In this document: positions 1 through 64,000 of the stretch, in pieces
Layout: each line of letters opens with the position of its first letter
Position numbering within the stretch: the first letter of the stretch is position 1
NCBI GenBank assembly: GCA_022539475.1
Contig: VCMS01000117.1
Span: forward strand, 62,001 to 126,000
Length of the DNA: 64,000 bases
Source of the DNA: Gracilaria domingensis
Lineage: Eukaryota; Rhodophyta; Florideophyceae; Gracilariales; Gracilariaceae
Direction: 5' to 3'
Notes under the pieces: generated by a model
Databases searched by the model: none
What the model saw: only the letters and a program-made list of their open reading frames with translations
What the model was told of the DNA's origin: nothing
Translations under genes and position numbers: made by a program

Positions 1-760
1 CTTCTTTCTTTTGAAACCCGAACCTTATGTCCTGGACGTCGTAGCAGACTGTTTTTTCTCAACAGCTTTTGACGCAGGTCAATCAATCACGTGCTACTCC
101 CAAGATTTGGGGATTCAATGCCCCGATGTATGGCTGCAGTACTTGTGTCCATATGCTACGAACGTGCTTTGCGAGTGCTTTAGTCCCCTGCATGCAAGCG
201 GGGATAGAGTGTATACTATAGACATGCAAGGTAATGAGCTGTTTGATCTTCAATAAATTCACAGTGAAGGCAACTTCCTTGTCCTACACCTACGCAGAAG
301 CGCTACTTGCACTTGAACGAAAAAGGGCCCTTCATATGTCTACAAGAAGCTGTTCTTTTTCGGCTACAGCATCACAACTCCGTACAAATACACAACGCTA
401 GCCGTTCGAAACTTGTATTCCAGCAACGACCGTGCACCGATAGAATGTGTACTGTAAATATGCACCATGCAATTGTGTCCAAGACCATCACGGGTAGCCT
501 CATTATAACCCATCATGGAATGCAAAGCCTTCATATGTGAGCAACTTGTTGAGGTGGGAAAGGATGACACTGTTGGGAGGATGGACCATCAGATGGTTAC
601 GCCATGAATGCAGTGTGTGTGTATGTGTGAGTGTGTTTGTTTGCGCATGAATGTGGATTGCGGAAGTTGATGTTTCTAAAATGGGCAGCGAAAGCATGAC
701 TGTGAGCGGCTATAAACAATAGAATAAACGAAGACGACAGGCAAAGAAGCGAGCAAGGCG
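1..760. other. Intergenic, no gene seen
   Basis: Only short ORFs (under 85 codons) with no recognisable motif lie here. A GT-rich microsatellite-like run sits at about 613-650. Nothing else can be supported. Confidence 0.5.
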
Positions 761-1795
761 TCAGCCTTTCAAGGCATTGCGCAAATCATTCTTCCTAGAG
801 CCTCGAATGCGATTATTCTTGAGTCGATTGGCTTCCTTCTCATCAGCATGTCTAGCCCTCATACTGGTGGCGCGCATGTTATTAAAGCGAGCATAGACCT
901 GCGCCACATCCACATCCGGAACAAAGGCCTCGTTGACTCCGCAGGCCGTGAGCACGTCCAAGTAACAGCCAACACCCGTGGAAGGATGTTCCTCACTGAT
1001 GTAATGAACACAGGGTCGCTTCTCATAGCCGCGCAACGTGCTCATGACGACGGCGCCGCACTTGAGGCGCTTGGACGGCACGGGAGTGTTGGCAATGTCG
1101 CGGTTCTGGGCGCGGTACGACACGGTGCTAAACGCATTCCTCATGCCCTGGCGCATGGGCGCGGACAACTTGTTGGAGGCAAACAGCGCGCGCAGCGGCG
1201 ATCGGGTGAAGGCGAACGCCGAGAACAGGTGGGCGTGCGGGTCGCACACAATGGTGGCCGGGCACGGGCTGACTCGCTCGAAGCGCGCCAGGAAGAGGGT
1301 GGCCTGCTCCGGCTGCCACGCGGTGATGAAGCACAGTCTGGCGCCCACCTGCAGCAGCAAGTGGGCGACCTTGCCGTACACGAGCGCGCACAGCTCGACG
1401 GCGTGGCGCGGCACGAAGATGAGCACGGAGAAGCTGCAGTAGCCGGTGTACAGCTTGTCGACGTCGATGACGGAGCCATGCGGCGAGAAGAGCTGCGCGT
1501 GCTGCACGGCGGGCCAGTCGATGGAGGAGGGCGACGGATGCGGCGAGTGCGACGAGGCGTGCGACGAGTGCGAGCGCTGCGACGAGGAGTGGGTGGTGTC
1601 GGTGTCGGGGAACATGTACGAGTCGAAGTCATCCACCAGCGACGACGGCGTGTGCAGCGGCGGCACGGCGGCGTTGAGCGACTGGCCGCGGTAGTCAAAG
1701 TCAAACTCGTACGCGGGCAGCGACGCAAACGCGCCGAACGGCGACGCGGCGAGCACGGGCGGCGAGCCGCGGTCGGCGGCGCTCTGCGCGGACAT
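761..1795 (-). CDS. Peroxiredoxin-like 2 (AhpC/TSA-2 type, thioredoxin fold) protein
   Basis: A 344-residue protein. The first ~110 residues are Ser/Pro/Ala-rich and look disordered, with a Ser/His run near residues 68-90. The middle (about 115-225) reads like the thioredoxin-fold AhpC-TSA_2 domain: a beta strand SVLIFVPRH, a helix ending in LLQVGA, the strand RLCFITA, then CPATIVCDPHAHLFSAF, which matches the family's 'PLYVDPxRxLYxAL' segment. The usual redox CxxC after the first strand is not visible (RHAVELCALVYG), so peroxidase activity is doubtful. The C-terminus (about 300-344) is basic and may bind nucleic acid or target the nucleus. The ATG at 1795 opens into an extremely GC-rich upstream block. 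The family call is by motif reading only; function is unknown. Confidence 0.55.
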   Translation of the reverse strand: MSAQSAADRGSPPVLAASPFGAFASLPAYEFDFDYRGQSLNAAVPPLHTPSSLVDDFDSYMFPDTDTTHSSSQRSHSSHASSHSPHPSPSSIDWPAVQHAQLFSPHGSVIDVDKLYTGYCSFSVLIFVPRHAVELCALVYGKVAHLLLQVGARLCFITAWQPEQATLFLARFERVSPCPATIVCDPHAHLFSAFAFTRSPLRALFASNKLSAPMRQGMRNAFSTVSYRAQNRDIANTPVPSKRLKCGAVVMSTLRGYEKRPCVHYISEEHPSTGVGCYLDVLTACGVNEAFVPDVDVAQVYARFNNMRATSMRARHADEKEANRLKNNRIRGSRKNDLRNALKG

Positions 1796-3427
1796 GGCGG
1801 CACGCAGCGGCGGCCGCGCGCAGCAGCAGCGGCAGCGAGCGGGCAGGGGGAGCGTCGACGCGCGCGGGCGAGCGGGCGGGCGGGCGGGCGGGCGGGCGGG
1901 CGGGCGGGCGGGCGCGGCGGCGGGCGGCGCGCGGGGCGCCTACGCGCAGCGCGGCGCGCGGGCGCGGCGGCTTTGTATCGCGCGCGCGGCGCGCCGAAAC
2001 ATACAAAGGTGGCCGTTGCAAACGGCGGCGGCACGCGCGCCGCGCGCGCGCGCGCTGAATTGCGCGCCGCGCCGCGAGACGTTGGCTGTAAGCGAGTGGC
2101 CGCTGCGCGCAGCCGCGCCGCCCGCGCGCAGTCGCGCGAGCGCGCCGCGCCGCGCCGCGCCGCGCGCCACGCAGCGGCGGCCGCCGCGGCGCGCGCGCGC
2201 GCGGCCGGCGGCCGGCGCACAATTCAGGCGGCGCGGCGCGCAGGCGCGCGCGCGGCTGCGCGCTGGCGCGCCTGCTTGAGTGTACGTCGCCGCGTGCGCG
2301 CGGCTGCTGGAGCAGGCGCACGCGCGCTTTGGATGACAAGCTTTTGCCCTGTAGCAGTTCTTGGTCCGCCTCGATGTTTGGCGCTGCCGCTCTGTAAACT
2401 TGTCCGTTGCAGCTTGGCGGCGAGCCGGTCTTCGTTCATCTTCTGTGCTGGTCCACGACTCGTAGATGCGCGCCTCCAGCGCCGAATATATATAACTTGC
2501 CGCAGAAACGCAGAAACAACGCGCCTGTTTGGCAACGCGCCGACATGTTGTCTGTCACCGACGGCTTGTTTGCGCTCTCGTGTTCGGCGCTCTGCATCAA
2601 TCGCCTGCTACCAGTAGTCGCTCCCTGTTCACTTCCTTCGAGCAAGCGCTGTCTTGCTTCTTCAAGCTCTCTGTCTGGCCCCACACTACACCGTCCACTA
2701 GCAGCTCCCACTCGATCACTCTCAGGTGCCGAACAAAACATCGGGAGGTCCGAATCCCCACCCCTGTTTGTTGTTGTTCCGAGAAACCAATTCCAGATGA
2801 CTAGTCTCGTAACAACTCTTGCTTCTACCACCTGTCCAGTTGCTCATCTCTAGACACACAAGTGCTCACCATGCAGTTTGCTGCCATTACAGCCATCACG
2901 CCTTTTAAACTCCCTTACCACCAACCTTCTATAAGTTACACACCTCATCCTTCTCCGAACATTCGCGGGACCGCTCGCGACTCATGTGTCCGTCGCTTAG
3001 CTCACAGAACAAAGTAGTAGAGAAAGCCAAATCCTCCTGAAACGCTGCTTCATGGCTACCTTTCACAAGCCCCGCTTCCCTCAGAGCCCAATTGGGAAAC
3101 CCACACCACTTTTTGCCGCCCGTTTATCTTTTCTTTATTTCATCCTCTTTACTTTCTAAGCGACCAAACCCATTTCATGGCACTCTCTAAGTCATTCAAA
3201 CACGCCTGTCACGTTAAGAAACAATCCCACGCCATGCAAATCTTTAAACACTTTTCAAACAACTCTCACCGTCCCACTCACTAGCCCACAGTTCCTACCT
3301 TTTTTGCACCCCCCCTCCCTCTGCGTTATCCTTCCTTTCACGCGAAGGTGTGCGCCGGCGGTCTTCCCCAAAAGTATATTCTCCACACTGCTCAGCTTTC
3401 CTTGCAGCAAGCACTGCTCCTCTCTCC
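1796..3427. other. GC-extreme promoter block and AT-richer spacer between divergent genes
   Basis: The left part (about 1796-2340) is almost pure G+C with CG runs, including a tandem GGGC array at about 1868-1914. It gives rise to long Arg/Ala-rich ORFs on both strands that are composition artefacts. Composition drops sharply after 2340. From 2870 to 3427 the sequence is C/T-rich, which fits a 5' leader of the kinase gene that starts at 3428. No gene is supported. Confidence 0.5.
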
Positions 3428-4960
3428 ATGGAAGCAGTCGCAGAAACCCCCCAAGCCCATCGAAGTGGTTGGCTTTCTAAAGAGGGTAAGCGTTTAAAGG
3501 CCAGAAGCAGGCGATACCTAGTTCTCAACAATTCCCAACTCTCTCATCATGTCAAAGAAACCAGCCCCCCAACTTGGAAAATAGCCCTCAACGACATCCA
3601 TGTCACCATAGGAGAACGTCCTCTTCAGTTCATTATCTCAGCCGGTGGAAGAAGCGTTGCTTTCTTTGCAGACGACGTTGAAGACTATCGCGCATGGGTT
3701 TGCGCTTTGAAGTCTTCTCAAAGCGTTGTAGAAGATTTTTATATACTTGGAAAACAGCTCGGAAAAGGTTCTTATGGAGAAGTGTTTCTGGCTACCAACA
3801 GGCTCACGCAAGCACAAGTCGCCGTCAAAATTATCAGAAAGAACCCGGTCAACAGGAAGCAGAAGAAATTCCTTCAGCGGGAGCAGGCTATCATGACCAC
3901 CGTCCACCATGACAATATCGTCAAAACTATCGAGATCTTTGACACTGCCAGCAAGCTTGCAATCGTCAGTGAGTACATGCAGGGCGGCGAACTGTTCGAC
4001 CTCATCATCACCTCTCAATACTTCACAGAGGACGTAAGTTGCCTGCTTCACCAACCTACACAGCACTCATTCACTTTCAAAGAAACGCCACAACCTCCAA
4101 CATATCGCTCTAACCAACAAACATCTTTTTTCCGCAACTCTTTTAGAAAGCTCGTCATATATCCAGACAAATTCTTGAAGGGGTGCGATACTTGCATTCC
4201 CGTAACATTGTGCACCGAGATATCAAACCTGAGAATGTGCTTTGTGCCTCCAAAACGTGGCCCCTGAACGTTAAACTCACGGACTTTGGGCTTTCCAATT
4301 TTCTTGGGGATGGCCATGGGCAGGATGACACCATGCTCTTGTCACATGTGGGCACTTCGTACTACATAGCACCTGAAATTGTCGGGAAAGGAGGCTACGG
4401 CCCGGCGGTCGATATTTGGGCGTCCGGTGTAGTCCTATACGTAAGTTGGTGGCCAAACATTCTCTTGGCAACTTTCCTGCCTCTTAAGATTGCTAATGTA
4501 CCATTATTGTCAGAGATCCTGAATCACTTTACGGTTACTAACAGCTCACATCAAAACTTGTCTGTGATTGATTTGCTTCTGAATACAGATCATGCTGTGC
4601 GGTCGATTTCCGTTCTGGGGCAAAACTGACATTGAATATATGAAGAGTTTGTCTCGTGGGCCTTGCATGGTTGGAGAGGGATGGGATCAGGTCTCGGAAG
4701 AAGGAAAGCAGTTCCTGAAGCAATTGCTTCAGGTTGATCCAAAGAAACGCCTTACTGCTGAGCAAGCACTGAATCATCCCTGGGTTTCACGGGATGCACC
4801 ATCTCTTGACCGTCGACTTTCTAGCATTAGCGGCCTCGCTGTGATTGCTTCCAAGAACAAGCTACGAGTCACCCCTGGTGGTAAATCGTCTAAAGGCAAG
4901 TCAGATGGTCAGAGCGACGGCCCGAATAGTATCAACGGAACAGTTACCTATATTGGCTAA
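3428..4960 (+). CDS. PH-domain Ser/Thr protein kinase (CAMK-like), two introns
   Basis: Three exons, 3428-4033, 4147-4440 and 4589-4960, give a 423-residue kinase. Both introns (113 and 148 bp) begin GTAAGT, end in AG and fall between codons. Residues about 10-100 form a PH domain (SGWLSKEGKRLKARSRRYLVL, ending in the invariant Trp helix EDYRAWVCAL). The kinase domain follows: glycine loop GKGSYGEV (112-119), VAVK lysine at about 134, HRDIKPEN with catalytic Asp 227, DFG at 248-250, and the YIAPE activation segment. The C-terminal tail after about residue 370 is basic and Ser/Gly-rich. PH plus CAMK-type catalytic domain suggests recruitment to phosphoinositide membranes, but substrate and ligand cannot be read. 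The ATG at 3428 is chosen because upstream codons of the open frame look non-coding. Confidence 0.85.
4034..4146 (+). other. Intron 1 of the PH-kinase gene
   Basis: Starts GTAAGT after the codon GAC (Asp of YFTED) and ends TTTTAG before AAA. Removing it restores the subdomain V-VI sequence leading to RYLHSRNIVHRD. Phase 0. Confidence 0.85.
4441..4588 (+). other. Intron 2 of the PH-kinase gene
   Basis: Starts GTAAGT after VVLY and ends ACAG before ATCATGCTG. Removal gives the conserved VVLYIMLCGRFPFWG of subdomain IX-X. Phase 0. Confidence 0.85.
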
Positions 4961-5006
4961 TAACTAAAAAGTATCCGTGGTGCAGTTAATTGTTGATAGC
5001 TCATTG

Positions 5007-6284
5007 TTACAAATTGCGTACAGTTTGATTTCCACAGCCTGGACAATGATGTAATGAGTCGTGTATAAACGAATCACAATCGATACAGAAAATATTGAGA
5101 CAGTTGGGACAAAGCAATCGCAGAGCTTTATCTTTACGCAGCACAGTCTTGCAACCAATGCACCGGGCAGTATCCGTGTTTAACAACTCGGTGACATGTT
5201 CACTGTTCGCATCGTTCGTGGCTCCATTTGATCCCAGAGAATGCGGTTCCCAGTCATCCAGGCTTACAAACCTCGGGACTGGAAACAGGTGGTGGTAGGA
5301 CCTCGCGAGATGTGGACTAGATACCAAAGTCAAACCGCATAGAGCACATTCTGAAGGCATTTCACTTATCCACGCCGAGCAACGCGGACAGTGATATCCA
5401 AAGCGTCCCTTTAAGTTTGGGTTGTTGCAATAGAGTGCTGGTTGTTCCAGACGCTCCAGCATTGGGAAACCCATTCGAATCAATGAGGCGCTAACTTGTC
5501 TATTTGTAGTCGGCGGCGGTATGATATGACCCGCCCAAGAATCTCGGAAATGCTCTTCGTTGCGAGCAATAACATACGTGCCACCTGTATTCTTCGTCAG
5601 ACATCGCAGGATGTGGAGCTCAGCGCCGAGCCCAATCGCAGAGCATCGAATCTTTTCGGAAACCAGAGAGTCGATGGTTTGATGAATATCGCCGGGGTCG
5701 CAAGTAGAAAGAGAGCCGTACGACACAAGGATTTCTTTCATGCCATATGGCGGTACGGATGCCAAATTGTTGACGGCGACGGTGAGCGAGTTTTGAAGAG
5801 AGGGGTTTCCGCCTGGCCCCAATCTGGAGGCCTTCTGCAGCGCTTCGACGTGATGCTTTTCATTGGAAGAGAAAGGCGAAAGCCTGAGAGCCTTGCCATC
5901 TCTGGTCATGACCACGCTGAGCTGCGAGATGGGATTCTGGTCAAAAAACTCCTTGATAAACGATTGAAGCGAGTCGACGACAAGATCTGCTCGTGATGGC
6001 TTGAGATCAGTTGAGCGCAATGACTGGGACATATCAATGATAACGACGCAAAAGCGGATGATTCCTCTCCGCACGCCACTGGGCCCGTCGTCTCGGATCT
6101 TTTTCTTTGCTCTTTGGTGCTCAATTTGGTACGACTTGAGACGGCCTGTTTCTGGGTCCTCTTCGATTTGCTCCCAGGACCGAACCTTGCTCGATTCCCA
6201 GGCATATCCTTCGCCAATTTGCTTTGTGTCGTCATCATCTTTGTCGACGTCGACGAGCATGCGCCCTCGCAACCGAGTGGCCAT
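5007..6284 (-). CDS. SSL1: TFIIH subunit p44 / SSL1
   Basis: About 425 residues when started at MATRLRGR; an ATG 45 bases upstream is in frame but adds non-conserved sequence. p44/SSL1 is part of the TFIIH core and stimulates the XPD helicase in transcription initiation and nucleotide-excision repair. Visible parts are an N-terminal basic stretch, then a von Willebrand A domain with the MIDAS-like strand VVIIDMSQS followed by LVVDSLQSFIKEFF. A C4 zinc site follows (CPRCSAWISEMPSECALC). The C-terminal RING-like C4C4 finger reads CIGCKTVL...LLCPNCLNIFCIDCDSFIH...CPGC. Length and domain order match the family. It is single-exon and convergent with the upstream kinase (46-bp gap). Confidence 0.93.
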   Translation of the reverse strand: MATRLRGRMLVDVDKDDDDTKQIGEGYAWESSKVRSWEQIEEDPETGRLKSYQIEHQRAKKKIRDDGPSGVRRGIIRFCVVIIDMSQSLRSTDLKPSRADLVVDSLQSFIKEFFDQNPISQLSVVMTRDGKALRLSPFSSNEKHHVEALQKASRLGPGGNPSLQNSLTVAVNNLASVPPYGMKEILVSYGSLSTCDPGDIHQTIDSLVSEKIRCSAIGLGAELHILRCLTKNTGGTYVIARNEEHFRDSWAGHIIPPPTTNRQVSASLIRMGFPMLERLEQPALYCNNPNLKGRFGYHCPRCSAWISEMPSECALCGLTLVSSPHLARSYHHLFPVPRFVSLDDWEPHSLGSNGATNDANSEHVTELLNTDTARCIGCKTVLRKDKALRLLCPNCLNIFCIDCDSFIHDSLHHCPGCGNQTVRNL

Positions 6285-6557
6285 GTCGAAGAATTGAGCT
6301 ACGAGAGTTAAAGAGCACGATAGCGGCACTTGACGTAGTATGCGTCGCTGTGAAACAGCTTCTCAAGAAGGTGGACAAGGCACTTTTTTTTTTTTATTCT
6401 TTCATTTGAACAGTTTCGAAATACCCGTAGCTGTACCCTTGTACCGTATCTCTACAGTAGCAGTTGATTGATGCTCCGCGGGTATGGTAAGGTATGTGTA
6501 CACGTCGTCAAAATCAGCAGTGTGATGGCAAGACATGATGGAAGTTCCAACTTGGAA

Positions 6558-7319
6558 CTACTTTCTAAGGGTGAGATCAATGTGATAGACTCCATGCGGG
6601 GTGTCAACTCTCTTCAGCTGAGCGACGTAATCGGCGGCGTTTTTGATGGATTCAATCTGGTGGGTGAGATAATGCTCCACAAAATCCTGCATCTGGGGAT
6701 CGTCGGCTTCGCCGGCCACTTTGTGCAGGTCGATGAGCTTGTGGTACACAAACTTCTCCAGCTGCAGGTGCAAGTCCATGGCGTAAATGGCGTCGCTGGT
6801 GCCATCCTCCATGGTGAACTTCATCTCCGGCACGGCAATCGGCTGGAGCTGCACCTGGCCGCCGCGCCGGTTCTGGTACTTGATGAACTGCTCCGCGTGG
6901 TCGCGCTCCTCGGAGCTCTGCTCGTGGAAGTAGTGGGCAAAGCCCGGCAGCGCGACGGTGTCGCGATCAAAGTAGGACCACACGGCCTGGTAGGCGTACA
7001 TGGCGGTGTACTCGACATTGATGTGTCGGTTGACGGCGTCCTCCTGCTTGGCGGTGTAGCCGACGTCGACGCGCGTCTTGACGACGGCGTCCGACTCCGA
7101 CTCCGGCACGAAGACGAGGCCGGCGAGGTTCTCGCCCGCGGTTTTGATGTTGACCTTGCCAAAGTCGATCGACGCGACGTCATCGGCGGCCATGGCCGGC
7201 GCGCGCGCGGCGCGGCGCGCCGGCGCGCCGAACACGGCGGCACGGGCGGAGCCCGGGCGCCGGGCGAACGACGACGACGACGTCGCCGCGAACAGGGACG
7301 GCGAGACGAAGGCAGTCAT
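6558..7319 (-). CDS. Plastid-type ferritin
   Basis: About 253 residues. Ferritin oxidises Fe(II) and stores Fe(III) in a 24-mer shell. The N-terminus MTAFVSPSLFAATSSSSFARR is a plastid transit peptide with an early Phe. It is followed by a plant-type extension (VFVPESESDAVVKTRVDVGY). The four-helix ferritin domain carries the ferroxidase residues: Glu in NVEYTAMYAY, EE and His in EERDHAE, then FIKYQNRRGG, and the late Gln in YLTHQIES. The start at MTAFV is preferred over an in-frame upstream ATG because the extra 57 residues are Arg/Cys-rich and not transit-like. The gene is divergent from a membrane-anchored iron-binding-type protein at 7884, with a strong palindrome between them. Confidence 0.93.
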   Translation of the reverse strand: MTAFVSPSLFAATSSSSFARRPGSARAAVFGAPARRAARAPAMAADDVASIDFGKVNIKTAGENLAGLVFVPESESDAVVKTRVDVGYTAKQEDAVNRHINVEYTAMYAYQAVWSYFDRDTVALPGFAHYFHEQSSEERDHAEQFIKYQNRRGGQVQLQPIAVPEMKFTMEDGTSDAIYAMDLHLQLEKFVYHKLIDLHKVAGEADDPQMQDFVEHYLTHQIESIKNAADYVAQLKRVDTPHGVYHIDLTLRK

Positions 7320-7495
7320 GACGCAGGCGCTGCAGCAAGAGCAAGAAAGAAGCAGCGCCCGGTCGGAGCGGGGGCGGCGGCGGCGATGCGAGATCAAATA
7401 GATATGGCGCGGATGCATGCTTCGGCGCGGCAGCGGCCACGGGCGAGGTGTAACGGGGGTGTAAGTGCTGAAGGGGCGCGAATGTTGCACGCTGC

Positions 7496-7528
7496 CACGT
7501 GTACAGTGTACAGCGCCGCTGGCACGTG
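7496..7528. promoter_or_regulatory. Two CACGTG (G-box) motifs in the shared ferritin promoter
   Basis: CACGTG occurs at 7496-7501 and again at 7523-7528, 27 bp apart, within the intergenic region between the divergent ferritin and iron-binding-type genes. G-boxes are common bHLH/bZIP sites, but in such GC-rich DNA two hits may be chance. Confidence 0.35.
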
Positions 7529-7558
7529 CGCCGCGCGCGACCTAAACGGAACGCGCCG

Positions 7559-7597
7559 CGCCGAAACATTTCGAAATGTTTTCGAAATGTTTCGGCG
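7559..7597. promoter_or_regulatory. 39-bp palindrome in the divergent ferritin / iron-binding protein promoter
   Basis: Two 18-bp arms (7559-7576 and 7580-7597) are exact reverse complements around a 3-bp centre. The arm core is CCGAAACATTTCGAAA, AT-rich in an otherwise GC-saturated region. It lies 240 bp upstream of ferritin and 287 bp upstream of the neighbouring gene, so it could serve both as an operator-like or enhancer dyad. No known factor is recognised. Confidence 0.6.
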
Positions 7598-7883
7598 GCG
7601 CGCGCTCGCCCATCCGATGGCGCCCACGGCGCGCGCGCGCGCGCGCGCCGTGGGGTGCGCGCACCCGCCGCGCCGGCCTCCTGCAAGGCGCGGGGGCGCG
7701 CGCCGCTGCGGCGCGCTTCTTGCAGTATGCCGCGCTCTGCGCGCGCGTCGCTCAATTTGGCATGCATGCGATCTGCCGCAGCTCGCGCGGCGCCGCGCTG
7801 TGCGCGCGCAGAGCGCACCCGCCCCCACAGCCGCCGTGCTTCCGCCGACGCTTGCGCTCCCCGCCGCCGCCCGCCGTCTCAAA

Positions 7884-9893
7884 ATGGCTGCTGCTCTCTG
7901 CTTTGGCGCCGTCGCGCTGCTGTCGTGCCTCGTCTCCTCCGCCTGCGCGCAGTCTCGAGACTCCAACTGTCGTGACCCCGTCAACCCATGCAACCCAAAT
8001 ACCAATTACTTCCCGCAGTCGGAACGAATCGAGGTCGAGTTCGCAAGCACCATTTCGAATGTGTCGTATTCGGACACCTTCGTCGACATCACAGCCACCG
8101 GCGTCAGCACCGCCCACAGTCTGCTCTATCGAATTGTGCGATGTGGTTGCCCGCGCCCGCCAGACTCGGCGCGCCACATTGTGCTCTTCACCAACCCATC
8201 CTCTCTAAGTGTCCATGAGTCTCCGGCCATCGCCCTGCTGCAGGCCCTTGACCCGTCTCTCGAAACTCTTTCCTACATCACCTCTGTGGACTTTGTTTTC
8301 TCGCCTCAAGTCCGTCAAAAAGTTGCGAGCAACGAGGTACAAGAAGCAAAGGAAGGTTTTGGCACCGATTTTGCCGCGCTTCAGGCAGACCCAGACTTAT
8401 CGGCGAGCATCGTCGGCTCGTTTCAGTTCAACGATTTTCGCGAAAACACTCGCGGTATACCATTGCTCGTTGTCCCTGATGCCATTGAGCGGTCACCACT
8501 TGGAAGAGCCGAGTTCATTAAAGTCATTGGTGTCTTCCTGGGCGCAGCCGAACAAGCAAACTCATTGTTTGAGCGTATCGTCACCGAGTATCAGGATGCA
8601 AGCCGCAGAGCTAGTGAAGCCGCGAGACGTCCGTCTGTGCTCCTAAACCGACCGTCCCTCAACTCGACAAGACTCGACTTCCTCACGGAGGCCGATCTTT
8701 CGTTACCCGTTGATGCTATTTACCAGTGGACTCTGCCGCACCGTGACCAGTACATAACCAATTTGCTTGATGATGCAAACGCTGACTACGTGCACGAGAG
8801 AGTGGTAAACGACCGAAACCTTGAATTTCCGTTTTCCACAGTTATCGAAGACTTCAAGTTTGCCCGTTTTCACCTAAACGTCGCAGACTTTCCAGTGATG
8901 CGCGATCGAGATACGTTGGAGGAATATCTGGATGGCCTTATCGAGCCAGATATTCCTGACCCAAGAGCAAAAGACGCCATGGCAACTCTCGCGGCCGTGA
9001 GGTGCGACAATGTATATAACAGAGAAAAACGCGCGTCGCCAGATGGCCGAGCAAATGACTTCTTCGAGTCGGCCATCATTAAGCCGGATGAAGTTTTGAA
9101 GGATTTTGTAGCTATTCTTCACCCTTCCGTGGATTTTGGAGATCGCGAATTGTTCTACATGGGACACTATGCAGCTTCGACAGATGAATATACGAGTGAT
9201 TGTCCATTCAATGATTTTGAAGGACCCCCTCCTAGTTCAATGATATACGTAGATAACGAGTTCTTGGTCACCGAGCGGAGTCGATTTGACATCGAACGTG
9301 CATGGGAGAGCGACATGCAACCAAGGCTGAAAGCTCTTCCCTTCGACGCAGAGTATGACTTTTTGTTTGAGCCCGCGAATCGAGCTGATGAATCGGGGGT
9401 CGTCACTGAAACCAGGTTCATCTTGAGAGCTCTAACAGACCCAGAAAACGAAGCTCAGTTGAAGGGAAATACCGAATTCAGAGAAGCAATAGGATCTGCT
9501 CTCGGCAGAGACGTCGCACAACTGAATGCTGACGGGTCAATAATACCCCTTGACACCGGTCTTAGTTCGGGCGCCATAGCTGCCATTGCTATCGGAAGTA
9601 TCCTCGGCGCCGCCTTACTTGTTCTGTGCATATTCAAACTACTTCAGGGGCAGGAAGGAAAAGAGTTCGAAGATCACGAACTATCGCCAGATCAGTTCTG
9701 GGGCCCACCTGCAGACCACATTGAAAAAGACGTTCAAGCTGAGCAACTGTCACGAGATCAGTTTTCTGGCCCGCCTGCTGAACAAGTTGAGAACGACGTC
9801 GAAGCCCAAGAACTGTCACGAGATCAGTTTGCGGGCCTACCTGCGAATGATGAGCCAGCTGTTGACATGAGCGATAACTCGAAATTCATATAG
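7884..9893 (+). CDS. Membrane-anchored periplasmic-binding-protein-like (TroA/Fe-siderophore type) surface protein
   Basis: A 669-residue single-exon protein. The ATG at 7884 opens an ER signal peptide (MAAALCFGAVALLSCLVSSACA). The extracellular part resembles class III solute-binding proteins of iron/cobalamin ABC importers. It has HIVLFTNPSSLSVHESPAI early, then ALQADPDLSASIVGS, GIPLLVVPDAIERSPLGRAEFIKVIGVFLGAAEQA (shown in parts here), where 'ER/SPLGRAEFIK' is a hallmark. A single membrane helix lies near residues 562-587 (IAAIAIGSILGAALLVLCIF). The ~80-residue cytosolic tail contains three tandem repeats of the type LSxDQFxGPPA. The gene is divergent from ferritin, which supports a role in iron acquisition (inference). 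It may parallel the ferrichrome-binding surface proteins known in diatoms, though ligand specificity is not readable. Confidence 0.7.
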   Translation: MAAALCFGAVALLSCLVSSACAQSRDSNCRDPVNPCNPNTNYFPQSERIEVEFASTISNVSYSDTFVDITATGVSTAHSLLYRIVRCGCPRPPDSARHIVLFTNPSSLSVHESPAIALLQALDPSLETLSYITSVDFVFSPQVRQKVASNEVQEAKEGFGTDFAALQADPDLSASIVGSFQFNDFRENTRGIPLLVVPDAIERSPLGRAEFIKVIGVFLGAAEQANSLFERIVTEYQDASRRASEAARRPSVLLNRPSLNSTRLDFLTEADLSLPVDAIYQWTLPHRDQYITNLLDDANADYVHERVVNDRNLEFPFSTVIEDFKFARFHLNVADFPVMRDRDTLEEYLDGLIEPDIPDPRAKDAMATLAAVRCDNVYNREKRASPDGRANDFFESAIIKPDEVLKDFVAILHPSVDFGDRELFYMGHYAASTDEYTSDCPFNDFEGPPPSSMIYVDNEFLVTERSRFDIERAWESDMQPRLKALPFDAEYDFLFEPANRADESGVVTETRFILRALTDPENEAQLKGNTEFREAIGSALGRDVAQLNADGSIIPLDTGLSSGAIAAIAIGSILGAALLVLCIFKLLQGQEGKEFEDHELSPDQFWGPPADHIEKDVQAEQLSRDQFSGPPAEQVENDVEAQELSRDQFAGLPANDEPAVDMSDNSKFI

Positions 9894-10612
9894 AAGAGTA
9901 GATGAGATGCTACCCATATTGATTTTTTGTGCTTAACAATCTTCAAGAACACAATTTGTTTGCCCTGCTTTTCGTGGCGTGTGTTCTTGTGATGTTAAAA
10001 GAGTTTTGTTTTATACATATCTCACATCACGTTTCCTTTCGACTTGGGACGCAAACGGCCTAGATTCGTAGAGAGATCTTACTCTGATTCGACGTATCGC
10101 CAAACAAGAGACAGTGCAGATCCGTTAGTCTATTCATTCATTAGTCCAGTCACCAAGGTTTACAGCCGGAATTCTATCACAGTCGCAAGCCCAACTTCCA
10201 CACCACGTGCATGCCCCAGTGAAACATGGATTGTCTGCAAGGGTGTTGGTAAGTGGCTTCGAAACTGCAGTGCAACGGAAGGCTAACGTCGCACATCGCA
10301 AATACAGTATATTCCTGATCAATAAGGAACCTTCGCGCACTGATCAGGCCTGATACAGATCGAATGCGTGTTCGTAAATAAGGCAATTCGTGCGAGTGTC
10401 GCTGCCTCGTTCCAGCTCCAACCCGTTCGGACTCCGAACTTCGGAGGCAGACAACGAGCCCATTTCTCAATTTTCGTGTTCTGCAGCGCTACGGAGGGAG
10501 CAGATAGCCTTCTTCCTGTGCAGAATTGCAAGAAAGCTGGAGGCGGGTATTCCTGTGGTTCATTTATGACATAGATAGACTCTATGTTAGGCTCTCGCCA
10601 TCAACGCCGTTG
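9894..10612. other. Intergenic between convergent genes, nothing supported
   Basis: Holds only short ORFs without motifs. The 3' flank of the iron-binding-type gene (9894-10030) is T-rich and may contain its poly(A) site. Confidence 0.5.
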
Positions 10613-11428
10613 CTACAACCGATCAAATCCCTCATTCGCCTTCCGGATTGCCATTCCCAGCGTCCACAAGTAAAAGCCTTTTGGAAGAATCCAGTTGAAG
10701 AATTTGATCAACTTTCCTCGTAATCCAGGCGTAAAAAGGGGCTTCCTGCCAAAAACGCGGAGCGCCTTCCTCACACAAACATCGGTATCCATTATCTTGT
10801 CACCTCCAAGACTGCTTGTAAACCCTGTTTGATGTACTGCAGTGAACTCTGACTTCACAAAACCAGGTTCCAAGGCCATACACTTTACGTTAAACGGACG
10901 AAACTCTTCGTTCAGTGTGGCAGCCAATGAACTCACGAATGCTTTTGACGCGGAGTACACAGAAGTATATGGAACGCCGCTTGAGGCCAAACTACTCACG
11001 AACATGATGCCTCCTTTCTTTCTCTCACACATCTTTCTGCCAAACAAACGCGCCAACGAAGTCACGGCCCCGATATTCAATTGAATCAGCGCGTGAATCT
11101 CTTCTTCTGACTGGGAAACAAAGGGTCCCCAAAGCGCTATGCCAGCGTTATTGACCAGGAAACCAACCTCTAGCATTTCCGTCATTTCTGCAATACGTTC
11201 AATCGCCCCGCTCTCCGTCAAATCGGCCTGGATAACCACCGTGCTTCGATCGTACTTTTTCTCGATGTCATCTGCAATTGCTCGCAGTCTTTCGAGTCGG
11301 CGCGCGATGAGCACGATGTGAAAACCCTGTGCTCCGAGCTGTTGAGCGAATTCGGCACCGATTCCGGAAGATGCCCCCGTTACTACGGCCCAAGGACCGT
11401 ACTTCTGGAGAAGATGTGTCTGACACAT
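10613..11428 (-). CDS. Short-chain dehydrogenase/reductase (DltE/17-beta-HSD-like)
   Basis: A 271-residue classical SDR using NAD(P)H. The Rossmann glycine motif TGASSGIG follows the strand WAVV near residue 14. ARRLERL after the second strand suggests NADP preference. The NNAG motif, catalytic Ser in FVSSLASSG and the YSASK Tyr/Lys pair are all intact, as is the PGFVKSEF segment. The C-terminal ~60 residues (KLIKFFNWILPKGFYLWTLG) are hydrophobic and could attach it to a membrane, as in lipid or steroid-acting SDRs. Substrate cannot be assigned. Confidence 0.9.
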   Translation of the reverse strand: MCQTHLLQKYGPWAVVTGASSGIGAEFAQQLGAQGFHIVLIARRLERLRAIADDIEKKYDRSTVVIQADLTESGAIERIAEMTEMLEVGFLVNNAGIALWGPFVSQSEEEIHALIQLNIGAVTSLARLFGRKMCERKKGGIMFVSSLASSGVPYTSVYSASKAFVSSLAATLNEEFRPFNVKCMALEPGFVKSEFTAVHQTGFTSSLGGDKIMDTDVCVRKALRVFGRKPLFTPGLRGKLIKFFNWILPKGFYLWTLGMAIRKANEGFDRL

Positions 11429-11946
11429 TTTCAGGGTGATTACTGGCGACAGGAATAACCCGAGTGAGGGAATACTGCGATCCGCGTGATAAGTTTAGAG
11501 CAGCAACGGCACCTTCCGATTGGGTTGGGCACAGGTGCTCGCGAACCTTTGTTGTGATGGCGACGAGCGCTGTGAGCGATAGATTCGGAGTGCTCTCGTG
11601 TGCAGCTCAAAAAAGGTGAGCTCTGTCAACAAACTCGTTCCATAATCATGAGGCATAACATTCCACAGAAGCCGATATGCCTGATGTCAGCTGCAAAGGT
11701 TAGGAAGGCTACTAGAGATACAGTAAGTCAATAGCATCCTCTCATACTTTTTATGAGTAAGTGGTCCGTGTAGTTCTCTATTCACTACAGGGGTATAGGA
11801 TCTATATTGTTAGGAGGGCTAGCCTACCCTGTCTTGTCTGATGAAGACACCACGTCAGGCTTGATTCCCAGTTCTTCCTCGTTAGTCAAATTGCCAGTCA
11901 TTTTGCGAGGTATGAGGTCAGTTGTTTCGTCTTCATGGTTCTCCTA
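11429..11946. other. Intergenic, nothing supported
   Basis: Separates the SDR promoter from the 3' end of the PutA-type gene. No ORF with recognisable features and no strong repeat is seen. Confidence 0.5.
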
Positions 11947-14900
11947 TCAAGTGCTCATGTTACCAAACCGGTGCATGGTGCGGCTCACGGCTTGTTCACG
12001 GAGGTAGTGGAGTAGCTCTGTGCGGCCATCACCAACAACTTGTTGGTCCGCGATATGTATTCCATGCTGTGCAGCTGCAGCAAGCACCTCGTTTTCTCCC
12101 TCTCCGACAATTCTAACCCTGTTTACATCGAGTGATGATAAACGACTCGCAAACTCGGATGCGCTTTCCTCTCGTGACCAGACAACGGGAAGGCCCACCA
12201 AGTCAACGGCAGCCTTCACACGTCGAATCTCGTATTCGTTCGCGTTCGGAGATATGCGAATTGCAATCCTGTCTAACGGTTTGTAGCGAAGAACATTTGT
12301 TTCAAACTCTAGTCCTGACGGATCGTGTTCGGCACAGAAGTACTCCCATGCCTTCTCGTCCGCGACGACAGCTTTTGCAAGCCATGACTCGCTGCGGAGT
12401 TCATCATCTCGAATGTGCCCAAACTGATTGATGTAGTTGGGACCCCCAGCTTTTGCACCAGGGCCCACCACTGAAGCCTTCCATCCTCCGAAACTCTGTC
12501 GCTGCACAATAGCGCCAGTAATACCTCGATTAATATATGCGTTTCCGACTTGCACGTTGTCCTTCCATTGCTCAATTTCGTCAGGATCAAGGCTGTGAAT
12601 ACCGCCAGTCAACCCGTATTTGTTTCCGTTCTGCATTGCTATAGCTTCGTCAAGGTCCTTAGCCGACATCACGCCTAGGACTGGCCCAAACACCTCGGTT
12701 TGATGAAACCATGAACCGGGTTTTACTCCCATTCGCACCCCAGGCGTCCATAGTTGACCCTCTCCTTCAGCATCTAAGCATCGTGGCTCCACCAACCATG
12801 ATTCACCGTCTTCCAGGGTTGTAAGAGCACGTCTCAGTTTTTCTTCCGGTGGATGGATTAAGGGCCCCATGTTTGTCGAAATGTCGTTCGGAGGGCCAAC
12901 TTTTAAGCTCCTGGCGGCATCTGCCAGCTGCCTACGAAAACGATCCGAATTATAAACGTCTCCGACACAAATCGCCAAGCTTGCAGCGGAACAACGTTGT
13001 CCCGTGTTGGAGAAGGCTGAATTGACCAGGTCGGCAACCGCAAGATCGAGGTCAGCAGCTGAAGATATGATTAACGAGTTTTTCCCAGATGTCTGCGTTT
13101 GATCAGAGTGCACAGAGGAATATTGAGGTTAGCATGAGCAATAATGGTGTAACGGAGAAACATGGAAGAGGATGATAAAACTCACTTCAGCAAATAGTCG
13201 GATGTCGTTCTTCCACGACCGAAACATAGATGCTGTTTCTGAAGCCCCCGTGAGAATTACCCCATCTGCGTTTGTTATAAGACGCTTTCCAACTTCATTT
13301 TCCGGTGCTTGCACGACTTGGAGCACATCCTTTGGTACTCCAGCTCTCCACATACATTCAGCAAGAAGTTCAGCGCAGCGCGGAGTTGAAGGGGATGGCT
13401 TCAATATTACGGCATTTCCAGCTGCAAGAGCAGCCAGAACGCCGCCGCATGGTATTGCCACGGGAAAGTTCCACGGCGCTGCGACGCAAACAACGCCAAG
13501 TGGCTCAAAGTTGTCCGGGATATGATCGCCCATCATACCGTAGTAAGTTGCGAAATCGATCGCTTCACTGACTTCTGGGTCAGCTTCTCCGAATATCTTC
13601 AGTCCCTCATACATCATTGCGTTGATAAGCAGACCGCGGTTTCGGGCAAGCTCGTCTGCAATTGCGGTGAAGACAGCCCTACGCCCTGGGGTGCCTGCGT
13701 CTTTGCTCCACACTCTCATCGCTCTACGAGCTCTCTCGTAAACATTGTCGATTCCACTGGTTGTTTCAACTACACTATCTTCAGAAACTGGTGTAAACAG
13801 TGATGCATCGATCACTTTCTTAGCCCATTCCCTGTTTGACGGGAGCACGGGATCTGTGTCAGGTTCGTTGATGAACTGGTCGCTGTTGTGAAAGCCTTTC
13901 AATGTCATTTCAGACGCAGGCGCCGGTCTCTCTTGCGAACGCCGGGCACCAACCGAAACAGCTTGCTTCTTGAGTACAGCAGTCTTGAATCTCTGTTCCT
14001 CGAGTTGAAACTCTGGCGTATTTGGAGCAAAGCGAGCCATGGATCTGAGAAAGTTGCCAGACGCAGACGTTTCCTCAAAGCGGCGGAAAAGATACGATAT
14101 AGCAACATCGAAATCTTGCACCCGGCACACGGGAGTATACAATAACATGCCGTGTCCCTTGGTAGAAAGCATCGGCGTGTGTGCTGGGGTCATCCCCTGC
14201 AAGTTTTCGAAGCCAACTCGATGAGATACGCCTCTTTGTTCAGCCAGCAGTGTGGCGTACGCCAGGAAAAACAGGTTGTGACTGGCGACGCCAATTCGAA
14301 CACGAGCGGTGTTCTCAGGGGTTAGGACCCAGTCAAGACATTTGAGATAATTGGCATCGGTCTCAGACTTGGCGTCGAAGGTAGCGAGCTGCCAGCCGTG
14401 CATGACGGCATCCACTTTCTCCATGGCGAGATTGGCTCCTTTTACAAGTCTGACCTTAATCTCGCCTTTGCCCGGACGATTGTTTGCCCACGTGACGAGA
14501 TCTTGTAGCGCAGGAAGGGCGTCTGGAAGGTATGCCTGCAGCACGATTCCAGCATCTAGATCTTGAAACTCTGGCTGCTCCAACAGTGTGGTGAAGGCGG
14601 CGATAGTGAGATCAAGATCACGATATTCTTCCATATCAAGATTGATCAATACCTGCGGGTTGGACTTGACGGCTTGTTCGAAGAGAGGACGGAGTGTGAC
14701 GAGAACGCGATGCAGACTGCCCTCAAAGTCCCACGGGTTAAGCTGCGACACAACGCCAGATACCTTGACGGACACGTAGGTGACTCCTGGTTTCTTCAAC
14801 AAATCTATGGCTTCCTGCAGCCTGTGAGCGGCTTCAACGTCCCCAAGAACAGCCTCTCCCAAGAGATTGACGTTTCTGGACACGGAAGACTGTTTGAATT

Positions 14901-15399
14901 GCACTTTGTCGACAATCTGCACAAAGGGGGCGACCATCTGGCGCATTCTGAGACGAGCAGACTGCATGACAGGACCTGGTAAGACGGAGGCAATCGGCAC
15001 AGCAGCAGTCATCAGCAGCCTGTCCAAGGCAGTGAGAAATGGCGGGAGGCCATCGGACCTGATGAGCTTGGACAGAATGGAGGCAGCAACAGTGGAGTTT
15101 TCCGGACGCATGACGCGATCGGTGAACTTCATGATGAAGGACACGGCGCTCTCGTCGTCAGCCAGCTTGGCAGCTAAGCCGCGATCGCCGGACTGGGCGG
15201 CCCAGGCGCGGGTGAGACTGACGACGGGATCAATGAGGGCATGGGCGTCGGGGGATGGGGTCTGGACGGATGGAGGTTCTACGGGCGCGGCAGCCGACGG
15301 CTGAGCCGTGTGCGGACGGAGCTGGGTGAAGAGGGGATGGGCGAGGCGAACGGGCAGCGACGCGATCAAGGAGCGCGGCACGAGCGCGGACGGCTTCAT
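11947..15399 (-). CDS. Bifunctional proline dehydrogenase / P5C dehydrogenase (PutA-type), one intron
   Basis: Exons 13186-15399 and 11947-13092 give about 1119 residues. The enzyme would oxidise proline to P5C (FAD) and then to glutamate (NAD). An Arg/Ser-rich N-terminus suggests mitochondrial import. The ProDH barrel (about 60-500) shows INLDMEEYRDLDLTI, VRLVKGANLAME, VGFENLQGM and DFDVAISYLFRRFEE. The ALDH domain (about 535-960) shows CVAAPWNFPVAIPCGG, VILTGASE, the general base in LFAE (Glu 738), TSGKN, the nucleophile in GQRCSAAS (Cys 772), EVFGPVLGV and GGWKAS. A ~150-residue C-terminal extension resembles that of bacterial long PutAs. No N-terminal ribbon-helix-helix DNA-binding domain is seen. 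Eukaryotes usually keep the two enzymes separate, so the fusion is notable and may derive from bacteria. Confidence 0.92.
13093..13185 (-). other. Intron of the PutA-type gene
   Basis: 93 bp, GTGAGT...CGCAG on the minus strand, between LFAE and TSGKN. Removing it restores the conserved ALDH sequence FAETSGKN. Phase 0. It sits exactly next to the general-base Glu. Confidence 0.88.
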
Positions 15400-15899
15400 G
15401 GTTGCGCAGGGTGGGCGATGGAGAAGGAGGAGGGACGCTTTTCGGCGGACAGACGGAGTTGGGTAAAGAGTTGAGTAAAGAGTTGAGTTTAAACTTTAAG
15501 CCAGATGGGGCGCATTGCGCTGGGCGCGGCGCGAGATCTATCTGCTGAGCGCATCATGGGGGCAGTGCTGAGTGGAACCCTTGCGGGTGTGATGCGCTGC
15601 TTCCGGGGGAGGTTCCACGGCGCGGGGGCGGGGGGGAGGCGGGGCGCGGCCTCGCGCAGCTCTGGCGCGGATACCGCGGCGGGCGCGCGCGGCTACCGGC
15701 GGCGCCAAACAGCCGTCGCGCGGCTGCCTTACGAACGGTACGTATGTAACACGTGACGGCGTGCATGCTCTCTTTCGCATGCGCGCGCTCTCTCGCGCCA
15801 GCGGCTCTTCAGCTCTTCAGTGACGACGCCAGCGAAGGTATAGAAGGCGCCGTTAGATACCCCGCCGCCACCGCGCGGCGCCCCAACAGCACAAACGTC
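15400..15899. other. Divergent promoter region, PutA-type gene / Josephin-like gene
   Basis: GC-rich from 15500 onward, with ORFs on both strands that are composition artefacts. No repeat or clear operator was found. Confidence 0.5.
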
Positions 15900-16801
15900 A
15901 TGTCGCGCGCTCCGTCGCCCGCACGCGACGCGGCTGTCGCCCAGTGTCAGGAGCGCGAGCTCGAGCTCGAGCGCGAGCACGAGCGCGCGCGCGGCTATGA
16001 CGACTATGACGACGAGGACGCCGAGCAGCCGACAGACCAACAAATTGTAGAGGAGATCGGCCTGTTGTATCACCAGGCATGTCCGTCCGTGTACGGCGCT
16101 GCGGTATGTGTCACCCCACTCCCCCTTCCCCCCCCCCCGCCCGCTCCCGGCGCTGCTGCTGACCTCCCACACAGGGTGCGATGAATGCGGTGCTACAGGG
16201 GCCCTACTTTGACGACCACAGCCTGAGCGCGCTGACGGGCGGCATCGAGCTGGACGCGTACGCCATCAACATGGCGCTGCAGTCGTTCGCGCTGACGCTG
16301 CAGCCGGTGCGGTCGCGGCGGTCGCGCACGCCGCTGCACGGCGAGCGCGCGTTCCTGTGCTTCCACGAGCAGCAGTGGTACGCCATCCGGCGCTTCGGCG
16401 TGCACTGGATGCACCTGCGCGACACGCTGCAGCGGCCGTGCAACGTCGAGCGGTTAGAGCTGTGCCTGTCGCAGCAGCAGGCGGACGGCTGCGAGATCTA
16501 CGTGGTGTGCGGCGAGCTGCCGGCGTGCAGCGCGGACGCGCGCGCGTTCTGGCAGGTGCCGTTCTCGTGGCACTCGCTGACGCAGCACGCGTACGAGCGC
16601 TGCGAGCACGACGGCGAGCACGACGGCGACGGCGGCGACGGCGACGGCGACGGCGACGTCGACGCCGACGCGTTCGACCGCCGCTTCGAGGAGGACATGC
16701 GCGCGGCAATCGCGGCCAGCCTGGCCGACGCGTCGCGGCGCGGCAGCGGCGCCGTGACGGCGCGTGACGTGCGCTCCGGCTGCGGCGACTGCGCGCAGTA
16801 A
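15900..16801 (+). CDS. Josephin-fold (ataxin-3-like) protein lacking catalytic residues, with UIM
   Basis: Exons 15900-16103 and 16175-16801 encode 276 residues; the 71-bp intron runs GTATGT to CACAG with a C-rich tract. The second exon aligns by eye to the ataxin-3 Josephin domain: MNAVLQGPYFDDHSLSAL, RAFLCFHEQQWYAIRRFG, VHWMHLRDTLQRP and CEIYVVCGELPACSADA. At the positions of the triad the protein has Gly 66 (for Cys), Gln 135 (for His) and His 148 (for Asn), so cysteine-protease activity should be lost. Cys 61, five residues upstream, is not in the canonical place. An acidic Asp/Gly linker (about 190-212) precedes a UIM-like helix (EEDMRAAIAASLADAS). It probably binds ubiquitin without cleaving it (inference). 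Alternative: a different splice acceptor might restore a Cys, but none is apparent. Confidence 0.75.
16104..16174 (+). other. Intron of the Josephin-like gene
   Basis: 71 bp, GTATGT donor, long C/T tract, ACAG acceptor. Joins VYGAA to GAMNAVLQG in phase 0. Confidence 0.8.
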
Positions 16802-16984
16802 ACGGGCGCGGCGGCGCGCGCGCGCGCGCGCGCGTGGCTGGCACACGTGGGCGCCGCCGCTTGCGCAACGCGCGCGCCGCCGCGCGCATCTCCACGTCAG
16901 CGCCATCCTCACTTCGTTTGCGCCGCCGCCGCGCGCGCGCCCCTCGCATCACCTCCTCCTCCTTCCTCCCTCCTTGTCCCTCAT

Positions 16985-17072
16985 CGCCAATTGCCAGCGC
17001 CCAACTGCCATCGCCCAGCTGCCATCGCGCGACTGCCATCGCCCAATTGCCGTCGCCAACTGCCCCGTCGCC
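16985..17072 (+). repeat. Tandem ~14-bp repeat immediately upstream of the SUMT start codon
   Basis: About six degenerate copies of CGCCCAACTGCCAT run right up to the ATG at 17073. They would lie in the promoter or 5' leader. The variable positions alternate between AATTG, AACTG, AGCTG and GACTG. Confidence 0.8.
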
Positions 17073-17298
17073 ATGGCGTTTGTCACGCCGCTGTCGCTGC
17101 CGCCGCCGTCAACGGCGCCGTCAACGGCGCCGCTCACGCGCGACGCGCGCCCGCGCGAGCCCCTCCCCGCGCGCCGCCGCGCGCCCGCGCGCGCGCACAT
17201 GGCGCAGCCGCCGCCGCCCGCCGGCCAGCCGCCGCCGTTCCCGAGCAGCCTCGACGCGCTGCTGGACACGCTGCGCGCGCAGGCCGCCGCCGACGGCG

Positions 17299-17331
<33 letters not shown>

Positions 17332-18113
17332 CGCGCGTGCATCTGGTGGGCACGGGCCCCGGCGACGCGTCGCTGCTCACGCTGCGCTCGCTGCACCACA
17401 TGCGCACCGCCGACGTGATTCTGTACGACCGGCTGGTGTCGCCGGACATTCTCAACCTGTGCAACCGCGAGGCGCGCCTCATCTACGTCGGCAAGCAGGC
17501 GGGCTTCCACACGCGCTCGCAGCACGACATCCACCTGCTGCTGCGCTTCTTCGCGGCGCAAAACCACAAGGTGGTGCGCCTCAAGGGCGGCGACCCGTTT
17601 GTGTTTGGGCGCGGCGGCGAGGAGCTGCACTACCTGGAGCAGCGCGGCGTGAGCGTCAGCGTGTCGCCGGGCATCACCGCCGCCGCCGGCATCGCCGCCG
17701 AGCTCGGCATGCCGCTCACGCTGCGCGACGTCGCGCACTCGGTGCAGTTCGTCACGGGGCACGCCAAGGACGGCCGCGACGTGGAGCTGTCGCGCGTGGA
17801 CGCGCACACCACGTACGTGGTGTACATGGGGCTGGCGCAGCTGCCGGCCATCGTGCAGCAGCTCATGCGCGGCGGGCTGTGCGCGTCCACGCCGGCCGCG
17901 GCGGTGCAGCGCGGCACCACGCGCCAGCAGCGCGTGGTGACGGCGGAGCTCAGCGAGCTGGCGGCGCGCGTGCAGCAGCACGCGCTGGCCAGCCCCACGC
18001 TGGTGTTCGTGGGCGAGGTGGTGCGCCACAGCCGCGTGTGGGGGCTGGCGCTGGTGGAGGGCCGGCTGGTGGAGCAGCTGGACGCCGCCGCGCTGCGCGC
18101 GCTGGTCGAGTAG
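17073..18113 (+). CDS. Uroporphyrinogen-III C-methyltransferase (SUMT), plastid-targeted
   Basis: 346 residues. SUMT uses two SAM to methylate uroporphyrinogen III to precorrin-2, the first step to siroheme, the cofactor of nitrite and sulfite reductases. The start MAFVTPLSLPPP and the following Arg/Pro/Ala-rich ~85 residues form a plastid transit peptide. The catalytic domain shows LVGTGPGDASLLTLR, VILYDRLVSPDIL, KQAGFHTRSQHDI, VVRLKGGDPFVFGRGGEE, VSPGITAAAGIAAELGMPLT, FVTGHAKDG and VVYMGLAQL. All main SUMT motifs are present. There is no fused CysG dehydrogenase/chelatase domain, so the later siroheme steps must be elsewhere. The gene follows the Josephin-like gene by 272 bp on the same strand. 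Confidence 0.93.
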
Positions 18114-18586
18114 ACGGCCGCACACACTCAACTGTTCTGACTGCAGCGCTTTCGGGGAGGTGCGACGGTAGTGGCGGCGCGACTGGGCGCAGCACACGCG
18201 CAACTGTTCTGACTGGAGCTGTTTACGTAGGTAGGCAGGTACCAACGTACCAACCGTATCCTTGATACCGACGGTGCAAGTGGCGGCTCAATTGGACGCA
18301 GCTCGATTGGACGCAGCACACGCACACACATACACACACACACACACAAAACAACAAACAAACAACTCTTCAACACTGCTGTGACTGCAGCCTTTTACAT
18401 AGGTAGAAGATACACATAAACGCACGCCGCGCGACGCCCCTCCTGTACACAATCCCCCCCCGGAAACCGAAAAAAACATACAACACAAGAGAAGCACACA
18501 AGAGACGCATCACACACACAACAGCCCGAGCAGAACAAGCGGAACAGCGTTCGCCGGCGTGCGTGGCGTCGCGCTGCGCAGCGCGC

Positions 18587-18628
<42 letters not shown>

Positions 18629-18632
18629 TCGC
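18114..18632. repeat. Degenerate tandem repeats and (CA)n tract downstream of SUMT
   Basis: Related units start near 18121, 18193 and 18318 (72 to ~125 bp long). They share CAACTGTTCTGACTG, GTGGCGGC, GACGCAGCACACGC and an ACATAGGTAG or ACGTAGGTAG element. A CA-rich microsatellite lies at about 18318-18350. A (GGC)n run at 18589-18630 abuts the stop codon of the next gene. This is non-coding. Confidence 0.7.
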
Positions 18633-19712
18633 TCACACGGTGGCGTCGGTGGGCTCCATGGGCGCCACCGGCTCGACCACCTTCTGCGAGCGCTCCTGCG
18701 ACGCCAGCCACAGGAAGTAGGGCCCCAGCGCCATGGTCATGAACACAAGCCCGTTGTGCATGGACAGGCCGTCCTGCACCGGAATCGGCAGCAGCCCAAA
18801 CTGCACAATGGTGAAGTTGAGGAAGGCAAACACGTACACGACCATGCCGGTGATGTAGTAGCCCATGCCCGACGGCAGCGCGCTGACCACGGCGGCCAGC
18901 ATGCCGTACAGCCCGTACAGCGTGACCAGCAGCCCCACAAAGACGGTGAAGCCCGGCTCGCGGCCGACGTTGGGCGGGAAGGCGAAGAACGGGCCGCCGT
19001 CCTCAAAGGTGCCGTCGTCCACGTGCGCCTCCAGGATGCAGCCGGTGAGCAGCGTCCAGAAGCCCGCCAGCGCGATGTTGCCGTTCCAGAACATGGCGCG
19101 CATGGTGTTGCCCGTGTTCTGCATCATGAAGTTGGTGCCGGTGGCGGCGGCAATGAGGCGGCCAAAGAAGATAAACTGGCCGCCCTGCAGCGCGAGGCAG
19201 AAGTGGAAGGAGGTGGCGATGCCCAGCGTGATGAGGAAGCGCGTGAGGCCGCGCGACACGCCCGGCAGCAGGCGCTCGTCGTCCACGGCCAGCGACGCGG
19301 CCAGCGCGGCGGGGCGCGCAAACACAAACACAAGGAAGACGTACCAGCCCATGGCGCTCTGCGAGAACATGCACACCTTGGTGAGCATGGTGTTGTAGAA
19401 GCGGAAGACGAGCGCGGCGCCGCCCACGAAGAGGCCGAGGAAGCCGAAGATGACCTCGAAGAGGCCGCCAAAGAAGAAGACGCCGACGCGGATGCGGCCG
19501 TTCTCAAAGTCGCCCAGACTGGGGTACGGGTCGGCGGCGAGGCCGTTGAAGCGCAGCGCGCCCTCGTTGATGACGAGGATACTCCACACGAGCAGCAGGC
19601 CGGCGGCCTCCATGAAGGGGGTGCCGGTGTGCACGACGGTCTGCTTGATGGGCTCGTCGGCGGGCGGGGGGGTGGTGGTGTCGGCGGCGGGCGCCGGTTG
19701 GGTATCGGCCAT
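18633..19712 (-). CDS. Multi-pass membrane protein, family not recognised
   Basis: About 359 residues from MADTQPAPAADT, chosen because the 39 upstream in-frame residues come from the CACACT microsatellite (Cys-Glu repeats). After a Pro/Thr-rich N-terminus of ~30 residues there are roughly eight hydrophobic segments, for example FMEAAGLLLVWSILVI, VGVFFFGGLFEVIFGFLGLF, GWYVFLVFVFARPAALAA, FTVFVGLLVTLYGLYGML and VVYVFAFLNFTIVQFGLL. The C-terminus is short and charged. The Gly-rich helices recall small-molecule channels of the GPR1/FUN34/YaaH type, but the diagnostic NPAPLGL motif is absent, so I do not assign it. It is transcribed toward SUMT. Confidence 0.75.
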   Translation of the reverse strand: MADTQPAPAADTTTPPPADEPIKQTVVHTGTPFMEAAGLLLVWSILVINEGALRFNGLAADPYPSLGDFENGRIRVGVFFFGGLFEVIFGFLGLFVGGAALVFRFYNTMLTKVCMFSQSAMGWYVFLVFVFARPAALAASLAVDDERLLPGVSRGLTRFLITLGIATSFHFCLALQGGQFIFFGRLIAAATGTNFMMQNTGNTMRAMFWNGNIALAGFWTLLTGCILEAHVDDGTFEDGGPFFAFPPNVGREPGFTVFVGLLVTLYGLYGMLAAVVSALPSGMGYYITGMVVYVFAFLNFTIVQFGLLPIPVQDGLSMHNGLVFMTMALGPYFLWLASQERSQKVVEPVAPMEPTDATV

Positions 19713-20138
19713 ATTGCGGGGGGGTTGGGGGGGGGGGGGGGGTTGGAGGGGGGGTATTGGAGTGGGAGAAGACGCACACGCAGGGGAGTCGGGGCACTCA
19801 CACTCACACTCACACTCACACTCACACACTCACACTCACACTCACACACTCACACTCACACTCACACACTCACACTCACAGTGACGGAGGCACGGCGGAA
19901 AGCGGCGGCGGCGGCGGCGGGGGTGCGGGGGGGGAAACGGGTCGCGGGGGGCGGGGGGCGGGGGCGCGCGCGATCGGGTGAACGTATCGGCTTAAGTACG
20001 GCGGCGTCGGCGCGGCGCGCGCCCATTGGGCGCGCGCGCGGAGATTGCGCCGTTCGAATCTGCCATGACTGTACGCCTGCACGCGCAAACGTCGCGCGGC
20101 GGCGCGCGCGACGTGGAAGCGCACGTGGCGCGCGCGCC
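19713..20138. other. Upstream region of the membrane protein: G-tract and CACACT array
   Basis: A nearly uninterrupted G-tract runs about 19716-19757 and could form a G-quadruplex or slip during replication. It is followed by a CACACT/CACACA satellite at about 19797-19878. Further on lies GC-rich sequence down to the 3' end of the BRCT gene at 20139. No gene is supported. Confidence 0.7.
19797..19878 (+). repeat. (CACACT)n microsatellite
   Basis: About 82 bp of CACACT units with periodic CACACACT variants, between the membrane-protein start codon and the 3' end of the BRCT gene. Confidence 0.9.
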
Positions 20139-20283
20139 TCACAGCGGCGCGCGCGCGGCGGCCACGCGCGCGGCGCGCGCCGCCGCGAGCCTTCGCGCCG
20201 CGGCGGCGCGCGCGGCGGCGCCGCCGGCGCGCCGCGGCTCGGCGACGGCGGCGGCGAGCGCCAGCCGCAGCCACGGCGCCGCC

Positions 20284-20326
<43 letters not shown>

Positions 20327-20525
20327 GCCACACGGCGGCCAGGTCGTCGTCGTCGCGCGCGCAGCGCAGCAGCCGCGCAAACAGCAGCGCGCACTCCACG
20401 TCGGCCGCGTGCGGCAGCGCGGCCGCCAGCGCGCGCGTCACGTCGCCCAGCACGCCGCCCGCCGCCGCGCCGTCGCGCGCCGCGCCGTCGCACAGCGCGC
20501 GCAGCCACGCGCGCATGCGCGCCGT

Positions 20526-20565
<40 letters not shown>

Positions 20566-21039
20566 TGGGCGCGCGCGCGCATGGCGGCGGCCAGCGTGGC
20601 CAGCGCGTCGGCGCCGCGCGGCCGCGCCGCGCAGGCGCGCGCGCCCACGCCGTCGGCGATGCGCGCGGCGGCGGCCGCGCCCAGCGACGCGCGCGCGGCG
20701 GCGAGCGCGGCCGCGACGCCGCGCGCGCGCGCGCTGCGCCCCAGCGCGTCGCGCGCGCCCCACAGCGGCGCGCCGGCGGCGTCCGCGGCGCGCAGCTCGG
20801 CGCGCAGCGCCGCCGCCACCGGCTCGGCGCCGCCCGCCTGCAGCAGCCGCCGCAGCGCGCGCAGCTCGCGCGCCGCCCAGCGCTCGTGCGCCGACGCGAA
20901 CGCCCACACGGCGCAGCTCGCGCACGCGAGCCGCACGTCGGCGCGCGCCGCCGCCGCCCGCCGCCCGCACTCGTGCGACAGCGCGCCGCCCCACGCCACC
21001 ATCGCCACGCGCTCGCCGGCGCCCAGCGCCCAGCCGCCG

Positions 21040-21076
<37 letters not shown>

Positions 21077-24000
21077 GCGCCTCCAGCAGCAGCCCGCATT
21101 GGCGCGCCAGCCGCGCCGTGTACTCCACCGCGTCGTGCGCGCCGCGCGGCCGCGCCTCGTCCTCCCACCGCGTGCAGCTCAGCAGCGCCGCCATGGCGCC
21201 GGCGCGCTGCTTCACGGCCAGCGCCCACGCGCCGTCCTCGCGCTCGTGCGCGTGCGCGTGCGCGTCCACGTGCGCGTGCGCGCGCTCGCGCACGCGCGCC
21301 ATGCGCATCACGCCGATCACCAGCGCCTCCACCGAGTCGCGCCGCGCGCGCCAGTCGCGCACCCAGTCGTACGCGCCGCGCCGCGCGCCGCCGCACGCCT
21401 TGCGCACCGCCAGCCCCACGCGCAGCACCTCCTCGAGCACCTGCAGCAGCCCGCCCAGAACCACGTGCCGCTTCTTCGCCATGCACTCCTGCCGCTGCGC
21501 CTCCATCTGCGCCACCACTTCCACCCCAAACTGCCCCAGCTCCTCCACGTGCGCGCACCACTTCTGCAGCGCCGTCACCCCGTTGTCCACCGCGCCCTCG
21601 CCGCCCTCTTCGATCCTGCGCCTCAGCTCGCCGCCAATGTCCGCCACCATTGCAAACGTCTTCATCGCCACGCTGCAGAAGATCGAGTCCTGCACCCGCA
21701 GCACCTCTCGGCTCACCTGGGTCGCGCGCGTCCTGTCCGCGCTCTTGCGCATCACCATCAGCTGCTTCACCACGTTCTGCGACAGCCACTCCACGTACAC
21801 CCCAACGTTCCTGCCCTGCGCGAGCACCGCCTTGCATCGCGTGCAGATCGCTTCCATCATTGCGTTCCAGCCTAGGTCATTGTCGCCCCCAAAGGTAGCC
21901 ACATGCTCCGCCACTGCCTGCAACGACGCGCACTTTGACGTCAGCATGCGGCAAAGCAGATACTCCCCATTCTTTGAACTGCTGCACAACCGATCACCCA
22001 TCGTCAGCATCAGCCCAACGTGGTGCTTCACCGCATGCCCACTGCTGCCGCTCGTGAACAGCGCCCCGTTCTTCACCACCGTCATCACCCGCTTCATCAC
22101 GTTTCCGCCCTTCTCCTGCTCCTGCGCGTACCGCCACCCCAGCAGCAGCACGCATTCACACGCCGTCTTCAGCTCCTCCTTCAGCCGCGCCCCGTCTGCC
22201 CCCATGCTCACACTCGCAAATCTCGCCGCCACGAACGGTGCCTTCGCGCAGTAGCAGCTCTCTTCCCGCATACTCGTCGCCGCACAGATTGCTTTCGACG
22301 TTGCCACCAGCACTTGCTCCGTCACAGGCCACAGCCGTCCCGAGATGTGCACGCTGAACAGCTTGATGAACATCTGCAGCATCTTCTCCGCGCGATCTGC
22401 GCTGCCGTCTGCCGACACTGCCTCCGACAAGCGCTTCAGCGCGTAGCAAACTGCCGCCCAGTTCTCGGGGCATAGCACGCCCTCACTTCCTTCTCCCGCA
22501 TTGCAATTCCCCGCATCGAGACGAACCGCAAACATGCCCCCAATGGCAATCAGACCGGACACGTACGAAATCAGCGCCTTCTCGCTTTCCTTCTCCTTCT
22601 TCTCGCGTTTGCCCTTCCCTTCGCCTACTAGTTCCCCAAACCACGACTCCAACGCCTTGTTGATCACACGCCAGGCTTCTGCATGCCCATCCACCGCTGT
22701 CGCCCGTCGAATGGTAGCAGCCCATATCGCCACGATCGCCTTGTGTCGAAACACCACTGCGTCGCCGCCGTTGGCGCGAAGGAAAATGGACAACGAGTCG
22801 TAGCCAGCGCCAAGCTGAGTCTCCCTCAAGTCGATGAGCTCCTTGACTAATACAGACAGCACGCCCACGTCAGGGTCGCAAGCCAACAGACGCATACAGA
22901 TTCCGGTAACAACTCGCGTTTCGCTGTCGGACAGCCCACCGGCCATTGCCAGGCTGCCCAGCGCCTGCGACTCAAACAATGCTAGCCATATCTGTCGGAA
23001 GCTTGTGTTCTTCCTGCTGTCGCTTTCGTCCACGAGTCCATTGCGTCCGATAAGGTTTTCAGCTCCAAGGATCCATTCTGTCACATCAATTGTACTCTCA
23101 CACAGCTCGTCATCGGCGTGGTGTCCGACTGTTTTAGGGAGCGATCCTGCTCTCTCTGGCACAAACAGCTCTGGTGCAAGAACCTGCTCAACAACAATCG
23201 CTTGCGATGGCACCGGCGTCTGCAACGCATCGAATGCGGCTTCTCTCTTACTTCTCGAATTACCCGTGTTGCCAGCTGGTTGACTCTGGAGGTACTGCGA
23301 TAGTAAATCCTTCTCCATAGGATCCCCCCATTCATCATGATCACTTCCGCTTCCGGCCGCAACAGCCAAGCCATCGTCGTCCTCTAAAACGGGACTGTGT
23401 TCGGCAAGATCGCGGTCGCACACCTCTTTGTAAAGCTCGTTCGCCTGTTCGGGCTCCTGTTCGTCGTCCTCCTGGTCCAAAACGTCTTTTCCACCGAGAG
23501 CCTTGATCAAAAGGCGTATGTCCTTCTCTTGTGGTTCACCGCCCATGCGACTCAAAAACATTTCGAAACCTCTCTCAATGGACTCTAGTGCGCCACGATT
23601 TGCATCACGAGCGTCGTAAGCCCTTCCCTCTACCGCTGTGGGAGCCTCAGTTTCAGCTTCGTTATCCGAATCCACGTCCCATGTTGTCTTAATATTCCTT
23701 GATGAACCAGTCGATGGAACGGAGATAACATGATCTGCGGTTCCACGTTCCTGAACAACAGCGCTTGGCCATGCGGTGCCCGAAGACGTCAGAGGATCAC
23801 AAGCCTTCGTCGTCGATGAGAGCGCTGTCGTAGCCTTCGTATTGCTCAACGCTTCCTTCATGGCTATATCCGAGTCCGCCAGTTCTTCGAAAGTGAGTGA
23901 CTGTACAGGGTGCTGAGTAGCTATGGTAAAGTGTTCACTTTCTCTTGTCGACAAAGTCGTTCTCAACTGCGACGCAGAGTCAGTTGTCCTCGCCCTCTTA

Positions 24001-25580
24001 GTTCGCCGAGTGATTTTCACTTCTTCTTCAGAACTGGAGCTTCGACATGTTGGAGATTCTTTCTGACGGCGTTTGCGCGAGCCACCAGTTTCTTGTGGAG
24101 TTATGGGTGATACCAAAGAGGCAAAGGGATTTCCGTTCTTCTCCTCAATTGGAAGATTACAGGATGGTGTAGATGTACCTTCACGTGCAGAACGGTTTAT
24201 TGGGCCTGATGTGTGAGGTCTCGTCAAGCATTCCCGTCCATCGTCGGATGCTAAACGAGCATGCTTTTGCTTCTTTCGCGTTTTCTTGGTGTCCAGCTTG
24301 TTCGGCTCCCGTATCTTCTTAGCCTCAGTTTTCGAACCCACACAAGGTCCTTCTGATTCCTGTCGTCCGGGCATAGTACCTCGGGATGGCTTTGACTTGG
24401 CTGCAGATTTGTTCTCTTGTTGTGCAGATGGCTGTGACAGCTTCCCTCGAGGCCTTCGCATTGTAGTACTTCTTTTGGCACGGGGCCTTTCCTGCGCAAT
24501 GGCGGACACGGGCTTTCCTTCGGAATGGCGAGGCTCTGTTGAGCTGCTTCTCTTCGCTTTAAGTCTCGCGGACTTGCGAACGATGGGAGCGACGGATGGG
24601 GTGTTGAGTTTCGCGATGATCAGAGCACCATGGGGTGAAGGATTCTCCTCTGGTCTTCCGCATTCAACTGTCTGATTGTTAGCCGCTTCTGCTTCTGGTT
24701 TCTTGTTAGATGAAGGTTGCCCAGGCTTCGGTGCCCTACTTATTCTTGAAGACGGATCCTGTGTTGTTGCGGGCTTGCCAAGATGTTCTGCTCTGCTGGA
24801 CTCGTCGGGCTTCGGTTCTCGCATAACCTTGCTGACGCACACAGAATGCTCCGTTTTGTTCATGGTTGACGCAGTAAACCTGGAACTACACAAATCCCTT
24901 TGGTTCTCAAACAAAACATAATGCATCGGATCTGCATCCAGTCGAACGAGGAGATCAATCACAAATGCTGGCCCGAGACACAAGATGTTGTTCTCAACCA
25001 GGAATTGCACAACTGCGGAACTGGATGGACTTAGACCTGGGGCGACGATTGCAAAGGATACGCCCTTACTATGGTCCGCTACGACAGTGGCACCCGCCGT
25101 GACAAGAATGTGGCTCAGAACAGCCGTGGAAGGAGCAGCTGAAGCTGCTGCGCCGCGTGGTCGCAGTTCACCCACAACAAGTACCTCGTTTTTCCATAAT
25201 GGAAGACGTTTGGAAGGCAGGTGCTTCCAAAAGCTGTATGCTCGCAGTGAGATGCGTCCAACCCACAAGAGGCTGGTATTTGGTTCGAGCACCTGGTCGG
25301 GCACTGTGCACTGATGGGTTTCAGTCAAGGAAGAGATGGGTTGCTGAGGTTGTTGTACAAGCGCGTGCAGAAACGTGGGCTTCACGAGGGCGACGCGGCC
25401 GGCAGACGCAATGGCACACACCAGAGCCAGACAGGGAACAGGTTTTTCGATGATGACGTGTGTTGTTTCGGGATACCATTGCTCGAGAGAGACTGTGTGG
25501 AGCGGATGGGGGATCGAGCGACGCAGGGTGCGAATGGTGCGAGGAGCAAGCTGCGAAGGGGGGACCAGTATGGCGACCAT
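20139..25580 (-). CDS. Very large N-terminal BRCT-type protein with helical C-terminal region
   Basis: About 1813 residues from MVAILVPPSQ; an in-frame ATG at 25736 would add 52 low-quality residues. Residues 1-230 look like two BRCT-type units: THVIIEKPV...ALVCAIASAGRVALVKPTFLHAL, then SHILVTAGATVVADHSKGVSFAIVAP...FLVENNILCLGPAFVIDLL. Residues ~230-750 are basic, Ser/Pro/Lys-rich and disordered. From ~800 to ~1450 the sequence is long amphipathic helices, suggesting an alpha-solenoid. The last ~400 residues are Ala/Arg-rich with Gly tracts coded by GCC runs. A BRCT-plus-solenoid protein suggests DNA damage or replication-fork repair, perhaps in the style of Rtt107/Brc1 with Mms22, but this is a guess. 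GC content climbs strongly toward the 3' end. Confidence 0.7.
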
Positions 25581-25762
25581 AGCGGCGCCGTCGGGAGATG
25601 GGAAGGGGTGCGGAGGGGCACAGGAGTGAGGTTGACGACGTCGTGGACGGAGCGAAGCGTTCGATCGCACAGTGCTCGGTTGCACAGCTGTTTGCAGACA
25701 AGCGTCATTTTGGCGCGCAAACCGTATGCTTTCCAAAAACGCGCCGTAATTTTACGGGGGCC

Positions 25763-26896
25763 TCATGATGCGCCCCAAGCGTGCACCACGCGGGCAATCT
25801 CCACGAAAACCTCCACCGCAATCAGCGCGAGAATGGCTCTTTCCACGCGGTCTGACGACGAAGACGAAAGTTCGTTGTTCAAGATATCAAGCGCTTCTTT
25901 GATGACTTCTGTGCGCGAGTCTAATATTCTGGAGCGCTGCCTCAATTCCACTTGTCCCGCGCATTCCTGGTGCAGCGCCTCCAGGTCTGGGTGGTTCCAG
26001 AAGAATTCCGGCGTGTCTTTTATGTCGGATACTAGATTGAGTGCATACCGAGCAGCAAGAAGCTCTCCGATGAGTCCCTTTATGTCACGATGAGACAGCT
26101 CTATTTTGCCATTTCTTGCTAGTTCGTCGGGCAGATTCCTCGTTCTCATAACAAGCGCGTCAATCACTTCCTCAAACAGAAGGAGCTTCACGGATTGCGC
26201 GAGTCCGTAGGAAAACGCAAGCAATTGCTCAACGTCTTCCAAGTCAGTGATGACGATTTCGTCGTTTTTAAAACAAGGCCTCTTGCGACCGTTTTGGACC
26301 GAGTACTTGAATTCATGGTCAAATTCGTCCATTCCCAACTGCAGCTTAGAATCGCTCCTTCGGCTGAGCGGCTTGACCGACAGATGCGCTACATCTTGAA
26401 AATTTTCGAGCTCATCAAGGAGCCGCTTTCGCATGTCGACGGGAAGTCCCCAGAAAACAGCAGCTCCAGAACTGAAAAGGAAAGCATGGCCAAAGGAACC
26501 GCGTGTGCCGCTAGCCTCTCTGAAAGGGACGTGCACCACATCACCATCAAACACCCTGACATCTTGATTCCTGAAGATTACTTTGGAATCATCGCATTCA
26601 TGCTGCTTAACTGTGAACGATAACTTCCTAAAGAAGTTAGCCACTCGAAATAAAACCACCGGATTGTCCACACAGTACGCTGCACAAATCCCGTCAGAGT
26701 TGTTCAACTTGTTATCAGACACACCGCTTTTCGGCTTCTTTCGCGAAAATTCTGCCCCCATTTCTGGATCAGCAACATGTGCAAGGAATCGTCCACATCC
26801 GATCGAACTAAGAGAATGAATTACATTAGGATGGTACTTGAACGAGCGTCGGGCATAAATCATTGCCATTTGAATATCCGCTATTCGCACGATCAA
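25763..26896 (-). CDS. RMD1/RMND1/Sif2 family (DUF155) protein
   Basis: 377 residues. Family members are membrane-tethered, usually mitochondrial; human RMND1 supports mitochondrial translation. Hallmarks visible: GAAVFWGLPVDMRKRLLDELENF, then FSYGLAQSVKLLLFEEVID near residues 230-250, a helical region ELSHRDIKGLIGELLAARYALNL, FFWNHPDLEALHQ, and the C-terminal helix RSRILDSRTEVIKEALDIL. A likely C-terminal membrane segment (RAILALIAVEVFVEIARVV) is placed as in the family. It lies 183 bp upstream of the BRCT gene in the same direction. Confidence 0.85.
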   Translation of the reverse strand: MIVRIADIQMAMIYARRSFKYHPNVIHSLSSIGCGRFLAHVADPEMGAEFSRKKPKSGVSDNKLNNSDGICAAYCVDNPVVLFRVANFFRKLSFTVKQHECDDSKVIFRNQDVRVFDGDVVHVPFREASGTRGSFGHAFLFSSGAAVFWGLPVDMRKRLLDELENFQDVAHLSVKPLSRRSDSKLQLGMDEFDHEFKYSVQNGRKRPCFKNDEIVITDLEDVEQLLAFSYGLAQSVKLLLFEEVIDALVMRTRNLPDELARNGKIELSHRDIKGLIGELLAARYALNLVSDIKDTPEFFWNHPDLEALHQECAGQVELRQRSRILDSRTEVIKEALDILNNELSSSSSDRVERAILALIAVEVFVEIARVVHAWGAS

Positions 26897-27657
26897 ACGG
26901 CGTACTAGCTAGCTAGCACTAGTATCGTATCGCGTATCGCGAGAAAGGGCAAAGTTGTGTTTTGGACCGCCTTGAAGTCCTTATTCACTCATTCATCGAT
27001 CATGACCGAAGAGAATGGGTGTATCGAAGCCCGTACAAAGCACTAGACCACAGCATCAATGATTGACGAAGATCTATCCCGAATTCCTTAAACGAGTTAA
27101 TACTCTCTACAACCACTGGCAGTCCTGGAGTTGCTGATCTACTGGATCTTCGTTCAATGCTACGAGCTTCCATCGTGTGTGTCGCGCTGATACATACACG
27201 CTCTGCGAAGTCTGACATGATGCACACGCACAAACATTGCACGCCTGCGTGCATGCGATGTTTGTGCGTGTTTATGTGTGCTTCGCTGGTGTCAGCTTAC
27301 ACGTTAAGCCTGAAAGCTCCGTTTGTAAGGCTACACGTACTGATCTGTGACGGAGCCATTTCTGTCTTCGTCGTCAGCAAATAGACCACATACCAAGAGT
27401 TCACGTTTCTTCTTGTGTGCTTTTGCGTTTGCCGTCGGTGCGGTATGCATACCGCTTGGTGAACTTGACTTGTTCCAGCGCTGATTGATCTCAACAAAAC
27501 TTTTCTCTTCGAGGGAATTTCAAGGCCAGCCCAGTCAAGTTCCCACCCTGGAGTTGTAGTGGCCTACAACACTCTTCTGGAACTCGTTTCAGTGCGCACC
27601 TCGTGCCAGTGTTGCAACTGATCCATCTTTGGTCTTGAAGATCCAAGCTCGAGAACC
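26897..27657. other. Divergent intergenic region with a hairpin
   Basis: Separates the DUF155 gene from the ABCF gene. It contains short palindromic runs (TAGCTAGCTAGC near 26907) and a hairpin with 13-bp outer arms at 27225-27237 and 27258-27270, with 7-bp inner arms. No gene is supported. Confidence 0.55.
27225..27270. repeat. Inverted repeat (hairpin)
   Basis: Outer arms CACGCACAAACAT / ATGTTTGTGCGTG are perfect; inner arms TGCACGC / GCGTGCA are also perfect, separated by a small asymmetry. It lies about 390 bp before the ABCF start codon. Confidence 0.75.
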
Positions 27658-29823
27658 ATGGTTGGCAAATCTGTAACAGTTGAGAACGCGCGCGACGCTC
27701 TTGCAACTGCTGTAGGTCTGGAGAATCCTTTGACCGATATCGACCCGGCCGTAATACAATACCTGACGTCAGCGCTCGCAGATGCGGCTGCTGCGGAAGA
27801 CGAAGTAGTGGAAGTAGTCTCAATTTTCCTTCCGCACCTAAACCCTGACATTTCTTCATCCAAAAGCCAGGAGGTCGCCCGTGACATCCGCCGTCAACTT
27901 CATGGAGCGCCAACAGAGGATCAAACACGAGAAAAGCTGGTTCGTCTCACGAAGGCCACTCGGTTAGGAGCAAGTGTGGGCATAGACACGGGGAGACGGA
28001 AAGGCGGCAGAGCAAGGCAGAGCGCAGGAAATGCCAATCAGACATTGGACCGTTCTGCGGAAGCTGAGAGAGCCAAAGAAGCTTCAGCTGCACGTCGTGC
28101 GAGACGCGTGGGAGCACAGGTGAAGACGTATCAGTCTGAAGCCACGGTGAGCAGTACGAAAGCGAAATACACCCCCGGTTCGACTGATGTCCATATAGAA
28201 GGTCTGGATTTGTCCTTTGGAGGAATGACCTTACTAGAGGCGGCCGAACTCCACATTCCATACGGCAGAAGAGTTGGAATTATCGGCAGAAATGGATGTG
28301 GTAAGACAACATTGATGCGAGCGATTGCCCGTCGAGAACTACCGATACCAGAAGATATGGATATTGTGTACGTGGAACAGGAAATAGCTGGTAGTGAGAA
28401 GACGCCCCTGGAGGTGGTGCTGGAAAGCGATCTAGAGAGGCAAGAGCTTCTGGCAGAAGAAGAAGAGCTCAATGAGAAGCTGAAGGAAGCAGAGGATGCT
28501 GGCAAAGAGCCGGACCCGTCTACGGCGGCCAGACTCGCTGAGGTGTATGAGAAGCTTGGTCAGATGGATGCCGACAAGGCCAAGGCACGCGCTGCGGGCA
28601 TTCTAGATGGCCTTGGTTTCAGTGATCATGCGATGACGAATCAGACAGTGAATGAGTTTTCTGGGGGTTGGCGTATGCGGATTTCGCTGGCTTCCGCGCT
28701 CTTCCTGGAACCTAGACTGCTGTTGTTGGATGAGCCTTCGAATCATCTCGATGCAATGACCGTCATCTGGTTGGGAGACTATCTTTCGCGTTGGCCGCAC
28801 ACCATTGCGTGCGTATCTCATGATCGAGCGTTTCTGAACGAGATCTGCACTGACATAATTCATGTAAAAGACCACAGACTACATCCCTACAGTGGCAACT
28901 ACGACGATTTCGAGAAAGCAAGAAGAGAAAGACTCAAAGAATTGGAACGCACTGCAGAAAGTCAAGAAATGAAGCGCGCGCACATTCAGAAGTTTGTGGA
29001 CAAATTCCGCTATAACGCGAAACGTGCAAGTATGGCTCAAAGTCGACTGAAAATGCTACAACGTATGGATGAAGAGAGAATAGTACTTCCAAGCGAAGAG
29101 GAAGAATTCTCGTTCACATTCCCAGATCCCGGAGCATTAACTGGTTCCCATGCATCCGTTCAGATTTGCGATGTGACTTTTGGATATCCGGACCGAGAAG
29201 TTCTCTTTCGGAAACTGGATTTCAGCATCAACATGGATTCTAGAACTGTGCTTCTCGGTCCCAATGGGGCCGGGAAGTCAACGTTACTCAAGCTCCTTCT
29301 AGGCGAAAACATTCCCATTGACGGTGAAGTGAAGAAGTCACCAAAGCTGCGGTTGGGATACTTCTCACAACATCATATGGACACCCTAGTACTTTGGCGA
29401 ACGCCATTGGAGCACATGAAAGTGACGTTCCCAGACGCAATAATGCCCGAGTTACGTAGTCATTTGGCGAAGCTTGGAGTGCGCAATGATCAAGCGCTGC
29501 GACCAATTAATACGTTATCTGGAGGTCAAAAGAGTCGAGTAGCTCTTGCGGTTATCACGTTCCAGAAGCCCCATATATTGATTCTTGATGAGCCCACTAA
29601 TCATCTGGACATCGAGACTCTTGATTCACTAATAATGGCACTTAATTCTTTCAACGGAGGATTGCTTGTGGTTACGCATGATGCGAGACTCGTTGCTAGT
29701 GTCTGTGAAACAATATGCGTGTGTGAGGACGGTAAGGTGACAGAGTTTAGAGGAGAGTATCAGGAGTATCGGCAACAGATGGTTCGACGATTACGTGCAA
29801 GATCGAAACTTTTCTCAATGTGA
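27658..29823 (+). CDS. ABCF ATPase, GCN20/ABCF3 type
   Basis: 721 residues with two ABC domains and no membrane helices, as in soluble ABCF proteins acting on ribosomes. The N-terminal ~190 residues (helical, with VVEVVSIFLPHLNP) match the GCN20/ABCF3 region that binds GCN1, which links uncharged tRNA sensing to eIF2-alpha kinase GCN2. Domain 1 has Walker A GRNGCGKTT, signature FSGGW and Walker B LLLLDEPSNHLD. A charged linker follows, then domain 2 with GPNGAGKST, LSGGQ and LILDEPTNHLD. All catalytic motifs are intact. Single exon. Confidence 0.93.
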   Translation: MVGKSVTVENARDALATAVGLENPLTDIDPAVIQYLTSALADAAAAEDEVVEVVSIFLPHLNPDISSSKSQEVARDIRRQLHGAPTEDQTREKLVRLTKATRLGASVGIDTGRRKGGRARQSAGNANQTLDRSAEAERAKEASAARRARRVGAQVKTYQSEATVSSTKAKYTPGSTDVHIEGLDLSFGGMTLLEAAELHIPYGRRVGIIGRNGCGKTTLMRAIARRELPIPEDMDIVYVEQEIAGSEKTPLEVVLESDLERQELLAEEEELNEKLKEAEDAGKEPDPSTAARLAEVYEKLGQMDADKAKARAAGILDGLGFSDHAMTNQTVNEFSGGWRMRISLASALFLEPRLLLLDEPSNHLDAMTVIWLGDYLSRWPHTIACVSHDRAFLNEICTDIIHVKDHRLHPYSGNYDDFEKARRERLKELERTAESQEMKRAHIQKFVDKFRYNAKRASMAQSRLKMLQRMDEERIVLPSEEEEFSFTFPDPGALTGSHASVQICDVTFGYPDREVLFRKLDFSINMDSRTVLLGPNGAGKSTLLKLLLGENIPIDGEVKKSPKLRLGYFSQHHMDTLVLWRTPLEHMKVTFPDAIMPELRSHLAKLGVRNDQALRPINTLSGGQKSRVALAVITFQKPHILILDEPTNHLDIETLDSLIMALNSFNGGLLVVTHDARLVASVCETICVCEDGKVTEFRGEYQEYRQQMVRRLRARSKLFSM

Positions 29824-30372
29824 GGTAGCCATAACCTTAGATCTGTAGCCTCGCATGAACTTGTCGATAATGTGACGCTATTTTCCAGGTTGCCATGGCG
29901 CGGAAGGTGTCAACCTGGAAAGACCGAGACAAGAAAGTGAAGATTGTTATCATAAATGACAGTACATGTACAGAGGAGGCCTTTGTAATCAGATTGTCCT
30001 CCTTCCATTCGATTTCTCAATGGTCTTCACCGCGCTATGAGTCTGGCCGCCGAATATGGAAGGTACCATGTACGGTTTCGCTCTTCGAGAGGGCTACCAA
30101 AGTGAAATTTCATGAACTGTACAAAGAAACAGATCTAATGCGCAAGATCTCGTGTAGGAGTCTCACAAAAACGGCTGCTCTTCACATACAGGTGCAGCCA
30201 TCTGTGAGCGCCGCCCAACAAGCTCGACATAGAAACTCAAGCACAACTAGCGCAAGCCCATGTCTTCTAAATTGATTGACGCAAAGAGATCTCGTGAGTT
30301 ACCGTTCTGGATATTCAAGAGCATGGAAAATATCTGGTGTCAAACATTCGGCTAACTCATGAGCAGGACAGA
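29824..30372. other. Intergenic between convergent genes
   Basis: Contains a 126-codon ORF (29895-30275, +) with no family resemblance and ordinary non-coding composition; I do not call it a gene. Confidence 0.45.
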
Positions 30373-31152
30373 TCACAATCTAGAACGTGTAGCACCGGCA
30401 ACGACAACAATCTCCCCACTTACAAACCGCGACTGCTCCGACACAAGAAAAGCAGCAACAGTAGCAACGTCATCCACGCAACCACTTCGACGTAGTCGAC
30501 TGCTTTCTTTCCCCGAACCATCTTCTCGCTCTCCCCATCCCAAATCACTCCCATTATCGTCCTTCCACAAAGCGCTTGAGAAACGAGTACGAATTAAACC
30601 TGGGGCCACAGCGTTTACTCGAATGTCATCATCTGCGAGTTCATCCGCGAGAACCTTGACAATTCCCAACAAAGCGGTCTTCGAAATGGAATACACTCCT
30701 AACTTACGAATCGGAAAATAGGCGGCGAGGGAAGTGACGAAAAGAATACTACTACCGGCCTTCAGCATAGGTCTAAACATCTTACAAAGACGAAAGTTTG
30801 CCGTGACATTCACATCGAACACCTTGTTCCAGACTTCATCATTTACATCCAACAGCTTATCAAAGTTAGGTGATATCGCTGCGTTCAGTATAAGTGCATC
30901 AACTCTATCAGCAATCTGACGGGCGTACTGAAACAATCGCATTCGATCCGTCTCTCGAGAAACATGACAAACTACCCCCGTGACCTTACCACAGCCTCCT
31001 AGCTCTTGCAATCGTTTCTCGGCCGCCCGGACATGTGCTTCTGATCTTGAGCTGATGAGAACATGATAATGAAGACGATACAGGTTGGTGGCAATAGCAA
31101 AGCCGATGCCGGACGTTGAGGCTGTGATAATCGCCAGTTTGGTTTCCGTCAT
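30373..31152 (-). CDS. DHRS4-like SDR with peroxisomal PTS1
   Basis: 259 residues from MTETKLAIITAS; an ATG 96 bases upstream is in frame but would mask the Rossmann start. Motifs: TASTSGIG, SSRSEAH (NADP-type second strand), NAAIS, catalytic Ser in FVTSLAAY, YSISK and VNAVAPGLIRTRF. The protein ends in Ser-Arg-Leu, a canonical peroxisomal targeting signal and the same tripeptide used by mammalian DHRS4 (NADPH-dependent carbonyl/retinal reductase). So a peroxisomal carbonyl reductase is likely. An insertion of ~20 charged residues (KDDNGSDLGWGEREDGSGKE) in the substrate loop is unusual. Confidence 0.88.
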   Translation of the reverse strand: MTETKLAIITASTSGIGFAIATNLYRLHYHVLISSRSEAHVRAAEKRLQELGGCGKVTGVVCHVSRETDRMRLFQYARQIADRVDALILNAAISPNFDKLLDVNDEVWNKVFDVNVTANFRLCKMFRPMLKAGSSILFVTSLAAYFPIRKLGVYSISKTALLGIVKVLADELADDDIRVNAVAPGLIRTRFSSALWKDDNGSDLGWGEREDGSGKESSRLRRSGCVDDVATVAAFLVSEQSRFVSGEIVVVAGATRSRL

Positions 31153-32210
31153 GACTAACACACTATGGCCGACATCATCAGCACAGTTGATAGCCTGCGC
31201 TCCTGGGAACAATAGAAGAAACTGTAGAGGCCGTACAAACATCCCCATTGGTCAACTGGAAGACTGCTGAAGTGAAGCAATTGGCTGGTAGAATCTTGGA
31301 AACTGTAGAGGCCGCAGAAATGATCTCATTGGCCATTCAAAGGCCGCATAGCCGCGAAAGGTAAATGTTGCCGTACGACCTTCGTAGAGATATCAAGAAA
31401 AGAAATGAAACAACCACGACAAAGTGGTGGAACAAGAAAGAGCTTTGATTGGACATGTTCAAAAGCATTCCAACATAACAAAAGACTTTAACCTCCCTAC
31501 AATGTTTGTCACGATGCGACGTGCACGGCCGGAGTGCGAAGGCTACCGCCGTTCAAACCGTGTCTATTTCTAATCCACGCGCAAAACGTTTCGCAACAAA
31601 ATTCCATAAATTCATGCACCAGCAACGCGGTCTTTCGGTGCCAGCCGCCGGCCCCATCAGCCACTCCACAAACCAGCCGCTGCTGCTTGCCCCAAAATCT
31701 CAAAGGGAGAAACTGTAGCGGCCGCAGACAAAATCTGATTGGCTGCTACCAGAGCCGCAGAACCGAAATTATTGGGTACTCAACAGCCGCAAGTACAATA
31801 TTATGTGCCAACGAAACACTACGGCCTCATTTATCTTGCCATATGCTGGACAACTCGAAACCGTGTCATTCCACTAAGATTGGAATTGTCACACTGTGAC
31901 AATCAATTTGAGTTATTTGACGCTCATATTGAGCCATAAAATGTCTCGTTGAAGGCGATGTATATTACATTCAATGTAAAACAAAAACCAGACCATAATT
32001 TGTACTTTTTAATTGTTTTGTGTTCCCTCCTGCTTCGTAAATCAAATCAGCTTAGACACATTATCACTCAGCTTTCTCATCGAACCCAGCGATAGTACCA
32101 CAACCGCCTTAACGCCAGCTCCGCTTTTGAGCATCACTTAATCTTTGTACTACAATTCAAGACAGAAGCTTGTACTGCTCTCACACATAAATCGCAATAC
32201 TCAACTCTAA
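31153..32210. other. Accessory-region boundary, non-coding
   Basis: Composition becomes AT-richer here. The block carries three copies of a 36-bp repeat (listed separately) and a 121-codon ORF without motifs. No gene is supported. Confidence 0.5.
31218..31744 (+). repeat. Three dispersed copies of a 36-bp motif
   Basis: Copies at 31218-31253, 31299-31334 and 31709-31744. Each begins GAAACTGTAG, continues GGCCG, and ends with ATTGGY (an inverted CCAAT box). The first two lie just upstream of the peroxisomal SDR start. Confidence 0.75.
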
Positions 32211-32918
32211 ATGACAACTAAACACCATACTGTCGTAGCCGATATGGTCAAACGCAAAATACGTCTTACCGCTCTACCAACGATGCCGGTTAAACTCATA
32301 AAACATCTTCCTCAATTCGAGAAAATCCTCAGACCCGTCAATATGCTCAATGCAATTTCGTTAAATAACAAGATGTTACACAAATTGTTTCAAAAGAGGG
32401 AACCAGTGACAATCACCGAAACGTTTTTCAGCGTAAATGGTTTTTCAATCATATTTCATTCTTATGTTTTTGCCGGCAATCATCAAGTGGTTGCAACTAG
32501 GGGCTGTCTGACTCATCTTGTCTATGTTCACGTAATTTCGAAGCAACAAATCTTGGACGTTTTTAATGCCGTCAAGTATATGCATCGGTCGGCGCGAAAA
32601 GACGGTCTATCGCTGGGAGGTACAAGACGCGTAGTACACAGAGCCCTACGATATATTTCTGTTCCTACCAACACCCGTGACGTTTTTCTTAAGTCATACT
32701 CGCCTTTAAATCAAGCTGTCGTTCTACGAACATTCGCGAACGACGATCCTGTGGTTCCTAAACCGTACGCGTCGAATAAAAAGATTTATGGTGGGTTTTC
32801 GTTTCTTCGAAACTGTTTCTTTGGGCGAGGCAAGTACGATTCAGGAGATGATCACAACCGAAACTACTGTCTCTACAACGAAACTCTTTCTCCAAGACAT
32901 TTAAACCGTGAACTATAA
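32211..32918 (+). CDS. Hypothetical ORF, AT-rich region
   Basis: 235 codons, basic, with no family recognised. Codon and base use are clearly more AT-rich than the host genes to the left. It is directly followed by another ORF on the same strand (32925), and the pair plus 33229-33678 may form one unit. It could be part of a mobile or foreign element. Confidence 0.4.
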   Translation: MTTKHHTVVADMVKRKIRLTALPTMPVKLIKHLPQFEKILRPVNMLNAISLNNKMLHKLFQKREPVTITETFFSVNGFSIIFHSYVFAGNHQVVATRGCLTHLVYVHVISKQQILDVFNAVKYMHRSARKDGLSLGGTRRVVHRALRYISVPTNTRDVFLKSYSPLNQAVVLRTFANDDPVVPKPYASNKKIYGGFSFLRNCFFGRGKYDSGDDHNRNYCLYNETLSPRHLNREL

Positions 32919-32924
32919 TGATGC

Positions 32925-33308
32925 ATGCGACTAATTGAGAAAGATCTGTCTAAACCTATTTCATATCTTGGACCTCATAAATCTGTTTTGGATATACTCG
33001 TTCTTTGGGAGAATCATCAACTTATGCCGGATTTCAAAGATACGCATATTGGGTATGCTCGACAACTATCGTCGGAAGAGTTGTGTTCAATAGTTGTTGC
33101 TTGTGTGGAAGGAATGCGGTTAAGAAATCATTGTGTCGGAGAAAATGGCGGTTTAAAGTTGGCAGCGCTATGCACTCAATATCTGAAGGCAGTTAAATCT
33201 GTAAATCTTGATGAAGTTAAGTTGAAGCTTGCGAGAGGTCGTCAAAGAGCTAAGCAAGTTAGCCAAGACCTGCAAGAATCGCATAAAAAAGCGCAGGTCT
33301 GCTGCTAA
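32925..33308 (+). CDS. Hypothetical ORF adjacent to 32211-32918
   Basis: 127 codons. A helical segment (SSEELCSIVVACVEGMRLRNH) and a basic Lys/Gln-rich end. No homology recognised. Same strand and base composition as its neighbours. Confidence 0.4.
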   Translation: MRLIEKDLSKPISYLGPHKSVLDILVLWENHQLMPDFKDTHIGYARQLSSEELCSIVVACVEGMRLRNHCVGENGGLKLAALCTQYLKAVKSVNLDEVKLKLARGRQRAKQVSQDLQESHKKAQVCC

Positions 33309-33678
33309 AACAGACACTCAGTCACCAGAGCCGAAACGAAGGAAAATAAGAGATTATAGCAAGACCAGTGCTGAACTGAGAAACAATCCCAGTGACGATC
33401 CAAAAACTCCTATTAGTGTTAAGCTCGAAAACAGAAAAGGTGAAGATGTTATTCTCTCTCTGAAGCAGGAGTTCAAGAAGAAGGAGAAAACGTGGCTCAA
33501 AGAGATGGAACAGTTGAAAAGTGAGCTGGAAAAGCTTCGTGCTGAAAAAGAATCTAAACACTCCGGTACGAGACGCCTCTCAAAATCAAGAGTTCATCCT
33601 AACCTGGAATATCTCTCAAAAGAAGAGCTTTACAACATGAAAGTTGCAATAGAAAAACGACTGCAACATATGTCTTAA
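33229..33678 (+). CDS. Hypothetical coiled-coil ORF with basic N-terminus
   Basis: 149 codons. The N-terminal third is Lys/Arg-rich with a bipartite NLS-like stretch (KNRIKKRRSAAK...PKRRKIR). A coiled coil of about 45 residues follows (KEKTWLKEMEQLKSELEKLRAEKE). Probably a small nuclear or DNA-associated protein, or the end of a longer one beginning upstream; unrecognised. Confidence 0.4.
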   Translation: MREVVKELSKLAKTCKNRIKKRRSAAKTDTQSPEPKRRKIRDYSKTSAELRNNPSDDPKTPISVKLENRKGEDVILSLKQEFKKKEKTWLKEMEQLKSELEKLRAEKESKHSGTRRLSKSRVHPNLEYLSKEELYNMKVAIEKRLQHMS

Positions 33679-33766
33679 AACTGCGCTGAGCAGTATTGTA
33701 GTTGTTCGTAAATCGCTTCAGTGCTTCAAATGTTATGTTGTTCGTGCTTCAGTCCTTCGTAAACTA

Positions 33767-34117
33767 TCACTGTGTTTCAAATGCGCTGAAAACGCAAGCC
33801 TTGCAAGGACGGATTGGACCTTCGATAATGGCGAGTAGATGCTCCACACAGCCATACTTGGCTGCTTGCTCAGCTGTAGTTTGTTTGCCGCCCAGCAAAT
33901 TATGCAATCCCTTACAAGCGCTTGCAAGTGTAGAACGGTCGCGATTATTGGCCTGATTGAGAAACCAGATGAGCAAAGGCACAGAGCCTACGGCCACAAG
34001 TTCATCTTCGCAGGCTTCCAGTACCGCAAGCTCATCAATAGCAAAGGCAGCATTACGGCGCATATCAAACGTAGTGTGTTCTTTCCGAAGCAAGGTGACC
34101 AAAGCGACAACAACTCC
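33767..34117 (-). pseudogene. Armadillo-repeat protein fragment
   Basis: The minus-strand frame reads CHIREGVVVALVTLLRKEHTTFDMRR and then NAAFAIDELAV...DELVAVGSVPLLIWFL, TLASACKGLHNLLGG and KYGCVEHLLAIIEG: about two and a half ARM repeats. It ends soon after the last repeat and has no in-frame ATG at the left. An in-frame stop lies immediately before the first conserved residues, and upstream sequence in other frames (ILQRIAAAAIRDDATF) could be more of the same gene. It is therefore a truncated or broken host-type gene, or a 3' exon. Function unknown; ARM repeats bind proteins. Confidence 0.55.
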
Positions 34118-36279
34118 CTCCCGAATGTGGCATCATCGCGAATAGCAGCGGCGGCAATTCTTTGCAAGATTGCGACCATTATGTGCCGCAAAGGGCGCAG
34201 CAAACTTGGCCGAGCGTCTACGGTGGGTGGTGAGCGACTTTTTGAAGACGGCGTGTTGATGACGTTCACGATTTTGTTTATGCTCCCTTTGAACGGCGCG
34301 TTTTGGCCATCGAAGATGGCCTTCGTCAGAACGATTGGCATTATCCTTTTCTGCGTGACGTCCGGTATTAACACGACGTGCAGCAGGCGCATTGGCATGA
34401 GGCGCAGCAGGATTTCGATAGCGAAGAGGATATGTATGGAACGCGGCGGATCCACCACGGACCTGCGTTACTCCTTTCGAGGGAACAACGGCATGACTGA
34501 CAACACACGCAAGAGGGAAAAAGGGAAGCAGCCAGAACCAGCAAGAAGCACAAGCAGCTTGCAAGCGCGGGCAGCTAGTACCAATTTTGGTGACGTCGAT
34601 ACCGTGAACTAGGAATGAAGTCAGCGCGCAATGAAAATATCGGCCTAGCGTCGGCGAAGTCTGCGTCGGCGAAGTCTCGGGTTTTGAGTGGCTGCGCTTG
34701 CGGCAGACGCGATGGTGGGCGCCCTTCAGTGGGGCGCGAGAGAGGTGCGGTGAGTGTGGTGTTGTCGCGCGGGGGCAGATGCGAGTCTTGAAGGAATACC
34801 CGCTGAAGCGGACTGAAGCGGGGACGGTGATGGTTGCGCGCGCTCACCGGCGGACCGGGCGAGTCCCGTATGCATCCGCAGTATGCATCAGCAGCTGGGC
34901 GATTCCACTCCCAAGGTGCAAAAAACAAGCACACACCAAAGTTCCACACACTGGGCATGCACTCTCCAAATTGATCCCGCTCACCCCATAGCGCGCCACT
35001 TCGCTGTTCACTGCTCCGCGTCTGGTCCCTTTCGTTGTTGTTGGATGCGAACCGATTCGGGCGCCTTTCTCGTGGAGCGCACCGTGCAAACGCGAACGTG
35101 TCGCTTCTTCTTGCTTCTCGCGACGTGAGTGAATATCATAGTAATGCATGATGGAGCGTACTATATTTGATCATATCGAAAGCAACATCGAGAACCACTT
35201 TGACAGAAGAAGGGCTCTTGAAGAAACTCGAAATCCATCCGTATCCTGTCCATGGAGGCCAAAGAAATCCCAACCTGTAGAGCAACGCAATTTGCGTGGT
35301 TATCAGGATGATGCGCCTCATATACTCAGGGGAGTGATACGAGGATGCACTCGAAGAGTTATGAGTTGGACCCAATTTTGGCTGTTACTTTTGGAATGGC
35401 TTTCCCACAGTTACCTGCAATCAGGGTTGCCATTGCTGGCCAATACCGCTAGGTGGACGCGTGTACTACACCACCGTGTGTGTGCATATTACGGGACAAT
35501 AGGTAGTGCACCTGAGGTGCCTGACACTGGGCTAGCCACGTGTACGGACCCCTGCGGGTGTGCACCACGTGTACATAGTTAGTTTAGACCTACTTAGGTG
35601 AGCTCGACCTCGTCGTCGCGAGCACCTTTGTAAAGTCAACCCGAGCACTTCTAAGTGAACTCTTTGTCGAGTAGCGCTCTTCTGAGTGGACTCTACACGA
35701 GTGAGGCTCTGGCGCCAACCGCCTACGTGGGTTATCACTCTCGCGAGTATAGCCACGTCTGGTTACGGTGGTCCTACCCTCTCGGTACCTTTGAGGAACA
35801 TCTGTCGTTGATGTCGGGACCTGAGGGTCGTACCGAGGAGGTATAGGACTAGATTACGAAGTGATCCGACTCTGTATAGAGTTTTGCCGTGTTTACGGAA
35901 ACCCGTGCATTACCGTTGGAGGATCTCGCCCCGCTCCGGGCACAGTGCCGAGGAGGCCCTACCCGTCGCGTGTGGGTGTTGTTTGGTTGTTGTTTTCTGT
36001 TGCTTTCCCTCTCGGGACTACACCTGTCGTTGGTCGTGTTTCATCGTTGCCGATACCACCCCGTCTCTAGAGTTTCTCATCGTTTCCTCACCACGTGGCC
36101 TAGCACCTCTGTAGGTATAGCCAGTTGCCACTTCGGCCTTACAACCGAGTTACGGTGGTACAGAGGGCTCTGTCACTGGTCTGCCATCTCTCACGAGAGC
36201 GGACCTTCGGACAGTCTGGTGGGTTTCACTCTTCCGAGTTTGCCCCACACAACCCCGAAAGAGTCATGCCCCAAAACAA
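34118..36279. other. Long region without a supported gene
   Basis: Overlapping short ORFs on both strands, none with a recognised motif. An ORF at 35148-35582 (+, 144 codons, starting MMERTIFDHIESNIENHFDRR) has protein-like composition only in its first ~70 codons and may be an eroded gene start. From about 35510 to 36240 the sequence is full of short hairpins and direct repeats (see findings). Confidence 0.45.
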
Positions 36280-37308
36280 ATGGAAACAACACCGATTCTG
36301 AAGAACAGTAGTTCCGAAAAGAGCCCTGAGATCTCGCCCCTGGAAAACCTTTCAGCGGAAGAAGAAGAATTGCTCAAAGGAGAGCCCGAAAACTATACTG
36401 TGGAGAAGATAACTCTTTCAGCAGGGAGAATTGGGCAACTGCGGCAAGCAGACGGTTGGGTAGACAACGATTTCATGGACTTGTTCGCGTTTCGCTTGCG
36501 GAATCGAAACGTTGAGCGCGTACGTAAGCATTCGGTTGGTGAAAAGGTGGTTGTGCTGGACAGCCTCTTTGTTTCCCGGTTGAGACATGCACGTGACAAC
36601 CATAAACGAAATGAAGTCTTTGATGATCTACATCGTTGGTTCCAGAAGACGTCTTGGACGTTTGAGGAAGCAGAGAAGATTCTTTGTCCTTATCTATCAG
36701 GGCGCCATTGGTTCCTGCTTGCCGTTAATGTTCAAGACGATATGGTTACAATGTACGATTCTTTTTCCAGAAACACGGAGACTGCTTCGGAGGCTGCCGA
36801 GTTATTGAAACAGTTCTCGAACTTTGTCGCACAAAAACGAAGCGGAAAGGAAAAGGATTGGGTTACTCTCGAGAAGGCGGCATATCCGAAACAGACGGAT
36901 CGGGGGTCATGCGCTATATTCGTCGCTTTCGTAATGAAATACTTAGAGCGTGGAGCCGTGCCCTTATTCGAACAACGGAATATCCCTCTGTTACGAAGTA
37001 AGGCAAAGCTCTTCATTAGAGGACGTCCTGCTGCTCCAATAGAGCACTTTTACACTCCCAGAAAAGCAAAGGTGAAAACGGAAAAAGACGCCTTGTTGCG
37101 AAAGCCAGAAGATACTCCGGGCAGGACAGGTTGTGAAAGGAAACGAAATGAGGAAACGAAAGAAGCCCAAGTTACAAATTCGTCTCTCGAAGCCAGCTCT
37201 GTTTCTGAAAGGGAGCCAAAGAAGATTAAGAACAAGAGAAATCTTATACACTTCCGCTCGCCTTCAAAGCGTTTGAAGCGCCCACCACGCAGATTTCAGA
37301 ACTCGTGA
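36280..37308 (+). CDS. Ulp1/C48-type cysteine protease (SUMO-protease fold)
   Basis: 342 residues. The C48 catalytic core spans about 55-250: GWVDNDFMDLFAFRLR (Trp/D entry motif), the His in LSGRHWFLLAVNV, the Asp in DDMVTMYDSFS, then the Gln and Cys in KQTDRGSCAIFVAFVMKYL. The triad His-Asp-Cys and oxyanion Gln are all present, so it could be active. The C-terminal ~100 residues are basic (KTEKDALLRK...SPSKRLKRPPRRFQNS), suggesting nuclear or DNA-bound location. Stand-alone Ulp1 domains outside the normal deSUMOylase context are frequent in large eukaryotic transposons, and the surrounding accessory ORFs fit that reading. A host SUMO protease is the alternative. Confidence 0.7.
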   Translation: METTPILKNSSSEKSPEISPLENLSAEEEELLKGEPENYTVEKITLSAGRIGQLRQADGWVDNDFMDLFAFRLRNRNVERVRKHSVGEKVVVLDSLFVSRLRHARDNHKRNEVFDDLHRWFQKTSWTFEEAEKILCPYLSGRHWFLLAVNVQDDMVTMYDSFSRNTETASEAAELLKQFSNFVAQKRSGKEKDWVTLEKAAYPKQTDRGSCAIFVAFVMKYLERGAVPLFEQRNIPLLRSKAKLFIRGRPAAPIEHFYTPRKAKVKTEKDALLRKPEDTPGRTGCERKRNEETKEAQVTNSSLEASSVSEREPKKIKNKRNLIHFRSPSKRLKRPPRRFQNS

Positions 37309-37472
37309 TCTGATAGCGAAAAGATATCTGTTAGTAAAGCTGAAAATCTCTGTGTCAAATTCAACCGCGTATCTTTTCAAGCCTTTGAACCAGTTCCGGA
37401 CGAACGCGAATACGGTTCCACATATCTGTAGGCTGTCGATCTCTCTCTTTGTCCCGATCTACAACTCGGAGA

Positions 37473-38021
37473 ATGACCGAAATTTCTCTCTTCGCGAAGA
37501 AGAGAAGAAATCAGTGGTTCAATGACCTCACTACGAAAGGCTGCGAAGGTATTCTCTGCAAAGATTTCCCAACATTTCTCGATGGATTTCGTGTTCGCAA
37601 CTCGAGCGCTAGTGACCCTGAGCTCCAAAGCGAACGGGGACACGGCTTGAGAAAGAAGGATTGGGAGGAAAATGTGTTAAGGACAACGTTGGAGACAAGC
37701 TTGGGTGACGAATCGCGTAGTCAGTGGATCACAAGACGCAGTCCTTTCTCTCCTAACACATTACTGTATAAGGTTATAAAAGACATATCATTCCAGTTCG
37801 AAGAACAGCTTTCGCAACAGTTTCAACTATCCTTTGCCCAACTCCTTCTTCCTTCGATTTCAGGGTTCTTTTCTTCCTACTTTATCGATATGAATCCATT
37901 TGTGGCCTACAGAGTCTTTTTTTCCTTGGGAACGAAAGCATTTGTAACGAAGAAATGCTTAGTCAGGTGGGGTGGGATTCTCAGTATGCGTCTGTCGCTA
38001 TTGCACGAAAAGACGCGTTAG
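37473..38021 (+). CDS. Hypothetical ORF following the Ulp1-type gene
   Basis: About 182 residues from MTEISLFAKKRRNQW; basic N-terminus with an NLS-like KKRR, then helical. No family recognised. Same strand as the protease with a 164-bp gap, and overlapped by the next ORF. Confidence 0.4.
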   Translation: MTEISLFAKKRRNQWFNDLTTKGCEGILCKDFPTFLDGFRVRNSSASDPELQSERGHGLRKKDWEENVLRTTLETSLGDESRSQWITRRSPFSPNTLLYKVIKDISFQFEEQLSQQFQLSFAQLLLPSISGFFSSYFIDMNPFVAYRVFFSLGTKAFVTKKCLVRWGGILSMRLSLLHEKTR

Positions 38022-38614
38022 TGATATCTTACTCCCGAAACGGAGATCGACAATATGGCCTTTCTCTCGAGGCGTACTTCAGAGAACGGTCCAACACACA
38101 CCGTTTGCATTGTGGCGATATTGTTGTTGTTGCCGGCGAACATCCTTTTACCATTCAATTGGCTATGAAGCATCGGATGCCCACTGCGAGAATGATAACG
38201 TGGACTATGTCAATCTTACCGCAATCAAGCAGTTTCCAAGCCACACCACCGTCTCCTCCTGTTTCATTAGTGCCCATATACGAATTTGTGACACCCGAAA
38301 ACGACGCGAAGCTTACATATGATGCACAAAAGGCTACCATCGTGGAACAACTCGACGAATTTCAGAACATGAATGCTCTTTTGATGGAAACCTTGCGCGT
38401 TACTCCACGAACGTATAAACCTTGGGCGATTATGCAACAACTGCAGGAAGATAGTTGTATTGTGCATTTCAACACGCAGGAGTTTCGACAGGAATCAAGT
38501 CCTCTTCAAAGTATTGAGGAAGAGCATCCATCGGACGAAGACGAAGATCTATCCCGGGAAGAAGTAGAAAACTTCCAACATTGGGATAACATTGAAGAAA
38601 TATTGAAGCGTTAG
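37955..38614 (+). CDS. Hypothetical ORF with acidic C-terminus
   Basis: 219 codons, overlapping the previous ORF by 67 bp in another frame. A beta-rich first half (YASVAIARKDALVISYSRNGD, CGDIVVVAGEHPF) is followed by an acidic tail rich in Glu/Asp (EEEHPSDEDEDLSREEVE). Unrecognised. It may belong with the Ulp1-type gene to one mobile unit. Confidence 0.4.
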   Translation: MLSQVGWDSQYASVAIARKDALVISYSRNGDRQYGLSLEAYFRERSNTHRLHCGDIVVVAGEHPFTIQLAMKHRMPTARMITWTMSILPQSSSFQATPPSPPVSLVPIYEFVTPENDAKLTYDAQKATIVEQLDEFQNMNALLMETLRVTPRTYKPWAIMQQLQEDSCIVHFNTQEFRQESSPLQSIEEEHPSDEDEDLSREEVENFQHWDNIEEILKR

Positions 38615-39729
38615 GAACGAATCCTGTGTGCTTGTAACTTCTCACTTCCACAAGCACGTCCTCATAAAGATAAAACAGCGTACTGAAAAATGGTATTGAT
38701 CACATTCGAAAACGGCGCTTCGCTACAACTCTCCCACGTACACTACGTGCTGGCTGACTGCACAAGGCAAGCGACGCGCAGCGTAAAGTGTACAAAAAGG
38801 GGAACATGCTGCATTTGACAAATGCGTCAGCTTCAAAACCTCATAGTGATGTAGATGAACCTGCCACAGGTTGGCAACAAGCGCCCACTGATTGAACCAT
38901 TGGCGATATGTTGCTCCAGCCTGCCATAGACACGCGTCAGTCACTAACGCACCACTTCTTGTCCTTCCGCTGCGAGACACCGAGAACGATGCGAACTTGT
39001 TTCATACCGCGGAGGAATCCGTCGAGTCACAACAGCTTGAACGCAATGAAGTGCCGCAGATGTATGGAGCGCCGCAGACGTTTTCTGCCACAAAAGCTTT
39101 CCGATCTCTTTCAGAGTATTCACTTTCAACAACTCAATGCTAGTGCTGCTACACAACGGCAATGAAAGCGATAACGACGCACGCGCTTCTGAGAACAAGT
39201 TGCGAGTGAGACGCGACATATGAATGGTGGAGTTACGCACGGTATTGAGGCGTGGTGGATCGGTAGCAGTGTGTTGGACGCAATAAAAGCTGTTCTCTAC
39301 ATTGTATGATTCTGCCAGGGTTAACGTTAGTGTTTGTTCAGTCTTTAGTAAGTGTCGCCCCTTGAGATGTAATAATACTTACTTTGGATACATGATGTAC
39401 CGAAGGTACAAGAATCAAAAACGATTGGGAACGAGAGCTTGAGGATTGATGTAGCGAGTTGTAGCCAGCCGAAACACTTGGCTTCACAGATAAGAAGAGA
39501 CTGAAGCATGAGATCTGGGGAACGAGATTTTGTAGCGCGTGAGGCAATGCTGTTCGTCCAAAAACTTTTCAGCAAAAGCGCTCATCGTTCGAAGAATGGG
39601 ATAGACGCGCCCACCCGACGCCCAGTCTCACCTGGTCCGCCCGGCCTAGCCAACTAGGCCACACCAACTAGACGAGGTTCCTCGACAAACCCAACCATTT
39701 TCATGGGTGTATTTAAAGTCCATGAACAC
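38615..39729. other. Non-coding spacer
   Basis: No supported ORF. The right end has a CT-rich stretch and the conserved palindrome at 39730-39745. Confidence 0.45.
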
Positions 39730-39745
39730 GGGACATACATGTCTC
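39730..39745. repeat. Palindrome GGGACATACATGTCTC
   Basis: A near-perfect 16-bp palindrome, closely matching the one at 47599-47616. Both are followed by a T-rich run and lie just past the 3' end of a minus-strand decayed gene. Confidence 0.6.
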
Positions 39746-39765
39746 AGCAATTTTATTTTATTGTC

Positions 39766-41725
39766 TTATGTCTTGTATGGTCTTGGTGTTGGTCGGACGC
39801 CTGGCCATGGGTCGGCATACTGAACTTCTTCACACTTGCTCTTCAGATGCTCCTCCGCCGTCTCCACTTCCTGTCTCATCGACCGCATCTGTTTTGCCGC
39901 CGCGCTGCGTTCGCTCTTCACCGCCTCCGACTCCTCCCGCACCTTCGACAGACTGTGCTGCAGCGCCTCGTTCGCCCGTATCAGCGAGTGCACGTCCGAC
40001 ACCGCCCGGTCTCTGGACGTCATCAGCTCCGCCGCGTCCTCCGTCGACAGCAGCGTCGAGTTCAGCTTCTTCAGGTGCGTCACCTCGTCCTTCATACCCT
40101 CTAGCTCCGACTGCAGCGACCGATTCTCGTCCTCCAGACCGTCTCGTTCCTCAGACAGTTATCGCACCTTCGACGTGCTGCTCGCCTCAAAAGAGCGCTT
40201 CGCTTCTTCCGTTGAGCCCAGTTGATCTCTTGTGTCGTTCACACTTCTGCGAAGCTCTTCTAGACTTGATTCCGAAGCCGCGATTCTCGCCTTCAACCCT
40301 TTCACTTCCCCTATCAAGTGCGCCTTGGCGCTCTCTGATTCACCCAAACGCTGCAAATTACGCTCCAGTTCACTCTTGCTCTCTGATAAACTTTGTTCCA
40401 TCACAGCAAGCTACGTCCTTACTTCATCCGTTCCAGCTTGAAGTGTCTTCCTCTCCTCACTCATTGCTTTTCCATCACTGCGCAGCTTCTTCTCCACCGA
40501 TTCCAGCTCAACCACCCTTTGACCGACGCGCCTCAAGTCCGACTCCATTTCGCTCACGTGCTTCTCAGCTGATATACGTGCCGAGCTCTCTGCGGAGAGC
40601 TTCTCCGTCAGTGAGCTATTTCTTGACGTCAAAACTTCCACCATCTCTTCTACCTTCTTTTCAGCGGTTCTCTCACTCTCCGTGCGCCCTTTCTGTCTCC
40701 AGCTGAGCAACTTGCTCGTTCACTTGCCGCTTAGGTTCGTTTAGCTGTTCCTCTCGCTCTCGTATCCGTGACTGCGCTTCAGAAATCTCATTTCTCGCCG
40801 CTTCAACTTGCTTTTGAAAGCTTTCCTTCTCGTCCTCTAATTGCTGCACCTTCATGTGGTTCTTTTCTTCATTAGTAGAGAGAGAAGCTTCCATCCCTTC
40901 CGGCGTTGTAGTCAGCACTCGAAGCTCTTCCTCCCTTGTCTTCAGAGTCTCTCGAAGAGCGTTCAGCTTGCCAGCTTCTGCCGCTGTCGCTTCTCGTTCA
41001 GCAGTCAGCTGCTTCTTGGCGTCTTCGATTTCTCCCTTCACTGAATCCAGTTCACCTTCGACTTTCTCACGTTGAGCTTCTGACCCTGAAAGTTGTGATC
41101 GTAGGGCAACGGAGGCTTCCTCTGATGGCCCATCCTCTAGCTTTTGAACAAGCTCCGCCCTTTCCTTCTTCAGCAGGCGGAGTTCCTTGTTCAATCCCTT
41201 GCGAACTCGGTACAACTCACGAATCGCCGCATCGCGCTCCTCCTCAATGACGTGTTGCTGGTCCTGGCTACTGCGAGAGAGACTCCTTTGTATCACGGGG
41301 TTGCGCACTTCAGTGTTGGGAACTGCTTCTTTTGCAGCCTTCAGGTCCGAAACCGCTGTATCTCTTTCCTTGTTTAACCGCTTCACCACATCTCGCAACT
41401 CATCATGTTCTCTGTCCGCGTTAGGAAGTAGGTCCGACACTTCATTACGCCTCTTGGTCTCTGTTCTCAACATTCGCTCCAGCTCAGCAATCTGAATGTT
41501 CAAATTAGCAGCCATTTGCTCCGTGTCGCTCACCGGATGCCCAGATTTGACCTCGAGCGGTGATGTGCGCATTTCCTCGTTCTCTCTTCGTACAACGTCC
41601 GACTCCCTCCGTAGTCGCTCACACTCTTTCTCAATCGCTGTCGTCCGCTGAGTACTCGCACTCACTTCGGAACGCAGTTTCTCGGTCTCAACAGCAGATA
41701 GAAGCGGGCATAATGACTCCAACAC
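39766..41725 (-). pseudogene. Broken long coiled-coil protein gene
   Basis: The minus strand encodes almost continuous coiled coil for ~640 codons: SAVETEKLRSEVSAS, LRRESDVVRRENEEMR, EKVEGELDSVKGEIEDAKKQL, SESKSELERNLQRLGESES, EVTHLKKLNSTLLS and REESEAVKSERSAAAKQMR. It resembles golgin, tropomyosin-like or SMC-arm sequence without a diagnostic domain. The reading frame is interrupted by one frame change near 40.69 kb and two in-frame stops (near 40.41 and 40.16 kb), so this looks like a pseudogene of a host protein. The 5' end at about 41.71 kb is abrupt, consistent with truncation. Confidence 0.65.
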
Positions 41726-42102
41726 CCCTCAAGCAGTTCCAGTGCAACATAGGCGTTGCCTACAGATACATCGAACGCGACCATACCGCCCCGTTTCCGT
41801 TTCGAAAAGTCTTCATGCATTCTAACGTTTCTGACAGACCATTCGATGTTACCGTCGTTAACGTCAAGACTTTGCCCGCCTTCCGTAGCTTGATGGATAT
41901 ACAGTTAGCAGGTGGAACCATGTCCAAAGCGTCATCCATGGAAAAAATCCATGAGGAACGATTGCGTTATGATCCCACCATCGCGTCAGTTAGTGATGCC
42001 GCCTATGCTGCCAGGCTGAATGACCAGGATGGCTCACTCCCTCATACTGCGCCCTATCGAGCAAATGCGCGGTCGAGCAATCCCACTGAACTTGCCTATT
42101 AG
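41710..42102 (+). CDS. Hypothetical ORF
   Basis: About 130 codons from MTPTPLKQFQCNIG, on the opposite strand at the broken end of the coiled-coil pseudogene. It has mixed hydrophobic/charged composition (SLMDIQLAGGTMSKASSMEKIHEER) but no recognised family. It could be an independent short gene or an old fragment. Confidence 0.3.
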   Translation: MMTPTPLKQFQCNIGVAYRYIERDHTAPFPFRKVFMHSNVSDRPFDVTVVNVKTLPAFRSLMDIQLAGGTMSKASSMEKIHEERLRYDPTIASVSDAAYAARLNDQDGSLPHTAPYRANARSSNPTELAY

Positions 42103-42120
42103 GTTCGAGCGCGCCTGTCA

Positions 42121-42369
42121 TCACCTGTTCTCGGGTTCAACCCCAAGGAATGCCACGATGGCATTCATCTGCTTGATACCAATCATTGCGCCGTTCGCGT
42201 ACAAGAACGAGGCTTGTACAGGTCCGTCAGGGGGGTGCTTCCAATATGCCAAGCGCCGCACAAGGTATACTATGAGTTTTAAATTTTTAGACAATCGTCG
42301 GGGGGTGGTGTTTGCGTCGGCTTCGACCACACACACCTTCGATGCAAAGTTGCGCTTCGGAACTGCCAA
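42121..42369 (-). other. Small unrecognised ORF downstream of cytochrome b561
   Basis: 82 codons with an even composition and helical/beta mix (LVRRLAYWKHPPDGPVQASFLYANG). No family recognised; could be a small gene or chance. Confidence 0.25.
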
Positions 42370-42437
42370 TCATCGCGGCGCGCAATACAACATTTACCAT
42401 CGGTACACACCCCTTCGCAGCTTTCTACGCTGCCAAG

Positions 42438-43136
42438 TCAAGCGCCGCTACTGCTCAGCTCATCGGACAGTATCTTTCGCACAACCTCACAACCGTCTCG
42501 TTCTTCGAGGTGTCTATCCAACTCTCGGCTCATCAGTAGCGCAATGAGCCCGACGCCTACACACATGGTGACAGCGCCCATAATGCCAGCCACCACAACC
42601 TTAAACTGCCAAACACTCTCCGCGACCTGTGCAAGCTTCATCTGCAACTCTGCAATCCCAGCCGTAGCACTCACGAACGCCATCAAGCAAACCAGAACAC
42701 CCGTCAATCGATGAGATCTTCCCAACAAGCCCACGCCTGTGAACCGAACGCACATCGATGACGCCAAACCCGCCACAATGATACCCTTCATGAGAAATAT
42801 AGTGCCAATGACCAGCCAGCTATGTAGCGAATACAAGTTGGGCTTGTTCTGCTGCACGTGGCTTGAATAAGCAACCTTAATCGCCACAGAGAGCACCACA
42901 AACGCCACCACCAAACAAAAGCCATGCACCGCCTTCACTCGCCAATCACGCGTACCGTCGTTTGTGCGTCGTGCAGGCTGCACCAATACACCTGGTGTCA
43001 ACACAGCTAGTATTGCACCGGATGCTAACACGGGATGCCAATTGAAAAGTCGCGAGCCGCTTGTGCCCAACCCACCGAGTGCTAACAGCGTCCACAGCAG
43101 CGTGAGAATCCATGTTGCGTACGAGGCTGCAAGCAA
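42438..43136 (-). CDS. Cytochrome b561-family transmembrane oxidoreductase
   Basis: 232 residues and about six membrane helices. b561 proteins pass electrons from cytosolic ascorbate across a membrane, often to Fe(III) or monodehydroascorbate. All four haem-ligand histidines sit in the expected contexts: FNWHPVLAS, KAVHGFCLV, LYSLHSWLVIGT (matching the conserved SLHSW) and GRSHRLTGVL. The C-terminal tail (RELDRHLEERDGCEVVRK) is charged and cytosolic. It is intact, single-exon, and surrounded by pseudogenes. A link to the iron genes at 6.5-9.9 kb is functional conjecture only. Confidence 0.85.
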   Translation of the reverse strand: MLAASYATWILTLLWTLLALGGLGTSGSRLFNWHPVLASGAILAVLTPGVLVQPARRTNDGTRDWRVKAVHGFCLVVAFVVLSVAIKVAYSSHVQQNKPNLYSLHSWLVIGTIFLMKGIIVAGLASSMCVRFTGVGLLGRSHRLTGVLVCLMAFVSATAGIAELQMKLAQVAESVWQFKVVVAGIMGAVTMCVGVGLIALLMSRELDRHLEERDGCEVVRKILSDELSSSGA

Positions 43137-44020
43137 ACCTCATGCCGCTCGTGAAGTTGCAGTGGACGGCATCTGCAAGGTATTTGATTTAGCGCTGAAT
43201 CTGAATACGATAACGCTCAGAGCCGCCTCATGTATGACAGCCGGCGCGAGACAGGGCAGCTGCGAAGAGCGCAGGATGTTTTCGTATTCGATTATCAGAT
43301 GCAACGCTTGATAATAGCGTGAAACAGCGTGAGGCGTGTGGTGTTAGTGGAAGCGAACAGCAGGTATGCTCACACGCAGTGCGTACTAAGTTACGGCGTA
43401 CAGCGTACAAGCAATATATGTTCTTCGTTGAGGGCAAATCGAGAGGTACCGTCGAATACCAGTTTGTCAGGGATTTGGACGTGTTTCCTACTTTTTCGTT
43501 GTTCTTCAAGCATGCACGTGTGTATGCTCGATTTAATGGCCAGGATATGCTGTTCGCTTCTTCACTTCCAGTCGGTGAGGGAATACTAACGCTTGATGGC
43601 CAGAAAATACGTCGGGATGCCGGTAATACGCTAAAAAGTATGGGATTGAACACAAATGGGTAGATGATCTTTGTGACCCTGGGTGTGCGTTCGACTGTTC
43701 TCCTGCAGAAGCACCAATTCTCCTTGCCACTTCAGTTGTCGCTCTCTTTTTCGAGTCGTCTTTTTAGCACTTTGTTGCACCCGCATACTTCAAAAGTTTT
43801 GTACTATGACCGATCGACAATTCTACCACGTCACTTACAGATATCGTGCTCATTCAACCGTTAGTTTTCAACTTAACCGTAGTTGGACAAGCTGAGTTTG
43901 TTTCCTACAGATACCATTAATTCACTTGCCGTAGAGAAGCTGTAAACATAGAAAGTGCACGATAAGTCGCTTCAATTCGTGCTAATCCTCAGAGCACCCA
44001 GTATCAGTCTGCAAGCATAA
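43137..44020. other. Spacer with one doubtful small ORF
   Basis: An ORF at 43319-43663 (+, 114 codons) has plausible protein character (TVEYQFVRDLDVFPTFSLFF) but no relatives known to me. Nothing else supported. Confidence 0.35.
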
Positions 44021-44590
44021 CTCTAGACGATACTTCTTGAACGAGCCATTCGATGCTTCTTGTTAATTGATTCTCAATATTTGTATCGTCTTCGCTTAAA
44101 AGAGCTCAGTACGCGAATACTTGCCAATGGCGCTTCTTGCCGATCATATTATTCAGAGCCAAATGCTCGATGATTTGCTCTGTTGTGAGTGCGCTGCTTA
44201 GGTCTTGCTTATTTGCTAGTACTAGCAGAGAGGCGCTTGCAAACCGTTCTTCCATTAGCAGTTTCTCCAGTTCTGTACGACAGTCGGATAAGCGGGCCAC
44301 GTCAGCAGAGTCAACAACCCAGATGATTCCATCTGTTTGTTCAAAATAGTTTCTCCACTATGTTGGGATGGTCTGTTGTCTTCCCACATCCCACATGTTG
44401 AGCTTGTACTTGTGGAACTCCAAAGTCTTTATATCGAATCCGAGAGTTGGTGAAACGCTATGTACACCTTCTCCCTTTAGACGCTTCATAATCATTATGA
44501 TACTATGATAGTTGTTTTACCGGCATTATCCAATCCAAGCACCAAAACGCGAATCTCACTGGAAATGTTTTTGGGTGCCCGTCGGAAGTT
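44020..44590 (-). pseudogene. Broken ARL2-like small GTPase gene
   Basis: Pieces of an ARF-like-2 GTPase follow in order on the minus strand: VLVLGLDNAGKTTI (P-loop), MKRLKGEGVHSVSPTLGFDIKTLEF, YKLNMWDVGRQQTIPT, WRNYFEQTDGIIWVVDSADVARLSDC, EERFASASLLVLANKQDL (NKQD motif intact) and, after a break, RSIEWLVQEVSS like the ARL2 C-terminal helix. There is a frame change shortly after the P-loop, an in-frame stop between PT and WRN (near 44.35 kb), and another break before the C-terminal helix. The Gly-Gly of switch II (WDVGG) reads GR. This is a pseudogene, probably of an old duplicate. Confidence 0.75.
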
Positions 44591-45210
44591 CCGGCGCGGA
44601 ACGTCTCCACTAAAAAGAAGGGAGCAGCATATGCAACTCAGGCATTAACGTGAGCTATAACCAGGAGGTACGGGTACAATCAAACCAGCATACGGTTCCG
44701 GTGTCCATCGATAGTCAACCAACGTATTTTTTCTTTCTTTCGACGGTTGAAGTTGGGATACACTTATTACATTCAAACTCTTAAAGAAACAGCCGATTGA
44801 AACTCATTCCAGTATTCCGTGAGGAAGCATTAGGTTCTCTATTTTTTTTCATTTTCTCTAAAGAGATTGCGCATGAGGAAGAATAAGCATGAAAGAAGAT
44901 AAATTTTCCAACGACACACAAGTTAGGAACACATCAGATGTGCTTAAAAAGCTAAGGTTCCAAAACTATAAACCTCGCAGGGAGGAGTTGAACAAATGTA
45001 TGCTACTTGATTCCCATTATCTGCAAAAACATCTTGAGTTGTATCCCATACTAACATGAACCTTTCCGAATGAGACTGAAGCACTCCACCTTAAGGAAAT
45101 ATTAGTAAAATAGTTCTTCGAAGTGCGAACTCAAGTTTTGTTTACCAAGCGTAGGACAGAACTGTTTCTAACGTTAAAGAAGCCTATGCCTTTCAGCGAC
45201 TGAAGGCGAG

Positions 45211-45237
45211 CCCTGACTCAGGGGCCCTGAGTCAGGG
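45211..45237. repeat. Perfect palindrome (13-bp arms)
   Basis: CCCTGACTCAGGG / CCCTGAGTCAGGG with a single central base. Each arm is itself nearly palindromic around TGACTCA (AP-1-like). Confidence 0.8.
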
Positions 45238-45390
45238 CCCCTGACACTAAGCAAATACTCTTTGTCTAGAACGAAATTCGTGTTACACCAAGTCAGCATC
45301 GTCATGATGTGGTTAGTGCTACCGTGGTCCGTACCAACCGGTTTACTTGCCTCTGCGCAAACGCTTTCTACCATCTAACTATCCTTCAAG

Positions 45391-45425
45391 GACGGCGGAA
45401 ATCTCAAATTGAGATTCCCGCCGTC
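45391..45425. repeat. Inverted repeat (17-bp arms, one mismatch)
   Basis: Arms GACGGCGGAAATCTCAA and TTGAGATTCCCGCCGTC around a single A. Lies just past the 3' end of the decayed minus-strand gene that ends at 45542. Confidence 0.8.
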
Positions 45426-45541
45426 AATTACGTCTAAAGCAGATTACTACTGGCTGTTAGTCCACATTCTTGAACAGCCTTGAAAAGTGTTGTGTTCTTG
45501 AGTTTTTCACGGAGCCTCACGTCACTAATCGCGGATAAGCT

Positions 45542-47400
45542 TTAAGCAAGTGGTATCCATAGCGCGCTTTGAAGCTCAACACATCGTCTCCAGACATAAT
45601 CTCCTAAGTCCACCCCCGTCAAGTCCCCCATGGTTTCATATACTTCGCCAACGCGCAATGCTTCTACAACCCGTTTTGCCAGGCTGTCGCTGTCAGCAGG
45701 CGAATTTTCTAGTATATGACGTACAAGATCTGCTCGGTGCATTAGAGCGTCAGGGTTTGGACTGAACTCGTCCTGAACTGATATCATAAACAAGCGAGCG
45801 ATCATAACACCTAACTTGCCTCCCTGGTCTGGGGTACATTGCTCATCTTCGTTCTTAACTGCCTCCAGAGCCCGCTTCGCAATGCTGCATACGCTGAATG
45901 AACTTGCTTTTGAGCCTATGTTTTCGGGCACGCTGACACAGTGGACCTGTTTAAAAAGTGAGTTAATGCGCTCTCCAAAGTAGCCAGTCGAAGACCAATG
46001 CATCCAAGACATATTTGGGAACTGTCCACGGTCTTTCCTAAGATATTTCGAGAGCAATGAAGTTAAGCGTTCCGAACAAATGTTTTTGTGAGTAAATTCG
46101 CCGCTTCTGAGCATTGTTCCTCGTAAATGGCTCTCGGGGAATTTAAAGCTTGCGGGCAAGTCGCGATCGAGAACTCCGCAGATGCTCATCGACAACAACA
46201 TCACGAGAGCTTCTAGTATCACAAACCCAATTCTCAATGCATTCCATATCGTCTTGGTCACTTGAAAAGAGTTCATAGTTCTCTTCCCTTCTATCAAACG
46301 AACCTTGGACAACGGAGGTAATTATGCGCCTCATCTCTGCTCTGAACGACACAGATTCTAAGACTTCCAATTCATCCGAACCACCAGCATCTTTCTGCAA
46401 CTTTAATAATCCGTCCTTAATGCTTTTATAGAGCGTCGGGAGAAAACGATGAAATTCGTAAGGGTGTCTATAGAGCAACAACAATCGTGCCACCACTCGT
46501 AATTCCACTGCTTTGTACTCGATTGCGGGTGTCACGACCTGGGATGAAGTCAAACACGTTAAATGACCATATCAGTCCGCAAGTGTTCCATTTTTCAACT
46601 TCACCGCCAGCTCGCACTAACACCGAACAGTCCTTGACCTAGTTAGTAGCAACGATTTCATGTATCCCCATGCCCCGTACCCGGCTCTCATCTCTCCCAC
46701 CGATTCCGATGCTGATTGAGAGGATAGCTGGTTAAAGTGCAGATCCGAAGCGCATGGGAGAAAATTATTTGTGGACACTTTGCTGGAGGGGACGTACTTC
46801 CAAACGTGATGCTCGCAAGGACACGATGGCAGCACTATTCCGAGAACCAAAAACAAACAAAGCCTTTGCTTTAGGAACGTGCAGGACGTCAAGTGCCAAA
46901 CAATCTTCGACGCCTGAAGACTGAATCAGAGAAGCAAGCACGCGAAGTTCTTGACATGTCGGAGCGCCCGACGATGTTATAGAGCGTCGCCGGAACACAC
47001 GCAAGACGCTATCTGGGGTCAACACAGCCAGTCCGGCACACTTAACTATGTCGCTGCGTGTTTCGGGAAGCCATACAGACAAAGCAGGTCCTCGTTCCTG
47101 ATAGTAAAGTTGAAGGGGAATAGAAACAGCGTCCAGTTCTGGGTCCGCAGCTATTCCTAAGGGCAGTGCTTGAGACGAAGCGTTAGCGATGATCGCAAAG
47201 CAGGCGACTGCGGCAACTGATAAGGGACCAGCTGGATGATCCGATATCAAGTCTTCTACATCAGGAGTATAATCAGCGCTTGCGACGTGCGCGAATGGGC
47301 CCTTTGCCACACCCACGGATACGGAAACAAAAGAATCTAGAGGTCGACTAAGACGATCACGCACGGGTTGCTGGCAATTGCTGTCGCCAGTATTCGACAA
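45542..47400 (-). pseudogene. Decayed multi-frame gene (possible nucleoporin-like protein)
   Basis: Three minus-strand ORFs, 46765-47400, 46143-46553 and 45542-46312, have consistent composition and probably come from one gene of 600 or more codons. The first is beta-rich (SVWLPETRSDIVKCAGLAVLT, KAKALFVFGSRNSAAIVSL), resembling propeller blades. The later ones are alpha-helical (VELRVVARLLLLYRHPYEFHRFLPTLYKSIK, CSIAKRALEAVKNEDEQ). Propeller plus solenoid is the architecture of scaffold nucleoporins such as Nup133, but I cannot confirm it. Frames change at least twice, which can be decay or unrecognised introns. Confidence 0.4.
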
Positions 47401-47598
47401 TTGTCGAGGACGTTAGTTACGAAGCATCCGAGAACACTAAGAAAGTGTCGAGCTATCACGAAGGCGTGAATTGTTTATATTCTGGTGGAGGTGCTCGGTT
47501 AGGTTTTGGTGCATTCTTAGCAAAGAAGATGATTCGCAGTGTCGCACAAAATTTTCGAAAACCCTAAAAAACGATAATAATATAAAGTGGTCAACAAC

Positions 47599-47616
47599 CG
47601 AGACATATATGTCTCG
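47599..47616. repeat. Palindrome CGAGACATATATGTCTCG
   Basis: Perfect 18-bp palindrome, followed by a T-rich stretch, 40 bp beyond the 3' end of the transposase remnant. Relative of 39730-39745. Confidence 0.7.
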
Positions 47617-47655
47617 ATAATTTTTCTTTTAAATGTAACATATAGTTCGAAAGAG

Positions 47656-48366
47656 TTATTCCATATTCAAACAATGAAAATAACACCATTCTAAATCATG
47701 CTCTGAAACAAAGTAGTCTCTGCTTCGAAACTTCTCAGTCAGCTTTGCTTTAGCCTTAATATTTTGAATCAATGCTTGATAGGCGAGCAAAGCAATATAA
47801 TACTCATGGCCTCCGTTTCTCAATGATCCTGCAATGACTCTGATGCCACTATTTCTCTGTTCATGGGAAACAGTATTCTTTGTATCCAGTTCAAGATACG
47901 CCTTTGGATTATACGAAGGAGAGCAATTCTTATGGTTTTCAATGTGGAATTTGTCACTTACAATAGTTGTATCCTCTAATGCCCACCATAAAGTGTTGAC
48001 ACAGGAATTAAATAGTCCACAAGAAACGTCGTACACAATAAACCTCGGAATCTTTGCAAACCGAGAAACAATCATGTCCAGTACAACTTTCGGGCCCTCA
48101 TTTCGATAAAGAACTTTTGTTTCAAGTGTAATAGTGCTGGCACACGCACAGGAAATTGTCATAGCACCAAGTGTAAAACTTTTTTGCTTTTGAAAATATT
48201 GCTTTGAACATAAACCCAAGATCCCCATTTGGGACTCTCCAATTTCATCATTATTGAATGTCAAAGGTCGAACTTGTTCTCTTCCTGGAAAATATGATCC
48301 GGTACACATTGCTTCATCCAAGCTTGACATACTTCTCTCAATGCCACCTGCATACTTTATGCACAT
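47656..48366 (-). mobile_element. Remnant of a DDE transposase, KDZ-like
   Basis: A 236-codon ORF that looks like the C-terminal catalytic part of a KDZ (Kyakuja-Dileera-Zisupton) transposase. Candidate acidic residues: Asp in RFIVYDVSCGLFNS (family pattern 'YDIAC'), Asp in VSDKFHIENHKNCSPSYNPKAY (pattern 'DxFHxxxHxxxC'), and Glu in NTVSHEQRNSGIR (pattern 'xxExxWS/xxEQxNS'). The N-terminal zinc/CxC part is not present in the ORF, so the gene is incomplete at its 5' end, which abuts the ParB-like gene's 3' end at 48391. KDZ elements are DNA transposons; the family call is by motif only. Confidence 0.5.
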
Positions 48367-48390
48367 CTTTTGTAAGAGCTCTTTTTGCTT

Positions 48391-50640
48391 TTAGAACCCC
48401 ATTCTTCTGCGTATGTACCGTTTCTTCCTCGGCGGAGCCCGCTGTTCTTCTTCAGAGCTATCCAGAACTTCTATGGCACCTCGATTTCGGCCGTGCTCAA
48501 TTTCCCTATAACTCACCTGCGCCCGTTCTCGTGCACTTCTTCGCGGCTCCCCTTCTTCACTGGCAGATGTTGCAGCAGCAGCAGCGGGAGTCCTCCTCTT
48601 CGTCACGCACTGCTTCACTGGTGCGGGGGGCGGAATTACCTTGAGCATCGTACGCAATCGATTCTGAACGGAAGTCGTGGCAGTTCTAATTGAGTTCGTC
48701 CTGCTCCGAACACGCGGTAATGTGTTGAAGTTCACAACTGGTCCCAAAAGGAACTGATACACAGCTCCGTTGTTGTCTGGGTCTTCAACGTCATCTTCAT
48801 TCGATGGAGCAGAAAGACTGACTTCGCGTTTCAGGAACACTTCCATGGACTCTTCCTCGTTCAGTTCATTCCTCACTGCTCGAGCTGCGCGGAACAGAGA
48901 CACTGCTCTATCATAAAAGAAACCTCGAACCTCCTCAAAGCTTTTCCATTGCTTTGTCTTCGTCGACTTGCCATTCAATAGAAACATCTGAAGACAATCA
49001 AGAATGAAGGAAAACTCCTCGGCATCCAAAACATATAGCGGAGTATGGGACAGATGTGTGAGACCTATGTCACTCACAGTCTCACATATATCCTCGAAAT
49101 GGGCCAGCATTCCCTCACGAGACATGAGTTGCAGAGCGACATTGGCATATCTCAGATACTGACGCTCTTGCACAGTCCTAATCAGTTGGCTCTCCTTCAA
49201 AACTTCTGTCACTTGTGCAGGATCCACGTCTGCCGACGTCACCCGCTCAACATCTTCAATTAGAATGGCGACCACACTAAGTATAGAGTGTATCTTGTCT
49301 GCAAACATCATCCTTCGCATGGTACTCGTCGACTCATTGAGGTACGAAGCAACACATAACAATTCCTTCATCCCAATGGGCCTCCCATCTCTTCGTATCA
49401 GCAGATTGCAACGCCAAAACTTGGCTAATCGCTTCCACTTCGGAGCACCAGTCGCTGCCAAATATTGTATAGCTTTCAGAGGATGCAAACCATCTACAAT
49501 GAACCACTTCTTCGTTAGGCGTCCCTTGTCAGTATTCCTCTCTCCCGTAGTAGCATCTTGTAAGGCCACCACTGGAGAACCCATCGACTGCAATATCCCC
49601 CGCTCCTCCATACTCTTCACAAGGGCTTCAACGTGGCGTTTACTTACTCCACGAAGTAAATTGGGCGGAGTGTCCACCAGAGTGATGTCAACAGTAACAA
49701 CAACCATCCGGTAGTGATTGAGGTTCACCTTTGGTACCTTCTGACGAATTCGTCTGTACGTCTTGCTCCGAGTAGGTGTCCCTTGTGTTCCAGACCGCTC
49801 GCTAGAAACACTTGAACGTGCCATTCTTGCGAACAGCAGCACAACGTCATCGTCCTGCTGCTCCGCAGTTTCTGGTGCAGTTTGGGGTACAGATGGACCA
49901 GCTCCTTGTGCGGATTGCGCATCCGTGTCTGGAAGGGGACCTTTTATGATCTCATCTTCCTCTTCTTGCACAGCCGTCCCGTGCTGAACCGTCTGTTTCG
50001 ACGCAGAAGTTCCCCTTGTGTCGACAGTCTGATTCATCGCAGGAGATGCCCTTTTCGACGCAGTGGGCTTCTTAGCGGAGGTAGACTTTGTTTGACCTGT
50101 CCGCTTCGTAGCTGGGGATGATCTCGTCTCCATAGACCGCTTCGTAACAGACGACGGACCGGCCCGCGGAGGTGCTACTGATGCGCTACCTCTCGGTGTT
50201 GATGAACTTCGAATTGGCTCGGTGCGGCTTGTCGGCGTCATCACCTCACTCATAGCGCTCACCGTTCCTCGCCTCGACGCCGGAATGCTGGCTGCCACCG
50301 GTTCCATCATTTTCTCATCCCAACGAGCGGCCGTCCGGAGATCCTGGATGTATTGTGGAAGATCCAGGCCCTCCGCCCGGTAAGGGTAGAACGTGTAACC
50401 GCTTCGACTGATGAGAATATTATGAACCACCACAAGACCTGGGTCCAATTGCTTCCCGTTCAACTCGCGGCGTAGAACACTTCCAATTCCATGCAACAAC
50501 GCTTCCCCGACTATCACCTTTCGTTCATTCTCAATATGCATCTGCAGAGAAACCCGCATTCCACCTTGCAATGATCGAGTGCTCCGCCGAGTGCGAGGAG
50601 TCAGGCTTTGCGTACGCTTTCGAACACGAGTTGGCTTCAT
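48391..50640 (-). CDS. ParB/Srx-fold domain protein, probably nuclear and element-encoded
   Basis: 749 residues, apparently intact. Residues 305-400 read like a ParB/sulfiredoxin-fold domain: VNLNHYRMVVVTVDITLVD, GVSKRHVEALVKSMEERGIL (the ParB 'LxxSIxxxGxL' helix), SPVVAL, then KWFIVDGLHPLKAIQYLAATG, equivalent to the nucleotide-binding 'VDGxHRLxA' of ParB/SerK-type proteins. The usual Arg of HR is Pro here. The N-terminus (RVRKRT...RTRRSTRS) and C-terminus (PRKKRYIRRRMGF) are strongly basic. Residues ~130-230 are low-complexity Ser/Thr/Lys with degenerate repeats (SPATKR, SPAMNQ, TSASKQ). A helical domain occupies ~400-640. Upstream lies a palindrome array and the divergent methyltransferase/SET genes. 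ParB proteins bind palindromic sites, so the array is a plausible target (inference). Confidence 0.55.
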   Translation of the reverse strand: MKPTRVRKRTQSLTPRTRRSTRSLQGGMRVSLQMHIENERKVIVGEALLHGIGSVLRRELNGKQLDPGLVVVHNILISRSGYTFYPYRAEGLDLPQYIQDLRTAARWDEKMMEPVAASIPASRRGTVSAMSEVMTPTSRTEPIRSSSTPRGSASVAPPRAGPSSVTKRSMETRSSPATKRTGQTKSTSAKKPTASKRASPAMNQTVDTRGTSASKQTVQHGTAVQEEEDEIIKGPLPDTDAQSAQGAGPSVPQTAPETAEQQDDDVVLLFARMARSSVSSERSGTQGTPTRSKTYRRIRQKVPKVNLNHYRMVVVTVDITLVDTPPNLLRGVSKRHVEALVKSMEERGILQSMGSPVVALQDATTGERNTDKGRLTKKWFIVDGLHPLKAIQYLAATGAPKWKRLAKFWRCNLLIRRDGRPIGMKELLCVASYLNESTSTMRRMMFADKIHSILSVVAILIEDVERVTSADVDPAQVTEVLKESQLIRTVQERQYLRYANVALQLMSREGMLAHFEDICETVSDIGLTHLSHTPLYVLDAEEFSFILDCLQMFLLNGKSTKTKQWKSFEEVRGFFYDRAVSLFRAARAVRNELNEEESMEVFLKREVSLSAPSNEDDVEDPDNNGAVYQFLLGPVVNFNTLPRVRSRTNSIRTATTSVQNRLRTMLKVIPPPAPVKQCVTKRRTPAAAAATSASEEGEPRRSARERAQVSYREIEHGRNRGAIEVLDSSEEEQRAPPRKKRYIRRRMGF

Positions 50641-50704
50641 GTTGAACAGCTATTGCAGTGAAAGGTGTATATCAACAATACGCTCGCTCTGGACGATACA
50701 AGAA

Positions 50705-50800
50705 CGGAGGCGAGCCTTTAAATGGCGACTTACGCTGGGCACCCCCGCTTTCGGCAGCTCCTCCTAGCGCACTGCCAGTCTCGTCCGTGTCCTGTCCGTG
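50705..50800 (+). repeat. Outer inverted repeat, left copy
   Basis: Near-identical to the reverse complement of 52345-52442. Includes CGAGCCTTTAAATGGCGAC. It ends 65 bp from the ParB-like start codon. Confidence 0.85.
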
Positions 50801-51085
50801 GCCGCTCGCACGCTGATTGTACGCTTTAGAGTCGTGGAGTTCGCGCAATGATGACTCACGCGAGCAATGGTCGCGCTCTCTAATCGTGCTCTTCAAATGC
50901 TTTGCATAGTAGTCAAGAGTACACTCATTCACTTTCATGTACAGCCTACTCCCGCCAATACACGTGGACAGCGGCGCCAACATACCGGCGGCCGGGTGTA
51001 GCGAAATCACTGCGGGGCGGCGTGTTTTGGGAGGTCCCGGGAAGGCGCCGGAATGTGGCCAGAACGTGCCCGCGGGCGGGGGGGT

Positions 51086-51119
51086 CGGTCGTGTTAGGGT
51101 AGGTACCCTAGCACGACCG
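51086..51119. repeat. 34-bp palindrome, copy 1
   Basis: Arms CGGTCGTGTTAGGGTA and its reverse complement with one mismatch, centre GG. Flanked by C/G runs and CCCGCGGG. Confidence 0.85.
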
Positions 51120-51195
51120 GACCCCCCCGCCCGCGGGCATAAAATCGCACATTTTTCAAAAAATCGCCCAAAACGTGCCCGCGGGCGGGGGAGTC

Positions 51196-51229
51196 CGGTC
51201 GTGTTAGGGTACCTACCCTAACACGACCG
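51196..51229. repeat. 34-bp palindrome, copy 2
   Basis: Perfect arms, centre CC. Confidence 0.9.
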
Positions 51230-51789
51230 ACCCCCTCCCCCACCCGCGGGCACGTTCTGGCCACATTCTGGCGCCTTCCGGAGACCCCCCAAAACACAAC
51301 CCCCGGCACTTCCTGTACCCACTGCGTTACCTCAGTGCACCATCCCGTCTTCTCCACCCTCCAGACACTCTTTAATTTCCACGCGCACCACACCTACTCT
51401 AGAGAAGAGGATGGTGTCGAGTGTTAATGATGTGAGGGACTCTCTGACGTCTGCGCCGTGTTCCGCGACGGGGCTGATATACTGGATGCAACGCCGATGG
51501 CCCGGCGGCCGCCCCTGGCGCAGCAATACTTAAGAGCGACATCGATAGCAGTCTTTCGTAGTCTAGTGGTAAGCTATGAAACAACTTGTAACTTTCAGTA
51601 AACTAATCTTTACTAGAGGGTAGGTGTGGTGCGCGTGGGAATTAGGGAGCGTTTGAAGGATGGAGAAGACGGGATGGTGCACTGAGGTGACGCGGTGGGT
51701 GCCGGAAGTGCCGGGAGGAGTGTTTTGGGAGGTCTCCGGAGGGTGCCAGAATGTGGCCAGAACGTGCTCGCGGGCGGGGGGGGGGGGGT

Positions 51790-51823
51790 CGGTCATGTTA
51801 GGGTACCTACCCTAACACGACCG
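51790..51823. repeat. 34-bp palindrome, copy 3
   Basis: One mismatch between arms, centre CC. Confidence 0.85.
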
Positions 51824-51901
51824 GACCCCCCCCCGCCCGCGGGCACGTTTTGGGCGATTTTTTGAAAAATGTGCGATTTTATGCCCGCGAGCGTGGGGGT
51901 C

Positions 51902-51935
51902 CGGTCGTTTTAGGGTATCTACCCTAACATGACCG
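51902..51935. repeat. 34-bp palindrome, copy 4
   Basis: Two mismatches between arms, centre TC. Confidence 0.8.
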
Positions 51936-52010
51936 GACCCCCCCGCCCGCGGGCACGTTTTGGGCGATTTTTGGAAAATTGTGCGATTTTATGCCCGCGG
52001 GCGGGGGGTC

Positions 52011-52074
52011 CGGTCGTGTTAGGGTACCTACCGCGGGTTCCGGTCGTGTTAGGGTAGGTACCCTAACACGACCG
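52011..52074. repeat. 34-bp palindrome, half copy plus copy 6
   Basis: 52011-52032 holds one full arm and the start of the second, which is then replaced by CGCGG. 52041-52074 is a complete perfect copy with centre GG. Confidence 0.85.
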
Positions 52075-52344
52075 GACCCCCCCGCCGGCGGGCACGTTCT
52101 GGCCACAATCTGGCACCCTACGGAGACCTCCCAAAACACTCCTCCTGGCACTTCCGGCAGTGATTTTGCTGCACACGCCGTGCACATATATCAAACTAGA
52201 GAAAACTAGCGCTTCACACCCACTTGGTCCGCGACTATTAGCACAATACGCGACCTTTGCAATAGCTCCGAATCGCGACGTGGCCAACACGCAACGCTAT
52301 CGCACCCGCTCGAAGCGGCACGGACACCGACCTCAGAAGGGAGC

Positions 52345-52442
52345 GGACACGGATACGGACGAGACTGGCAGTGCGCTGGGAGGAGCTGCCGAAAGCGGGA
52401 GTGCCCAGCGTAAGTCGCCATTTAAAGGCTCGCCTCCGTTGT
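52345..52442 (-). repeat. Outer inverted repeat, right copy
   Basis: Mirror of 50705-50800. Ends 14 bp before the start codon at 52456. Confidence 0.85.
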
Positions 52443-52455
52443 TTGCGCTGAAGCG

Positions 52456-53703
52456 ATGGATTCCACCGATGATGGAGAGGAGATACATCCTATCGACATG
52501 AGTGCTCCGCCTCCGGCGTTCCATGCATATGTCAGACTTTTCTTGGTTCTTCGCGATGCTTTGGCAAACAGCGATGGAGGCCCTGATCGGCCACGGGACG
52601 TAGGCTTTAGAGGGCTAATAGAGTTCTGCGCCGAGAACTATAAGGATATTCCGGAGGCAAGGAAGATGTTTGAGGAGGCCACTAACTCCAAGAACCTGCA
52701 GAACTTGACACTGCAACAGCTGCGAAAGAGTGTTGTGAATAACAAACCTGTGGAACAACGATATCTTGTAACGAAGCTTCTTGACAAGAAGGACGGGGAT
52801 GAGGACCAGAGACTCCGCGATTTTTTCCTTCTCTCTATGGATATGGGTATATACCTACCGGTGCGATGCCTGGTTGGTTATTTCATGACCAGGAGAAAGC
52901 AGGTTCTGAAGACGACAGTGTTCATCCCACCAACAGCTGTGAACCCATTTGAGGTCGTTATATACTTATCATACCTCGGCCACATAATGGGAGAGAACGA
53001 CAACATCCGAATGATGAAGAAGAAACAACCGAAAAAGAAACGAAAAGTGAACCATGCACCATCTTTGTACATACCCACTTTTACGTCGTTCTCCAAAGAC
53101 AACTGTGATCGACTGGGATTCGGTATCAGTGAGGTCGTATGGGCATGGAGTTGTTTTGCGGCTCATCTTGGATACACGAACGTTCAGCACATGGTGAAAC
53201 CATACATTTACATGAATATGCAGACGTTGAAGTATACAGCGCTAGAGACAAGGGAGTCTGGTTATGCCCCGCCGAGCCAGAGTACTCGATTGAACTCACA
53301 GGATGTGTCACAGAGCAGTACAAGTGGATCGGTGGAGACCTTGAGTGATGAATGCGATACAAACCTCCGAATACTGGCTAAGGAATTTTTGACAGACCTC
53401 GAAACCATATGCACCCACGGTAGCCTCTATAACTTACGGGCTGATCAGATGAGGAACTGGATAGAGTTTTCGGAGATACGGATGGATACCGTATCTGGTT
53501 CTGACTCCGGTGAGTTGCCTGCTCGATTTCAGAAGTTTTCGGAGTTGCTATGGAAACCGATACAGGATATGCGTCATGCGGTAGGGTTCCATGTCGGCAT
53601 TCACGCGAAACCTGATATTGAACTGACGAAAACCCCTAAAACTTCCGGTAATGCCGAACCTTCTTCGACCAAGTCTGCCCCACCCCCACCTCGTCGAGAG
53701 TAA
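52456..53703 (+). CDS. Unrecognised nuclear protein preceding the methyltransferase
   Basis: 415 codons. No known domain. It contains PKKKRKV, identical to the classic SV40-type nuclear localisation signal, within a Lys-rich stretch near residue 195 (KKKQPKKKRKVNH). Before it are helical segments (RDFFLLSMDMGIYLPVRCLVGYFMTRRKQ) and after it a Trp-containing helix (SEVVWAWSCFAAHLGY). The C-terminus is Pro/Ser-rich. The next ORF starts right after it on the same strand, suggesting a two-part product or shared transcript. Confidence 0.55.
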   Translation: MDSTDDGEEIHPIDMSAPPPAFHAYVRLFLVLRDALANSDGGPDRPRDVGFRGLIEFCAENYKDIPEARKMFEEATNSKNLQNLTLQQLRKSVVNNKPVEQRYLVTKLLDKKDGDEDQRLRDFFLLSMDMGIYLPVRCLVGYFMTRRKQVLKTTVFIPPTAVNPFEVVIYLSYLGHIMGENDNIRMMKKKQPKKKRKVNHAPSLYIPTFTSFSKDNCDRLGFGISEVVWAWSCFAAHLGYTNVQHMVKPYIYMNMQTLKYTALETRESGYAPPSQSTRLNSQDVSQSSTSGSVETLSDECDTNLRILAKEFLTDLETICTHGSLYNLRADQMRNWIEFSEIRMDTVSGSDSGELPARFQKFSELLWKPIQDMRHAVGFHVGIHAKPDIELTKTPKTSGNAEPSSTKSAPPPPRRE

Positions 53704-54309
53704 ATGGACCTCGTGAGCTCCGATAGCGACGACTTCGAGAAGCCGGTGAATCTTGCGGAGCATGAATCTCGGGTTGCCGGTTACATCATCCAAAAGACTG
53801 GTATTGAGCCGCCCAGGAAGGGGATATCCAGTCTCCTTCGAATGAATATGGACAAGGTGTGGAAAGGGATGAGAAAGTCACACTTTGTAGCGTACAACTG
53901 TGACATGAAGGACCTGAGGCACACACACGAAACATTTGTGAATCAGAATGAGATTTTATGGGGTGAGGCACAGCTTGTCCTAACAGACCCTCCCTTTAAC
54001 ACTCGAAGGAAGAGGAACAAACGGAATAGTGCTCACGATGTCTTCAGTGAGGATGACATGATGAGTACGGCTGACTTAATAAGTTCCGCGCTTCGGTCAG
54101 GTGGAACTTCATTATATTCCGTGCCATGTCACAGTTTCATGTTTGGCACAGGATACTTTCGGAAACGGCGAGTACGAAAGATGAAGCTGGAAGCGAAGGT
54201 AAGCCAGAACTCATGCCTTCGTTTAAAGTGGATGGGAATCCACTGGTGTTCATCCGGGATCAAAGTAATGTTGGAGGGAATCCACGGAAGTTTGAGATAC
54301 AGCCCGTAA
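53704..54309 (+). CDS. N-terminal part of a beta-class DNA amino-methyltransferase
   Basis: Residues 85-100 read EAQLVLTDPPFNTRRKR: DPPF is motif IV, the catalytic tetrad of N6-adenine (or N4-cytosine) DNA methyltransferases, preceded by the expected hydrophobic strand. Downstream, DLISSALRSGGTSLYSVP resembles motifs V-VI. The SAM-binding motif I lies further downstream in the ORF at 54126-55220, which is the motif order of the beta class (HinfI/CcrM type). The two ORFs use different frames in their overlap; whether this is splicing or decay was not resolved. Confidence 0.65.
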   Translation: MDLVSSDSDDFEKPVNLAEHESRVAGYIIQKTGIEPPRKGISSLLRMNMDKVWKGMRKSHFVAYNCDMKDLRHTHETFVNQNEILWGEAQLVLTDPPFNTRRKRNKRNSAHDVFSEDDMMSTADLISSALRSGGTSLYSVPCHSFMFGTGYFRKRRVRKMKLEAKVSQNSCLRLKWMGIHWCSSGIKVMLEGIHGSLRYSP

Positions 54310-55220
54310 CGGAGTACGCCGTTCATGGGGTGAAGCGTGGATTGCGACCATCCGAGGAAGCCAGTCTTACTCCATTTGAGGAGAACAATTTCATTCCTTC
54401 TACTTTCCCCGCCAACAGGAATGTAATTGACCGGGTGCCAAAACCGAGAGCGGGGGAGTGGTTGACATGGAAGGTAAATGAGCCAGGTAGTTCAGTACCA
54501 AGTGGGCAGTACATAAGACCGGAGCAGAAGTCGAGGGAGTTGATGAAAGAGTTGATATGTCGCTTCACAAGACCGGGTGATCTTGCCATGGACATGTTCG
54601 CGGGAACTATTTCTACGGGTATGGCGTGCCTATCGCTGACCAAGCATAGGAAGTTCTTGGGGTGCGAGAAGAATAGGCCATGTTTCAGCCATGCGAAGCA
54701 CCATCTAACGACTCTTATGGCCGAAGTTATTCGCGGGGGGAAGAATGACATCCTGGTTGAACAAAAGGTGGTGGATGCGGCTTCAACGACCTATGAACGG
54801 GTTCCACATCGGGACCGAGGTCGGCTTGAATGGGAGGCTCCATCTGGATACCCCCAGTACCAAGTGATGCCTGCACATATTACTCAGTTCCTAGGAAGAT
54901 ACTGGAAGGACTGGGACTTTGTCGACAAGTGTGGACAGCATACTGTAGATCTTTGGGAGGAGAAGTACCGAGGAGCTCTGAATCTAATGGATATGCATAT
55001 GCTGTTGACTGTTGAAGCCAATCGCTATCGCTTACATGTAGCATCTTCTAAGATTCGACATACCCGTGCTGGTATGGGGGTGTTCACGGAACATAAGATA
55101 TTGGCTGGGGAAACTATCTGTCATTTTTATGGAACTTTGGTATACACGGATCTGACGAACCGGAAGGAAAGACACTTAACGTATGGAAGTGGCTGTCTCG
55201 GAGCAACTCCAGTGCGGTAA
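54126..55220 (+). CDS. Methyltransferase SAM-binding part joined to the start of a SET domain
   Basis: 364 codons. SRELMKELICRFTRPGDLAMDMFAGTISTGMACL (shown here only by its parts: motif X-like SRELMKELI and motif I DMFAGTISTGMAC), then KHRKFLGCEKN (motif II), are typical of the DNA amino-methyltransferase C-terminal half. A linker of ~110 residues follows. From about residue 305, IRHTRAGMGVFTEHKILAGE and TICHFYGTLVY read like the opening strands of a SET domain. So DNA-methylating and protein-lysine-methylating modules sit in one reading frame. Confidence 0.65.
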   Translation: MSQFHVWHRILSETASTKDEAGSEGKPELMPSFKVDGNPLVFIRDQSNVGGNPRKFEIQPVTEYAVHGVKRGLRPSEEASLTPFEENNFIPSTFPANRNVIDRVPKPRAGEWLTWKVNEPGSSVPSGQYIRPEQKSRELMKELICRFTRPGDLAMDMFAGTISTGMACLSLTKHRKFLGCEKNRPCFSHAKHHLTTLMAEVIRGGKNDILVEQKVVDAASTTYERVPHRDRGRLEWEAPSGYPQYQVMPAHITQFLGRYWKDWDFVDKCGQHTVDLWEEKYRGALNLMDMHMLLTVEANRYRLHVASSKIRHTRAGMGVFTEHKILAGETICHFYGTLVYTDLTNRKERHLTYGSGCLGATPVR

Positions 55221-55223
55221 AAG

Positions 55224-55592
55224 TTGTTTTCTATGATGGTCACTGTGGCTGGTACGGAGTTTCTGCACCTGAGGAACAGACCAGGACAGGCTCAGGATAG
55301 GAAGGAGAGCGAAGTGTACATTGTCCCGGCGCCTTTTTGTATCGGGGGCTACATTAACGACGCCGGATATCATGCCGGGGATCTCGATTTATCGCAGCCC
55401 CGGTCAAACAGGACTCGAAGTGCCAATGTGCAGATGGTGGAAGCGAAGTCTGTGATACAGTTTAAGTCCGACCTTTCTAACTATGCTCTACTTCGTTGTA
55501 GAGCAGTAAGAGATATTGAGAGGGGCGAAGAGTTGTATTTCAACTACGGAGAGCAGTACGCCTGGGACTGGGCTCTGACATTGGAGCAATAG
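55224..55592 (+). CDS. SET domain, C-terminal half
   Basis: 122 codons. GGYINDAGYH (equivalent of the SET 'NHxC/P' knot), RSANVQ, then YALLRCRAVRDIERGEEL and YFNYGEQYAWDW, which match the 'a.rdI..GEEl..dYG..Y' end of SET histone methyltransferases. It continues the SET domain begun in the preceding ORF. Confidence 0.65.
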   Translation: MFSMMVTVAGTEFLHLRNRPGQAQDRKESEVYIVPAPFCIGGYINDAGYHAGDLDLSQPRSNRTRSANVQMVEAKSVIQFKSDLSNYALLRCRAVRDIERGEELYFNYGEQYAWDWALTLEQ

Positions 55593-55838
55593 ATGAGTTC
55601 AGTACCGAATAGAAATTAAATATGCTTGTGAATGTTGCAGCTGCCTGCAATACGCGTTGTACATGTACACTGGAGCTCTTCATCTATTTGTAACGGCGAT
55701 ATTTGCGACCCATTGGGCACCTCAAATTCCTAAAAAGCAGGAACTGCGGAGTCTCCCGGAATATCTGAACCATGCACCCCCCCCCCACCCCCTCCCCCCC
55801 CAACAAGTTCGTTTCATTACCCCGTTTATCTCCACAAC

Positions 55839-56275
55839 ATGTTTATAACGCCGAGAAAGCGAAATAGTACGCAGCGGAACAAGAGTGGACAGAAGAAGAG
55901 AAGAGCATCGGATGATACGAATCAGGCTACAAGCACCGCACTTCCTAAACGGAAGTCGTCCTCGACGAAGGAGAGAGTCAGTGGGCGTCCTTCTACAGTA
56001 CTCCCTCGCCCATCTCGCAGGGAGCGTCTTCCGTGATTCCGTCAAGAATTCGTGGATCAGCGAACGATGTCGTGCCGTCAACTGCCGATAATGCAAATCC
56101 TGCATCTGTCTCTGCTCCTCAAGAAGATGAGGTAGCTCGGTCCAACGGGTCAGGACAGGAGGGCATGACAACTGGAACTGAAGAGGTTCGTATGAAACCA
56201 AAACCTTCATGTCCCCGGCCGATATCGAAGACCGGAGCTACTGGGGCGCGGGTTACGCCGCCCAGTGGATCTTGA
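55839..56275 (+). CDS. Short basic ORFs at the start of the coiled-coil unit
   Basis: Overlapping small ORFs (55839-56036 and 56033-56275) are Lys/Arg/Ser-rich (KRNSTQRNKSGQKKRRASDD) and then Pro-rich. The second contains RPISKTGATGAR, the first of three degenerate RP-x-RTG repeats continued in the next ORF. Probably the N-terminal part of the same product. Confidence 0.35.
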
Positions 56276-56287
56276 CAACAAGGTACA

Positions 56288-57034
56288 ATGACGAGAAGTC
56301 GTGAGAGCCCTAGTATATTAAGATCGTCACGTCCCTCCTTGTCTTTTAGAACTGGGGCCGCTATGAATCGTATTATGCCTCGCAATGGGTCCGAACAAGG
56401 AAGAAAGACAATAAGAAATCGAGAGACAACTGATAGACGATTTACTCCTCGACCTTCCCCTCTTTCCAGAACGGGGGTCGTTGAAGCTCGTACGAGGCCC
56501 AATTCTTCTGATATACGATGCCATGGAGGAGGACAGACACGGGAGTTGGAGCTCGGAGCCGTGCCAAGGGTGGACACAGAACGCCTGCAGCCTCTCGTGT
56601 CTAAGGGTATGGCACATGAGGATAGTTCCGATAACGAAATAACACCGAATCCTGCGGCAGTACTGGGGCCTGTCGCCGAAGAGGCTAGGGAAATACCGGA
56701 AGATATCCAAACTGGTGTGAATTCAACCTCTATGAACAGACGTGATCTTTTAAATGAACTGAATTGCTTGAAAGAAAAGGTTAAGACGCTACAAGAGGAC
56801 TTGATGGGTCGGGGTATTCTAGTGAAGGTCGCCCAAGAGCAGAGTACGGCTTTGAAAAAGAGGCTTAAAGAGAAGGATCTAGTCATTGAAGGGCTAAGGG
56901 GGGCACTGAAACAGGAGAGAGATAGCAGTACACGTGCTGGTGTGAACCTGGGCAGACAGGTCGAAAGGAGCATAAAATTGAGGTGTGCGACGAGTTTCGA
57001 GGGGTTGCTCGAGCAGTGTATCACAACATGCTGA
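56288..57034 (+). CDS. Disordered/coiled-coil protein of the same module
   Basis: 248 codons. The first ~130 residues are disordered with the repeats SRPSLSFRTGAA and PRPSPLSRTGVV. A coiled coil follows at about 150-215 (LLNELNCLKEKVKTLQEDLM, STALKKRLKEKDLVIEGL). No family recognised. It may be a structural or DNA-binding partner of the module; later ORFs at 56983-57459 and 57507-58082 continue on the same strand. Confidence 0.45.
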   Translation: MTRSRESPSILRSSRPSLSFRTGAAMNRIMPRNGSEQGRKTIRNRETTDRRFTPRPSPLSRTGVVEARTRPNSSDIRCHGGGQTRELELGAVPRVDTERLQPLVSKGMAHEDSSDNEITPNPAAVLGPVAEEAREIPEDIQTGVNSTSMNRRDLLNELNCLKEKVKTLQEDLMGRGILVKVAQEQSTALKKRLKEKDLVIEGLRGALKQERDSSTRAGVNLGRQVERSIKLRCATSFEGLLEQCITTC

Positions 57035-57459
57035 CGTGGGCAAGGAGAGAAACAAGTGAGCTATGGCTGGAAGGTGAGTCGCTCACCCGAAATTGGGGTA
57101 GCCGTGCCGAGAAGGTGGAAGACGCAACTGAGAGTGGGGAAGGGCTTATTGAGCCGGAGGAAGGTGGTTCATACATGGTTCCTAAAAACCCCGTGGAGCT
57201 CTTGGGCAGTTTTGGCATGTTCACACCGTCGGTAGAGGGGGGGCCAGATGCTTTGCTGAAGAAAATGGTTGAAAGCGAGTTGAAGGAGTTGAGCTGGGAA
57301 GGTATTAGAAAAGCATCTCTTACCGACAGGTGTATACTGGAACTTTGTGCAGATATGTGCCTTAGGCAGAGAATGCGGCAGACCATGAGTGACGTCGTGG
57401 GCGTTCGTAAGAGAAATACGAGGGAGATAAACTATTTCTGCTCCTGGGGTACGATCTGA
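56983..57459 (+). CDS. Hypothetical ORF, helical
   Basis: 158 codons on the same strand, overlapping the preceding ORF. Helical and charged (DALLKKMVESELKELSWEGIR, ILELCADMCLRQRMRQTM). No family recognised; likely part of the same product as its neighbours. Confidence 0.4.
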   Translation: MCDEFRGVARAVYHNMLTWARRETSELWLEGESLTRNWGSRAEKVEDATESGEGLIEPEEGGSYMVPKNPVELLGSFGMFTPSVEGGPDALLKKMVESELKELSWEGIRKASLTDRCILELCADMCLRQRMRQTMSDVVGVRKRNTREINYFCSWGTI

Positions 57460-57506
57460 TTTGGAGAAGAACAAAGCTGGTAGAAGAGAATGCTGACGAA
57501 CTCACA

Positions 57507-58082
57507 ATGCAGTTGAAGGAAGCGCAGGAGAACATACTGCGTCTTGACGAAAATGGTGTACCGCACACTTCATGGTGGAGAAAAGCCCCATTTGTTCGTC
57601 TAAAGTACTCCAATGCGGACAATGTCGAGGATATGCCGACGGAAGATCAAGACTTGTTCTTCCGAAACCGTGTCGGGGTACAAGTACTGAAGGAGTTTAT
57701 TGGGTATGATGTGGAAGACAAGGATACGGGCACCTTTTTAGATGGCACAATACTGTTGCTCGCACGTTTGGACGCTTGGGTGTTGACGGTTGTGAGCCTT
57801 CTAAGTACGGATGTGTCAAGTGGTGACCAGAGACAGAAACTGTTTACAAAGAAGTTTGCCCAACTGCTACCTCTGTGTTTAAAGAATGTTCTGGGGGATG
57901 TTAGGCAACGTGTCTTGAGGACCAATTCCAGCGAGTTTCATAATTTTGGAACGACAACGGAAGATTGGACTAAGGTTCTTGGTAATGACATGAGAGAGGC
58001 TACATTTCGATATCGAATGCCGTCGAACGGAAGACTCTACCTCACTGTGAAAGAACAATTTTTTATTGACAGTGTGAGCTGA
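57507..58082 (+). CDS. Hypothetical ORF, C-terminal part of the coiled-coil unit
   Basis: 191 codons. Begins within a coiled coil (LKEAQENILRLDENG) and continues with a mixed alpha/beta region (FLDGTILLLARLDAWVLTVVSLL, FTKKFAQLLPLCLKNVLGD). Unrecognised. It converges on the transposase at 58235. Confidence 0.4.
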   Translation: MQLKEAQENILRLDENGVPHTSWWRKAPFVRLKYSNADNVEDMPTEDQDLFFRNRVGVQVLKEFIGYDVEDKDTGTFLDGTILLLARLDAWVLTVVSLLSTDVSSGDQRQKLFTKKFAQLLPLCLKNVLGDVRQRVLRTNSSEFHNFGTTTEDWTKVLGNDMREATFRYRMPSNGRLYLTVKEQFFIDSVS

Positions 58083-58234
58083 AGATTGGGGTCTATTAGC
58101 GATTGTTTCGTTGGTGAATGCAAGGAAGGGGATATGGAGTTCAAGGAAATGGACATGAACGATTTCGGAAGTAACACAGAATCACAAGAAAAGGCACCAC
58201 AAGGTGAACATGTAGAGGATGGAGCCCTTAATGT

Positions 58235-61200
58235 TTAAGGCTGTACAAGATCAACGTGCTCAGTTGGTCCTTCATCTGAATCATGATAGAATCGATTGAT
58301 GTAGAATCGGTGTTGAAACCATTGAAGTGGAGGACAAAAAGGTGGAGCAGGGTAGTTTGATCGAACAACATGGACAGTTCCCTGTAGTGCAGAAGCCGGA
58401 ACCATCCCGTACCAAGGAGTTAACTCTACGATAGTCTCCGCTTTGGAATGACGAGGGAACGGAAGAGTGTGGTTCTTTTCATCGTTTGTAGCCCACCGTA
58501 AAGATATGCATTTCAATATGAGGTCGATGCTTGTTGCGGGGGGTAAAACCTCGAAATACCGGACGAATGCCCCCTCTGGTGCGGTAAGTGCAGAATCAAG
58601 GAGAGATATTCGAATCAGAGCGACTACCTGGGCAACCCAAGTCTATGAATCTTCTCCGCTTACCAATACAGTGGAAAACTTTGGCTTTCTACTGGGACCA
58701 AATGCTGGAGAAGCGAAGACACGTTGGATGATGGGGTATTTGGGTCGTCCCAGCTTAAGTGCCTTAGAAGACGAATCGAAGTGTTCAAGAGTCGGAACGA
58801 AACCGCCTTTCACGAGGGCCGAATTCACCAGAGTTATCCTTGTCTTTTCTGGGAAGTATGTAATAGAGTGCTCATCCACTGTTTCTTTCACGAGACTGAG
58901 GAAAGGAGGAAGGGCCTGTTCACCAATTTGGTCAAGAATCGACCTTGTGTCCGTACTTGAGAACATCTCTCTAACAGCAGTCCATGTTTTTGAATTGGAC
59001 ATACTTGAAACACAATGTTGAACAGCTCGTAAAGTGAAAGAACGCCCTCTCATTGCAAACCGAGGAAGCTGTGTGGAAGTTCCTGGTAAACCTGGATTAC
59101 GCTGGTAAGGAGTATTGCCATTCCATTGCTTTCCAACATTTCCGTGCTCAATGGAGCGAATAGTCTCCCCCACAGCCGTTGCTGTTCTTCTGGACGTCTT
59201 TTTGTAGTGTCTCTTAAATAGCAGGTGTGCATGTTCGTACATGCCTGTTTCGTAGTACTTGATACTTCCCAGACGACGAATATCGTCCACGAGATGATCG
59301 AGAAGATGAAACTTCAGAGTTCCCAGTCTGGAGGGATGAAAATCCGCCAGAGTCATTGTTGCGGAACGCTTGAAGGCTTCAATCTCCGAACCAAGACACA
59401 GGAGAGAGCTTTCAGTCCAATACGGGTCACGTTTGTATCTGAATAAAGTCGAAAGCAAGTCTGAGTATTGAGGGAAAATGTTTGTGATTGAGGCAACGTC
59501 CTGTTCTCCACAGCATATGTCAAAGAATGCTCCTATGAAGGGGAAGAGCATGTCAAGTGCTTTGTAGTTTTTGGTCTCCAGCATTCCACGGAGACCGTCT
59601 TTCGTGAAGTTACCATTCAAAGATTTACCTTTCTCTTGCGTGGAGAAATCGATGTGTAAACCTTTGGCAGGATAATCGTGTTTTATGTCAGCTAGAATTG
59701 CGTTTGCATGGTGGGGGAGTTGGGTGCGTATCGTTCAAAATGAACGCGATGAAGATGTTTCTATTCTTGTGCATACGGTGTCTGACTGCAGTCTCTCGAT
59801 TGTGGCCGTTTTTATCAGCTTCGAGACGCAAAGATGCAAGTTGTGTAACGGGTTGAATGAGAACAAACTGTATGGAGACAATCTCGGGATCATTCAAAGG
59901 CTTACGGAAGTTTCGAGGAACGAAGGAATGAGAGATATGGAATTTGAACGCATCAGAGTATCCGCCAGAGATGTCCTCTCCCTCGCACGACGTGGACGTC
60001 TTTCCGGCTCGTCTTTTCGTGCATGTTCTAAGATAGCTGTGTATGTCTTTCGGATGCTTTCGTGTGCTTTTGAGAACTTCCGTTGAATGAGGTGGGAACA
60101 TGACTGCATAAAGATGAGCGAGGGGCTTTGCATCTATGACACGGGCTTTCCGTTTTGGTCCCATAAAGAATAGACAGAATGTCCTTAGCATCAGGAATAT
60201 CCGCACAATAACTTGCAAGCAGAGGATGGCACACTCGACTTAGTTTGTCTTCGCCGATGAACTGAAAACCTTTCTGCGTGAGATTTAGAATAGGCTCCAG
60301 GACTTGACGAAGAGATTCTTGAAGGATTTGCATCCTGGACTCGCGTAGAGACTTAATAGAAACGAATGGCATTGCGTCTGCTTCAGATGCGGAAACCTCG
60401 ATCAGTGTGGTAGGGAAGTATGCCACTACTCCCTAGCAAAACCCATTGTCATTGAATCATCATGCGGCGGTAAATGAAATTGACGCCTTTCAATAAAATG
60501 TAAGGGCGCTTTCGAGGAATTTAATTTTTCCAAAAATTCACACTCATGGAAATGTCAGTGAAACAAAAACTTACTTATTTCTCAATGACGTTGGTCATAT
60601 TATCTTACTACACCGGTCATCTTTTCTGCAAGTCTGCTGAAACCTCTTTTAGTTTTCCCTCGACGAGTTTTGCCTGGGACTGTGAGGTCATCATGGATGC
60701 ACTTACGGCGTAGCTCGTCGGAGAAATTGAGAAATATGAGGTGAAGAGGATAGGCGGTAACCGATGTTTGCTTTAGAGTTGTTGAAGACTTATCGGTGTA
60801 TACCTGCAGAAGACCTACGAAAGATTCACTGTAACTTATTTCTTGGGAGTACCACACTATTCTACTATCCAAAGAGCCCATGACCATTTCCTTAAGTTTT
60901 GAGGTGGCGTCTCTTGCGAGAGAGCTGGACATGGGGTGAGATATTTTCGTGGAGTGGGTCTGAGGTATAGGGTGGAAGAATGTGTTTTCGTTGTGAGCCA
61001 ACTGGAGCTGTTTCACAAGTGTCTGAACGGGGTCTCTCGTGTAGAGGGTGGCGCTGAACTTACATCCTTCTGGCGAGACAGTTCTTCGATTGAAACCGTT
61101 CTTTGAGGCGTATCGTTCGAAAATGGCGTTCCTCAGTTCTGTACAGCGCTTGGAACTTGTTATGGTCTCGTTGAATCGCTTTTGCGAGAATCGCGGGTCC

Positions 61201-61439
61201 CGAAGTAGCCCAATTAGCTCGTCAGCCTCACGATGACCAAGGTTGGAAGCCACTGAAGCCAGAAAAACCGTGAGATAATCCATATGCAAATCACCGAGGG
61301 TCTCCTCAGAAGGCACTGGGCGGGAACTGCTTCCGTGTTCTCGCTCTAATGACGCGGGACCCGGGGAAGGAGAAACACAATGCGAAGTGTCCGGAATCGG
61401 AGGGGCGCACGGAGTGGGGTCGACGATGTCCTCGGACAC
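58235..61439 (-). mobile_element. Plavaka/CACTA-type (Tnp2-like) DNA transposase, broken, with an intron
   Basis: Segments in order on the minus strand match Plavaka/En-Spm transposases: LLQVYTDKSSTTLKQTSVTAYPLHLIFLNF (motifs 'SDKT...' and 'YPVYLTIGN'), RLAEKMTGV then GVVAYFPTTL, HPLLASYCADIPDAKDILS and YGTKTESPCHRCKAPR ('ADxPE...GxxxCxxC'), NPLHNLHLCVSKL ('DxLHxLHxGV'), GMLETKNYKALDMLFPFIG, and FHLLDHLVDDIRRLGSIKYYETGMYEHAH ('HxLxHxxDDIRRFG'). The C-terminus ends in RFYHDSDEGPTEHVDLVQP. The reading frame shifts at least twice between 60.1 and 59.6 kb, so this copy should not make transposase. The N-terminal ~100 residues are Pro/Ser-rich. Terminal repeats were not located. Confidence 0.75.
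60433..60608 (-). other. Likely intron in the Plavaka-type transposase
   Basis: 176 bp, GTAAGA donor after ...MTGV and GCTAG acceptor before GVVAYFPTTL. Removing it joins two homologous segments in phase 0. Confidence 0.6.
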
Positions 61440-62364
61440 CGGAGGCTCGGGAAGGCGACAAGGGGCAGTGACCGTTTCGGAAGATGCGGGCGCGGGCGCG
61501 GAAAGCTTGAGAGGCTTGCTTCTCCGAATGGGCCGGCTATTGTCGTCTTCCAGCGCTGCTTTCAGACGAAACGGGCAATGGTTGACATGCTGTTGAAGAG
61601 ATAAGACTCCTCAGCGAGTAACGAAGGGGCACCCACGCTTTTTATGTGTACAGTAGTAGACCATGGGAAGAAGAAATGAACGAGAAACGACGACAAAGAC
61701 TGCAAGGGAAGGTCGTCCGAAGGGAGAAGGAGGTCGAGCGACAGTGAAGATCGACGTCATGCTGAGAACGGAGAATATATTTTGAGTTTAAATCACGTGC
61801 TTTCGTTCAAAAAGGAACGTAGGTACACGTCGACCTCAACACAAGGGCGTACTTCTCGTATTGTCTACCACTGGTTATAAACCTGTGGTTTTCCAACGTT
61901 GCACGCTGTACAACTGTTCAATCTCGCACAGAAAATTAAATCTCTTCCCTCCGCCGCCGCCGCCGCGCCTCCGACGTCCGACCTTCCGTTACCGTCGTGA
62001 TCCGTGCCATCCACATCCTCGCGTTATACTCCGCTCCGTCCTTCGTTTTTCCTCCCTCTACTTTACGGAGGCTCCTTAAAGTAGAGGGCGGAGAAAAGTA
62101 GGACGGAGTCATCCGTATCTCACGGATGTATTCCGTGCAGTCTATTCGTACGTTCTTCCATATCCTTCCACGTATCTTTGCTCTAAACTAACCAATCCTC
62201 ACCGCGTTTCTTCGCGCTCTGCGACATGTAAACGGCAGGAAATAAGCTAATCACCTTCAACTTCTTCTATTTGTTCAAGATATAGAACGAGTTAAAGGGT
62301 GAAAACGGGAACCTGGTAACCCAAAGCGACGACTGTAAGTAAGCGAGCAATGGTTCATTTCTTT
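61440..62364. other. Upstream region of the transposase and non-coding spacer
   Basis: No gene supported. A long imperfect hairpin lies at about 62032-62106 (CTCCCTCTACTTTA paired with TAAAGTAGAGGGCGGAG, extended by CCGTCC/GGACGG). An AT-rich element GAATATATTTTGAGTTTAAA is near 61771. Confidence 0.5.
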
Positions 62365-62446
62365 GCGCCATAGGCTCTAGCTTCGCCTCTTGCGTCAGTT
62401 TTCAAAAGTAGCGCAAGACGCGAGAAGCTAGAGCCTATTGCGCAAC
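62365..62446. repeat. Long imperfect hairpin, MITE-like
   Basis: Arms of ~30 bp (GCGCCATAGGCTCTAGCTTC... and its near reverse complement ...GAAGCTAGAGCCTATTGCGC) with a ~16-bp AT-rich loop. Could be a tiny foldback element or a structured 3' end of the ORF at 62435. Confidence 0.75.
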
Positions 62447-63160
62447 AAACCAAGTTGGTTTCTTGGCGATCTTGGATCTCTGAGTGTTCAGAATAGACGG
62501 TTCTGGTTTGGTTGGGACATAGGCTGCTCTTTCGTTTATCGCATCTTGGGGTATTTTTGCTGCATGGGCATTCTCAGTGTCGTTGCTTGTGAGTTCTCGC
62601 TTCGAGACCTCTAACCGATCCCTTTCCTTCTTCTCCTTCCTTTTGCGAGTTACTAGATGCCTTGAATTTTCTAGCGCAACGTTTCTGTTTTGCTTTATCA
62701 ATTGTACGTTCCATCGCATTTCAAATGTATCCAACGGAGCATTGACTAACTTATGGATACTTTCTGCTTGCGTATACAGGTAAACGAGCAATTTCATTTC
62801 GTCTCTCAAGATCGATGTCTGACTGTTCGGGATAGGCGATTCTGGTGCTTGGTTGGGACATAGGCTGCTCTTTCGTTTATCGCATCTTGCGGTAGGTCTG
62901 CTGCATGGGCATTCTTCGTGTCCTTGCTTGTGAGTTCTCGCTTCGACACCTTTCGCGCTTTACGATGATGGTGGGATGGTAATCTAACCGATCACTTTCC
63001 TGCTTCTTCTTCCTTTTGCGAGTTACTTGGTCCCTCGATTTTTCTAGCGCAACGTCTCTGTTTTGTTTTATTAATGGTACGTTCCATCGCATTTCAAATG
63101 TATCCAACGGATCATTGACTAACTTATGGATACTTTCTGCTTGCGTATACAGGTAAATGA
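62435..63160 (-). repeat. ~350-bp tandem duplication carrying a small coiled-coil ORF
   Basis: Sequence about 62467-62795 is repeated at about 62810-63158 with roughly 10% differences and one ~37-bp insertion in the right copy. Left-copy ORF 62435-62809 (124 codons) reads YLYTQAESIHKLVNAPLDTF, then FEMRWNVQLIKQNRNVALENS and a Lys/Arg/Glu-rich stretch. Right-copy ORF 62877-63107 repeats FEMRWNVPLIKQNRDVALEKS. Unrecognised protein; conservation of the frame in both copies suggests past coding function. Confidence 0.6.
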
Positions 63161-63251
63161 CTTTTGATACGGACGTAGCACACTAGTTGCAGGTGAAGGT
63201 TCCTCAAGTAGGGAACCATGCATCTGGGCACGGTTACCTATATGAGGAATG

Positions 63252-63284
63252 GAGAGGATGAGGCGCTTCGCGCCTCATCCTCTC
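63252..63284. repeat. Perfect 15-bp-arm hairpin
   Basis: GAGAGGATGAGGCGC / GCGCCTCATCCTCTC around TTC. No adjacent gene is firmly supported. Confidence 0.85.
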
Positions 63285-64000
63285 GGAGTGCGTATTTGTT
63301 CTACCGATACCGCACTTTGGTGCAGGTGCCCTCTGCGGCATCTACCGCAGATTGCGCCTACACCCGCTTCATCATGGGGAAATGGTAAATGTAATATAGC
63401 GAAGTAGTGGTTAGCAAAAGCGGTCGATAGAAGAATAGATACGAATAAAACGGTATGATTTCCTGATGGACATCATCTGTACTAGCAACAGTATTCCATG
63501 CGTTGCAGGGTATCATTCCGCAGAAGGTATCGTGTAATGTACACCTTAATGGAAACTGAACCTAGACTTCGCGAAATACCGTTCAGGTAGCCCTCGACTA
63601 AAGAACTAGCACGAGTGGAAAACCCACCAGTATTTACTGCACAGCGATTCTGGACGACCCAAGCAATTATCTTCAAATTTTGAAATAATTGATCTCGATA
63701 TTTTTTCAAAAAGTTTACTGGACGACCCTTGCCACTTTCTGGACGACCCTTGCCAAAAACTAGCATCTGCAAGAGACAGACGATGATGGTGCCACTACAG
63801 TATTACGCGCGACCATTTTGTCTTTGTGAGCATTGTTCTGTCCTTCGGTTTCCGTGTTTCTTCGACAATTTTCTGGAACAGATTTCTCGTGTCTGAAAAC
63901 TCTGCTGTTGTGTTCATCTTCTGGCTGAATATGATTTACACCCTCTGCTGCGACAGAGGCCAGCAGTAATTTCTCCAAACTTTCCCGGCGTTCTTGCAAG
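63285..64000. other. Right-end sequence without a supported gene
   Basis: A minus-strand ORF of 96 codons (63482-63772) and another at the edge (63760-63999) have no recognised motif. A short direct repeat GGACGACCCTTGCCA occurs at about 63720-63755. Confidence 0.4.

Follow-up and report, generated by a model that had tools for sequence, protein, structure and literature searches.

The closest described counterpart of this locus is the Ectocarpus Sola-1 transposon Sola1-1_Ec32, for which a section of PMC12477816 describes an accessory protein that combines a ParB-like domain with an N4C/N6A methyltransferase; by that proposal, the protein binds the sequence of its own element and modifies it epigenetically. 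The same section cites similar transposon proteins from green and red algae (Iyer et al. 2011, Petroll et al. 2025), with the same self-marking idea, and reports giant EnSpm elements with accessory genes in red algae. The pairing of ParB-like and N4C/N6A methyltransferase domains in nuclear transposons, together with the self-marking hypothesis, is already in print, and the original prediction, which knew of no such combination in nuclear DNA, is answered by the Ectocarpus protein. In prokaryotes, the same domain types stand side by side or fused: in Escherichia phage C1, a ParB-like partition gene lies two genes before a methyltransferase gene, and a part of PMC5512222 names a Bacillus cereus ParB-methylase. 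Unlike the locus described here, these prokaryotic pairs show no SET domain and no divergent promoter array.

Our locus lies in a window of 64,000 nucleotides from the red alga Gracilaria domingensis, and consists of two divergent transcription units with palindromes between them: a ParB-like ORF transcribed leftward and, rightward, an NLS protein ORF with a DPPF methyltransferase and a likely SET domain behind it (Table 1). Whereas both domains of Sola1-1_Ec32 reside in one protein of 1104 amino acids, here they fall in separate, divergent ORFs, with SET lying beside the methyltransferase and an array of palindromes separating the genes. The neighboring transposase differs as well, being Sola-1 in the Ectocarpus element and a weak Plavaka-like piece here. 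The separate divergent genes, the methyltransferase-SET linkage and the palindromic array are possibly new. A literature word search returned no paper joining ParB, SET domain, transposon, methyltransferase and algal, with Iyer et al. 2011 and Petroll et al. 2025 lying outside its reach.

Table 1. Features of the locus, in window positions.
Feature	Position	Strand	Remarks
ParB/Srx-like protein gene	48391-50649	-	open over 752 codons; ATG first at 50640; ParB/Srx-like region ~residues 314-430
Promoter-like copy 1	50700-50792	-	with TTTAAA; 60-152 nt upstream of ParB-like ATG
Inverted-repeat region holding palindromes	51004-52166	.	outermost 10 nt on each side judged by eye
Palindrome 1, 34 bp	51086-51119	.	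2/17 positions non-pairing; core of 73-bp near-palindrome 51067-51139
Palindrome 2, 34 bp	51196-51229	.	1/17 positions non-pairing
Palindrome 3, 34 bp	51790-51823	.	2/17 positions non-pairing
Palindrome 4, 34 bp	51902-51935	.	3/17 positions non-pairing; core of 51882-51955
Half copy of palindrome	52010-52026	+	between palindromes 4 and 5
Palindrome 5, 34 bp	52041-52074	.	1/17 positions non-pairing; left outer arm missing; adjoins half copy
Promoter-like copy 2	52351-52443	+	with TTTAAA; directly upstream of NLS protein ATG
NLS protein ORF	52426-53703 (ATG 52456)	+	contains PKKKRKV
DPPF ORF	53704-54309	+	from ORF list
Methyltransferase N-terminal part	53704-54130	+	motif IV DPPF ~53986
Methyltransferase/SET ORF	54075-55220	+	from ORF list
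Methyltransferase C-terminal part	54130-55000	+	motif I DMFAGTIST; frame differs from DPPF part
SET domain (likely)	55030-55592	+	interrupted by TAA 55218-55220; a brief segment is possibly in a different frame
SET C-terminus ORF	55221-55592	+	from ORF list; more ORFs up to 58082
Third rightward gene, family not recognized	55750-58082	+	TGA 56273-56275; frame changes near 56010, 56965 and 57430
Pieces of possible Plavaka-type transposase gene	58643-61610	-	Plavaka match on one piece

The window is eukaryotic, since the gene at 11950-15495 carries a 93-nt intron (GTGAGT...CGCAG), and ordinary eukaryotic genes share the contig with the module, the host ORFs Ssl1, ABC-F and DUF155 being open. Scans of the window for tRNAs and, at the gathering score, for Rfam families found none. 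The ORFs, strands, NLS and DPPF unit of the original prediction all lie where it placed them, and its five 34-bp palindromes and half copy are present between the divergent genes, spanning 51086-52074. When up to three of the 17 pairs may mismatch, ten such palindromes occur in the window, five at the locus and five in GC-rich repetitive sequence at 2233-20638, and none arose in any of 20 simulated windows drawn from an order-1 Markov model. At the locus, four of the five form the centers of longer near-palindromes, each some 73 bp long, which the original prediction does not mention, and the 81-nt stretches around these four fold as single-stranded DNA with energies of -48.2, -41.7, -39.2 and -37.6 kcal/mol; palindrome 5 forms a short stem only (-27.9 kcal/mol). 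For every palindrome stretch, 0 of 200 shuffles fold equally well. The array exceeds chance. A 16-mer from the half-palindrome hit four IMG/VR stretches with one match each, which we take as chance.

The palindromes sit inside a 1.74-kb inverted repeat that includes both 93-nt promoter-like copies. Its inner arms (51231-51409 and 51608-51786) flank a unique center of 198 nt, and the right arm carries an extra unit of about 110 bp. The two 93-nt stretches are inverted copies of each other, 96% complementary over their length, and their position suggests that they act as promoters.

On the reader side, the leftward ORF probably carries a ParB/Srx domain, a call of modest strength drawn from sequence comparison. 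PHROG 3264, "ParB-like partition protein", matches residues 316-354 (E=0.0023), and an hhalign comparison with eight phage ParB proteins scored 32.4, against a maximum of 23.5 among 200 shuffles, at a probability of only 34.6%. Pfam returned a chance-level Miga match alone (E 0.8) and no ParB-type family, NCBIfam and PDB sequences gave no match, and neither did tblastn against phages and plasmids with an E-value limit of 1, nor peptide patterns in IMG/VR, which reach close relatives only. Two single-sequence AF2 models of the region are too poor to rely on (pLDDT 39.5 and 42.7), though by eye their strand and helix order is compatible with the fold; Foldseek of the first, low-confidence model against the PDB gave unrelated proteins, the best at E 0.19.

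On the writer side, the identity of a beta-class N4C/N6A DNA methyltransferase is secure from its sequence. Motif IV before motif I is the order of this class, and here motif IV, DPPF where the class has DPP[YFW], precedes the region of motif I, which binds SAM. The C-terminal part matches Pfam N6_N4_Mtase (E=2e-9), phrog_67 (E=8e-13) and, among PDB sequences, DpnA (5hek, E=1.2e-7) and CcrM (2.5e-6), its motif I reading DMFAGTISTG where 5hek has DPFMGSGTTG. The DPPF part matches N6-adenineMlase in Pfam below the gathering score (E=0.00089) and phrog_67 at E=0.17. Distant relatives appear by tblastn in 100 phage records (E<=0.01) and 11 plasmid records (E<=0.001), none covering 80% of the query, and peptide patterns from the methyltransferase-SET unit, which reach close relatives only, matched nothing in IMG/VR or prokaryote genomes. 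A SET domain is likely present behind the methyltransferase: its C-terminal part scores 20.5 bits with Pfam SET (E=0.00067), just below the cut-off of 22.4 bits, and a weak KMT2A match of the N-terminal part (E=0.64) is collinear with it. The NLS protein matched no family in Pfam or NCBIfam, one PHROG at chance level (E 0.22), and nothing in IMG/VR by peptide patterns limited to close relatives. The original domain calls mostly stand, firmly for the methyltransferase, just short of the Pfam cut-off for SET, and modestly for ParB/Srx.

The genes of the rightward unit are interrupted. No single open frame holds the DPPF, methyltransferase and SET parts; there is a frame break after DPPF that also appears as a frame change in a codon-usage scan, TAA codons at 53701 and 55218, and further breaks in the third gene. 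The NLS protein ORF (52456-53703) ends in TAA with an ATG immediately next in frame. Introns over the two TAAs are possible: six GT-AG pairs that are in phase and have a GTAA/GTRAG-like donor are available for the TAA at 53701, and four for that at 55218. At the break after DPPF, five of 38 in-phase GT-AG pairs have a good donor, all at 54047, and would delete a GG-containing stretch. The methyltransferase-SET writer is probably broken in this copy, to judge from these frames. Stop-codon reassignment is unlikely given the open host ORFs, and the stop separating two host ORFs (13129-13131) falls within an ordinary intron; sequencing error is likewise an unlikely source of the frame breaks, the same host ORFs being intact.

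Plavaka is an EnSpm-like group, and one piece of the neighboring transposase region (60603-61610) matches it below gathering (E=0.024). The pieces at 58643-59734 and 59688-60239 gave no family match, and peptide patterns from a transposase piece, reaching close relatives only, none in IMG/VR. The window stops inside this region, and its stretches 43140-48390 and 61600-64000 share no exact inverted pair of 13-mers that could mark transposon ends. All of these parts would belong to one transposon, with the ParB-like and methyltransferase-SET module as the accessory-gene part of a transposon-like stretch in the nuclear genome.

On balance, if narrowly, we think it probable that the locus is the accessory module of a large, partly decayed nuclear DNA transposon that marks its own control region. 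We base this on the domains, the above-chance palindromes, the common 93-nt upstream sequence, the weak adjacent transposase, and the Ectocarpus and phage precedents. Weighing against it are the low hhalign probability and the poor models for the ParB/Srx fold, the deviating DGLHPLKA stretch and methyltransferase motif I, the broken writer frame, the lack of matching transposon ends in the stretches compared, and the six of seven phage and plasmid methyltransferase neighborhoods that have no separate ParB-annotated gene. In such an element, the ParB/Srx protein and the NLS protein with the methyltransferase and SET would be co-expressed from the duplicated promoters; one protein, most likely the ParB-like one, would bind the palindromes between them and recruit the methyltransferase-SET activities to that site. 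The element would thereby put DNA and histone methylation on its own control region and tune its own expression. Promoter function, binding, recruitment and methylation are all steps that we infer. The fuller version, with the ParB-like protein reading the array in a bidirectional control region, methyltransferase and SET writing on it, and a chromatin state independent of the host, is a speculative extension that we hold doubtful. A selfish element that recognizes and marks itself, as originally predicted, is a fair hypothesis and a candidate reading.

The palindromic inverted repeat could instead represent transposon ends. Long terminal inverted repeats, each including a promoter and subterminal repeats, would then lie head to head through the joining of two copies or of both ends of a single element. 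On this view, transposase would bind the palindromes, and the flanking genes would not act there. In En/Spm-type elements, the transposase binds such repeated sites, and the inverted arms around a unique center, the matching sequence further out and the nearby Plavaka-like piece are all consistent with this arrangement. However, no target-site duplication or recognized terminus is seen by eye at the arm ends, and the flanking genes are unlike, which argues against two copies of one end-plus-gene unit; we regard joined ends as unlikely. In the original prediction's partition-like alternative, ParB- and parS-like parts would partition or maintain the element in an extrachromosomal form; it draws on the ParB-like domain beside a palindrome cluster, as in bacterial ParB-parS. 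Bacterial parS is 16 bp, against palindromes of at least 34 bp here, and the one parS-like match in the window has three mismatches, which is chance level (at least one match in 34 of 100 shuffles, expectation 0.37). Among the matches listed for the 30 window ORF pieces that were scanned (one listing giving the best 25 of 42 families), none is a ParA-type family, HTH_ParB has no Pfam match at E<=1 in the ParB-like ORF whereas one phage ParB tested alike gave 2.5e-11, and ordinary eukaryotic genes share the contig. We consider partition very improbable. The ParB-like domain might also, as in prokaryotic ParB-methylases, be a nuclease or NTPase that partners the methyltransferase and nicks unmethylated DNA, with self-methylation protecting the element. 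A part of PMC5512222 describes ParB domains that nick DNA or act as nucleases or NTPases, including that of the B. cereus protein, and a ParB-like gene lies near the methyltransferase gene in one of seven phage and plasmid neighborhoods, that of Escherichia phage C1, the other six having no separate ParB-annotated gene. The phage-protein motif DG[EHQ]xR reads DGLHPLKA in our protein, however, and the conserved active-pocket arginine given in that part of PMC5512222 is not evident; such a nuclease would also leave the palindromes unexplained, and we find it improbable.

Self-binding, self-methylating transposon proteins have so far been proposed from domain content, according to the section of PMC12477816. 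Here the candidate reader and writer flank a clear, repeated candidate target, which opens the self-marking proposal to a simple binding and methylation test. If the SET domain on the writer is true, a single mobile element would combine the marking of DNA with that of histones. The third rightward gene, for which peptide patterns reaching close relatives only gave no match in IMG/VR, contains a 39-residue protein repeat within which its TGA falls; none of the three pairwise scores of this repeat was reached in 500 shuffles.

The ParB-like ORF and the NLS ORF (containing PKKKRKV) are divergent, pointing away from one another, and the ORFs and palindromes of the original prediction lie where it placed them, including the five palindromes of 34 bp plus a half copy between these two ORFs. 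A search of the 64-kb window for 17-pair palindromes, with up to three mismatches allowed, returned 10, five intergenic and five elsewhere in GC-rich repetitive sequence, and 20 order-1 Markov simulations of the window returned none. Four of the five intergenic palindromes are the cores of ~73-bp near-palindromes bordered by G- and C-runs, and the fifth is without its left outer arm. Folded as single-stranded DNA, the five 81-nt palindrome stretches reach -48.2, -41.7, -39.2, -37.6 and -27.9 kcal/mol, values equaled by 0 of 200 shuffles for each stretch. TTAGGG stands opposite CCCTAA in the palindrome core (51086-52074), forming head-to-head telomere-like hexamers that may be a coincidence or a host Myb/TRF-type site.

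Beyond the palindromes themselves, the intergenic region proved more extensive and more ordered than predicted, comprising inverted arms as well as the 73-bp units. The arms flank a unique center of 198 nt, around which two more inverted pairs (92% and 93%) are found. Inverted 12-mers have two centers, near 51510 and 51570, an offset that would fit an additional ~110-bp unit in the right arm, and a tandem repeat finder also detected such a unit. Inverted copies of a 93-nt sequence lie one upstream of each gene, and from this position we infer that the ParB-like and NLS genes have a promoter in common.

Features of the module and its surroundings (window coordinates)
Feature	Position	Strand	Remark
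Gene with 93-nt intron (13093-13185)	11950-15495	-	
Ulp1-type C48 peptidase ORF	36121-37305	+	E=4e-16
Cytochrome b561	42441-43139		left of module
ORF in frame of ParB-like ORF	47656-48390	-	one stop between
ParB-like ORF, 752 codons	48391-50649	-	ORF call
93-nt sequence, inverted copies	50700-50792 / 52351-52443		96% alike, with TTTAAA
Inverted arms holding palindromes	51231-51409 / 51608-51786		86% alike
ORF with SV40-like NLS	52456-53703	+	ORF call
ORF with DPPF motif	53704-54309	+	motif
ORF with SAM-motif half	54075-55220	+	other frame than DPPF ORF
Plavaka-type piece	60603-61610		Pfam E=0.024, below gathering

The predicted ParB/Srx domain has modest sequence support. No ParB-type match was found in Pfam, NCBIfam or PDB sequences, and tblastn against phages and plasmids gave 0 matches at E<=1. 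PHROGs matches residues 316-354 to "ParB-like partition protein" (E=0.0023), and hhalign, run on eight aligned phage ParB-like proteins out of 320 matching phage records, gave a probability of 34.6%, E of 0.00041 and a score of 32.4, against a maximum of 23.5 over 200 shuffles. This alignment sets DGLHPLKA opposite DGQHRYLGA; the window protein lacks the DGxHR arginine, and Pfam detected no HTH_ParB in the ORF. Single-sequence AlphaFold2 models of the region are poor, with a strand and helix order that by eye is compatible with ParB/Srx. A ParB/Srx domain is likely, not proven.

The methyltransferase call is well supported, with matches to Pfam N6_N4_Mtase (2e-9), DpnA (1.2e-7) and CcrM (2.5e-6) among PDB sequences, and PHROG methyltransferases (to 8e-13); 100 phage records match at E<=0.01. 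In beta-class methyltransferases the DPP motif precedes the SAM-motif half, as DPPF does here. The likely SET domain, 3' of the methyltransferase, is divided by a TAA at 55218; its C-terminal part scores 20.5 bits, under the Pfam cut-off of 22.4, and its N-terminal part weakly matches KMT2A (E=0.64).

The ParB-like and NLS ORFs are both open. With eight open window stretches as its training set, among them these two and 57500-58079, a codon-usage scan prefers frame 1 in the methyltransferase-SET unit to ~54100 and thereafter mainly frame 0, with frame 2 in three scan windows spanning 55128-55275 before frame 0 resumes to 55563. In the third rightward gene (55750-58082), the preferred frame shifts near 56010, 56965 and 57430, and a TGA falls within a 39-residue repeat (copies picked by eye; 0/500 shuffles match any of three pairwise scores). 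Because the host has introns and in-phase GT-AG pairs are present, the TAA codons interrupting the rightward genes could lie within introns; the GT-AG scan gave no well-placed candidate for the frame break after DPPF. On the methyltransferase-SET side, this copy has probably undergone partial decay.

That a selfish element recognizes and marks its own DNA is not new as a hypothesis: PMC12477816 describes a protein with ParB-like and N4C/N6A methyltransferase domains in an Ectocarpus Sola-1 transposon, proposes that it binds its own element's sequence and modifies it epigenetically, and cites cases from green and red algae. The module here differs from the Ectocarpus case in its separate divergent genes, its likely SET domain, and its palindromic array and duplicated upstream sequence. 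Most likely, the ParB-like protein would read the palindromic units and the methyltransferase-SET unit would mark the region, with both promoters regulated jointly through this marking. The leading alternative takes the inverted array to be two transposon ends whose repeats bind a transposase. From about 45 kb onward the window looks transposon-like; the ORF adjoining the ParB-like ORF has no Pfam match, and by eye we take it to resemble part of KDZ-type transposases. No element ends emerged when 43140-48390 was compared with 61600-64000 for exact inverted 13-mers, and the window ends at 64000.

At the right end, adjoining the transposase-like pieces, 62034-62108, 62363-62445, 63252-63284 and 62475-63157 hold further inverted repeats (82-91%) and two direct duplications, 88% at 339-nt spacing and 93% at 373 nt. 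Left of the module, genes are of ordinary eukaryotic type (Ssl1, DUF155, ABC-F, short-chain dehydrogenase); the intron-containing gene is, by eye, presumably a fused proline dehydrogenase-P5C dehydrogenase, and the C48 peptidase is possibly a transposon passenger or a host gene. The stretch 16001-22000 is GC-rich (66-79% G+C per 2-kb step), with abundant simple repeats.
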